Shown piece after piece: positions 1-41,337 of a stretch of 41,337 nucleotides of DNA. The position numbers were made by a program, and so were the translations under genes. Position 1 is the stretch's first letter; the number at the start of each line of letters is the position of its first letter. The stretch is from Terriglobia bacterium (GTDB lineage Bacteria; Acidobacteriota; Terriglobia; JAIQFV01), in assembly GCA_020072965.1 (NCBI GenBank), contig JAIQFY010000045.1, positions 1-41,337 of the forward strand, written 5' to 3'. The notes beneath the pieces were generated by a model. That model was not told the origin of the DNA. It ran no database searches and saw nothing but the letters and a program-made list of their open reading frames with translations.

Positions 1-718
1 CAAAGTGCTTTGCCGGATAAAACTTCACCCCGTACTCCGTGTTGACGCCGTGCCAGCCTCCCCCGCAACAGGGAATCACTCCCAAAAACCCGTAGATGTC
101 CACCTTCTCCGACGGCGTGATATCAAAATCATATCCGAGATTAAGAATGTTGTTCGGAACGTTCAGCTCGGTGTTGATGGGGGGCGGAGCGCCCGGCGTC
201 AGATTGGTCAGATTCAGATTCACGGACAAGTGCTCATATTCAAACAACGGCCCGATCCGGAACTTGTCGTTCCCCCACCGCGGGGCGTAGGCAAGACGAA
301 AATCCTTGGTCTTGATGTTTAAATCCAGATTTGAATTGATCAGGATGACCCGTCCCGGGATCGAGATGGTCCGGTTAATGATGAAATTCTGGTCCCGGTT
401 CAACCAGCCATAGTCAATGCGGAATTTGTTGTCGGCCCCCCACAACTTACCTTTGGGGATAAAGATGAACCGAAACACTGGCCCCACGCTTGTTCCAAAT
501 CCACTATCGGATTTGAAATCGATTTGAGTGTTGGGAGGGATGGTGAGGCCCGCGCTCTTGGAGAAGTTCTTCCACTGGGCCTGGACTGTAAACTCTGCAA
601 AATTCTGATCGGAACTCTGGGCCCAGGCCGGCGAGGATGCCGCCATAACCAATCCGGCAGCAAATAGCCAAAGAACCAGTCGTACTATTCCGTGCTTTTT
701 TTCGCAATGCGTTGTCAT
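1..718 (-). CDS. Outer-membrane beta-barrel-like protein, 3' end cut by window edge
   Basis: Reading back from ATG at 718 gives 239 uninterrupted codons to the window edge, so the C-terminus is missing. An AAGGAG ribosome site precedes the ATG. Residues 1-34 form a signal peptide (basic start, hydrophobic core, cleavage near AWA-QSS). The mature part has alternating polar and aromatic/hydrophobic stretches with short turns, as in outer-membrane barrels: QAQWKNF near 45, FRFIFIP near 83, RLAYAPRWG near 145, then FRIGPLFEYEHL. I do not recognise the family; an outer-membrane barrel is inferred from pattern only. The first 53 codons are nearly identical to the gene starting at 41179 on the other strand. 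Its upstream region carries the palindrome at 744-757. Confidence 0.8.
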   Translation of the reverse strand, partial: MTTHCEKKHGIVRLVLWLFAAGLVMAASSPAWAQSSDQNFAEFTVQAQWKNFSKSAGLTIPPNTQIDFKSDSGFGTSVGPVFRFIFIPKGKLWGADNKFRIDYGWLNRDQNFIINRTISIPGRVILINSNLDLNIKTKDFRLAYAPRWGNDKFRIGPLFEYEHLSVNLNLTNLTPGAPPPINTELNVPNNILNLGYDFDITPSEKVDIYGFLGVIPCCGGGWHGVNTEYGVKFYPAKHF

Positions 719-865
719 GTTTCTCTCCTTAATTATGGTGATTGATTACGCGTAATCGGCGCCGGAGCAGTAACCCGTTGGCGCTTGAAGCTGGATCTAG
801 AACCTTAGTTGGCCCGAGATTTCCTTTTTGACTTCGATAACGGCAGATACTATTTACCCGTGTTC
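560..865. repeat. Left copy of a long inverted repeat (pairs with 40965-41337)
   Basis: The reverse complement of this segment matches the right end of the window. Over the shared first 159 coding bases I count 5 mismatches, and about 2 in the 84 bases upstream of the ATG. Further upstream the match continues (CGGGTAAA, then TTATCGAAGTC), but the right copy has about 70 extra bases in between. The copies differ at real positions, so this is a diverged duplication and not an assembly fold-back. Confidence 0.9.
744..757. promoter_or_regulatory. Perfect 14-bp palindrome upstream of left bookend gene
   Basis: GATTACGCGTAATC is its own reverse complement. It lies 25 bases before the ATG at 718 and abuts a second palindrome, CGGCGCCG. 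The same pair sits at the same distance before the gene at 41179. Position and symmetry fit an operator for a dimeric regulator. The regulator is not identified. Confidence 0.6.
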
Positions 866-872
866 CCTTCCG

Positions 873-2312
873 TCACCGGTCCTCTTCGAAGACCGCCTTA
901 ACCTTGCCCTTCCGGATCGCGCGTTTGAGGGCCGCGTGGTCGCTCTCGTTTTGATCGGCGTAGGCCGTCGAGAAAGCCGCTAGGGCCCGGTCGAAGGCGT
1001 CGCTCTTGCCCATGTACCCGCTAAGCATGGCAGAGCTTCCGGAGCGAGCGTGGGAGAGGGCGAGGGCCTTTCCGCACCAGGTGGCGTAGAGTTCCATCTC
1101 GGCCTGGCCGAAGGTCTCCACCATGAGGCTGAGCTTCATGTCTCTCAGCTGGCGAAAGAAGAAGTGGCGCGTGCGCCCCTGGCTCCACCCGAGAAACATG
1201 TCGCTAGCGGGCTGCATGAGCCGGTAGCCGTTCACGACGCGCTGGCCGTGGTTCGGGAAGACGCTCGCGCCGGCGTACGGTTCCAGCACCGACGCTCGCG
1301 CCTCCTTGACCTGGAGGAAGAGCGGGTCACCTTCGCCGGCCATGAAGAGGAGGACCATGCAGGCGGTCCCGACGCTGCCCACCCCGACCACCTTCGCGGC
1401 GGCGTCCCGAAGCTCATAGCGATCCAGCAGGGACTGGTAGGCGGGGGAAAGCGTCGCGCGGTACGCGGTGAGCGCGTCCTTGAGGAACTTCCGAATCTCT
1501 CCCGGGGGAAGGTCCTCGTTGTGGAAGATGGTGGGGAGCTGGTCCTTGATGATGGGCTTGTCCCCCTTGTGTTCCACGAGCTTCGGGAACATCTCCTCGC
1601 CGCGGCTCTTCGCCTGTTCCTTCTCTATGCGCTTCATGGCCCGCTTGCGAAGCTCGGGGGGCAGTCCCGTGATCAACTCTTCGGCCGACAGCGCCCGGTA
1701 CAACAGCTCCAGCGTCTTCATCTGGCTGAACTCGGCCATGGACTCGCGGTAGGTGCGGACGCAGGTCAGGGCCACGTCCTTGGCCACGACATCTTTCAGG
1801 CCATTATTCCGGCACGCCACGACGAAGCTCGCGGCGAGGCGCTTGAGGTCCCACTCCCACGGTGCCGGCAGTGTCTCGTCGAGGTCGTTGATGGAGAAGA
1901 TGATATTTCGCTCCGGGGTGGCGAACCCGCCGAAGTTGCACAGGTGGGCGTCTCCGCAGCAATGGACACGGATCCCGGTGGACGGCGTGGTCGCCAGGTC
2001 AGCCGCCATCGTGAGGGCCGCCCCCCGATAGAACGTGAACGCGGAGCGAACCATGCGTCCGTGGCGGAGGGGGAGCAGGTGGGGCAGGCGTCCCTTCTCC
2101 GCCTGTAAGACCAGTTCGACTGCGTCCCTCCGGTCGGACGGGGCCTTCCAGGCGGCGTGTGCCCTGCGGGGGCAGGTCTCCCGCAAGGCCTTGCCTGCGG
2201 CATATTGCTCCTCACGCGACCTGGACTGCACAATAACCTTAGCTGATTCGGCGCCCGCGCGGCCTCGCCCTTTCGAAGGTGTCTCCGAATTCCCCTCATT
2301 CTTAAGTTCCAT
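873..2312 (-). CDS. DUF2252 family protein
   Basis: The 479-aa product matches the DUF2252 family (COG4320). Visible hallmarks are the R-H-x-R-M-x-x-S-x-F-x-FYRG stretch near residues 83-95, GDAHLCNFG near 120, and NDLDET near 142. These loops resemble a kinase-like or phosphotransferase fold, but no reaction is established for the family. The N-terminal 35 residues are charged and low in complexity. There is no signal peptide, so the protein is probably cytoplasmic. ATG 2312 has a GGAGG site about 8 bases upstream. It follows the CoA-disulfide reductase gene by 56 bases on the same strand and is probably the last gene of the ABM-led operon. Family call is confident; function is unknown. Confidence 0.9.
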   Translation of the reverse strand: MELKNEGNSETPSKGRGRAGAESAKVIVQSRSREEQYAAGKALRETCPRRAHAAWKAPSDRRDAVELVLQAEKGRLPHLLPLRHGRMVRSAFTFYRGAALTMAADLATTPSTGIRVHCCGDAHLCNFGGFATPERNIIFSINDLDETLPAPWEWDLKRLAASFVVACRNNGLKDVVAKDVALTCVRTYRESMAEFSQMKTLELLYRALSAEELITGLPPELRKRAMKRIEKEQAKSRGEEMFPKLVEHKGDKPIIKDQLPTIFHNEDLPPGEIRKFLKDALTAYRATLSPAYQSLLDRYELRDAAAKVVGVGSVGTACMVLLFMAGEGDPLFLQVKEARASVLEPYAGASVFPNHGQRVVNGYRLMQPASDMFLGWSQGRTRHFFFRQLRDMKLSLMVETFGQAEMELYATWCGKALALSHARSGSSAMLSGYMGKSDAFDRALAAFSTAYADQNESDHAALKRAIRKGKVKAVFEEDR

Positions 2313-2368
2313 GGTGGACTCCTCCTTTCATCTACGCTTGAGGTTTTAATTCTTTGCCTTCCTTTATT

Positions 2369-4057
2369 TCACTCTGCCACGAGCATCGAACGCGACAGCA
2401 TGCCTCCCGAGATGTTCCGTGCTTTGAACCCGTTTTGCAGAAGGATGCGCGTCGCGTAGTAGGCGCGCTGGGCGGAGCGGCAGATGACGAGGATCTCGCG
2501 GTCGCGGGGGAGCTCGCCCAAGCGTCCTCGGAGTTGTGGCAAGGGGATGTTGACCGCGCCCCGCAACGGCTCCACGACGAGCTCCGCAGGATTGCGCACA
2601 TCGAGGAGGAACTCGCCGTCCACAGAGGCCCAGTGGCAGATCGGCATGTCGCCGCGGAGGATATCCGCCGCAACCATTCCCGCAAAGTTCACGGGATCCT
2701 TCGCGCTTCCGAAAGGCGGCGCGTAACAAAGCTCAGCCTCTTCCAGGTCGTAAATCGTGCCGCCCATCTGGATCGCCATCGCGAAGGAATCGATCCGCTT
2801 GGGAACACCGTCCTCGCCCAGCAACTGCGCGCCGAGGAGGCGCCCGTCGGATTTCCGGAAGATGATCTTCGTCGCGATGTATTTGGCGCCGGGGTAGTAC
2901 CCCGCGTGTGAATTCGGGTAGAGGTAGATCTTCTCGAAGTTCTTGTCCCCAAGCTGGACTAGGACCTTCTCGCTGGCGCCGGTCGAGGCGATCGCGCCCT
3001 CAAAGATCTGACAGATCGAGGTGCCCTGAGTGCCGCGGAAACGGGAGTCGCGCCCGGCAATCACATCCGCTGCGATCCGTCCCTGCCGGTTGGCAGGCCC
3101 GGCGAGCGGGATGAGCGTCCATTGCCCGGTGACGAAATCCTTGACTTCGACTGCGTCGCCCACGGCGAAAATATCCGGGTTGGTCGTGCGCATGTGCTCG
3201 TCGACGCGGATCCCTCCACGTTGGCCGATCTCGATCCCGGCCATCTTCGCCAGCTCGGTCTCCGGACGCACGCCGATCGCGAGGATCACGATGTCCGCCG
3301 GATGCTTCTTGCCCGAACTCGTGAGGACTTCGAGCGAACCATCGGCGAGCCGCTCGAACCCGGCCACGCCGTCATTGAGCTCGAGGTGGACGCCGTGCTT
3401 GACCATGTAACGTTCGACGAGGCGTGCCATTTCCGGATCGAGCGGAGGCATGACCTGATTGAGCTTCTCGATCAGCGTCACCTCGAGCCCGCGGTGGATC
3501 AGGTTTTCCGCCATCTCCAGGCCGATGAATCCGCCGCCCACCACCACCGCCCGCTTCGGTTTTGTCACCGTCTGGTAGCCCGTGTACGAATCCATTCCAG
3601 ATTGTTCCGCCGCATCCCGGTCAAGCCACTCGCGGATACACCTGGCATCCGGCACGGTTCTCACCGAGAAGATTCCCGGAAGATCAATGCCGGGCAGCGG
3701 CGGACGTATCGGCGCCGCCCCGGGCGAAAGCACGAGCTTGTCATATTTCTCGGTGGTTACCTCTCCCGTGGCGTGATTCTTGAGGTCTACCGTTTTTCTG
3801 GCCGTGGAGATCCCGACCACCTCGCAACGCGTCCGGCAATCGATGGCGAACTGTTCGCGAAATGTCTGTACCGTCGCCACCAGGAGGCTCGACTCTTTTT
3901 CAATGACGCCACCAACATGGTAGGGAAGCCCACAGTTCGCGTACGAGACATACGGCCCGCGTTCCACCATCAGGATTTCCGCTTTTTCATCCAACCGGCG
4001 CAGGCGGGCCGCACACGATGCGCCACCAGCGACTCCGCCCACGATGATGACTTTCAT
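2369..4057 (-). CDS. cdr: CoA-disulfide reductase with C-terminal rhodanese domain
   Basis: This 562-aa flavoprotein belongs to the pyridine nucleotide-disulfide oxidoreductase class I family. The N-terminal FAD motif is GGVAGGASCAARLRR (residues 7-21). The single active-site cysteine C42 sits in SYANCGLPY, the mark of CoA-disulfide reductases. A second dinucleotide motif, VVGGGFIGLEMAEN, is near 172, and the FAD-binding DIFAVGDAV is near 297. The last 90 or so residues form a rhodanese domain with its cysteine in VICRSAQRAY. Such fusions reduce CoA disulfide, CoA persulfide or polysulfide with NAD(P)H. ATG 4057 has GGAGG 8 bases upstream. Its place near sulfatases suggests sulfur handling or thiol redox defence; that link is an inference. 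Confidence 0.92.
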   Translation of the reverse strand: MKVIIVGGVAGGASCAARLRRLDEKAEILMVERGPYVSYANCGLPYHVGGVIEKESSLLVATVQTFREQFAIDCRTRCEVVGISTARKTVDLKNHATGEVTTEKYDKLVLSPGAAPIRPPLPGIDLPGIFSVRTVPDARCIREWLDRDAAEQSGMDSYTGYQTVTKPKRAVVVGGGFIGLEMAENLIHRGLEVTLIEKLNQVMPPLDPEMARLVERYMVKHGVHLELNDGVAGFERLADGSLEVLTSSGKKHPADIVILAIGVRPETELAKMAGIEIGQRGGIRVDEHMRTTNPDIFAVGDAVEVKDFVTGQWTLIPLAGPANRQGRIAADVIAGRDSRFRGTQGTSICQIFEGAIASTGASEKVLVQLGDKNFEKIYLYPNSHAGYYPGAKYIATKIIFRKSDGRLLGAQLLGEDGVPKRIDSFAMAIQMGGTIYDLEEAELCYAPPFGSAKDPVNFAGMVAADILRGDMPICHWASVDGEFLLDVRNPAELVVEPLRGAVNIPLPQLRGRLGELPRDREILVICRSAQRAYYATRILLQNGFKARNISGGMLSRSMLVAE

Positions 4058-4130
4058 TGCCTTGCCTCCTAATCTCGATAGACTTACTCACTTTCACTAT
4101 TCGCAATGGAAACCAAATTCCGAAGAACGC

Positions 4131-4529
4131 TTACTGCTTAAAGAGCGCTGCGATCAAAGCCAGAATTCCAAGGCTCGAGATCAGAACCGCAAGTGCCGCT
4201 GCAAGCGACACCTGCATTCCGGTCAACTGCTGGTGCAATCTTTTCCTGCTGCGCCAATGCTCCAAGGTGGCCGCCAGGAGCGTAAACAGTCCCGTGCCGA
4301 TCATGAACATGCCCAGGCCGCGGGGTGTAATGATGTGTCCGACCTGCGCACCCCCGCGCTCCTGCATGTACTGAAAGAACTTGTAGATCGTGAATCCGAA
4401 GCTGATCAACGAAACCGCGGTTCGGACCCAGGCCATCAGCGTGCGCTCATAAGCGAGGCGCGTGCCCTCCAGAGCGGTCCATGATGCGGCAGGCCCGGTT
4501 CTCGCTTTCTCCATCGTCTCGTTTGCCAT
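4131..4529 (-). CDS. DUF202 family inner-membrane protein (first copy)
   Basis: A small membrane protein of the DUF202/YidH family. The signature is LAYERTLMAWVRTAVSLISFG followed by three membrane segments: the signature helix, LGMFMIGTGLFTLLAA, and the C-terminal LAVLISSLGILALIAALF. The frame stays open upstream to 4622, but I chose ATG 4529 (MANETMEK) because family members start shortly before the signature and an AAGAATGG-like site lies just upstream. ATG 4538 is an alternative. A second DUF202 protein is at 25927-26352 and shares the core WVRTAVSLISFGFTIYKF. Function is unknown. It lies between the exported helical protein and the CoA-disulfide reductase in one run of minus-strand genes. 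Confidence 0.85.
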   Translation of the reverse strand: MANETMEKARTGPAASWTALEGTRLAYERTLMAWVRTAVSLISFGFTIYKFFQYMQERGGAQVGHIITPRGLGMFMIGTGLFTLLAATLEHWRSRKRLHQQLTGMQVSLAAALAVLISSLGILALIAALFKQ

Positions 4530-4674
4530 ACATGCCATTCTTAGAATCGTGATATCCGCCCCTTGGGCATCTTTCCCATAAGAGTCAAAGGTTCTTCGGA
4601 CGTTGACCTGCAAACTCTTCACGGCCTGTTCCGTAAATTCAGGGACGATTCAAACGCTGACCTTGAAGCCGTTC

Positions 4675-5178
4675 TTACTCAACGAGGGGGACGCCCTCCG
4701 CAAGTTCGTACTTCTGGATGGCCCGGATCTTGTTCTCGATCTGCAGGTATCGAGCCACCTTCTTTTCGGGCAGCACCTTGCGCAGCTTAGGAACAGAGGA
4801 GGCCTTGAGTGCAGCCTCAGCCTGCTCGATGGCCACCATTTCCTCAATAAGCTTCGTTGCCTTCTCATCGGTGAGAGTCTTTGCCTTATAGTCTGCGGCG
4901 TAGCTCTCGATGAGCTTCATGACGCGCTGGTTGATCGCGGCCAGATCCTTTTGATACTGCTCGTAGACGGGCCAGAAATTCTTCGCCTCTGACTCCGTCA
5001 GTTCCATGTTTGTCGCGACCAGGAGCTTCTTGTCCGCCTTGACCTTCTCGCGCAAGATCTCCATATTGTCAGCCGACGTCTCCTGCGCCAGTGCAGGGAT
5101 GGGGAAAGTCGCCACGACGACCATCAATGCAGTTCCAATGAAAAGTGCCTGCAGGGTTTTAACGATTTTTGTGCTCAC
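4675..5178 (-). CDS. Small exported helical protein (first paralogue)
   Basis: The 167-aa product has an N-terminal signal peptide ending near ALAQ-ETS. The mature part is almost wholly helical and charged, with NMEILREKVKADKKLLVATN, LTESEAKNFWPVYEQYQKDL and VARYLQIENKIRAIQKYELA. I chose GTG 5178 because GGAGG lies 6 bases upstream; the frame runs on to 5298 without a ribosome site and would overlap the ABM gene. A clear paralogue is at 9083-9556 with the same order of motifs and the same PLV ending. Overall shape is reminiscent of Spy/CpxP-type periplasmic chaperones, which also use LT-x-x-E/Q motifs. That resemblance is weak, and function is unknown. Confidence 0.82.
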   Translation of the reverse strand: MSTKIVKTLQALFIGTALMVVVATFPIPALAQETSADNMEILREKVKADKKLLVATNMELTESEAKNFWPVYEQYQKDLAAINQRVMKLIESYAADYKAKTLTDEKATKLIEEMVAIEQAEAALKASSVPKLRKVLPEKKVARYLQIENKIRAIQKYELAEGVPLVE

Positions 5179-5236
5179 ATTGCCTCCATTTGATTTGGTT
5201 TTCTGTCTCACGAAAGCTACTTGAAATAACCTTCTT

Positions 5237-5270
5237 AAGCCCCCCTCGGGTTCGAGGTGAACCGGGCTTT
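5237..5270 (-). terminator. Hairpin between ABM gene and helical exported protein gene
   Basis: Nested inverted repeats AAGCCC/GGGCTT with an inner GGTTC/GAACC occur in the 116-base gap. There is no run of T after the stem on the minus strand, so it may be a processing or attenuation hairpin and not a true terminator. Confidence 0.3.
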
Positions 5271-5294
5271 CTAAAGGGGATGAAGGCAGTCCAG

Positions 5295-5624
5295 TCATCT
5301 GGCCAGACTTCTTGCCTTTTCGATGGTCTCAATACCCGTCGAACTCGAGATGGTATCGAACTGGATCGCGGGCTGTTTGAGCGACATCTCCAGGACCAGG
5401 AGCAGGTTGTGGTATTCCTCGGAGCGGATATGAAGGTCCAGATCTTCCTCGGCCCTCCAAAGCTCTGCGAGCATAAGGACGTTCTTTTCCTGCAGGTCCT
5501 CGTAGAGGTGGCAGCTGAGACAGCCGGGTTCGTCCCTGCATACCTCGACCACCGATCTGAGGATTTTCAATACTTCACCACTCTTTTGGGGTGGTATCGT
5601 CATCCTTATGGTCGCTTGAATCAT
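5295..5624 (-). CDS. ABM (antibiotic biosynthesis monooxygenase-like) domain protein, left copy
   Basis: A 109-aa single-domain protein of the dimeric alpha-beta barrel ABM family: a strand IQATIRMTIPP, a helix KSGEVLKILRSVVEVCRDEPGC, a strand YEDLQEKNVLMLAELW, then helix and strand. The family includes cofactor-free quinol monooxygenases (YgiN-like) and haem-degrading enzymes; the substrate cannot be read from sequence. ATG 5624 is chosen because GGAG lies 8 bases upstream; the ATG at 5636 lacks this. It is the first gene after the sigma-54 type promoter at 5744-5761 and follows the activator gene whose stop is at 5884. A second ABM protein sits after the other activator at 34212. Confidence 0.85.
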   Translation of the reverse strand: MIQATIRMTIPPQKSGEVLKILRSVVEVCRDEPGCLSCHLYEDLQEKNVLMLAELWRAEEDLDLHIRSEEYHNLLLVLEMSLKQPAIQFDTISSSTGIETIEKARSLAR

Positions 5625-5743
5625 GTTTATCTCCATTTTGTGACTCTGCGGACGGATCGCCGGGGATTCCTATCGAGTGAAAAATTCTCAGTGGCCTTGT
5701 CGGAAATGATTTACGGCGGTTTCCTGAAGGTACGTAAAGAAGA

Positions 5744-5761
5744 ATGCCAAATACGTGCCAA
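5744..5761 (-). promoter_or_regulatory. Sigma-54 (-24/-12) promoter for the ABM gene
   Basis: On the minus strand the site reads TTGGCACGTATTTGGCAT. The -24 element TTGGCACG is a perfect consensus match. Exactly 10 bases separate the GG of -24 from the GC of -12, as required; the -12 box is TTGGCA against the usual TTGCA. It lies about 120 bases before ATG 5624 and just downstream of a gene for a sigma-54 activator. An AT-rich stretch upstream (5790-5825) could allow DNA bending. No other site of this quality was found in the window. Confidence 0.75.
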
Positions 5762-5883
5762 AGAGAGGTCACGGAATGATTAATCTTTCAAACCGCTGTT
5801 ATTAAAAGGAATTTGATGTAAGAGAGGCGTGACTGTCAAAACGGAAGGGGCGGGATTACGTGCCTATATGTTGGCAAATGACG

Positions 5884-8760
5884 TTATTCCGGCATTGTTT
5901 TATTGGATCGCTTGATGCCCAGTTTCTTCATTTTCGACTGGAGGGTTGTTCTCTTTAGACCAAGAACCTCGGCGGCGCCGCCCTGCCCGGCGATGCGCCA
6001 GCCGGTCTTTTCCAGCACCGCCACCATATACGATTGCTCCATATCTTTGAGCTTCCCAGGAGCATCTTTCTCTGCAGATGCAGGCTTAGGCACGGGAACG
6101 TCCAGGGTTTTACCCCTGGTCAAGATCATGGCGTGTTCGATCAGATTCCTTAGCTCCCTGACGTTGCCCGGCCAGGAATAGGATTGCAGGGCCTGCATGG
6201 TCTTCTTCGGAATGCTTTCTATCTCTTTTCCCATCCTCTTCTGAAACTCCTTGACAAACGTCCGGATCAGGAGAGGAATATCTTCAGGACGCTGACGCAG
6301 CGGTGGAATCACAATGGGAAACACATTCAGCCGGTAGAAGAGGTCCCGCCTGAATTTGCCCTCCTTCACTTCTTGCTCAATGTCCCGGTTGGTGGCGGCA
6401 ATGATGCGAACATTGACATGCAGGGGCGTGGTCGAACCTAGCCGCTCGAAGGTGCCATCCTCAAGCACCCGAAGCAATTTGCTCTGCAGCTCGAGGGGAA
6501 GTTCGCCAATCTCATCGAGAAAGAGGGTTGAACCGTCAGCAATCTCAAAGCGGCCGACCATTCGCGTCAGTGCGCCCGTGTAAGCTCCCTTTTCCCTGCC
6601 AAAAAGTTCGCTTTCGATCAGCGTGGGCGGCAGAGAGGCACAGTTGACTGTCACCAGCGGCCGGCCTTTTCGGGAACTCAGGCCATGGAGGGCCCGGGCC
6701 AACAGTTCTTTTCCAGTTCCGGTTTCCCCCAGGAGGAGAACCGTCGAGTCGGTTTGGGCAACCTGCTCCGCCTGGGTCAGGACCTTCTTCATCACAGCGC
6801 TTTGCGCCACGATGTCCGTATGCTCAACCAGGAGTTTGATCTCCTCCTGAAGATAGACATTCTCTCTTTCGAGCCGCTGCTTGAGCGCTTCGATCTCGTT
6901 GAGGTGTTCTTTGAGCTTCTCCTCCATCTGCTTACGCTCGGTGATGTCCTGAGCGAATACCGATACACCGAACACACTATCACCGCGCCTGAGGCTGTTG
7001 ATATTCAGCCGCTGCACCCGGTTTCCCGCACACGTCGAGTATTCTGTTGTGAAGGAGCCCTCCTCCAGCGCCTGCCGATAGAACATATGCCATTGCTGAG
7101 CGTAGTCTGCAGGCAGGAGATCTTCAGGACGCATACCGGCCTTGATATCAATGCCATGGTTATGGAGGAAGTATTCAGAGAGACCGCGGTTAAAGGTGAG
7201 AAGACCAAAGTGGTCTGAATCGACCGACCAGATCATGTCGGAAGTACTGTTGACCAATGAAGCGAGCAGGGTCTGTGACTCACTCAGCTCCAACTCCATC
7301 TTTTTACGTTCGGTGATGTCTAGCGACAATCCCATCAAGCGCTCCGGATCTCCGTTCGATCTCAGAAGGCGCTGCCCGCGGGTCACAATCCATCGGATGC
7401 TTCCATCCTGGAGCACGATCCTGTAATCGGAAAGGAGGTTTTCTCCCGACTGGAGTGCGCCCTGCACCTCCTGGTGGACCCGGTCCCGATCCTCGGGATG
7501 GATCACCCTGAAGAAACTTTCATAGCAAATCTCTTCATCCGGGGCAAATTGAAACAGCTCCCGGCTCTTGGGGGAAACCCAGACCCTGCCGGTATCGACC
7601 TTCATGATCCACAGGCCGGCCTCCACGGCGTCTGTAGTCAGACTCAGACGCGCCTCGCTTTCACGCAAAGTCTGTTCGGCCTGCTTGCGGGCGAGCGCGT
7701 TGGCAAACACTTGCGCGATAAGCTTGAAGCCCCTCACGGCCGTCTCCGGCCAGCTTCTCTCTTCGCGCGTGACCGCGAATCCCAACAGGCCAAATACCGG
7801 CCCTTCTCCAACCGATAGCGGAACTAACAAGGTGGACTTGGTGTCGTACGCGCGGAAACTCTCCAGGTCGCGGCCGGCTTCTGGCGGGAGGTCGGTCAAT
7901 TTGGAAATAATGACCGTCTCCCCCTCCAGGACCTTCTGCGACGTCCATGGGAAGAAATGGTGTGCATTCATCCGCTCAGGGGGTAACGGGCTTCCCGAAG
8001 GAAGACGCCAATGTGTCAGCAGCAGCGCCCCGGGCTCTGCCTCACAGGCTTGCCAAAGTGTGGAGCGGTCAAGATTGAGGAGTTCGCAAACGCGACGCTG
8101 GGCGTCTTCAATCTCGCTGTCTATCCGATCGGCGGGCAAGTTGACAAAGCGCGTAGAGATTTCGGACAGCAACGTCTTAAACTGGAGCTCTTCCTCCGAT
8201 CTCAACCTGTCCTCCCTGCGCTCCAGGGCATTAACAAGTATGTCACCCAGCAGGTGCAGCCGGGGGATATACTCTTCCGGCCAGGTCTGATGCCGGCGTG
8301 TTTGCTGTATCAAAATTATTCTCGGGATCCGGCCACTGGAGAACAGAGGGATGGTCAAAGTGGATTTGATTCCCATAGCCGCAAAGGATTGCCTGTCCTT
8401 CAGGGCTTCCTCAGGAAAATCCTCCAACCGGTGGATGTTGAGATGCTTCCCCTGCATCAATCTTTCGTAACTCCATGGGAACAGCTCGGCAAGGTTCGTC
8501 TCCCCCGATACCTGTTCGATGCCTTCGCCATACTCGATGTGAGTGACTCTGGCAAATGCCTTGTCTGCCCGGATTTCCAGCAGAGCACACCGATCGACCT
8601 GGAAGAACTCCATGATCTGCCTTAAGGCATTATTGATCTCGCTGTCGAGCTTTTCGAAGGGGGTGGCCATGAACCGTGCAGAAAGGTCCGACAGCATCTC
8701 TTCAAAACGGAGGCGCCTTTTCAGGGTCTTTTCATTGGTTTCCCGCTGCACCGTCTGCAT
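5884..8760 (-). CDS. Sigma-54-dependent transcriptional activator, GAF-GAF-PAS-PAS-AAA-Fis (EBP1)
   Basis: About 958 aa. Order of domains: two GAF-like sensor domains (about 15-355), a PAS domain with SLDITERK at its end (375-490), a second PAS ending in AQDITERKQ (500-620), a coiled-coil linker, then the AAA+ sigma-54 interaction domain with Walker A GETGTGKE, the sigma-54 contact loop GAYTGA (Tyr for the usual Phe), Walker B TLFLDEIGELP, and a C-terminal Fis-type helix-turn-helix (EVLGLKRTTLQSKMKKLGI). There is no receiver domain, so sensing is through GAF/PAS. The frame runs to a TTG at 8805 with no ribosome site; ATG 8760 has GAGG close upstream. Likely target is the promoter at 5744-5761. 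It resembles EBP2 at 31070, most strongly in the first PAS domain. Confidence 0.92.
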   Translation of the reverse strand: MQTVQRETNEKTLKRRLRFEEMLSDLSARFMATPFEKLDSEINNALRQIMEFFQVDRCALLEIRADKAFARVTHIEYGEGIEQVSGETNLAELFPWSYERLMQGKHLNIHRLEDFPEEALKDRQSFAAMGIKSTLTIPLFSSGRIPRIILIQQTRRHQTWPEEYIPRLHLLGDILVNALERREDRLRSEEELQFKTLLSEISTRFVNLPADRIDSEIEDAQRRVCELLNLDRSTLWQACEAEPGALLLTHWRLPSGSPLPPERMNAHHFFPWTSQKVLEGETVIISKLTDLPPEAGRDLESFRAYDTKSTLLVPLSVGEGPVFGLLGFAVTREERSWPETAVRGFKLIAQVFANALARKQAEQTLRESEARLSLTTDAVEAGLWIMKVDTGRVWVSPKSRELFQFAPDEEICYESFFRVIHPEDRDRVHQEVQGALQSGENLLSDYRIVLQDGSIRWIVTRGQRLLRSNGDPERLMGLSLDITERKKMELELSESQTLLASLVNSTSDMIWSVDSDHFGLLTFNRGLSEYFLHNHGIDIKAGMRPEDLLPADYAQQWHMFYRQALEEGSFTTEYSTCAGNRVQRLNINSLRRGDSVFGVSVFAQDITERKQMEEKLKEHLNEIEALKQRLERENVYLQEEIKLLVEHTDIVAQSAVMKKVLTQAEQVAQTDSTVLLLGETGTGKELLARALHGLSSRKGRPLVTVNCASLPPTLIESELFGREKGAYTGALTRMVGRFEIADGSTLFLDEIGELPLELQSKLLRVLEDGTFERLGSTTPLHVNVRIIAATNRDIEQEVKEGKFRRDLFYRLNVFPIVIPPLRQRPEDIPLLIRTFVKEFQKRMGKEIESIPKKTMQALQSYSWPGNVRELRNLIEHAMILTRGKTLDVPVPKPASAEKDAPGKLKDMEQSYMVAVLEKTGWRIAGQGGAAEVLGLKRTTLQSKMKKLGIKRSNKTMPE

Positions 8761-9082
8761 TCGACCTCGCAATGCGATTATTTCATTGCTCAATATATGT
8801 CCCAATCATGGTGCTACACAGCCTGGTGAATCCGCCCCTTGCGGTCGTACCCGTGTTGAAGCCTCACGACGTGTCTACAGAATACCCACCTTCTCCAGCT
8901 CCGTTACCCCCAGCTTGATGAGCGCCAGCAGAGCCGCGATAAGATCAGCCCACAGCGCCGTCATCCGGCGTGTGACCTGCACATGGGTGAGCGTTTGCAG
9001 AGCCTTATCCCCTTTCGTGGGTCACCGTTCCGCTGGCGTACGGCCACAGTGGGTTAAAGACCCTCGCCGCAAGCGGCCGCCC

Positions 9083-9556
9083 TCAGGGTACGAGCGGCAC
9101 CTTGTCGGCAATTCCGTACTTCACAATGGCGCGGATCTTGTTCTCAATCTGCATGTAGCGGGCCACCTTTGTCGCCGGCAACGCGTCGTAGAGTTTCGGC
9201 AGATAGGATTTCTTAAGATCGAGCTCGGAGGCTTCGATGGCGATCGCCCCCTCGGTCAGCTCTTTTGCGGTTGCGTCCGTGAGAGTCTTGCTGTTGTAGT
9301 AGCCGGCGTAAGTTTCAATCAGCTTGGACAAGCGGCCATTCAGCTGGGCCAGATCTTTCTGATACGCCTCGTAAATCGGCCAGAAGGCTTTGGCTTCGGA
9401 CTCGGTGAGGCCCATGTTGGTTGCCACCACCAGCTTCTTGTCGGCCTTGATTTTCTCCGCCAGGATCTGCATGTTGTCGGCCGGCTTGTCCTGCGCCACA
9501 ACCGAGGCGGCCAGGGTCAGGCATCCGAGCAGAATGAGTGCTACAGTGAGTTTCAT
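9083..9556 (-). CDS. Small exported helical protein (second paralogue)
   Basis: The 157-aa product has a signal peptide ending near VVAQ-DKP. The mature helical part shares long blocks with the protein at 4675-5178: ADNMQILAEKIKADKKLVVATN, LTESEAKAFWPIYEAYQKDL, KTLTD and VARYMQIENKIRAIVKYGIA, with the same PLV ending. Both are probably periplasmic. ATG 9556 has an AGGA site about 7 bases upstream. It follows the 508-aa sulfatase gene by 200 bases on the same strand. No catalytic motif is visible. A Spy/CpxP-like chaperone role is possible, but this is only a shape argument. Confidence 0.82.
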   Translation of the reverse strand: MKLTVALILLGCLTLAASVVAQDKPADNMQILAEKIKADKKLVVATNMGLTESEAKAFWPIYEAYQKDLAQLNGRLSKLIETYAGYYNSKTLTDATAKELTEGAIAIEASELDLKKSYLPKLYDALPATKVARYMQIENKIRAIVKYGIADKVPLVP

Positions 9557-9709
9557 TTTTTTTCCTTTCGTTTTTGTGACTTGCTTGATTAGATGGTCCG
9601 CTTCTTATCGCTCACGCTTCATCACAGGTTCGATTTGAAGCCGCGGCAGTGCGGTCAGAGCACTCTCGCGCGCCATTTCCTCCAGGACTGGACTTACCTC
9701 GACCTCGAA

Positions 9710-9732
9710 CGCCTGGCCCCTCTCGCCAGGCG
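9710..9732 (-). terminator. Stem-loop after the 508-aa sulfatase gene
   Basis: CGCCTGGC and GCCAGGCG form a perfect 8-base stem with a 7-base loop, 26 bases past the sulfatase stop codon. No T-run follows on the minus strand, so it may protect mRNA ends or end transcription inefficiently. Confidence 0.35.
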
Positions 9733-9757
9733 TGATATCGACCTGCCACCTGCCTTC

Positions 9758-11284
9758 CTAGTGGGGTCCTCCTCCCGAGGCAGCCTTCATTTGCTCCATC
9801 ACCTGGTCGAGGTTGTAGGACACCGGCCTCTGACGCGGCGGGAACTCTTTGAAGGAGGTGATCAGCTGTTGCACGGTGCCCACGCCCACCTGCACAAAGA
9901 ACAAACGATCGATGAACCAGTCCCAGTAGGAATTCGAGTTCTCGTCGGCGCGCTCGAAGGGGTCGCGCCGCAGGTTGAAGAGCTTCGGCATGCGCAGGTG
10001 GACGAAGGGCTCGCCCCAGCACGCCATCTGTTTTGCCCGTTGTTCCTCGAAGACGATCTTCCAGTCGTCGGTCCGCAGGGCGACCATCCGGCCGTCGTCG
10101 TTGACATAGGCGAAATAGTTCCTGGGGCTCTCTTTGACCTGACCGGTGAGGTAAGGCAGCATGTTTATGCCATCGATATGGACTTTGAACGTCTTGTCCC
10201 CGGCTTTGTGGCCTTTCAGCAATTTCTGGTTGATGTCCGGGTCGCCGGCGGCCGCCAGCAGCGTCGGCAGCCAATCCTGATGGCAGACGATCCCGTTCAG
10301 GACGGTGCCGGCCTTGAACTTCCCCGGCCAGCGGACGAACGCCGGGACCCGCCACGCGCCTTCCCAGTTGGTGTTCTTCTCGCTCCGGAAGGGGGAGATT
10401 CCGGCATCGGGCCACGAGTTGTAGTGGGGGCCGTTGTCGGTGGAATACATGACAAGCGTGTTGTCGGCAATGCCCAGCTCGTCGAGCTTGGCGAGCATCC
10501 TGCCGATGTTCTCATCGTGGGCGACCATGACGTCGTTATAAAAGCCCTGTCCGCTCTTGCCCTCGTGCTTCTTAGCGCAGTGGGTTCGGAAGTGCATGGC
10601 CGAAGTGTTGTACCAAACAAAGAAGGGTTTGCCTGCCTTGTGAGTGCGGTCGATGAAGTCGAGGGCCTTTTCGGTGACCTCGTCGTCGATCGTCTCCATC
10701 CGTTTTCTCGTCAGCGGGCCGGTGTCCTCGATCTTCTGCCAGCCGACGCGGCCCCACCGTGGCTGGTCTGTCGGATCGTCCTTGTCCGTCGCCCAGCAAT
10801 GCAGGACGCCGCGGGGACCCGCCCACATGCGGAACCGGGGATCCTTCGGGTAGTCGGGGTGTTCAGGTTCCTCCTCGGCATTCAGGTGGTAGAGGTTGCC
10901 GAAGAATTCATCGAACCCGTGGACGGTGGGGAGGAACTTGTTCAGGTCTCCCACGTGGTTCTTGCCGAATTGGCCCGTGGCATACCCCAGGGGCTTGAGG
11001 AGTTCAGCGATCGTCGGGTCTTCCGGCTGCAGCCCGAGATCCATTCCCGGCCCCTCCACCTTGGTCAGGCCGGTGCGGACCGGATTCTGTCCGGTGATAA
11101 ACGCAGCCCGGCCAGCGGTGCAACTCTGCTGTCCATAGTAATCGGTGAAGGCAATGCCTTCGTTGGCGATGCGGTCGATGTTCGGTGTCCGGTAGCCCAT
11201 CTGGCCACGACTGTTGTAGCTGATATTCCACCAGCCGATATCATCGCCCCACAAGATGAGTATGTTCGGTTTTTTCTCGGCCAT
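9758..11284 (-). CDS. Sulfatase (alkaline phosphatase superfamily), 508 aa
   Basis: A type I sulfatase. Asp pair DD at 14-15 near the N-terminus binds metal. The formylglycine site is C55-T-A-G-R in QQSCTAGRAAFITGQ, a Cys-type signature with Ala instead of Pro at the third place. FGKNHVGD near 110 supplies the conserved Lys, and STDNGPHYN the second metal/sulfate site. It hydrolyses sulfate esters after conversion of the Cys to formylglycine. There is no signal peptide, so it should be cytoplasmic. GGAGG lies 6 bases before ATG 11284. It is distinct from the three larger sulfatases upstream (no C-terminal extra domain) and is the last sulfatase in a run 16234 to 9758. Substrate is not predictable here. 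Confidence 0.93.
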   Translation of the reverse strand: MAEKKPNILILWGDDIGWWNISYNSRGQMGYRTPNIDRIANEGIAFTDYYGQQSCTAGRAAFITGQNPVRTGLTKVEGPGMDLGLQPEDPTIAELLKPLGYATGQFGKNHVGDLNKFLPTVHGFDEFFGNLYHLNAEEEPEHPDYPKDPRFRMWAGPRGVLHCWATDKDDPTDQPRWGRVGWQKIEDTGPLTRKRMETIDDEVTEKALDFIDRTHKAGKPFFVWYNTSAMHFRTHCAKKHEGKSGQGFYNDVMVAHDENIGRMLAKLDELGIADNTLVMYSTDNGPHYNSWPDAGISPFRSEKNTNWEGAWRVPAFVRWPGKFKAGTVLNGIVCHQDWLPTLLAAAGDPDINQKLLKGHKAGDKTFKVHIDGINMLPYLTGQVKESPRNYFAYVNDDGRMVALRTDDWKIVFEEQRAKQMACWGEPFVHLRMPKLFNLRRDPFERADENSNSYWDWFIDRLFFVQVGVGTVQQLITSFKEFPPRQRPVSYNLDQVMEQMKAASGGGPH

Positions 11285-11435
11285 GATTTGCCTCCTTTGA
11301 TGTTGGGAGTGAGTGTCGAGGACCGAAGGAAAAGCAGTTAGGGTTTTTGTTTTCGCCTTCGGCGCTCAATCTTGGACACTAGGGTCACCTCCCTCGACAC
11401 TCCTCCCTCGTCCCTCGACAGATGTCACTCTCTTG

Positions 11436-13811
11436 CTATTGAAGCGCCATTGCGATATGCAATCGCTCTGCGCCGGTGAGGATGTGATCCTTGTCCAACG
11501 CCTCCTTGTCTACGTCAATCTCAACCCAGTTGACCTCGCCGCTGAAGGCGTTGCCTCGTGGCCCATAGTCCGGCGAGACCGGCGAACCCATTTCCATCCC
11601 CACGTCAGCTGTTTCGTCGGCGGAATATGCGAATGGTTCGGTGATCTCGACCCGACCCGCGCCGACCTTTTGCCCGTCAATGAAGAGCGACACGGTTCCG
11701 CCCTTGGCCAGGCCGCCGCCGTCGTAGGCGAATTCCATCCGCACCTGGTGCGTGCCGGGTGGAATCGCCTGCTCACCCTCGACAAAGAAGCGCTGCAGCC
11801 CAAGGAAGTTATAGCAGTACTTGGGTTTTCCCTCCTTGGCATAGAGACTGAAGCCGCCAGTGATGCCGCCCACTGCGAGGATAACGCCTTCCGCGCCTGC
11901 CTCTGGCACCACCACCTCGGCGGTGATCGCAAGCGACTTGTTCAAGATGTTGACGAGCGAACCCCCCGACAAGCGCTTCATCCCGCGAAAGAGCAGTTGC
12001 CGGTTGCCGCGCACCAGTTGCGGACGCCCGGAGAGATCTGCATTGAAGCGCTCGGCCAGCCGATCATCGAGTGGCAGGACGTTGTGCTTAACCGCTTCGA
12101 TCAGCCACAGCCGCTGCAGCTCGTGCAGCTTCTCAGGCATCTCTTTGGCAAGGTCGTGGGCTTGCGCCCAATCGGTGTTCGTGTCGTAGAGTTCCCACAC
12201 ATCGTCATCAAAGGGAACGGTCTTGATGGCACCCGTCATCCAAGGCGTGCGGTGTTTCGTGACCGCGGTCCACCCTTTGTGATAAATCCCGCGATTGCCG
12301 ATCATCTCAAAGTACTGGGTGGTATGCCGCTCTTCAGCTTTGGCGTCCTCGAAGGAGTACATCATGCTGACGCCCTCGTACGGCTTTTGCTGGATGCCAT
12401 TGACAAAGGTCGGTTCAGGCAGGCCCGTCGCTTCCAGGATGGTCGGCGCAACGTCGATCACATGATGGAATTGCGAGCGCACCTCGCCCTTTGCCTTAAT
12501 GCCGTTGGGCCAGTGGACGATGGTGCCGTTGCGCGTGCCACCCCAGTGCGAGGCGACCTGCTTGGTCCACTGGTACGGGGTGTCCATGGCATGCGCCCAA
12601 CCCACCGCATAATGGTTGTACGCCTCCGGCGTGCCGAACTTGTCAATGTTCTTTGTCAAGAACTCGGCAGTTTCCAGATGCCCAAACGCATTAAGGGGAA
12701 CCATCTCGTTAAACGTGCCCTGGAGCGTGCCTTCGGCCGAGGCGCCGTTGTCGCCGATGATGTAGTAGATGAGCGTGTCGTCGAGGACTTCCAAATCTTG
12801 CAGGGCGTCAATCAGCAGACCGACGTGATGATCGGTGTGTTCGAGGAAGCCGGCATAGATTTCCATCTGACGCGCCAGAACCGGCTTCATCTGCGGGTCA
12901 ACATCATTCCACGCCGGAATCTCGGAATGGCGTTGGGTCAACTCCGCGTCGGGTGGGATGACGCCCAGCTGCTTCTGCCGGGCGAAGGTCTCTTGGCGCA
13001 ATTTATCCCAGCCCTGATCGAACTTGCCCTTGTACTTGTCCGCCCATTCTTTGGGGACGTGATGCGGTGCATGAGTCGCTCCGGGAGCGAAGTACATGAA
13101 GAACGGCTTGTCAGGCATGAGCGATTTCTGCTGCCGCACCCATTGGATGGCCTTATTAGTCAGATCGGTGGTGAAGTGGTAGCCTTCCTCCGGGGTCTTG
13201 GGTGGCTCGACAGGGATAGTGCCTTCGTAGATTGCCGGGTAATACTGGTTGGTCTCGCCGCCGATGAACCCGTAGAAATACTCAAATCCGCCCCCCGGGC
13301 AGGGCCAATGATCGAAGGGGCCCATCGGGCTGGTTTCCCAAGAAGGTACCTCGTGGCACTTGCCAAACTGTGCCGTAGAGTAGCCGTTCAACTTGAGCGT
13401 CTCGGCGAGCGGCGCACAGCTTTTCGGGCGAATCGAGCTGGAACCCGGGGCTGATGTTGCCATTTCAGTAACGCCAGCCATGCCGACCGAGTGGTGGTTG
13501 CGCCCGGTCAGCAGCGCCTGCCGCGTCGGCGAGCACAGGGCCGTGGTGTGAAAGCGGTTGTAGCGCAGCCCGCCCGCGGCAAGCCGTTCTGCCGTCGGCG
13601 TCCGGCAGGGACCGCCGAACGCCGACGATGCGCCAAAACCCACATCGTCGATCAGGACGATCAACACGTTGGGAGCGCCTTTGGGCGGCCGGAGCGGCTC
13701 GATGGGTGGAAACTTCGTGTCCGGGTCCTTGGCATCGTAGGTCGTCAAACCGACGTGCGTCGGATCCGGGATGGGGAGAATCTGCCGGTGGATTTTGTCC
13801 TGATTGCTCAT
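11436..13811 (-). CDS. Large arylsulfatase-like sulfatase, 791 aa (copy A)
   Basis: Catalytic part: metal ligands DD at 55-56 in VLIDDVGFG, formylglycine site C93-S-P-T-R in ALCSPTRQALLTGRNHH, conserved Lys in TAQFGKCHEVP, and YIIGDNGASAEGT for the second metal side. The last 200 or so residues form an added beta-rich domain (SLFIDGQKVGAG, ADVGMEMGSPVSPDYG) like a concanavalin/LamG-type sandwich. ATG 13811 is chosen over 13817 because GGAGG sits 6 bases before it and abuts the other; this also aligns the start with copies at 16234 and 24648, putting the Cys at 93 in all three. No signal peptide. It is very close to the copy at 22273-24648, more so than to its neighbour at 13874. Confidence 0.93.
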   Translation of the reverse strand: MSNQDKIHRQILPIPDPTHVGLTTYDAKDPDTKFPPIEPLRPPKGAPNVLIVLIDDVGFGASSAFGGPCRTPTAERLAAGGLRYNRFHTTALCSPTRQALLTGRNHHSVGMAGVTEMATSAPGSSSIRPKSCAPLAETLKLNGYSTAQFGKCHEVPSWETSPMGPFDHWPCPGGGFEYFYGFIGGETNQYYPAIYEGTIPVEPPKTPEEGYHFTTDLTNKAIQWVRQQKSLMPDKPFFMYFAPGATHAPHHVPKEWADKYKGKFDQGWDKLRQETFARQKQLGVIPPDAELTQRHSEIPAWNDVDPQMKPVLARQMEIYAGFLEHTDHHVGLLIDALQDLEVLDDTLIYYIIGDNGASAEGTLQGTFNEMVPLNAFGHLETAEFLTKNIDKFGTPEAYNHYAVGWAHAMDTPYQWTKQVASHWGGTRNGTIVHWPNGIKAKGEVRSQFHHVIDVAPTILEATGLPEPTFVNGIQQKPYEGVSMMYSFEDAKAEERHTTQYFEMIGNRGIYHKGWTAVTKHRTPWMTGAIKTVPFDDDVWELYDTNTDWAQAHDLAKEMPEKLHELQRLWLIEAVKHNVLPLDDRLAERFNADLSGRPQLVRGNRQLLFRGMKRLSGGSLVNILNKSLAITAEVVVPEAGAEGVILAVGGITGGFSLYAKEGKPKYCYNFLGLQRFFVEGEQAIPPGTHQVRMEFAYDGGGLAKGGTVSLFIDGQKVGAGRVEITEPFAYSADETADVGMEMGSPVSPDYGPRGNAFSGEVNWVEIDVDKEALDKDHILTGAERLHIAMALQ

Positions 13812-13873
13812 TTTCATCCTCCAGACTTGGTGTGCAGGACTGGTGATATCTGCGATACTAGTCCTGCCAGTTG

Positions 13874-16234
13874 CTACTGCAGTGTCATCGCCAGGTGCAG
13901 GCGTTCTTCAGGGGAGATCAGGTGGTCGTGATCGTCCTTGCCGAGGTCAATTTGCACCCAGTTGACCTTGCCGGTGAAGACACTGGTCTTGCGGTCGTAA
14001 TCGGGGCTGACCGGCGTGCCGCTCTCGCGACCGACGTCGGTCGTCTCGTCGGCGGAAAAGATCATAGGGACGGTCTGTTCGATGCGCCCTTCGCCCACTT
14101 TCCCGCCGTCATAATAAAGCATGACGTTGCCGCCCTTAGCCAAGCCGCCACCGTCGTAGGCAAACTCCATCCGCACTTGGTGCGTGCCTGTCGGGATCGG
14201 CTGGCTTGCCGCGGTCGTACAGACCCGGAGTCCGAGAAAGTTGTAGGCGAACTTCGCCTTTCCTCCTTTGGCATAGAGGCTCAAGCCGCCGAAGGCGCCA
14301 CCTTGGGCGAGGATCACCCCCTCGGCGCCCTTCTCCGGAACTTCCACCTCGGCCGTTATCGAGAAGGACTTGTTCTTCATCACCACGACGCAGTTCTCGC
14401 TCAGCCGGCCCATCCCACTGAAGAGGAGTTGCGAGTTTCCTTTGATCAGGGTGGGGCGGCCGGCCAGATCCGCGTTGAAGCGTTCGGGTCTGCGGTCGTC
14501 GAGCGGCAGGACGTTGTATTTGACCGCCTCGATCAGCCACAGACGCTGCAGCTCGTGGAGCTTCTCCGGCATCTCCTTTGCGAGGTTGCGCGCCTGCGTC
14601 CAGTCCGTCGACCCTTCGTACAGTTCCCAGACGTCATCGTCGAAAGGAAGCAACGGTTCGACGATAAACGGCGTGGAATGCCGGGTCACGGCGCTCCAGC
14701 CCTGGTGATAGATGCCGCGATTGCAGAACATCTCGAAGTATTGCGTCTCGTGACGCTCCGGCGCCTTGGCGTCGTCGAAGCTGTAGAGCATGCTTGTTCC
14801 CTCAAGGGGGCTCTGTTGGACGCTGTTGACGATGGTCGGCTCGGGGGTGCCGGCCGCTTCCAGGATCGTCGGCGCCACGTCAATGACGTGGAAGAACTGG
14901 CTTCGAATCTCGCCCTTGGCTTTGATCCCCTTGGGCCAGTGGACGATGGTACCGTTGCGCGTGCCCCCCCAGTGCGAGGCGATCTGCTTGGTCCACTGGT
15001 ACGGGGTGTCCATCGCATGCGCCCAGCCGACGGCGTAGTGGTTGTAGGCTTCGGGCCCGCCGAACTGGCTGATCCGCTGCATCAGGAACTCCGGCGTCTC
15101 GATCTCCAGCCCGTTGAGGTGGATCCACTCGCAGAATGTGCCCTGCAGGCCGCCCTCAGCCGACGCGCCGTTGTCGCCGATGATCACGTAGACCAGCGTG
15201 TCGTCGAGCACCTCCAGGTCCTTTAGGGCCTCGATCAGCCGGCCCACCTGGTGGTCCGTGTGTTCCATGAACCCGGCGTAAACCTCCATTTCGCGCGCCA
15301 GGACGGACTTCAGGCCGGGGTCCATCTCATCCCAGGCCGGGATCTCCTTCGGCCGCTTTGTCAGTTCAGCGTTCGGGGGGACAACCCCCAGTCTCTTCTG
15401 CCGATCAAAGGTCTCCTCCCGCAGCTGGTCCCAACCCTGGTCGAACTTCCCTATGTACTTGTCCGCCCATTCTTTCGGCACGTGGTGCGGCGCATGGGTT
15501 GCTCCCGGCGCAAAGTAGATGAAGAAGGGTTTGTCAGACATCAGGGCCTTCTGCTGGCGGACCCAGGCGATGGCCTTGTCGGTCATGTCCTCGGTGAAGT
15601 GATAGCCTTCCTCGGCCGTCTTGGGTGGATCGATGGGAACCGTGCCCTCGTAAAGGGCAGGATCATACTGATTGGTCTCGCCGCCAATGAAGCCGTAGAA
15701 GTACTCGAACCCGCCGCCACCCGTGGGCCAGGCATCGAACGGCCCCATGGGGCTGGCCTGCCACACCGGGACCTCGTGGCATTTGCCGAACTGCGCCGTC
15801 GAGTAGCCGTTCAGTTTCAGGGTCAGCGCCAGCGGGGCCTTGTTCTTAGGCAAGACCGAGGTATATCCCGGGGCAGAGGTGGCCATCTCGGTGATGCAGC
15901 CCATGCCGGCCGAGTGGTGGTTGCGTCCCGTCAGGAGCGCCTGCCGTGTCGGCGAGCAGAGGGCGGTCGTGTGGAAGCGGGTGCAGCGCAGGCCGTTCGC
16001 GGCGAGTTTCTCGAAGTTGGGCGTCTGGCACGGCCCGCCGAAGGCGGAGGAGGAGCCGAAGCCGGCGTCGTCGATGAGGACGATCAGCACGTTGGGCGCG
16101 CCCGCCGGCGGCCGAATGTCCCGAATCGGTGGAAATTTCGTTTCCGGGTCTTTCGCATCGTAGGTCGTCAAACCCACGTGTGCGACATCAGTAATGGGTA
16201 AAATTTCGCGCTTGAGATTTGTTGTGCCATTCAC
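13874..16234 (-). CDS. Large arylsulfatase-like sulfatase, 786 aa (copy B)
   Basis: Same architecture as copies A and C: DD at 55-56, C93-S-P-T-R formylglycine site in ALCSPTRQALLTGRNHH, Lys in TAQFGKCHEVP, VIIGDNGASAEGG, and the C-terminal beta-rich domain. GTG 16234 is chosen: GGAGG lies 7 bases upstream and the product then aligns with its paralogues. The longer frame to ATG 16288 adds 18 residues without family match. It lies 62 bases upstream of copy A on the same strand, so the two are likely co-transcribed. It is the most diverged of the three large copies, with many changes in the region between 530 and 740. Cytoplasmic by lack of signal peptide; substrate unknown. Confidence 0.93.
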   Translation of the reverse strand: MNGTTNLKREILPITDVAHVGLTTYDAKDPETKFPPIRDIRPPAGAPNVLIVLIDDAGFGSSSAFGGPCQTPNFEKLAANGLRCTRFHTTALCSPTRQALLTGRNHHSAGMGCITEMATSAPGYTSVLPKNKAPLALTLKLNGYSTAQFGKCHEVPVWQASPMGPFDAWPTGGGGFEYFYGFIGGETNQYDPALYEGTVPIDPPKTAEEGYHFTEDMTDKAIAWVRQQKALMSDKPFFIYFAPGATHAPHHVPKEWADKYIGKFDQGWDQLREETFDRQKRLGVVPPNAELTKRPKEIPAWDEMDPGLKSVLAREMEVYAGFMEHTDHQVGRLIEALKDLEVLDDTLVYVIIGDNGASAEGGLQGTFCEWIHLNGLEIETPEFLMQRISQFGGPEAYNHYAVGWAHAMDTPYQWTKQIASHWGGTRNGTIVHWPKGIKAKGEIRSQFFHVIDVAPTILEAAGTPEPTIVNSVQQSPLEGTSMLYSFDDAKAPERHETQYFEMFCNRGIYHQGWSAVTRHSTPFIVEPLLPFDDDVWELYEGSTDWTQARNLAKEMPEKLHELQRLWLIEAVKYNVLPLDDRRPERFNADLAGRPTLIKGNSQLLFSGMGRLSENCVVVMKNKSFSITAEVEVPEKGAEGVILAQGGAFGGLSLYAKGGKAKFAYNFLGLRVCTTAASQPIPTGTHQVRMEFAYDGGGLAKGGNVMLYYDGGKVGEGRIEQTVPMIFSADETTDVGRESGTPVSPDYDRKTSVFTGKVNWVQIDLGKDDHDHLISPEERLHLAMTLQ

Positions 16235-16395
16235 GATGGTTCCTCCTTCAGCCAAAGGTGTTGTTTGTTTTCCCTCGACCGTGAGCACTTGTCACTCTGT
16301 GTTTATCCCCCGATATTCGTCACTTTATCTTTTCGATATCCGGCCTTTCATGGCTTCGCAGCTTTATGTCATTAAAGCGGAGGCACTCCTTGGCA

Positions 16396-17838
16396 TCAGA
16401 AGCCTCCCCCGAGAGCCAGGTGAAGGTTGATGCGATTGGCGAGCAGTTGGTATTCGACCTGTGTTGTCGCCGCCTTCGCTCCCAGCTCTGCTGCCTGCAG
16501 CTGCAACACGGGACCCAAGTCAACCTGGCCAACCTCGTGCTTTGTTCTTTCGAGCGCAAGCGCGCGACTAATATTGTGCAGTGCATTGCCCAGTTCCTGT
16601 TGCTGTTCCCGCAAATAACGTTCATTGCCAAGCGCAGCTTCTACCTCATCGAAGGCTTCGAGGATCGTCTCGCCATAAACCGCAAGTGCGGCTCTCTGGT
16701 TTTCTTTGGCCACATTCACCTGAGCGCGCAGGAAACCACCGGTATAAAGGGGCGCGGCCAGATTGGCGCCGACAGTCCATACCCATGGACGGAAGTTCAG
16801 CTTCTGGTAGATCTCGTTGGTCATGTACCCCGCCCCGCCGGTTAAGCTCAGGGAGGGAAGCCGCGCTGCCTGCGCGGACTGGACCAGATGGAAAGCCGCA
16901 TCCACGCCATGTTCAGCCGCGAGAATATCCGGACGGCGTTCCAGCAGTTGCAGCGGGAGGCCGGCTGGAACGGGCGGGGGTAAGCCGGCGAGGACAGGCG
17001 CCACGTTGAGCTCCGCCGAGGGATAACGTCCAAGGAGAACCTCCAGCCCGCGTACAACCTGCTGCAGCGAGCTGCGGACCTCCGCTATCTGGCTCCGCGC
17101 GGTTTCCAGCTCGGCGCGCGCAATCGCTACCTGCTGGTCCTGTGCACCGCCGACCTCACGCTTCGCCTCGACCAACCCCAACTCCTGTTGTTTGATCTCG
17201 ACGTTTTGCTCGGCATATTGCAGGAGCATTTTCGTGTAGGTGGCCATAAACCAGACCTTTGCCGTCACGGCCGCCAGTGATTGCTGGGCGTACAGAATGT
17301 TGGCCTTTGTGGCGGCCAGTTCCTGCTGTGCGGCGGCTGTCTGCGAGCGGATGCGACCCCACACGTCCAACTCCCACGACACGCCTGCCAGCAAGCTGGA
17401 GGCATTGAACCTTCCTTTGGCCCTGCCCAACACGTCGGTCTGCCCGAAGCGCCCCAGGTAGGTGGCCGACGCCGTCGCCCCAATGATCGGCATCATCTGG
17501 GAGTGAGCTTGCGTGATCATGTTTTCGGCCACGGCAATGCGTGTCGCCGCCGCCATCAGATCAAGATTGTTCTTGATTGCTTCGGCGACAATCGCTTCCA
17601 GCTGGGGGTCCGCAAAAGTCTTTACCCATTCGTCCCCTACGGGCCCTGCAGGAACGTCTTTATCGCTCCATGTACCCGGGATGGTTGTGGCAGGCGGCAT
17701 GGCTTCTCTTACAAGTTGCGGCGTGGGAGGGGGACGTTTCACGGCGCACCCGCTCAGGAGCAAGGCCACCGCCAGCCCGACTGCCGAGCAACGAGCCATT
17801 CCGACCCGACCTTTTTGCAATCTTGAATTTTCTTTCAC
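16396..17838 (-). CDS. NodT-type outer-membrane efflux lipoprotein
   Basis: About 480 aa. An N-terminal lipoprotein signal with lipobox LLSGC is followed by two TolC-like OEP repeats rich in Ala/Gln helices. Marks of the NodT/RND outer-membrane factor family are WSWELDVWGR-like SWELDVWGRIRS near 155, LLERRPDILAAEHG near 300, and AAPLYTGGFLRAQV near 370. It would form the trimeric outer-membrane channel for the HlyD-type adaptor encoded just upstream. GTG 17838 has GGAAGG 8 bases upstream and lies 23 bases after the adaptor stop; ATG 17799 is an alternative that keeps the lipobox. The frame further upstream overlaps the adaptor gene and is not needed. Confidence 0.9.
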   Translation of the reverse strand: MKENSRLQKGRVGMARCSAVGLAVALLLSGCAVKRPPPTPQLVREAMPPATTIPGTWSDKDVPAGPVGDEWVKTFADPQLEAIVAEAIKNNLDLMAAATRIAVAENMITQAHSQMMPIIGATASATYLGRFGQTDVLGRAKGRFNASSLLAGVSWELDVWGRIRSQTAAAQQELAATKANILYAQQSLAAVTAKVWFMATYTKMLLQYAEQNVEIKQQELGLVEAKREVGGAQDQQVAIARAELETARSQIAEVRSSLQQVVRGLEVLLGRYPSAELNVAPVLAGLPPPVPAGLPLQLLERRPDILAAEHGVDAAFHLVQSAQAARLPSLSLTGGAGYMTNEIYQKLNFRPWVWTVGANLAAPLYTGGFLRAQVNVAKENQRAALAVYGETILEAFDEVEAALGNERYLREQQQELGNALHNISRALALERTKHEVGQVDLGPVLQLQAAELGAKAATTQVEYQLLANRINLHLALGGGF

Positions 17839-17861
17839 GTTTTCAACCTTCCAGTCAGGCT

Positions 17862-19085
17862 TCAGTAGCCGGCGAATACGTAATTGGTCCACGTGTACCA
17901 GCGCATGATCACTTGGCGGATGATGAAGAGGTTCCGCCACGAATCGCCACGAATCGCGACAAAGCCGCTTGCACCAACCGGCAACAACGATCCCCGCAGA
18001 TCGTCGTGCAAGGTCAGCCTCACCAGCATTCGATCTGCAGGTTGGACCATGCGATTGGCTTCCAGCTGGCCACCTGGATCGAGCTGGCCTGACTTCGTGC
18101 CCAACTCAATGCTCGCCACCTTGGCTTTGAGAATCTTGCCGGGCAACGCGGAGAACGCGACCTCCGCCTCCGCTCCCGGTTTGAAGGTGTTGAGATAGTT
18201 CTGCATGACGGTGGCCGAAAGCAGAACTCGATTTCTTGCGTACACAAACACCATGACGGGAGTGAGTGACGCCATGGCTCCCGGCTGCAACTGCAATTGC
18301 GTAACGTAGCCGTCCTCTGGTGCATAAACCGTTGTCTGCGCAAGATTCCATCGCGCGGATTCCACCTGTGATTTGTACTGCGCCAGGGTAGCCGGCCTCA
18401 CTGTTCGTGCCGCCCTCAGCGCTGCCTCGGCTTGCGCCAACTGTGCTTTGGCGGCGGCGAGTTGTTGCTGTTGCGCTGCCATCTGCTGCTGTTGGGCCGC
18501 GACCTGCTCGGTCAGGCTGCTGACGTCGGTGGCGTACCGTTCAACTTCAAACTGGCTTCCGGCGTTCTTGCTGGCCAGCGTCGTATATTGCTTAAGGCGA
18601 GTCGTGGCCAAGGCCAAGTGGGCCCGGGTGGCATCGGTTGCTGACTGGGTGGCACGAATGGCCGCTTCCAGGGCCTGCACATTTGCCGTGGCTGCGTTCA
18701 CGCCGTTGCTGGCCTGCGTAATCGCGTTTTGCGTCTGAACGTCGGCCTGTGCCAGCCCGGCCTCCGCAACGTGGACGCCATCGAGGTACGGCTGCGGATC
18801 CATCTTGAACAGCGCGTCCCCTTTCCTGACCGGGGTGTTGTTTTGCACGGGTACTTCCGTGACTCGTCCAGGAACGCGCGCGACCACGGGCGTGGTGTAT
18901 TCGGAGACGACCAAGGCAACTGAAAAGGGCTGGGTGAAGTTCATGCCAAATAGAATGACGAGCAGACCGAAGAAACCGACCATGCCGGCAAGAATCTGCG
19001 CCGGCAAATTGAAGGGAAGGAGTCGGAACCTGATGAAGATCAGGTAGAGACCAACGCAGTAAACGAGGGCGAGGAAGGCAATCAT
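17862..19085 (-). CDS. HlyD-family membrane fusion protein (YibH/YiaV-like)
   Basis: 407 aa. One N-terminal membrane segment (IAFLALVYCVGLYLIFI and a second hydrophobic stretch AGMVGFFGLLVILFGMNF) leads to the biotinyl/lipoyl-like half ARVPGRVTEVPVQNNTPVRKGDALFKMDP. A long coiled coil (about 120-250, with repeated AAQQQQMAAQQQQLAAAKAQ-type heptads) follows, then the second half TTVYAPEDGYVTQLQLQPGA. It should bridge inner membrane and outer-membrane channel. ATG 19085 overlaps the stop of the preceding small gene as ATGA and has GGAGG 6 bases upstream. The frame continues far upstream, but that part is antisense-like filler. In E. coli, relatives sit beside DUF3302 genes, as here. Confidence 0.9.
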   Translation of the reverse strand: MIAFLALVYCVGLYLIFIRFRLLPFNLPAQILAGMVGFFGLLVILFGMNFTQPFSVALVVSEYTTPVVARVPGRVTEVPVQNNTPVRKGDALFKMDPQPYLDGVHVAEAGLAQADVQTQNAITQASNGVNAATANVQALEAAIRATQSATDATRAHLALATTRLKQYTTLASKNAGSQFEVERYATDVSSLTEQVAAQQQQMAAQQQQLAAAKAQLAQAEAALRAARTVRPATLAQYKSQVESARWNLAQTTVYAPEDGYVTQLQLQPGAMASLTPVMVFVYARNRVLLSATVMQNYLNTFKPGAEAEVAFSALPGKILKAKVASIELGTKSGQLDPGGQLEANRMVQPADRMLVRLTLHDDLRGSLLPVGASGFVAIRGDSWRNLFIIRQVIMRWYTWTNYVFAGY

Positions 19086-19294
19086 GAGAGACCTCCAAGC
19101 CGCTGGTCCAACTCCCGGTAAGTGTTCTCGATAACTGTTAACCGCTCGGAAAGGCTTGCGAGGTCCTTTTTGAGCGACGCATAGTCGGCCAGGCCGCTGA
19201 CGCCAGCGAGCTTTTGCCGGTCCTTCTGGCGGTTCTTCTGGTCCAAGTAGCGCAGGAACAGCACATAACCAATGACTAGGATTGCTACCATCAT
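19082..19294 (-). CDS. Small membrane protein with PspB-like layout
   Basis: 70 aa: one N-terminal transmembrane helix (MVAILVIGYVLFLRYL), a basic stretch DQKNRQKDRQK, then a coiled coil ending LSERLTVIENTYRELDQRL. This order and size resemble phage-shock protein B, which has a membrane helix followed by an RMRERIQALE-type coil. Sequence similarity is limited, so PspB-like describes layout only. Its ATG overlaps the stop of the DUF3302 gene (ATGA), and its own stop overlaps the ATG of the HlyD gene (ATGA), so all three are translationally coupled and probably made in fixed ratio. Confidence 0.8.
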   Translation of the reverse strand: MMVAILVIGYVLFLRYLDQKNRQKDRQKLAGVSGLADYASLKKDLASLSERLTVIENTYRELDQRLGGLS

Positions 19295-19662
19295 GAGCGT
19301 TGTCCTCCCGTCTTGCGAGCGAGAGATTTGGCAAGCAGTTGGCGCATGCCGGTTTCGAGGTTGGCCATGCGCTCAGCGAGAGGGTTGATCGATGCCGACA
19401 ATTCCGCGGCCTCGGCTTCGCTGATCGCAATCTGCGCGCCTGCTCCCGTGCGAGGGCGCAGGAATGCAGAAATCAAAGCCAGCATCCAGATGGGCGGCAA
19501 CAATATGCCGATCCATCCCGCGACGTTGATGGCTTCTGCCCACGGGCTATGCCGCTTCTTTGCCAGATTTCCCGGTAACCATGCCAGCAATAGAAGAAGT
19601 CCTACCACAAGGGCGATGATGACTAGCAGGATAAGAAGAGAAAAAATGTCCAAGAAGCTCAT
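19291..19662 (-). CDS. DUF3302 family inner-membrane protein (YibI/YiaW-like)
   Basis: 123 aa. The first 75 residues match the DUF3302 family by pattern: FLDIFSLLILLVIIAL, a second hydrophobic run, AKKRHSPWAEAINVAGWIG, then PPIWMLALISAFLRP. E. coli YibI and YiaW have the corresponding AKKRxHPxADAIxVAGW segment and sit beside HlyD-type genes. Here there is an added C-terminal coiled region (SEAEAAELSASINPLAERMANLETGMRQLL) absent from the short E. coli forms. ATG 19662 has GGAGG 8 bases upstream. First gene of the four-gene cassette ending at 16396. Role unknown; an accessory subunit of the adaptor is inferred from gene order. Confidence 0.85.
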   Translation of the reverse strand: MSFLDIFSLLILLVIIALVVGLLLLLAWLPGNLAKKRHSPWAEAINVAGWIGILLPPIWMLALISAFLRPRTGAGAQIAISEAEAAELSASINPLAERMANLETGMRQLLAKSLARKTGGQRS

Positions 19663-20159
19663 ACCCGTCCTCCCTCACTTCAACTTCTCGATCTCGGGCG
19701 GCCTTCAAGCGTGGTCGTAATAAGGTTGCACGGGACCGTCGAAGTGGAGGAAAATGAAGCAACCCCTGCCGGAAATGACAGGTCTGCACGTTCGTTCCTC
19801 CACGTGTTCATCCTTTTCATGGTTTCGTTTCTAAAGTCATTGAGGCTTACTTTTCAGAGTGCCAGAGGTCGGCGGAGTTAGACTTTCGAGGGCCGAGTGG
19901 AAAACAATTAGGATTTTGTTCCTTTCCCACGGCATCCTCTTCTCAACACTCTTTTTTTCCCCGCTGGTCATCCAATGAACTGCTTGAACTGGTCGCGCAA
20001 GACGTCCCATCAACGGCCCCGGCGGCTGCCACTCGCGGAGGATTTGAAAATTAAGTGACAACCATGATCCGGTTAAAGGCGGCTTCCTCGATCTGGGGGA
20101 TCCCAGCTACTTGCCCGCAGGGTATGCGAGCTTTCCAAGACTGCCCGGAGTCCTAAATC
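19663..20159. other. 497-base gap without a recognisable gene
   Basis: Upstream of the DUF3302 cassette. One minus-strand frame (19837-20061, 74 codons) is open, but it has no ribosome site and resembles no family known to me. A GGAAAACAATTAGGATTTTGTT tract near 19895 resembles one at 11330. No convincing promoter box was seen. Confidence 0.5.
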
Positions 20160-20669
20160 TTAGACCCCCAGCGGCGCAATGCCATACGCCCGCGCCAGAT
20201 CGTTGATGCCCGTGCGAAGCGCGGCCCACAACTTGGCGGCCTCAGCTCCGTAATTTCCGCGTGCGACCACTTGATTGATCCGTCTGCCATCGTCCACCAC
20301 CCTCTGCACCTCGCTCTTCGTCTCCATCCAGGTGTCGGTCGCATCGAACTTGCGTCGCAGCCGGTTGGTCGATCGGTTCAAATCACCCAGCGCATCGTCG
20401 AGTTCGTCTTTCTTCGCCGTGGCATTCGCCTTCTGCGTGTCGGTCGCCTTCCTCCGGGTCGTTCTGCCCTGCGCCTGGGCTGTGGATGCGGTGTTTTTCG
20501 CGTTTTCGCCGTGACGTTTCAGATAGTCGCGGAACTGGTCCACCCCGTTTTCGACTTTGACGATCAGGTTCGCGACTTGCGCCTTGGGCATGAGTTGCCC
20601 GAAGACAGGACCTGCCATGCCCAGTACCATTGCGCCCAGCACGATGGCTGTGCTTGTCATACGTTTCAT
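20160..20669 (-). CDS. Exported helical protein of unknown function
   Basis: 169 aa. Signal peptide MKRMTSTAIVLGAMVLGMAG with cleavage near VFG-QLM. The mature part is predicted helical and rich in Lys, Arg, Asp and Asn (VANLIVKVENGVDQFRDYLKRH, then TQKANATAKKDELDDALGDL, then RLRRKFDATDTW). The end, NYGAEAAKLWAALRTGINDLARAY, is amphipathic. ATG 20669 has an AAAGGAG site 5 bases upstream; the open frame to 20744 has none. No catalytic residues are evident. It stands alone between the maturase gene and the envelope cassette, all on the minus strand. Similar exported helical proteins occur in soil bacteria as hypotheticals; I cannot name a family. Confidence 0.75.
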   Translation of the reverse strand: MKRMTSTAIVLGAMVLGMAGPVFGQLMPKAQVANLIVKVENGVDQFRDYLKRHGENAKNTASTAQAQGRTTRRKATDTQKANATAKKDELDDALGDLNRSTNRLRRKFDATDTWMETKSEVQRVVDDGRRINQVVARGNYGAEAAKLWAALRTGINDLARAYGIAPLGV

Positions 20670-20850
20670 GTGCGCTCCTTTCTCCCTCTCCATTCTTGAT
20701 GGCTCTGGTTCGAGTGCGTCCCACTGCGCACTCCTCCGAAACACACGTCAACAGAGCCGTATGCGTTCTTTTTGAGTTGCTGCGTGTTCGATGGGATCTC
20801 CGCCGGATACAGCCGCGCCTGGGCTGACAACGCTCCCTTCTCGTTGCGAT

Positions 20851-22182
20851 TCAGGATGAGATAGCCGTCGTGAATTCGATCTTGCCGTGACATCTCTTAT
20901 ACTTGATGGGAGTTCCATTCTTATCGGTCGCTCCGCACGGGCAGGGGTCGTTCCGGCCGGCCTTCTTAAACCGCTCTTGAAGAGTTGTTCTCTCAACGGG
21001 TATTGCCCTCATCACTCCGTCTGCGGTCTTGCCCTGACGGATCAGTTCCGCCATGACCCGCATGGATTTGTCCGCGTGTTTGAAGAAGGCCTTGTACCCG
21101 GCGCAGAGGTAATTCAGCCCCGGTTCTCCGTCGGGTGTCTCCAGAAAACGGTTCTTGGGACATTCTCCATTGCAGATGTGCAAGACTTCGCACTCCCGAC
21201 AATACCGGGGGAGCGAATCCTTCTTATCCTGCCCGAACTTTCGCTGCTTCTCCGAAGCCACGAGATCGATCATCGGAGTCTCCAGGATGTTCCCAAGGTA
21301 ATAGTTAGGCTCGACAAAGTGGTCGCACGAGTAGAGGTCCCCGTTATGCTCAAGGGCGAGGCCCAGGCCGCAAGTGGGTCCGAAGATACAGACCGTTCCC
21401 GCCATCCCCAGCCATCCGGCAAGGGCTCCGTCGAAGTTCAGAACAAAGGTGTCTCCGACATCCTTCTTCACCCACTCATCAAAGATCTCAGTCAGAAAAC
21501 GCCCCCATTGATCCGGCCGAACGGACCGGTCTGTGACCTTGTTCCCTTCCTGATACCCGCTCTCGTTGTCCCGCTCCACAATGGGAATGAATTGAATGTA
21601 ATGCGCACCCAGGTCGTCCCTGAAAAACCGGTAAACCTCCAACGGATGATCGGCGTTTTTCGAATTGACGGTGCATAAGATGTTGAACTCAACCTTGTGT
21701 TTCTGGAGTAGGCGAGCGGCCTGCACGACAAGCTCGAAAGTCCCGTGGCCTCCCCTGTCCTTGCGGTAGGTGTCGTGAAGTTCTTTGGGGCCATCCAGGC
21801 TCAGGCCGATAAGAAAGTTGTTTTCATGAAAGAATCGGCACCACTCGTCGTTCAGGAGGATGCCGTTGGTTTGGAAGGTGTTCTCGATGCAAGTGCCCGG
21901 CCTCGCGTAGAGTTTCTGGACTTCTACGGAGCGGCGGAAAAAATCGAGACCCATGAGGGTCGGCTCGCCGCCCTGCCACGCGACGGTCACTTGAGGTACC
22001 TGGTGGGCTTCGAAGAGCTGCTTGATATAAGCCTCATGGACCTCATCGGACATGTGGAAATTGCTTCCCGGATAGAGCTTCTCCTTCTTCAGGAAGAAGC
22101 AGTAGTCACAATGAAGATTGCAGGCCGAACCCGTTGGCTTGGCCATGATGTGAAAAGCCCTGAGAGTATTCGTTGAGGACAT
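20851..22182 (-). CDS. Anaerobic sulfatase-maturating enzyme (radical SAM/SPASM) with C-terminal SEC-C motif
   Basis: 443 aa. Radical SAM motif C21-x3-C25-x2-C28 (ACNLHCDYC). The SAM-contacting AWQGGEPTLMG is near 77. The SPASM part keeps the cysteine set for two more iron-sulfur clusters: VCIFGPTCGLG, YSCDHFV (with the Asp base), YCRECEVLHICNGEC and YLC. It converts the active-site Cys or Ser of sulfatases to formylglycine without oxygen, and is the only intact maturase here for four Cys-type sulfatases. The tail adds a zinc-binding SEC-C motif (NDPCPCG ... KYKRCHG). ATG 22182 has GGGGAG 7 bases upstream. It follows sulfatase copy C by 90 bases, separated by a 32-base palindrome. Confidence 0.94.
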   Translation of the reverse strand: MSSTNTLRAFHIMAKPTGSACNLHCDYCFFLKKEKLYPGSNFHMSDEVHEAYIKQLFEAHQVPQVTVAWQGGEPTLMGLDFFRRSVEVQKLYARPGTCIENTFQTNGILLNDEWCRFFHENNFLIGLSLDGPKELHDTYRKDRGGHGTFELVVQAARLLQKHKVEFNILCTVNSKNADHPLEVYRFFRDDLGAHYIQFIPIVERDNESGYQEGNKVTDRSVRPDQWGRFLTEIFDEWVKKDVGDTFVLNFDGALAGWLGMAGTVCIFGPTCGLGLALEHNGDLYSCDHFVEPNYYLGNILETPMIDLVASEKQRKFGQDKKDSLPRYCRECEVLHICNGECPKNRFLETPDGEPGLNYLCAGYKAFFKHADKSMRVMAELIRQGKTADGVMRAIPVERTTLQERFKKAGRNDPCPCGATDKNGTPIKYKRCHGKIEFTTAISS

Positions 22183-22231
22183 CGGTTCTCCCCTTATTTT
22201 TAAATGCATTCCTATTACAGCCTTCACAAGC

Positions 22232-22263
22232 GACCGGCAGTCCGCCGCGGCGGACTGCCGGTC
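22232..22263. repeat. Perfect 32-bp palindrome between sulfatase and maturase genes
   Basis: Arms GACCGGCAGTCCGCCG and CGGCGGACTGCCGGTC are exact reverse complements with no spacer. It starts 9 bases after the sulfatase copy C stop. In RNA it would form a very stable hairpin. No T-run follows, so it is more likely a REP-like element or mRNA stability/attenuation device than a simple terminator. Confidence 0.85.
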
Positions 22264-22272
22264 CTGAATTGT

Positions 22273-24648
22273 CTACTGCAGCGCCATCGCCACGCGGAAT
22301 CGCTCCCCGCCGGTGAGGAGGTGATCCTGGTCCAGCGCCTCCTTGTCCACGTCAATCTCCACCCAGTTGACCTCGCCGTTGAACGCATTGCCGCGCGGCC
22401 CATAGTCCGGCGAGACCGGCGAACCCGCTTCCATGCCCACGTCGCAGGTCTCATCGATTGAAAAGCCGAACGGCTCGGTCATCTCGACCCGACCTTCACC
22501 GATCTTTTGACCATCGATAAAGAGCGACACCGTGCCGCCCTTGGCCAGCCCTCCGCCGTCGTAGCCGAATTCCATGCGCACTTGATGCTTGCCGGGTGGA
22601 ATCGCCCGAGTGCCTTCGACGTAGTAATGGGTGAGCCCGAAAAAGTTGTAGCAGTATTTGGGCTTGCCATCCTTGGCATAGAGACTGAACCCGCCGGTGA
22701 GGCCTCCAGCCGCGAAGATGACCCCTTGCGCGCCCGCTTCGGGCACTACCACTTCGGCCGTGATGGCGTGGGATTTGTTCAAGAGGTTGACGCACGAGCT
22801 GGCGGACAAGCGCGTCATCCCGCTAAACAGCAGTTGCCGGTTACCGCGCACCAATTGCGGGCGCCCGGAGATGTCGGGGTTACCGCGTTCCACCAAGCGA
22901 TCATCGAGAGGCAACACGTTGTGCTTGGTCGCCTCAATCAGCCACAGACGTTGGAGTTGATGCAGCTTGTCGGGCATCTCTTTGGCGAGATCGTGCGATT
23001 GGGTCCAATCGGTGTTCGTGTCGTACAGCTCCCACACGTCGTCGTCAAACGGAGGCAGTTTGACCAAGCCTAATATCCACGGGGTGCGGTGCTTGGTGAC
23101 CGCGGTCCAGCCCTTGTGATAGATGCCGCGGTTGCCGACCATCTCAAAGTACTGGGTCTCGTGCCGTTCGGGTGCCTTGGCATCGTCGAACGAGTACGTC
23201 ATGCTGACGCCCTCGTAAGGCTTTTGCTGGATGCCATTGACAAAGGCCGGCTGGGGCAAACCCGCTGCTTCCAGGATCGTCGGGGCGACATCAATCACAT
23301 GATGGAATTGCGACCGCACCTCGCCCTTGGTCTTGATGCCGTTGGGCCAGTAGACGATCGTGCCATTGCGCGTGCCGCCCCAGTGCGAGGCGACCTGCTT
23401 GGTCCACTGGTACGGAGTATCCATGGCATGGGCCCAACCCACCGCATAGTGGTTGTAGGCCTCGGGTCCGCCGAACTTGTCGATGTTATTTTTCATGAAC
23501 TCTTCGGTTTCCAGGTGTCCGAACCCACCGAGGGTTAACATCTCGTTAAATGTTCCCTGGAGCGTGCCCTCGGCCGAGGCCCCGTTGTCGCCGATGATGT
23601 AGTAGATCAGCGTGTTGTCGAGGACTCCCAAATCCTCCAGCGTGTCAATCAGAAGGCCGACGTGATGATCGGTGTGTTCGAGGAATCCGGCATAGATCTC
23701 CATTTGTCTCGCCAGGATGGGTTTCATGCCGTCCGAGATATCGTCCCACGCCGGAATCTCGGGATGGCGCCGGGTCAATTTCGCCTCGGGCGGGATCACG
23801 CCCAGCTGCTTCTGCCGGGTGAATGTCTCTTCACGCAGCTTGTCCCAGCCCTGATCGAAGCGGCCCTTGTACTTGTCCGACCACTCTTTGGGGACATGGT
23901 GTGGCGCGTGGGTCGCCCCCGGCGCAAAGTACATGAAGAACGGTTTGTCGGGCATGAGCGATTTCTGCTGGCGCACCCACTGGATGGCTTTGGCCGTGAG
24001 GTCGGTGGTGAAGTGGTAGCCCTCTTCCGGGGTCTTTTCCGGCTCCATCGGGGTAGTGCCTTCGTAGATGGCGGGGTAGTACTGGTTGGTCTCGGCACAG
24101 ACAAAACCGTAGAAATATTCGAAGCCGCCTCCCCCGGTGGGCCAATGCTCGAACGGACCCATCGAGCTGGTCTCCCACACCGGCACCTCGTGGCACTTGC
24201 CGAACTGGGCCGTCGAATATCCGTTCAGCTTGAGCGTCTCGGCCAGCGGGGCGCAGGATTTGGGGCGGATCGAGCAGTTGCCGGGTGCTGAGGTTGCCAT
24301 TTCGGTAATGCCGCCCATCCCAACCGTATGGTGATTGCGCCCGGTGAGCAGCGCTTGGCGGGTTGGCGAGCAAAGCGCCGTGGTGTGAAAGCGGTTGTAG
24401 CGCAGCCCGTTCGCGGCGAGGCGTTCAGCCGTCGGTGTCCGGCAGGGACCGCCAAACGCGGACGAAGCGCCAAAGCCCACATCGTCGATCAGGACGATCA
24501 GCACGTTGGGCGCGCCCTTGGGCGGGCGCAGCGGCTCGATGGGCGGATATTTAGTATCCGGGTCCTTGGCGTCGTAGGTGGTCAAACCGACGTGCGTCGG
24601 ATCCGGGATGGGAAGAATTGATCTTTGAATCTTGTCTTGTGTGCTCAT
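22273..24648 (-). CDS. Large arylsulfatase-like sulfatase, 791 aa (copy C)
   Basis: Same length and layout as copy A: DD at 55-56, C93-S-P-T-R formylglycine site, Lys in TAQFGKCHEVP, YIIGDNGASAEGT, and the C-terminal beta-rich domain with SLFIDGQKIGEG and CDVGMEAGSPVSPDYG. Protein identity with copy A is high by eye in almost every block, so A and C are recent duplicates. ATG 24648 has AGAAGGG about 9 bases upstream. It heads a pair with the maturase gene downstream. No signal peptide; cytoplasmic. A decayed second maturase tail lies just upstream, which suggests the unit once read maturase-sulfatase-maturase or arose by unequal recombination. Confidence 0.93.
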   Translation of the reverse strand: MSTQDKIQRSILPIPDPTHVGLTTYDAKDPDTKYPPIEPLRPPKGAPNVLIVLIDDVGFGASSAFGGPCRTPTAERLAANGLRYNRFHTTALCSPTRQALLTGRNHHTVGMGGITEMATSAPGNCSIRPKSCAPLAETLKLNGYSTAQFGKCHEVPVWETSSMGPFEHWPTGGGGFEYFYGFVCAETNQYYPAIYEGTTPMEPEKTPEEGYHFTTDLTAKAIQWVRQQKSLMPDKPFFMYFAPGATHAPHHVPKEWSDKYKGRFDQGWDKLREETFTRQKQLGVIPPEAKLTRRHPEIPAWDDISDGMKPILARQMEIYAGFLEHTDHHVGLLIDTLEDLGVLDNTLIYYIIGDNGASAEGTLQGTFNEMLTLGGFGHLETEEFMKNNIDKFGGPEAYNHYAVGWAHAMDTPYQWTKQVASHWGGTRNGTIVYWPNGIKTKGEVRSQFHHVIDVAPTILEAAGLPQPAFVNGIQQKPYEGVSMTYSFDDAKAPERHETQYFEMVGNRGIYHKGWTAVTKHRTPWILGLVKLPPFDDDVWELYDTNTDWTQSHDLAKEMPDKLHQLQRLWLIEATKHNVLPLDDRLVERGNPDISGRPQLVRGNRQLLFSGMTRLSASSCVNLLNKSHAITAEVVVPEAGAQGVIFAAGGLTGGFSLYAKDGKPKYCYNFFGLTHYYVEGTRAIPPGKHQVRMEFGYDGGGLAKGGTVSLFIDGQKIGEGRVEMTEPFGFSIDETCDVGMEAGSPVSPDYGPRGNAFNGEVNWVEIDVDKEALDQDHLLTGGERFRVAMALQ

Positions 24649-24676
24649 GGGATTTGTCCCTTCTTAACTCGATCGT

Positions 24677-24937
24677 TCATTGGGTTGATTGGACGTTCCT
24701 TATCTTTACTTGTATGAATGCGGCTTTTTCATCTGCCGGCATCTGCATGATCTCGTCGGACAAGCGACTCCGACCGAAGAGGCCAGCCATGATTCTCATC
24801 GGTTCATTGACGTGGGTGAAGAACGCCATTTAAACGGCGCACAGATAGTTCAACCCGTCTTCACCGTCGGGTGTCTTGATAAATCGGTTCCCGGGGCATT
24901 CCCCGTGACATGCAAAGCGCACGTTGCTGAAACAGTC
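24677..24937 (-). pseudogene. Decayed C-terminal fragment of a second anaerobic sulfatase maturase
   Basis: Read on the minus strand in one frame it gives [20 protein letters not shown], then EDGLNYLCA, an in-frame TAA (24830-24832), AFFTHVNEPMRIMAGLFGRS, and a final TGA at 24677. The intact maturase has LHICNGECPKNRFLETPDG, EPGLNYLCA, GYKAFFKHADKSMRVMAEL at the same places. The radical SAM half is gone, the GYK codons have become V-stop-M, and the SEC-C tail is absent. The upstream neighbour stops at 24936, so the 5' part was lost at that junction. Confidence 0.88.
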
Positions 24938-25322
24938 ATTTCTTCTTCCGTGCCCTCACAATCCGGTTCACCGGGCCGCGCAGCACAAGATACGGGACGA
25001 TCGCCAGGGCGAACGCCACGAAGAGCGTTTCTCCCGGATAAATCATGTGATGAACTTTCAGCTGATAGAGAACATCGAGAATGACCGCGATGATAAAAAT
25101 CTTACCCACATGCTTCCAGGCGTCTTTCAAAAGTTCCTTACGATGCGCCGGATTGGTAGCGACAGCCCAGAAATAGGCAGGCTTCCCGATTTTTGCGTCT
25201 TTGACCCCATCAATAACCGCGAAAATGACCGCCATCAGTGGCTGCAGGATAAACCGGAAGTGAAGCGGGCCGTCTAACCGGCCGAAAAGATGCTCAACGA
25301 TTCTCTGCCAGAGATGTTCCAT
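24936..25322 (-). CDS. Small integral membrane protein, conserved hypothetical
   Basis: 128 aa with hydrophobic helices at about 23-45 ([18 protein letters not shown]), 72-90 ([14 protein letters not shown]) and 96-115 ([18 protein letters not shown]), and a basic C-terminal tail RIVRARKKK. The start, [20 protein letters not shown], is a pattern I associate with conserved hypothetical membrane proteins of proteobacteria and acidobacteria. Function unknown. ATG 25322 has AGGA about 8 bases upstream. It lies with DUF1622 and DUF202 membrane protein genes, separated from them by a short-unit repeat, and its stop abuts the maturase relic. Confidence 0.8.
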
Positions 25323-25360
25323 AGGCTTATTCCTTCCTGTTTGCTATTGCTCAGTCGCCG

Positions 25361-25546
25361 GAAGACAGAAGACAGAAGCCAGAAGTCAGAAGACAGAAGT
25401 CAGAAGACAGAAGTCAGAAGCCAGAAGTCAGAAGACAGAAGTCAGAATAGATGTGGACTCAAATCGCGGGTACCTTCCATTCATTCCGACTTCTGACCTC
25501 TGACTTCTGACATCTGTCTTCTGACTTCTGGCTCCTCGCTTCTGCC
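25361..25546. repeat. 7-bp tandem repeat in two inverted arms
   Basis: The left arm (25361-25447) has 12 units of GAAG(A/T/C)CA. After a 43-base loop, the right arm (25491-25546) has about 8 units of the reverse complement (TTCTGAC and variants). The arms can pair as a long imperfect hairpin. It fills the gap between the membrane protein gene and the DUF1622 gene. Unit length is far too short for CRISPR. Confidence 0.9.
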
Positions 25547-25548
25547 CT

Positions 25549-25908
25549 CTAGCCACTCTTGTTCTTCGCCACCTGCCAGGGCCAACAGCCTTCGATTTCC
25601 ACAGTAATAGACCAGCTCAGGAACGTTCGCACGACAATCAACAAACCCAGCAACAAGAGCCCTTCCCGGGTCGGTGCGATTGTGACCGTCCTGATGATAT
25701 CCGCGGCGACAAGAAACTCCAGCCCCAGCTGCAATGCTCTTCCAATGAAGATCTTAAGGCGTTTGTAAGTGTCTTCACTTACCTTCCAGATGTGTACAAG
25801 GCTGCGAATAATGGCGTAGAGAAAGGCAAACGCAATCACCGCAACACCCAAAATCTCAAGCCCTAGCGCCATGAGTTCTATGATCTGGATAGCTGCTTTA
25901 GATTCCAC
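25549..25908 (-). CDS. DUF1622 family membrane protein
   Basis: 119 aa. Three hydrophobic segments: IIELMALGLEILGVAVIAFAF, LGLEFLVAADIIRTV and GLLLLGLLIVVRTFLSWSI, with the family's FIGRALQLGLEFLVAADI and VRTFLSWSITVEIEG blocks. Function of DUF1622 is unknown. The start is GTG 25908 with GGAGG 4-5 bases upstream. It follows the DUF202 gene by 18 bases on the same strand, so the two are probably co-transcribed and perhaps work together in the inner membrane. Confidence 0.88.
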   Translation of the reverse strand: MESKAAIQIIELMALGLEILGVAVIAFAFLYAIIRSLVHIWKVSEDTYKRLKIFIGRALQLGLEFLVAADIIRTVTIAPTREGLLLLGLLIVVRTFLSWSITVEIEGCWPWQVAKNKSG

Positions 25909-25926
25909 AAAACCTCCCTGTGCCGG

Positions 25927-26352
25927 TTAGAACACCTCTCTGTTCATCAGGATCGTAATGAACAGGAACAACCCCAGGAGCCCAATGATCATGCCGAGGA
26001 TAAATGAGAAATTGAGAGCTTTGAGGGGTGTTGCGGATTGACGGTTCAATCGTTTGACCGTCCCAAAATACTCTGTGGCGCCAAGGATCACGGACATTGT
26101 GCCAAGGGCGATCAGGGTAAGGCCGAGACGCCGCGGGCCCTGCACTCTGATCAGGGCAAGCTTGGCGCCTTCTACCCCGGTGATCGCAGCCTGGAGAAAT
26201 TTGTAGATGGTAAAGCCAAAACTGATCAGGGAAACGGCTGTGCGAACCCAGGCCATCAAAGTCCGGCTGGCTGCCATGGCGGTTCTGTCCACCGCAAGGT
26301 CGGTACGCTCTCCTGCCATTTCGTTGGCCGTCTTTGGTTCTCCGCGTGCCAT
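25927..26352 (-). CDS. DUF202 family inner-membrane protein (second copy)
   Basis: 141 aa. Family signature LAVDRTAMAASRTLMAWVRTAVSLISFGFTIYKF split by a charged N-terminal tail, then two further membrane helices (LGLTLIALGTMSVILGA and FILGMIIGLLGLFLFITIL). ATG 26352 is chosen over 26358 because GGAG lies 6 bases before it. Compared with the copy at 4131 it shares the first helix almost exactly but differs in the rest, so the duplication is old. First gene of a two-gene unit with DUF1622. Confidence 0.88.
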   Translation of the reverse strand: MARGEPKTANEMAGERTDLAVDRTAMAASRTLMAWVRTAVSLISFGFTIYKFLQAAITGVEGAKLALIRVQGPRRLGLTLIALGTMSVILGATEYFGTVKRLNRQSATPLKALNFSFILGMIIGLLGLFLFITILMNREVF

Positions 26353-26375
26353 AATCATCTCCTTCGGTCCATAAT

Positions 26376-26545
26376 CCCCCCGGCGGAAGCCGGGGGATGA
26401 TTCAGGTACAGCCTACACAGCAGCGATCCCAATTTCATTATCTCCCCTCCCCCAGCCCGCGAAGCGGGCTGGGGGAGGGGTAGTTTATTTTTGGAGCCGG
26501 TGTTTGTGGGCCGTACTTGAACTGTCCCCCAGCTTCCGCTGGGGG
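26376..26545. repeat. Composite hairpin element: two inverted short repeats around a 17-bp stem
   Basis: Three hairpins occupy the middle of the 387-base gap 26353-26739. Outer elements at 26377-26396 (CCCCCGGC GGAA GCCGGGGG) and 26526-26545 (CCCCCAGC TTCC GCTGGGGG) are the same family in opposite orientation; homology extends past the stems (TTCAGGTACAGCC and its inverted match). Between them, 26444-26480 forms a perfect 17-base stem with loop GAA, followed on the plus strand by TAGTTTATTTTT. This resembles a BIME-like intergenic element. The rest of the gap shows nothing. Confidence 0.85.
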
Positions 26546-26739
26546 GATTCGAGAGAACCGTCCCCCTCCCCGTTTGAAATCAATCCTCTTTAGCTTGACG
26601 CCTACGCGCAAGGCGGACGGAATCCCGGCTACCAAATCTTGGAATCCCCCTTAGAATTCAGCGTGCAAGTGCCTCAGAAGAGCCCGTTTGAGAGCAAGTC
26701 CCGCCCCTTTCTTGCCGGCCTGCTCCCTCGCGCCGCCGC

Positions 26740-27489
26740 CTACATCTTCTGGTAATTCGAATTCTGTATCGTGACAGTGAGCTTCTTCTTGACTCCGTTC
26801 ACTTGAGCCTTGTCGACATGATTCGTGCCATCCGGCAGAGGGCTGAACTGGACCGACAGCGTGACAGCATCACTGGGGTCGTCAAGATATGAATTGACCT
26901 GGACGCTCTGGATCGCCTTCTGTGTCTTATTGAAGACCAGAGTCAGCGAGTCCTTGGGCTTGTAATAATTCTGAATCACCAGGCGGACTTCGTTGGGAGC
27001 GCCGGTCGGTCCCAGCGAGATGTTCCCCTGCTTTTGAGCTTCCTGCAGCCGCTGGGGATCGGGCGGGGCATATTGGTGGACCAGGCTCGCCATCTCCTGG
27101 CCATACTCCTTAAATTCGCCCTTCTTTTTTTCAACGACCTTTTGTTTCAAACGACCTTGCCGGCCGCCTCCGCCAGACGAACTCTCCGGCGGCGCGCCTG
27201 TGTTGATGGCCGTTTTCTGGGGTTTTCCATCCGGGCCCAGGCGCACCTGGTAGACTTGATTCTTTTTGTCCTCGCCTTTAACGCTGATGGTGTCTTGCTC
27301 CATCCAGGTGTAATGGGCGAGGGCTTGCTTGTTCTGTGCGGCGGCCTGCTTGACTTCCGCCAACCGCTCCTGGAGTTGGGGATTCTGAGCGACGCTGCGC
27401 GGGACAAACAGCAGAGCCGAAGCTAGAAAAACGATGCACTGTGATGCGACGAACAGGCATTTGTATCCGGATTTGCGCGGACGTTTCAT
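26740..27489 (-). CDS. Exported protein homologous to the N-terminal module of the 1064-aa protein
   Basis: 249 aa. Signal peptide ends near SVAQ-NPQ. The mature protein aligns in order with the start of the protein at 37683: (L)AHYTWMEQDTISVKGEDKK vs RQYQWIETTIVSLKGEEKS, LGPDGKPQK vs YGPDGKVQK, VHQYAPPDPQRLQEAQKQGNI vs IHQYLPPDPKRIQSAKDAGKL, DSLTLVFNKT vs DSLTINLQGT, and LTVTIQNSNYQKM vs IQVVVQNSSYQMV. A Ser/Gly-rich linker (SSSGGGGRQG) interrupts it. ATG 27489 has AGGAGG 8 bases upstream; the open frame beyond has none. Probably periplasmic. Function unknown, but the module is clearly one folding unit. Confidence 0.85.
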   Translation of the reverse strand: MKRPRKSGYKCLFVASQCIVFLASALLFVPRSVAQNPQLQERLAEVKQAAAQNKQALAHYTWMEQDTISVKGEDKKNQVYQVRLGPDGKPQKTAINTGAPPESSSGGGGRQGRLKQKVVEKKKGEFKEYGQEMASLVHQYAPPDPQRLQEAQKQGNISLGPTGAPNEVRLVIQNYYKPKDSLTLVFNKTQKAIQSVQVNSYLDDPSDAVTLSVQFSPLPDGTNHVDKAQVNGVKKKLTVTIQNSNYQKM

Positions 27490-27566
27490 GTCTTTCCTCC
27501 TGGTATATGAGTCAGAGTCACAGGCAGCCTCGTGGGAGAGGCGCGGTGAACTATTCGATTTTTGGA

Positions 27567-27655
27567 GAACCCCTTCAGGGTTCCTAACCAATCCAGGATG
27601 GGACACCAACCCAGGGCGATGCCCTGGGCTGATATAGACATCCCTTTCAGGGATG
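27567..27655. repeat. Cluster of three short hairpins
   Basis: GAACCC/GGGTTC (27567-27583), CCCAGGGC-GAT-GCCCTGGG (27610-27628) and CATCCCT/AGGGATG (27639-27655) follow one another, joined by GCTGATATAGA. This is the pattern of a dispersed intergenic repeat. It lies in the 416-base gap 27490-27905, where I see no gene; a weak GGCGG/CCGCC stem near 27881 could follow the OmpA-like gene. Confidence 0.75.
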
Positions 27656-27905
27656 GAGACCCTTGTTCCTCCAGCGGTCTTGAAGTAGTGCCATTCGTGA
27701 CTATCTCTCTCAGCCTAGGCCCTTCCATGGTGGAACTGTTTTGTGAATCCTTCTTTCCATGACAATCGACTTGCAGAGAAAAACCTGCCGCCCATTAGGC
27801 GACATCAATTTCGGAATCAAGGTTCGTATAACACTGCAGTTCTATGATTGGCGCACGCCCACGGGGCCCGCGCCAAGGCGGATCTGCCGCCGGACTGCAC
27901 CGCGA

Positions 27906-29753
27906 TCAATAAGTCGCCCCTTCGGGGACCCAGACGACGTCCACGCGCTGGTTCTGCATTCCGGCGCCGGATTGAGCAGCGCCCGCGCGCGTCTTCACAC
28001 GGGCTTCGGAGATGCCCTTTTCAGCAAGGTATTTTGCAATCGCAGCGGGCCGGCTTGCGCTGAGTTTGTCCGTCGCGCGCTCTGCCCGATCCGCATATCC
28101 CACCAGAACCACCGACGCACGCGGCTCGGACTGCAGGCGCAAGGTAATATCATCGAGGATTGCCTTGCAAACATTGTCCACCCGCGCGCTGCTCGCACGG
28201 AACATGCATTCATTCGTCTTGCTGGCCTGGGGTGGAGGAGGAGGCACGGTCACACCCAGGCTCGCGGAGCAATCGGCCGTTCCTCCGTGGCCATCGTCCA
28301 CGCGCCCGGTCACGGTGTACTGACCCGCCGAAAGGGAGGAGGTATCGAGCTGAACCTTGTTGCCGGTTCCGACGATTTTCCCGCCCGACGTCTGCCACGA
28401 ATAGTTCAATGGATCGGCGTCCGCATCCTCGGCGAGGACGTTGATGCGTACCAGCTCGCCCGCCAGGACGGAGTTGCGCTCCATGGAGCAGGTCAAGGTC
28501 GGCGGGGTGTTCGGCTTTGGCTCGACGCGGACCTCGGTTTCGCAACTGGCCGTACCGCCTTTGCCGTCACTCACATTTGCGGTGAAGCGATAACTCCCGA
28601 CGTCGAGGCCCGCGGAACTCCAACGAACACCTGGGCCGGTTCCCTCCAAGCTACCGCCACTCGCTGTCCAGGCGTAGGTGAGAGTGTCGTTATCGGGATC
28701 CGATGCATCCACGCGAATCAAAACGGGATTGCCTGAGCCGGCGGAAACCGACTGGGGTGAAGCGGAACAGGAAGCAGTGGGTGGACGATTGGGAGGCGGA
28801 GGCGGCACCAGGCTGATCGGCTTGGTCAGAAACGTGAGCATGGCGAAAACCGTGCTCCCCTGGGTTGTCGTTCGGGCGTAGACTTCCCACTCGTAACGGA
28901 AGGTGAAGAGACCGAAAAGCGTCTTTTTGGCGACGAGAGGAAGATTCACCTCAGGACCAAGGCCCGCGGTCCGGTTCTTCCCTGTTACGAGCAATGCGAG
29001 AGCACCGCTCAGCGTGTCTTGGGTGAGTTTCCACTGAGCGGTATATGCCAGCCCCACACTTCCGAGGCCTTTGAAGATGTTACGACCCAGTCCCCCTTCC
29101 AGGGTGAGCAACGTTCCGACCTTATCGGGGACATCTTTTTTCTTCGTGTGAAAGTCGACGGCTCCGGAGGTTGCGACGTGCCAGGCCTTGTTTTCGGTGA
29201 GATAAATAGTGGTGCCGAGCGAGACCTCGTGGCCCCACATTCCCAGGCCCGTGTTGTCGCTGGCGCCTGCTTTGTATCGGCCCGTGGGGGCAAAAAATCC
29301 GTATCCAGTCGTTAAGTCTGCGCGCTTGAAATGCCAGCCAAGGCTGAGCGGCTGAACATACATGTCCGAGAGGCCGGGACTGGGATTAATATCCACGCGA
29401 GGGGTTTCAATCCGGGAGTTGGCGAACGACACCAACACCGTAAAACCGTAATTCGCGCCGAGAAATTTATAGGGGGTGACGTAACTGAAAAGCGGGCCTC
29501 CCAGAAACATGGTCAGATCGCCGGCGGGGTTGATCTTGCTTCCAAACCGGTTGTTAATCCGGTTTGAGAGGTACCAATAACCGACGACCCCAAAATAGCC
29601 GCCGGGATGCGGTTGCGATCCGGCTTTCAGACCCATGTCTCCCCTGATATTGAATCCGCTGAGCTGGGCCATCGTTGCCTGAGGGAAGATCATCAGTGCC
29701 ACCAGCAGCACAAGTAGGGCGCACGTCGAACGAATGATCGAAGAATGATGCAT
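27906..29753 (-). CDS. Outer-membrane barrel with two PKD-like domains and OmpA C-terminal domain
   Basis: 615 aa. Signal peptide ends near TMAQ-LSG. Residues 30-320 form a barrel like the phenol meta-degradation (MetA/SphA-type) outer-membrane family: YFGVVGYWYLSNRINNRFG, GYGFFAPTGRYKAG, GLGMWGHEVSLGTTIYL. A Pro-rich linker (PPPPPNRPP) leads to two Ig/PKD-like repeats of about 90 residues, each with YxWxxSGG and VxDGxGGTAxC. The end is an OmpA-like peptidoglycan-binding domain (VVLVGYADRAE, LSASRPAAIAKYLAEKGI, QNQRVDVVWVP). It could anchor the outer membrane to the wall and take up or sense small hydrophobic compounds. ATG 29753 has AGGAG 7 bases upstream. The barrel plus PKD plus OmpA combination is unusual. 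Confidence 0.87.
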   Translation of the reverse strand: MHHSSIIRSTCALLVLLVALMIFPQATMAQLSGFNIRGDMGLKAGSQPHPGGYFGVVGYWYLSNRINNRFGSKINPAGDLTMFLGGPLFSYVTPYKFLGANYGFTVLVSFANSRIETPRVDINPSPGLSDMYVQPLSLGWHFKRADLTTGYGFFAPTGRYKAGASDNTGLGMWGHEVSLGTTIYLTENKAWHVATSGAVDFHTKKKDVPDKVGTLLTLEGGLGRNIFKGLGSVGLAYTAQWKLTQDTLSGALALLVTGKNRTAGLGPEVNLPLVAKKTLFGLFTFRYEWEVYARTTTQGSTVFAMLTFLTKPISLVPPPPPNRPPTASCSASPQSVSAGSGNPVLIRVDASDPDNDTLTYAWTASGGSLEGTGPGVRWSSAGLDVGSYRFTANVSDGKGGTASCETEVRVEPKPNTPPTLTCSMERNSVLAGELVRINVLAEDADADPLNYSWQTSGGKIVGTGNKVQLDTSSLSAGQYTVTGRVDDGHGGTADCSASLGVTVPPPPPQASKTNECMFRASSARVDNVCKAILDDITLRLQSEPRASVVLVGYADRAERATDKLSASRPAAIAKYLAEKGISEARVKTRAGAAQSGAGMQNQRVDVVWVPEGATY

Positions 29754-29888
29754 GGACTGCTCCTTTCTGATTTCTTGCCAATGTATGAGGTGAAATCCCG
29801 AGACTCTTGTACCCAGTCTTATGCCAAACCTCCGGCGCTTGGCTTTCGGGCCTTTGCCATGGCGTCAAGCGAGGCCTGGGTGATTCAT

Positions 29889-30443
29889 CTACTTCTTGGA
29901 ACGGGGCGGAAAATCTTGGAGCAGCTTGGCGACGGCCTTCTCCAGGTTTTTCTGTCTCTTCTCCGGTTCCTTGGGAGGATTCAACGTTTTGGTGGCGGAA
30001 CCGCGCCAAATGAGCTGCTTGTTGGCCCGGTCATAGACATCGAAACCCAGCGTCCCGACCTGAATCGTCGAACTGGTCGCTGTGGTCATGCCGCCACCCC
30101 AGCGCCAAGTGGCGCCGCCGGTGTTATAGGCATTCCACTCTTTTTCCTGTGTTACAGAGACCTGGTAGCCGGCATACAGGTCGGCATCATCACTGTCGGT
30201 TTTGGTCAGGCCTTTGGTGACGAGTTGCGCATCAATTGCCTGCTTGATCTGTTGATCAACGATCTGGTCCGGGTACGCTCTGCCTTCGATGGTGACCCAT
30301 TTGTAGGTCTTGTATTTTGAGAAATCTGTTCCTGGCATGGCGTTGTACTTCACGGTCTGCGCCAGGATGGGAGCGCAAAGCAGCACAATGAAAAAAACTG
30401 CCAATATAAAACTCACTGCAAGGTTCGAGTTTCGGTAACGCAT
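29889..30443 (-). CDS. DUF4136 family exported protein
   Basis: 184 aa. Signal peptide ends near ILAQ-TVK. The family pattern is plain: MPGTDFSKYKTYKWVTIEG, IVDQQIKQAIDAQLVTKGL, ADLYAGYQVSVTQEKEW, then GTLGFDVYDRANKQLIWRGSATKTL, with a basic tail PPRSKK. DUF4136 proteins are usually lipoproteins; this one lacks a lipobox Cys and seems to be freely exported. ATG 30443 has AAGGAGG 5 bases upstream, better than the ATG at 30476. It lies 135 bases upstream of the OmpA/PKD gene on the same strand and may be co-transcribed with it. Function unknown. Confidence 0.9.
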   Translation of the reverse strand: MRYRNSNLAVSFILAVFFIVLLCAPILAQTVKYNAMPGTDFSKYKTYKWVTIEGRAYPDQIVDQQIKQAIDAQLVTKGLTKTDSDDADLYAGYQVSVTQEKEWNAYNTGGATWRWGGGMTTATSSTIQVGTLGFDVYDRANKQLIWRGSATKTLNPPKEPEKRQKNLEKAVAKLLQDFPPRSKK

Positions 30444-30479
30444 ACAATCCTCCTTGTCCCTCGGTTTTAGGTTCATCGT

Positions 30480-30575
30480 TTAGTCTGCCGCGCTTTCAAG
30501 GCGGAGCGTATCGGCGGAAGCCGCGCAAGCCCATCCCGCGAGAAGCACACAGAACAGTAAACCCTTGAGCTTCAT
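30480..30575 (-). CDS. 31-codon exported micro-ORF or truncated gene start
   Basis: ATG 30575 has GAGGAG 10 bases upstream. The frame begins MKLKGLLFCVLLAGWACAAS, a convincing signal peptide with cleavage after SA, then only ADTLRLESAAD before TAA. Exported proteins starting ADTLRL-x-(D/N)G are known among acidobacterial hypotheticals (from memory), so this may be the 5' stub of a lost gene. A real small secreted peptide is the alternative. Confidence 0.55.
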   Translation of the reverse strand: MKLKGLLFCVLLAGWACAASADTLRLESAAD

Positions 30576-30937
30576 GAAATTTGTTCTCCTCAAAAAGCAG
30601 TATTTGTGAAATGGAGATCAGTAACGCGAACACTCCCAAAAACATGTTCCCAGAGTAAATCGCTCCACTCAGCTGATGGATTGAGTGGAAACAGGGCGGT
30701 GCACCTTGTCAGGGTTTGGAAACTGCACGCAGTGAACCAAACTGAAAACTTTCCGGGCTGGTGGGGAAGTCTTTCAACCCAAAATACTTGAGCAGCCGGC
30801 GCAGAAGGGGTGGGAGCTTCTGCACACTCTCAAGATTGGAAAATGCCCAAAATATTGGAGGAGGGGATATGCGGGTGCTGGGTGCTCAGCCAAAAAGGGA
30901 AGTCCAAGGACTCGCCTCGAATAGGTAGCCTCGAAGA
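30576..30937. other. Divergent intergenic region without a gene
   Basis: The only divergent junction of the window. It holds inverted repeats TCCACTCA/TGAGTGGA (30664-30689) and GCAGAAG/CTTCTGC (30801-30823), and two CCAAAATA-type motifs (30779-30790 and 30847-30858). No open frame with a start signal was found. Confidence 0.55.
30847..30858. promoter_or_regulatory. Candidate operator CCAAAATATTGG upstream of EBP2
   Basis: An 11-of-12 near-palindrome about 90 bases before the predicted promoter of the activator gene. Related motifs occur at 30779 (CCAAAATACTTG) and just after the gene at 33961 and 33980. Inferred binding site for the activator or a local regulator. Confidence 0.4.
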
Positions 30938-30965
30938 TTGACTAAATGCCTGATTTTGATATAGA
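30938..30965 (+). promoter_or_regulatory. Sigma-70-type promoter of EBP2
   Basis: TTGACT (30938-30943), 16 bases, TATAGA (30960-30965); an overlapping TAGAAT gives an 18-base spacer. Transcription would begin near 30972, so the GTG at 30968 cannot serve as the start codon of the downstream frame. Confidence 0.6.
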
Positions 30966-31069
30966 ATGTGTTAACGTCCACGTGGTTGCTTCAGCGTGTA
31001 ATTGGATATTGGTTGGATGAAACGGTATCCTTAATCATTCCCTGTTGCCAAGTGTCGAGGGTTCCACCA

Positions 31070-33955
<2,886 letters not shown>

Positions 33956-33960
33956 ATTCT

Positions 33961-33991
33961 CCAATATCTTGGGGGGCCTCCAAAATTTTGG
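33961..33991. promoter_or_regulatory. Paired palindromic sites after EBP2
   Basis: CCAATATCTTGG (33961-33972) and the perfect palindrome CCAAAATTTTGG (33980-33991) have centres 19 bases apart, close to two helical turns. They begin 6 bases after the EBP2 stop and lie about 220-250 bases before the ABM gene, a fitting distance for an activator upstream site. Confidence 0.45.
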
Positions 33992-34211
33992 GTGACCTCT
34001 TGAGATCTCTCCTAACCCCAAGAACCTACTCCAGCTCACAAAGTTCTTGCGGCTCAGTGTTTAGGATTTCCCCAAGGCTGCCTCTCCGTTCGGAACCCTC
34101 CGTGCTAGTAATGTCAAAGAACTAGAAGTGTTTCTCTTCAGAATCCTGGAATCGAAGTTTGTCTTAGGGTGAATGAGCAGCTGGAGGATTTGCCCGGAAA
34201 ATGAGCTGACC

Positions 34212-34532
34212 ATGGTCATCGAAATCGTGAGTATCAAGACCGTTCCAGAAAAGCGAGAAGAGATGCGGAGAGCACTTTCCTCATTGTCGGGCCCGACTGA
34301 GACGGAGCCGGGGTGCTTGAGCAGCGAGCTGTTCCAGGACCTGTCCGATGCCAACATGTTTCGCATCGAGTCCCGCTGGAAAACGCAAACCCATTTGATT
34401 CGGCACATTCGGTCGGATGCCTACAAGAAAATCCTCCTTCTGGTGGAACTGGGTGCCGAGGCTCCCAAAGTTGAATTTTATATGGTTTCTGAATTGGAAG
34501 GGCTAGATCTTGTCGAAGCCGTTCGAGAATGA
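34212..34532 (+). CDS. ABM (antibiotic biosynthesis monooxygenase-like) domain protein, right copy
   Basis: 106 aa. Strand VIEIVSIKTVP, helix EKREEMRRALSSLSGPTETEPGC, strand SSELFQDLSDANMFRIESRW, helix THLIRHIRSDAYKKILLLVELG, strand KVEFYMVSEL. Same fold and size as the protein at 5295, with only moderate sequence similarity. ATG 34212 is chosen to match the copy's length; the ribosome site is weak, and an ATG at 34173 with AGGG upstream would add 13 residues. It follows the EBP2 gene after 256 bases. Likely cytoplasmic; possible quinol monooxygenase or small-molecule binding, not determinable. Confidence 0.82.
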   Translation: MVIEIVSIKTVPEKREEMRRALSSLSGPTETEPGCLSSELFQDLSDANMFRIESRWKTQTHLIRHIRSDAYKKILLLVELGAEAPKVEFYMVSELEGLDLVEAVRE

Positions 34533-34626
34533 ATTAACCGATCAGTGTCCGTTATGACGGCTCAAGAGCAGTACATTCAAGAGTCAATCCAAACTACCTT
34601 GTCAAATGGATGAAAAGGAGGCAAAA

Positions 34627-35217
34627 GTGAGTACAACAGCGAGAGCACGGTTTTTGGCGGGGGCCCTTGGCGGCCTTATGGCGTTTGGAGGTTTTTACGG
34701 TTTTGCCCAGGAGAAAAAAGAAAAGTCCAAGCGTGAGTACATCGAAGCCACGGCGGACGGTACTTCTACACAAATGGGGAGAAGGGTCAGCGTGACCATT
34801 ACCATTGAGGGCTACTCGACGCCGGAGGACCAGAAGATTCTGGTTGAAGCGTTCAATAAGGGCGGCAGTGAGGGCCTCCTGGACGCCGTTTCCAAGATGA
34901 AAGCGAAAGGGCGAATTGCGCTTCCGGGCACGCTGGGTTTTGACTTGACCTACATCAGGGAGTTTAAGACTGCGGAGGGCCGGAAGATCCGCTTTGTCAC
35001 GGACCGTCCCATTACCTTCGGAGAGGCCCGGAACAGCACGCGTTCCAAGGATTACAGCCTCTCCGCCGGCGAAATCATTCTCAGCCCGGTGAAAGACAAG
35101 AGCACGGGAATGTTGGCCCCTGCTTGCCAGTTCAAGATCGAAAAGAAAACGAACGAACTGCAACTCGAGATTTACCAGAACCCCTGGAAACTCCTCAACA
35201 TCCGCTACTCGAAGTGA
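34627..35217 (+). CDS. Exported hypothetical protein
   Basis: 196 aa. Signal peptide ARARFLAGALGGLMAFGGF with cleavage near GFAQ-EKK. The mature part is basic and mainly beta in pattern: YIEATADGTSTQMGRRVSVTI, ITIEGYSTPEDQKILVEAF, GTLGFDLTYIREFKTAEGRK, IRFVTDRPITFGEARNSTRS, and ends LEIYQNPWKLLNIRYSK. GTG 34627 is chosen because GGAGG lies 6 bases upstream; the ATG at 34606 has none. I do not recognise a named family. It is the third gene of the plus-strand run after EBP2 and precedes the DUF3300 gene by 62 bases. Confidence 0.78.
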   Translation: MSTTARARFLAGALGGLMAFGGFYGFAQEKKEKSKREYIEATADGTSTQMGRRVSVTITIEGYSTPEDQKILVEAFNKGGSEGLLDAVSKMKAKGRIALPGTLGFDLTYIREFKTAEGRKIRFVTDRPITFGEARNSTRSKDYSLSAGEIILSPVKDKSTGMLAPACQFKIEKKTNELQLEIYQNPWKLLNIRYSK

Positions 35218-35279
35218 GTTCCAACGGATCGCTGTTTTTACAATCGAGAATGGGCTCGTGAAAAGAGGGGAGAAACAGT

Positions 35280-36530
35280 ATGGAATCAAATCCAAGACCT
35301 AAGGGCGGGGGAATTCGAATGCTCGGGGTGATACTTTGCGCGTCAAGCCTCGCATTCGGTGACACCCTCGCTTACGCGCAGTCGGTGCAACCTACCCAGG
35401 CGCCAGCGTCTTCGCCGGCGCAAGCGGCACCCAAGATCCCGAATGACCAGCTGGATTCTCTGGTGGCCCCGATCGCGCTCTATCCTGACCCGCTGCTGGC
35501 ACAAGTGCTCGCGGCGTCCACCTATCCTCTGGAGATCGTCCAGCTCCAGCAATGGTTAGCGAAGAACAAGAACCTGAAAGACAAGGCCCTGACGGACGCG
35601 GTAATGAAGCAACCCTGGGATCCGAGCGTCCAGGCCATGGCCGTGCTGCCTGATGTTGTAAAGCGGCTGGCTGATGACGTTCAGTGGACTACGGACTTGG
35701 GCAACGCCTTCCTCGCGCAGCAGAGTGACGTGATGGACGCCGTGCAGCGCATGCGAAAGAAGGCGCAGGCCACCGGCGCACTGAAGTCGACCGAACAGCA
35801 GAAGGTCGAGACCCAGGTGGTGGAGAACAAAACCGTGGTAGTGGTCCAGCCGGCGAGCACTCAAGTGGTGTACGTGCCGTCGTATAACCCGGTTGTGGTC
35901 TATGGGCCGCCGGTCTATCCCTACCCGCCGGTTTATTACCCGCCTCCCCCTCCACCAGGAGCTTATGTCGCTACGGCCGCGATTGCCTTCGGGGTGGGAA
36001 TGGCCGTGGGCGCCGCCTGGGGCGGCCACTATGGTTGGGGCTGCGGATGGGGCCACAACGATGTCAACATCAACGTAAACAATAATTTCAACCGGAACGC
36101 GAACATTAACCGGAACACCAACGTCAGCGCCAACCGGTCCGGCAACTCCTCCTGGCAGCACAATCCGCAGCACCGCGGCGGTGCGCCTTATTCGAATCAG
36201 GCGACGGCAAACAAATACGGCGGTACCGCGCGCGGCGGCTCCAGCCGGGGCGGCACCGGTGCGAGCAACCGTTCTGCCGGAGGCGGCGCCTCTAGTCGGG
36301 GCGGCGCTGGTGTGAGCAACCGCTCTGCTGGAGGCGGCGGCGGAGACCGCGTCGGCAATCGAAGTGTCTCGAGCACGCCGAGTGCGAGGAATACCAGCGC
36401 CTTTAGTGGGGCCTCGAGTCGAACGAGTGGGAGCTCCGCTCAAGCCAGCAGCTCTCGGGGCGCTTCCAGCATGGGGGCTTCCCGCAGCGGGGGTGGTGCA
36501 AGCCGCGGCGGCGGCGGGCGGCGGAGGTAA
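35280..36530 (+). CDS. DUF3300 family exported protein with Gly/Arg-rich tail
   Basis: 416 aa. Signal peptide ends near AYAQ-SVQ. The DUF3300 domain (about 55-230) is clear: LDSLVAPIALYPDPLLAQVL, AASTYPLEIVQLQQWLAKN, QPWDPSVQAMAVLPDVVKRL, and VYVPSYNPVVVYG. Then a Pro/Tyr-rich segment, a Gly-rich hydrophobic stretch (AIAFGVGMAVGAAWGGHYGWG), an Asn-rich segment (NINVNNNFNRNANINRNTN) and a low-complexity Gly/Ser/Arg tail with two near-repeats of RGG(T/A)G(A/V)SNRSAGGG, ending GGGGRRR. ATG 35280 has GGGGAG 7 bases upstream. DUF3300 and DUF2950 genes are neighbours here and in other genomes. Role unknown; cell-envelope location likely. Confidence 0.93.
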   Translation: MESNPRPKGGGIRMLGVILCASSLAFGDTLAYAQSVQPTQAPASSPAQAAPKIPNDQLDSLVAPIALYPDPLLAQVLAASTYPLEIVQLQQWLAKNKNLKDKALTDAVMKQPWDPSVQAMAVLPDVVKRLADDVQWTTDLGNAFLAQQSDVMDAVQRMRKKAQATGALKSTEQQKVETQVVENKTVVVVQPASTQVVYVPSYNPVVVYGPPVYPYPPVYYPPPPPPGAYVATAAIAFGVGMAVGAAWGGHYGWGCGWGHNDVNINVNNNFNRNANINRNTNVSANRSGNSSWQHNPQHRGGAPYSNQATANKYGGTARGGSSRGGTGASNRSAGGGASSRGGAGVSNRSAGGGGGDRVGNRSVSSTPSARNTSAFSGASSRTSGSSAQASSSRGASSMGASRSGGGASRGGGGRRR

Positions 36531-36556
36531 ATTGAGCCATGACCAAGGAGAAACTC

Positions 36557-37543
36557 ATGAGAACAGAATCATTGAATGGTGTCGCTCGAAGCGCTTTTCT
36601 CGCCGTCCTGGCGACTGTCCTGCTCTGCGCTCCAGCGTTCCTTTCCTGCGCAGCGCCGCAATCGCAGTCGAAGGCGCCCGCGGCTTCGCAGTCGGCGCAT
36701 AAGGGGTTTGCCACGCCGAGAGATGCGGCGGACGCGCTGATCCAGGCAGCGGAAACCTACGATGTGCCTGCCTTGCTCGAGATTCTGGGCCCGGAGGGCG
36801 AGCCGCTGGTGACCTCCGAGGATCCGGTGCGTGATAAGAGCAATTCCCACGCCTTTGCCGCCCGGGCTCACGAGAAACAATCGGTGGCCGTCGATAAGGC
36901 GAACCCCAACCGTGCTTGGTTTTCGGTCGGCAATGAGGACTGGCCGCTGCCGATCCCGCTGGTCAAGAAAGCGGGCAAGTGGTACTTCGACTCTAAGGCT
37001 GGCCGTGAGGAGATCCTCTACCGCCGCATCGGGGCGAACGAATTGGACGCCATCGCCATTTGCCGCGGTTTCGTGGAGGCGCAGAAAGAATATGCCCTGC
37101 AGGTGCACGATGATTCCGGCGTCAACCAGTACGCACAGCGGATCATCAGCACGCCCGGGAAGCAGGACGGCCTTTACTGGCAGAACGCAGATGGGACGCC
37201 GGGCGGCCCGATCAGCGAGTTTGTCGCCAAGGCCATCGAGGAAGGCTACTCCGTGGACAAACGATCCGCATTCCACGGTTACTATTTTCACGTGTTGAAG
37301 GGCCAGGGCCCCGCGGCGCCGCTGGGCGAACTCGACTACGTAATCAAGGGAGTGATGATCGGAGGATTTGCGCTCATCGTGGTGCCGGCCGAATACCGGG
37401 TCACGGGAGTGCAAACTTTCATGGTCAGTCAGGACGGAATCGTCTACCAGAAAGACCTGGGGCCGGACTCTCTCAACATCGCCAAGAAAATTGAGCGCTA
37501 CAACCCCGACAAGAGTTGGCATATCACTTCCGATGATTGGTGA
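36557..37543 (+). CDS. DUF2950 family exported protein
   Basis: 328 aa. N-terminal signal (FLAVLATVLLCAPAFLSCAAP, possibly a weak lipobox FLSC). The family pattern follows: FATPRDAADALIQAAETYD, then WPLPIPLVKKAGKWYFDSKAG, EILYRRIGANELDAIAICRGF, QKEYA, LYWQNADGTPGGPISEF, FHGYYFHVLKGQG, GGFALIVVPAEYRVTGVQTFM and YQKDLGP. ATG 36557 is chosen because AAGGAG lies 7 bases upstream; ATG 36539 is the alternative. It is 26 bases after the DUF3300 stop, so the two are co-transcribed. Function unknown. Confidence 0.93.
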   Translation: MRTESLNGVARSAFLAVLATVLLCAPAFLSCAAPQSQSKAPAASQSAHKGFATPRDAADALIQAAETYDVPALLEILGPEGEPLVTSEDPVRDKSNSHAFAARAHEKQSVAVDKANPNRAWFSVGNEDWPLPIPLVKKAGKWYFDSKAGREEILYRRIGANELDAIAICRGFVEAQKEYALQVHDDSGVNQYAQRIISTPGKQDGLYWQNADGTPGGPISEFVAKAIEEGYSVDKRSAFHGYYFHVLKGQGPAAPLGELDYVIKGVMIGGFALIVVPAEYRVTGVQTFMVSQDGIVYQKDLGPDSLNIAKKIERYNPDKSWHITSDDW

Positions 37544-37682
37544 GGGATTTCCTCTGTTCCCCTTCCCGCTTTCCGACGGATGAACAGAAGTGTTGGGCAG
37601 CGGCGAACGCGAGGGTCGGACATTTCGCAGATGCTGGCATATCCCAGGATTTCGGTCTTGGGTGAAAAGGTGGCGTGACACT

Positions 37683-40600
37683 ATGAATAACTCGCAAAGC
37701 TCGAAAACGTTTTTGGCGCAGACGGTAAGTTTGAATCCCCTCTCCAGTCGTTCCCTCACGAAAAGTGGAAACGCCTCGGGGCCACAGGGGCCGCAGATCC
37801 GGGGGTGGATTCCACTCATTATGCTTGCGGTTCTCCTGTTTCCACTTGGCATGCTCCACGCCCAGCAGGATCAAGTGGCTGCCCTCAAGCAGTCATTGGG
37901 CGAGAACCAGAGGAAGTTGCGGCAATACCAGTGGATTGAGACCACCATTGTCAGCCTGAAGGGAGAGGAGAAGTCACGGATTCAAAAACGGTGCTCCTAC
38001 GGGCCCGATGGCAAGGTGCAAAAACAGCAGATTAGCGCGCCTCCGGAACAGCCTTCCAAAGGCGGGTTGAAGGGCAAGATAATTGCAAAGAAAAAGGAAG
38101 AATTATCGGATTACATGAAGAATGCCGTTGCCCTGATCCACCAGTATCTGCCGCCTGATCCTAAACGCATTCAGTCGGCCAAGGACGCGGGCAAACTTTC
38201 CATCACACCCATTGGTTCGGGCAGCGCCCGACTGCAGTTCACCGATTTTGTCAAGCCGGCCGATTCCCTCACCATCAACCTCCAGGGAACCAGTATCCAA
38301 CAGGTTAAGGTGGCCACTTATCTGGAATCGCAAAAGGATGCTGTTACGCTTGACGCGAGTTTCGCCACCCTGGAAGACGGGGCCAGCTATACGGCCAAGA
38401 CCGTGCTTCTCGCCCCCGAGAAGAAAATCCAGGTCGTCGTTCAGAACTCCAGCTACCAAATGGTCGCCGCGGCGTCACCACCGCCGCCACCAACGCAGGT
38501 GCAATCCGCTGCTGTGGACCCGGGATGGCCCCGTGAAAGAGTGCAACAAGGCACCCGGCTGATCACCTACGAGCCACAAGTTGATGAGTGGAAGGACTTC
38601 AAAGATTTGCGCGCTCGGATGGCCGTCTCCCTTACGCCGGCGGGGGGCAAAGCGGTTATCGGAGCACTCAGTTTGAGCGCCCAAACGACGGTCAACACAG
38701 ACGATCACATGGTCGTGCTCAGCAACCTCCAGATTACCCGAACGGATTTTCCATCACTCGATCCGGAGACTGCCGCAAAAATGGAGCAGATGCTCAAGAC
38801 ATTCCTGCCCCAGTCCTACACCATCTCATTGGAGCGCCTGGTTGCCTGCGTTCCGAAGCCGGAATCAGCGCCCGCCATTCCGGTCAAGAACGACCCGCCC
38901 AGAATTTTTGTGAGCAATGGTCCGGCGATCCTGCTCTTCATTGATGGCGAGCCCGCGCTTGGAAAAATTAAGAACACGACATTGGAATTCGTCGTCAACA
39001 CGAGTTGGCCGCTTTTTCTCGAGACGCAATCTTCCAGGTACTTTCTCCTGGTGGACAAGCTGTGGATGACGGCAGGCAAGCTGGAAGGTCCATGGGCAGC
39101 GATAGGCAAACTCCCCGGCGAAATGTCCAAGCTCGCTCAGGATCCCGAGTGGAAAGATCTCAAGAAGGTAATTCCGCCGCCGGCCGGATCAGCGGCAGCA
39201 CCCCCAAAGGTATTTTACAGCACCGTCCCTGCAGAGGTTCTACTGTTCGCAGGGAAACCCGTCTTTGCGAAAATTGCCGGGACCCAGCTTCTTTACGCCA
39301 CAAATACGGACAGCAATCTTTTCATGGACGAAGCAGCGAAGCAGTATTACTATCTCACCTCGGGTCGGTGGTTTCGCGCCGGCACGCTCGAAGGCCCGTG
39401 GAGCTATGCTTCGGTCGACCTGCCGCCAGACTTCGCCCGGATTCCTTCCAACAGTCCAGCCTCTCGCGTCTTGATCTCCGTTCCCGGAACGGATGTAGCC
39501 AAGGATGCGGTTTTGATGGCTCAGATTCCAACCACCATGATCGTGAACCCCACTGCGGCCGCTGCGCAGGCCAAGGCCACCTATGATGGTCCCCCGCAGT
39601 TCAAGCCCATCGAAGGGACTTCGCTTTCTTACGCGACAAACACGCAAGACAAGGTGATCCGGGTCGGCGACGTTTACTACCTTTGCTTACAGGGAATCTG
39701 GTTTATGTCCGCGGCACCGACGGGGCCTTGGAAGACGGCGGAATCGATACCCAAAGAGATCTATACGATTCCGCCCAGTTCTCCCGTTTACAACGTCACC
39801 TACGTCACTCAGACCACGACATCCGATGGAAACGTAGAGGCTAGCCATACGGCAGGCTATGTGGGCGCGTTCATCATCGGCACCGCAGTGGGAGTGGCTA
39901 TTGCCAACGGCACGGGGTATTACTACCCCCCGTACATATACCATCCGCCTTACGGCTATCCTATCTACCACCCCTATCCGATGCCTTACGGCGCTTACTC
40001 CTACCACACTGCTACGGGAGCTTACGGCGTCGCGCAAACTGCGTACGGCCCTTATGGTTCCGCGACGCGGGCAGCTTCCTACAATCCGTACACCGGAACC
40101 TATGCTCGAGGTGCGTCCGTTTCTACGCCTTACGGCAGTAGGAGCGCCGCCCAAGCCTACAATCCTTACACGGGAACTTATGCAGCCACCAGGCAGGGGT
40201 CCAGCCCCACAGCACAGTGGGGGAGTTCAGTGGTCTCAACACCCTATCAAACCGCCTATACGCAGCACTACTCAACGGCACAAGGAACGGTCGGCAGGGC
40301 CCAAACCTCGTCCGGCGGAAAAGCCGTCGGGGCCAGCACGGCTTACGGAAGCGCTGGCGCAGTAAAGACGGCGAGCGGCGACGTGTACGCCGGCAAGGAT
40401 GGAAACGTCTACAAAAAAACAGACAGCGGATGGCAGACCTACAACAACAGCACCGGCAGTTGGAGCTCCGCCAGCAGCAACGCGCAACAGCAAGCCAAGA
40501 GTACGCAGCAGCAGCGTACCGCCTCCGGGCAGCCAACCGCGGCGTCCGCGCAGTCCACAGGACAACAGCAGGCCAAGAGTGCACAGCAGCAGCGTGCCCC

Positions 40601-40877
40601 CACCGGACAGCCAGCCGCGACTTCCGCGCCGTCTGCAGGGCAACAGCGGACACAGGCGGCTCAACAACAGCGCCCGGCAACTGGAGGTCAGGGAGCCACT
40701 CGTCCAAGCAGCCAATCGGGCGTCCAGCGGCAGGGTGGCGGCGAGCAAATGCAGGGCCTGCAAAAAGAGGCACAGAACCGGCAGCGAGGGGCGCAAGAGA
40801 GCCAACGCTTCCAGCAGGAGCGATCCAGTAGCGGCGGTAGCAGGGCCGGCGGAGGTGGTGGTGGACGCAGGCGTTAA
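37683..40877 (+). CDS. 1064-aa exported multi-repeat protein (DUF3300-like low-complexity tail)
   Basis: Signal peptide with a long basic start ends near LHAQ-QDQ (residue 60). Residues 60-280 match the stand-alone protein at 26740. A middle part (about 300-760) has three repeats of about 90 residues with the pattern GTxLxYATNT ... YYxLxxGxWFxAxxLxGPW ... IP. Next come a Gly-rich hydrophobic stretch and a Tyr/Pro-rich part with two YNPYTGTY units, then a Gln-rich part with 26-residue tandem repeats and a tail ending GGGGGGRRR. Such proteins are sometimes labelled carbohydrate-binding V/XII, which I cannot confirm. ATG 37683 has AAGGTGG about 10 bases upstream. It lies 139 bases after DUF2950. 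Probably surface or periplasmic. Confidence 0.85.
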   Translation: MNNSQSSKTFLAQTVSLNPLSSRSLTKSGNASGPQGPQIRGWIPLIMLAVLLFPLGMLHAQQDQVAALKQSLGENQRKLRQYQWIETTIVSLKGEEKSRIQKRCSYGPDGKVQKQQISAPPEQPSKGGLKGKIIAKKKEELSDYMKNAVALIHQYLPPDPKRIQSAKDAGKLSITPIGSGSARLQFTDFVKPADSLTINLQGTSIQQVKVATYLESQKDAVTLDASFATLEDGASYTAKTVLLAPEKKIQVVVQNSSYQMVAAASPPPPPTQVQSAAVDPGWPRERVQQGTRLITYEPQVDEWKDFKDLRARMAVSLTPAGGKAVIGALSLSAQTTVNTDDHMVVLSNLQITRTDFPSLDPETAAKMEQMLKTFLPQSYTISLERLVACVPKPESAPAIPVKNDPPRIFVSNGPAILLFIDGEPALGKIKNTTLEFVVNTSWPLFLETQSSRYFLLVDKLWMTAGKLEGPWAAIGKLPGEMSKLAQDPEWKDLKKVIPPPAGSAAAPPKVFYSTVPAEVLLFAGKPVFAKIAGTQLLYATNTDSNLFMDEAAKQYYYLTSGRWFRAGTLEGPWSYASVDLPPDFARIPSNSPASRVLISVPGTDVAKDAVLMAQIPTTMIVNPTAAAAQAKATYDGPPQFKPIEGTSLSYATNTQDKVIRVGDVYYLCLQGIWFMSAAPTGPWKTAESIPKEIYTIPPSSPVYNVTYVTQTTTSDGNVEASHTAGYVGAFIIGTAVGVAIANGTGYYYPPYIYHPPYGYPIYHPYPMPYGAYSYHTATGAYGVAQTAYGPYGSATRAASYNPYTGTYARGASVSTPYGSRSAAQAYNPYTGTYAATRQGSSPTAQWGSSVVSTPYQTAYTQHYSTAQGTVGRAQTSSGGKAVGASTAYGSAGAVKTASGDVYAGKDGNVYKKTDSGWQTYNNSTGSWSSASSNAQQQAKSTQQQRTASGQPTAASAQSTGQQQAKSAQQQRAPTGQPAATSAPSAGQQRTQAAQQQRPATGGQGATRPSSQSGVQRQGGGEQMQGLQKEAQNRQRGAQESQRFQQERSSSGGSRAGGGGGGRRR
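40485..40692 (+). repeat. 78-bp tandem repeat inside the 1064-aa protein gene
   Basis: Units start at 40485, 40563 and 40641 (third partial), each beginning CAACAGC and encoding QQQAKS(T/A)QQQR... of 26 residues. Period is exact, so length variation between strains by slippage is likely. Confidence 0.85.
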
Positions 40878-41178
40878 CACTTCCACGGTGGTCTGCTGCG
40901 GGTGCGCGAACTAGATGAACGTCCAGGATTGAGCGCACTCATTGTCAAAAACGTGCAAGAGAGCAATACGGGTAAAGAATCTTTGCCCTTATCGAAGTCC
41001 AGGATGTCGGATTTTCTCGTTAGGGATTCCCCTAGTTGTTGCAGCAACTCTTTCGGACTAGAAACTCAAGAAGGGAAATCTCGGCTCAGTAGGGTTCTTG
41101 ATCCAGCTTCAAGCGCCAACGGGTTACTGCTCCGGCGCCGATTACGCGTAATCAATCACAATAATTAAGGAGAGAAAC
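40878..41178. other. 301-base gap before the right bookend gene
   Basis: No gene. Bases from 40965 onward are the upstream part of the right inverted repeat, including about 70 bases (near 41005-41075) that the left copy lacks and that contain the imperfect palindrome AGTTGTTGCAGCAACT. Confidence 0.6.
41140..41153. promoter_or_regulatory. Perfect 14-bp palindrome upstream of right bookend gene
   Basis: GATTACGCGTAATC, 25 bases before ATG 41179, directly preceded by the palindrome CGGCGCCG. Identical in sequence and spacing to 744-757. Likely operator; regulator unknown. Confidence 0.6.
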
Positions 41179-41337
41179 ATGACAACGCACTGCGAAAAAA
41201 AGCACGGGATATTACGACTGGTTCTTTGGCTATTTGCTGCCGGATTGGTTATGGCGGCATCCTCGCCGGCATGGGCCCAGAGTTCCGATCAGAATTTTGC
41301 TGAGTTTACAGTCCAGGCCCAGTGGAAGAACTTCTCC
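41179..41337 (+). CDS. Outer-membrane beta-barrel-like protein, 5' part (paralogue of left-end gene)
   Basis: 53 codons to the window edge, with AAGGAG upstream of the ATG. It encodes the same signal peptide (cleavage near AWA-QSS) and the same mature start, SDQNFAEFTVQAQWKNFS, as the gene at 1-718. Only one residue differs (Leu for Val at position 12); four of the five base differences are silent. The rest of the gene lies outside the window. Confidence 0.85.
   Translation, partial: MTTHCEKKHGILRLVLWLFAAGLVMAASSPAWAQSSDQNFAEFTVQAQWKNFS

Follow-up and report, generated by a model that had tools for sequence, protein, structure and literature searches.

A widespread DUF3302, HlyD adaptor and outer-membrane channel cassette with no linked pump and a clade-specific fourth gene

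Gene content and layout of the cassette

The stretch of DNA analyzed here (41,337 nucleotides; the window) carries a real, widespread and conserved adaptor-channel unit that is pump-less, joined in the window by a fourth gene that is specific to one clade. The three core genes, encoding a DUF3302 membrane protein, an HlyD-type adaptor and an outer-membrane channel, keep this engine-less arrangement in several phyla, and we therefore consider the cassette a real unit as opposed to a broken pump. The genes of the window cassette, in order of transcription, are as follows:

19291..19662, minus strand: DUF3302 membrane protein, 123 aa (PF11742, E 1.1e-14)
19082..19294, minus strand: 70-aa protein with an N-terminal transmembrane (TM) helix and a coil-like polar tail (no Pfam or NCBIfam match)
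17862..19085, minus strand: HlyD/EmrA-type periplasmic adaptor, 407 aa (HlyD_D23, EmrA/MdtN families)
16396..17799, minus strand: NodT-family outer-membrane channel with a lipoprotein signal (TIGR01845, 3.7e-85; PF02321, 2.6e-45)

An initial annotation of this DNA had proposed these four genes in this order, with the first three coupled by ATGA overlaps and no MFS, RND or ABC pump among them, and each of these points was borne out. The small gene overlaps both of its neighbours by ATGA, exactly at 19291-19294 (with DUF3302) and at 19082-19085 (with the adaptor). The adaptor gene starts at ATG 19085 and its stop codon ends at 17862, about 63 nt before the start of the channel gene, hence these two genes do not overlap. 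The NodT gene ends at 16396, and ATG 17799 is its best start because it yields a lipoprotein signal (MARCSAVGLAVALLLSGC). All four genes are intact, and no MFS, RND or ABC gene is adjacent to them.

Conservation and phylogeny

An adaptor profile was built from four sequences, that of the window and three from loci of the same phylum reached through DUF3302, and was searched against one genome per species, with the best 80 loci kept. The resulting set of 82 loci (one duplicate removed) was picked by the adaptor alone apart from three loci found via DUF3302, and shares over these 82 loci describe the nearest relatives (the best 80) and not the whole family. DUF3302 is found just upstream of the adaptor in 81 of the 82 loci, and in 57 the genes overlap by a single base, so the pairing is not due to chance and the claim that the genes belong together stands. 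A channel gene sits just downstream of the adaptor in 47/82 loci, a few of the loci ending before the channel position is visible. Adaptor loci span the Acidobacteriota, Pseudomonadota, Verrucomicrobiota, Bacteroidota, Myxococcota and Planctomycetota; in the Planctomycetota loci the adaptor is present and no channel was detected. Given these counts, the spread over several phyla and the near absence of pump families from the flanks (below), we regard DUF3302-adaptor-channel as a conserved, uncharacterised, pump-less unit.

In the window the adaptor follows DUF3302 in the same direction, as expected of a DUF3302-HlyD locus, with the small gene in between. Among the 82 loci this gene is found between DUF3302 and the adaptor only in the window, L012 and L015, and among 396 genomes sampled from the phylum its profile gave strong matches only in the window genome and the genome of L012. 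An IQ-TREE phylogeny of 54 adaptors joins the window, L015 and L012 in one clade (support 100/100), and since these are the sole loci carrying the small gene it probably arose once. The four-gene order proposed earlier thus recurs, in three loci, but was found only within one acidobacterial clade, and it is the three-gene order of DUF3302, HlyD and outer-membrane channel that forms the conserved unit. The clade groups beside a large channel-bearing set, a placement that is unsure (84/64), and a channel-less branch (100/100) contains YiaV and another sequence of E. coli along with vibrios and rhizobia. The window genome encodes a single DUF3302, the two further genomes sampled from the order yielded none, and a search for plasmid relatives of the window DUF3302 returned none.

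The component proteins

The window DUF3302 scores 54.8 bits against PF11742 (cut-off 32), placing it within the domain family. Its predicted model (pLDDT 83) has a long TM helix, a broken second TM segment and a 41-residue helix, and no solved relative is convincing by sequence or by fold (best Z 4.9). Most DUF3302 proteins keep near-invariant H27, H39, P60 and W65, a signature derived in the present alignment and not taken from any published definition; outside the small-gene clade H27 is present in 56/58 and H39 in 58/58 sequences. The window protein instead carries A27, S39, M60 and S65, and H27, C49 and P60 are lost in all three members of its clade. Position 49 is Cys in 38/39 channel-bearing loci, Gly in 18/19 channel-less loci and Gly in 3/3 of the window clade. 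It is possible, from this pattern of residues, that C49 together with H27 and H39 marks a ligand or metal site.

The 70-aa protein, with relatives in L015 (70%) and L012 (29%), had been described as PspB-like. It does have in common with PspB a short length, one N-terminal TM helix and a polar, coil-like tail, but it differs in lacking a match to the PspB family, or to any other Pfam or NCBIfam family, at E 0.1. We therefore reject PspB homology and keep the likeness as one of layout only.

The adaptor matches HlyD_D23 (3.3e-13) and has the EmrA/MdtN families (~1e-28) as its nearest. Its predicted model (pLDDT 90) contains two TM helices (2-19 and 27-51), a hairpin (98-172/178-249) of 75 residues, lipoyl and barrel parts in an EmrA-like body, and a C-terminal helix (386-400) that is specific to its family, with R390 conserved in 50/51 and R395 in 51/51 sequences. 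The nearest solved folds are EmrA structures, 4tko (Z 17.7, rmsd 9.2 over 303 residues) followed by 8zar (Z 17.2, rmsd 11.1 over 311), and include EmrA of the EmrAB-TolC pump. A pattern resembling the TolC-contacting tip is kept in part, with Q/R at 166, L at 170 and, in about half of the adaptors, S/T at 177. Against the model for type I secretion HlyD-type adaptors, TIGR01843, the protein reaches 51.7 bits where the cut-off is 208.65, and does not belong with that family. The NodT protein (TIGR01845) supplies the TolC-superfamily channel that a tripartite efflux pump requires.

The missing pump and candidate partners

A Pfam scan of the same-strand genes directly flanking the cassette covered 109 proteins (58 downstream and 51 upstream). 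Among the 25 commonest families listed per tally, MFS_1 occurs in one of the 109 proteins (Xenophilus, L057) and no RND or ABC pump family is present. RND genes lie near the cassette in L027, where there are also adaptor-like and channel-like genes additional to the cassette's own, and the multi-TM genes near other loci vary (SulP, Na:sulfate symporter, Na/Ca exchanger, AI-2E). With flanking pump families this rare and the nearby multi-TM genes this variable, no pump is constant across the family. The Xenophilus MFS gene (L057:5830-7260), which looks EmrB-like by eye and whose end lies about 280 nt upstream of DUF3302, is the only directly linked MFS pump seen and a natural candidate for the missing partner.

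The window genome encodes three strong EmrB-type pumps, one adjoining an EmrA-like adaptor and the other two, at C87:21019-22482 and C105:13015-14475, with no adaptor or channel within ~5 kb. These two pumps make a partner in trans possible, and the earlier suggestion that the four genes form a complete envelope-spanning device is for this reason unproven. A partner of the AaeB/FUSC type is disfavoured, as the window genome has no match to PF13515 (FUSC).

Genomic neighbourhood

The cassette of the window is surrounded by sulfatase genes on the same strand:

9758-11284, minus strand: sulfatase (PF00884)
11436-13817, minus strand: sulfatase (PF00884)
13874-16288, minus strand: sulfatase (PF00884)
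20851-22227, minus strand: anaerobic sulfatase maturase (TIGR03942, 2.4e-151)
22273-24648, minus strand: fourth sulfatase (PF00884)

Three of them follow directly downstream of the channel gene, with successive gaps of 107, 56 and 151 bp, and no minus-strand terminator-like site was seen in the gap following the channel gene; these three are possibly co-transcribed with the cassette. Four of the eight clear sulfatases of the 5.9-Mb genome lie within ~10 kb of the cassette. A second pair is found on contig C49, near DUF1254-looking and AI-2E-like genes (by eye). The cassettes of L015 and L010 likewise have a sulfatase next to them, and the stretches of L011 and L012 that were read showed no sulfatase; the association is one of position and is specific to the lineage. 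By eye, the three large sulfatases have no obvious N-terminal signal peptide, which would make phenols or sulfate released in the cytosol a plausible cargo, though this is speculation.

Among the other loci, PPK2 lies within ~8 kb of the cassette in 21/82 (including L017, L021, L025 and L054). At a base rate of ~2.4 PPK2 genes per ~5 Mb genome (30 of these genomes), ~0.8% of 17-kb stretches would carry one, so the excess is roughly 30-fold, uncorrected for relatedness between loci. Recurring neighbours, some of these counts being inflated by relatedness, are SulP (14 loci), DUF2950 (10), Na/Ca exchanger (9), AI-2E (9), DUF3300 (8), an Orn/Lys/Arg decarboxylase cluster (8), a Na:sulfate-type symporter (5) and AspT (4). 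The neighbour clustering held many spurious antisense ORFs, and the families named here were confirmed with Pfam (one representative each) or by flank scans. Together these neighbours suggest a setting of stress, ion or organic-acid homeostasis. DUF3300 followed by DUF2950 is present in the window itself (35280-37543, plus strand), and the pair recurs beside the DUF3302-adaptor cassette in ~8-10 of the 82 loci.

On either side of the region lies a large sigma-54 activator with GAF and PAS domains (5884-8805, minus strand; 30968-33955, plus strand). Sigma-54 control of the cassette, which these two genes suggest, was considered and rejected: 30 promoter-like matches were found in the window where 20.8 are expected, a number reached in 6/100 shuffles and so not clearly in excess of chance, and the sole nearby match upstream of DUF3302 (20045-20060) is weak, with two mismatches. 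Elsewhere in the window, a gene at 27906-29753 (minus strand) encodes a single protein with a Phenol_MetA_deg barrel, Ig/PKD domains and an OmpA domain, and a 1095-aa open frame at 37590-40877 (plus strand) has no Pfam match.

Proposed mechanism and alternatives

The reading that we tentatively favour, at a little below an even chance, is that the cassette encodes a dedicated exit duct that has no pump of its own and is fed by an inner-membrane transporter encoded elsewhere. The adaptor would assemble in the manner of EmrA, forming a tube in the periplasm that reaches the NodT channel and so links inner and outer membrane. Synthesis of DUF3302, together with that of the small TM protein in the window clade, would be in step with that of the adaptor, and these proteins would most likely form or brace a base in the inner membrane, surrounding the two TM helices of the adaptor and its conserved C-terminal helix. 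Substrates would most likely be handed over by the separate transporter, for which the EmrB-type pumps lacking an adjacent adaptor are the candidates in the window genome, and the unit may serve as a shared outlet or relief valve under stress for small metabolites, probably anionic or aromatic.

The EmrA-nearest fold of the adaptor, the partial TolC-tip pattern and the adaptor-less EmrB-type pumps count in favour of an exit duct fed in trans, as do the stress and ion neighbours and a drug phenotype of E. coli yibH. In a high-throughput screen of transporter knockouts, the strain lacking yibH was one of those that the drug inhibited most, alongside mdtN and acrB (PMC9405208, Table 3). The caption of that table names ornidazole, and the text assigns its betT, tyrP and mdtN to azithromycin, so azithromycin is probably the drug concerned. 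This phenotype gives weak direct support to a role in efflux or permeability, coming as it does from a single screen with a conflict between caption and text. Counting against the trans-fed duct, a required pump might be expected to be linked to the cassette in more than one locus. In addition, the His, Pro and Trp residues that are near-invariant in most DUF3302 proteins exceed what a plain brace should need and favour an active role for DUF3302; the window copy is without them.

One alternative is a pump-free conduit. DUF3302 and the adaptor TM helices, with the small coil protein where present, would then make up a new kind of gated inner-membrane passage feeding the channel, in a self-contained trans-envelope route found across Gram-negative phyla. 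There is no part of the family in which a pump is constant, and the partner that is constant, DUF3302, keeps the conserved residues in most members, but these are lost in the window clade, DUF3302 is modelled as a simple TM hairpin followed by a helical tail in which no transporter fold can be recognised, and the cassette encodes no energy source; we consider this conduit doubtful. That the transporters recurring near the cassette are unrelated carriers of ions and anions (SulP, Na:sulfate symporter, Na/Ca exchanger, AspT), and not one pump, would suit a drain from the periplasm to the outside, in which the tube collects substrates that separate transporters deliver to the periplasm and DUF3302 merely anchors it. 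Many of these neighbours are importers or exchangers, they vary from locus to locus and no energy input is apparent, making such a drain unlikely.

It is also conceivable that the adaptor and channel tether the membranes while DUF3302 and the small coil protein signal envelope stress. The partners are indeed small proteins of the TM-plus-coil type in a stress-type neighbourhood rich in PPK2, but a dedicated TolC-superfamily channel in more than half of the loci is difficult to account for if nothing is transported, no PspB match was obtained for the small protein and the yibH knockout was drug sensitive in the one screen, so that we find a structural or sensory link quite unlikely. Most improbable of all is a degenerate efflux operon whose pump was lost, now decaying or free-riding in a sulfatase island. 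The single DUF3302 of the genome, the failure to find one in the two further genomes sampled from its order and the partly lost signature of the window copy could be read in this way, but the four window genes are undamaged and both the pump-less order and the coupled translation are kept across phyla, an order that already contradicts a decayed pump and led us to reject one.

Comparison with known systems

DUF3302 is scarcely present in the literature we searched, the mention examined being in a mutation table only, and no description of a cluster combining these genes was found there. The nearest relatives known by name are the E. coli pairs YiaW-YiaV and YibI-YibH, to which the initial annotation had already pointed, and in which a DUF3302 family member likewise sits beside a two-TM HlyD adaptor with no known pump. 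Unlike the window cassette, the E. coli pairs have no small coil gene and no linked channel, YiaV belongs to the separate channel-less branch, and the His/Pro/Trp signature missing from the window copy is retained by DUF3302 in channel-less loci. Adaptors paired with channels are regarded as pump components, and a pump-less unit in many phyla with its own small membrane partner either hides a common partner in trans or has a different way across two membranes. Since E. coli carries such DUF3302-HlyD pairs, the question is directly testable there.

AaeXAB, which exports aromatic acids, consists of a small membrane protein (AaeX), an HlyD adaptor and a FUSC protein. The window cassette resembles it in having a small membrane protein adjoin the adaptor, but DUF3302 takes the place of the AaeX family, the genome has no FUSC protein and a dedicated channel is present. 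Type I secretion systems require an ABC exporter linked to the adaptor, and no ABC gene is found beside the window cassette. With EmrAB-TolC the cassette shares the closest adaptor fold (EmrA, Z ~17) and a TolC-superfamily channel; in contrast, it has no EmrB beside it, it has DUF3302 as an extra partner, and its adaptor carries a conserved C-terminal helix in addition to two TM helices. Because the cognate inner-membrane pump, a defining part, is absent from the cluster, we do not file the cassette as a tripartite efflux pump, and by analogy it would work most like the duct of such a system.
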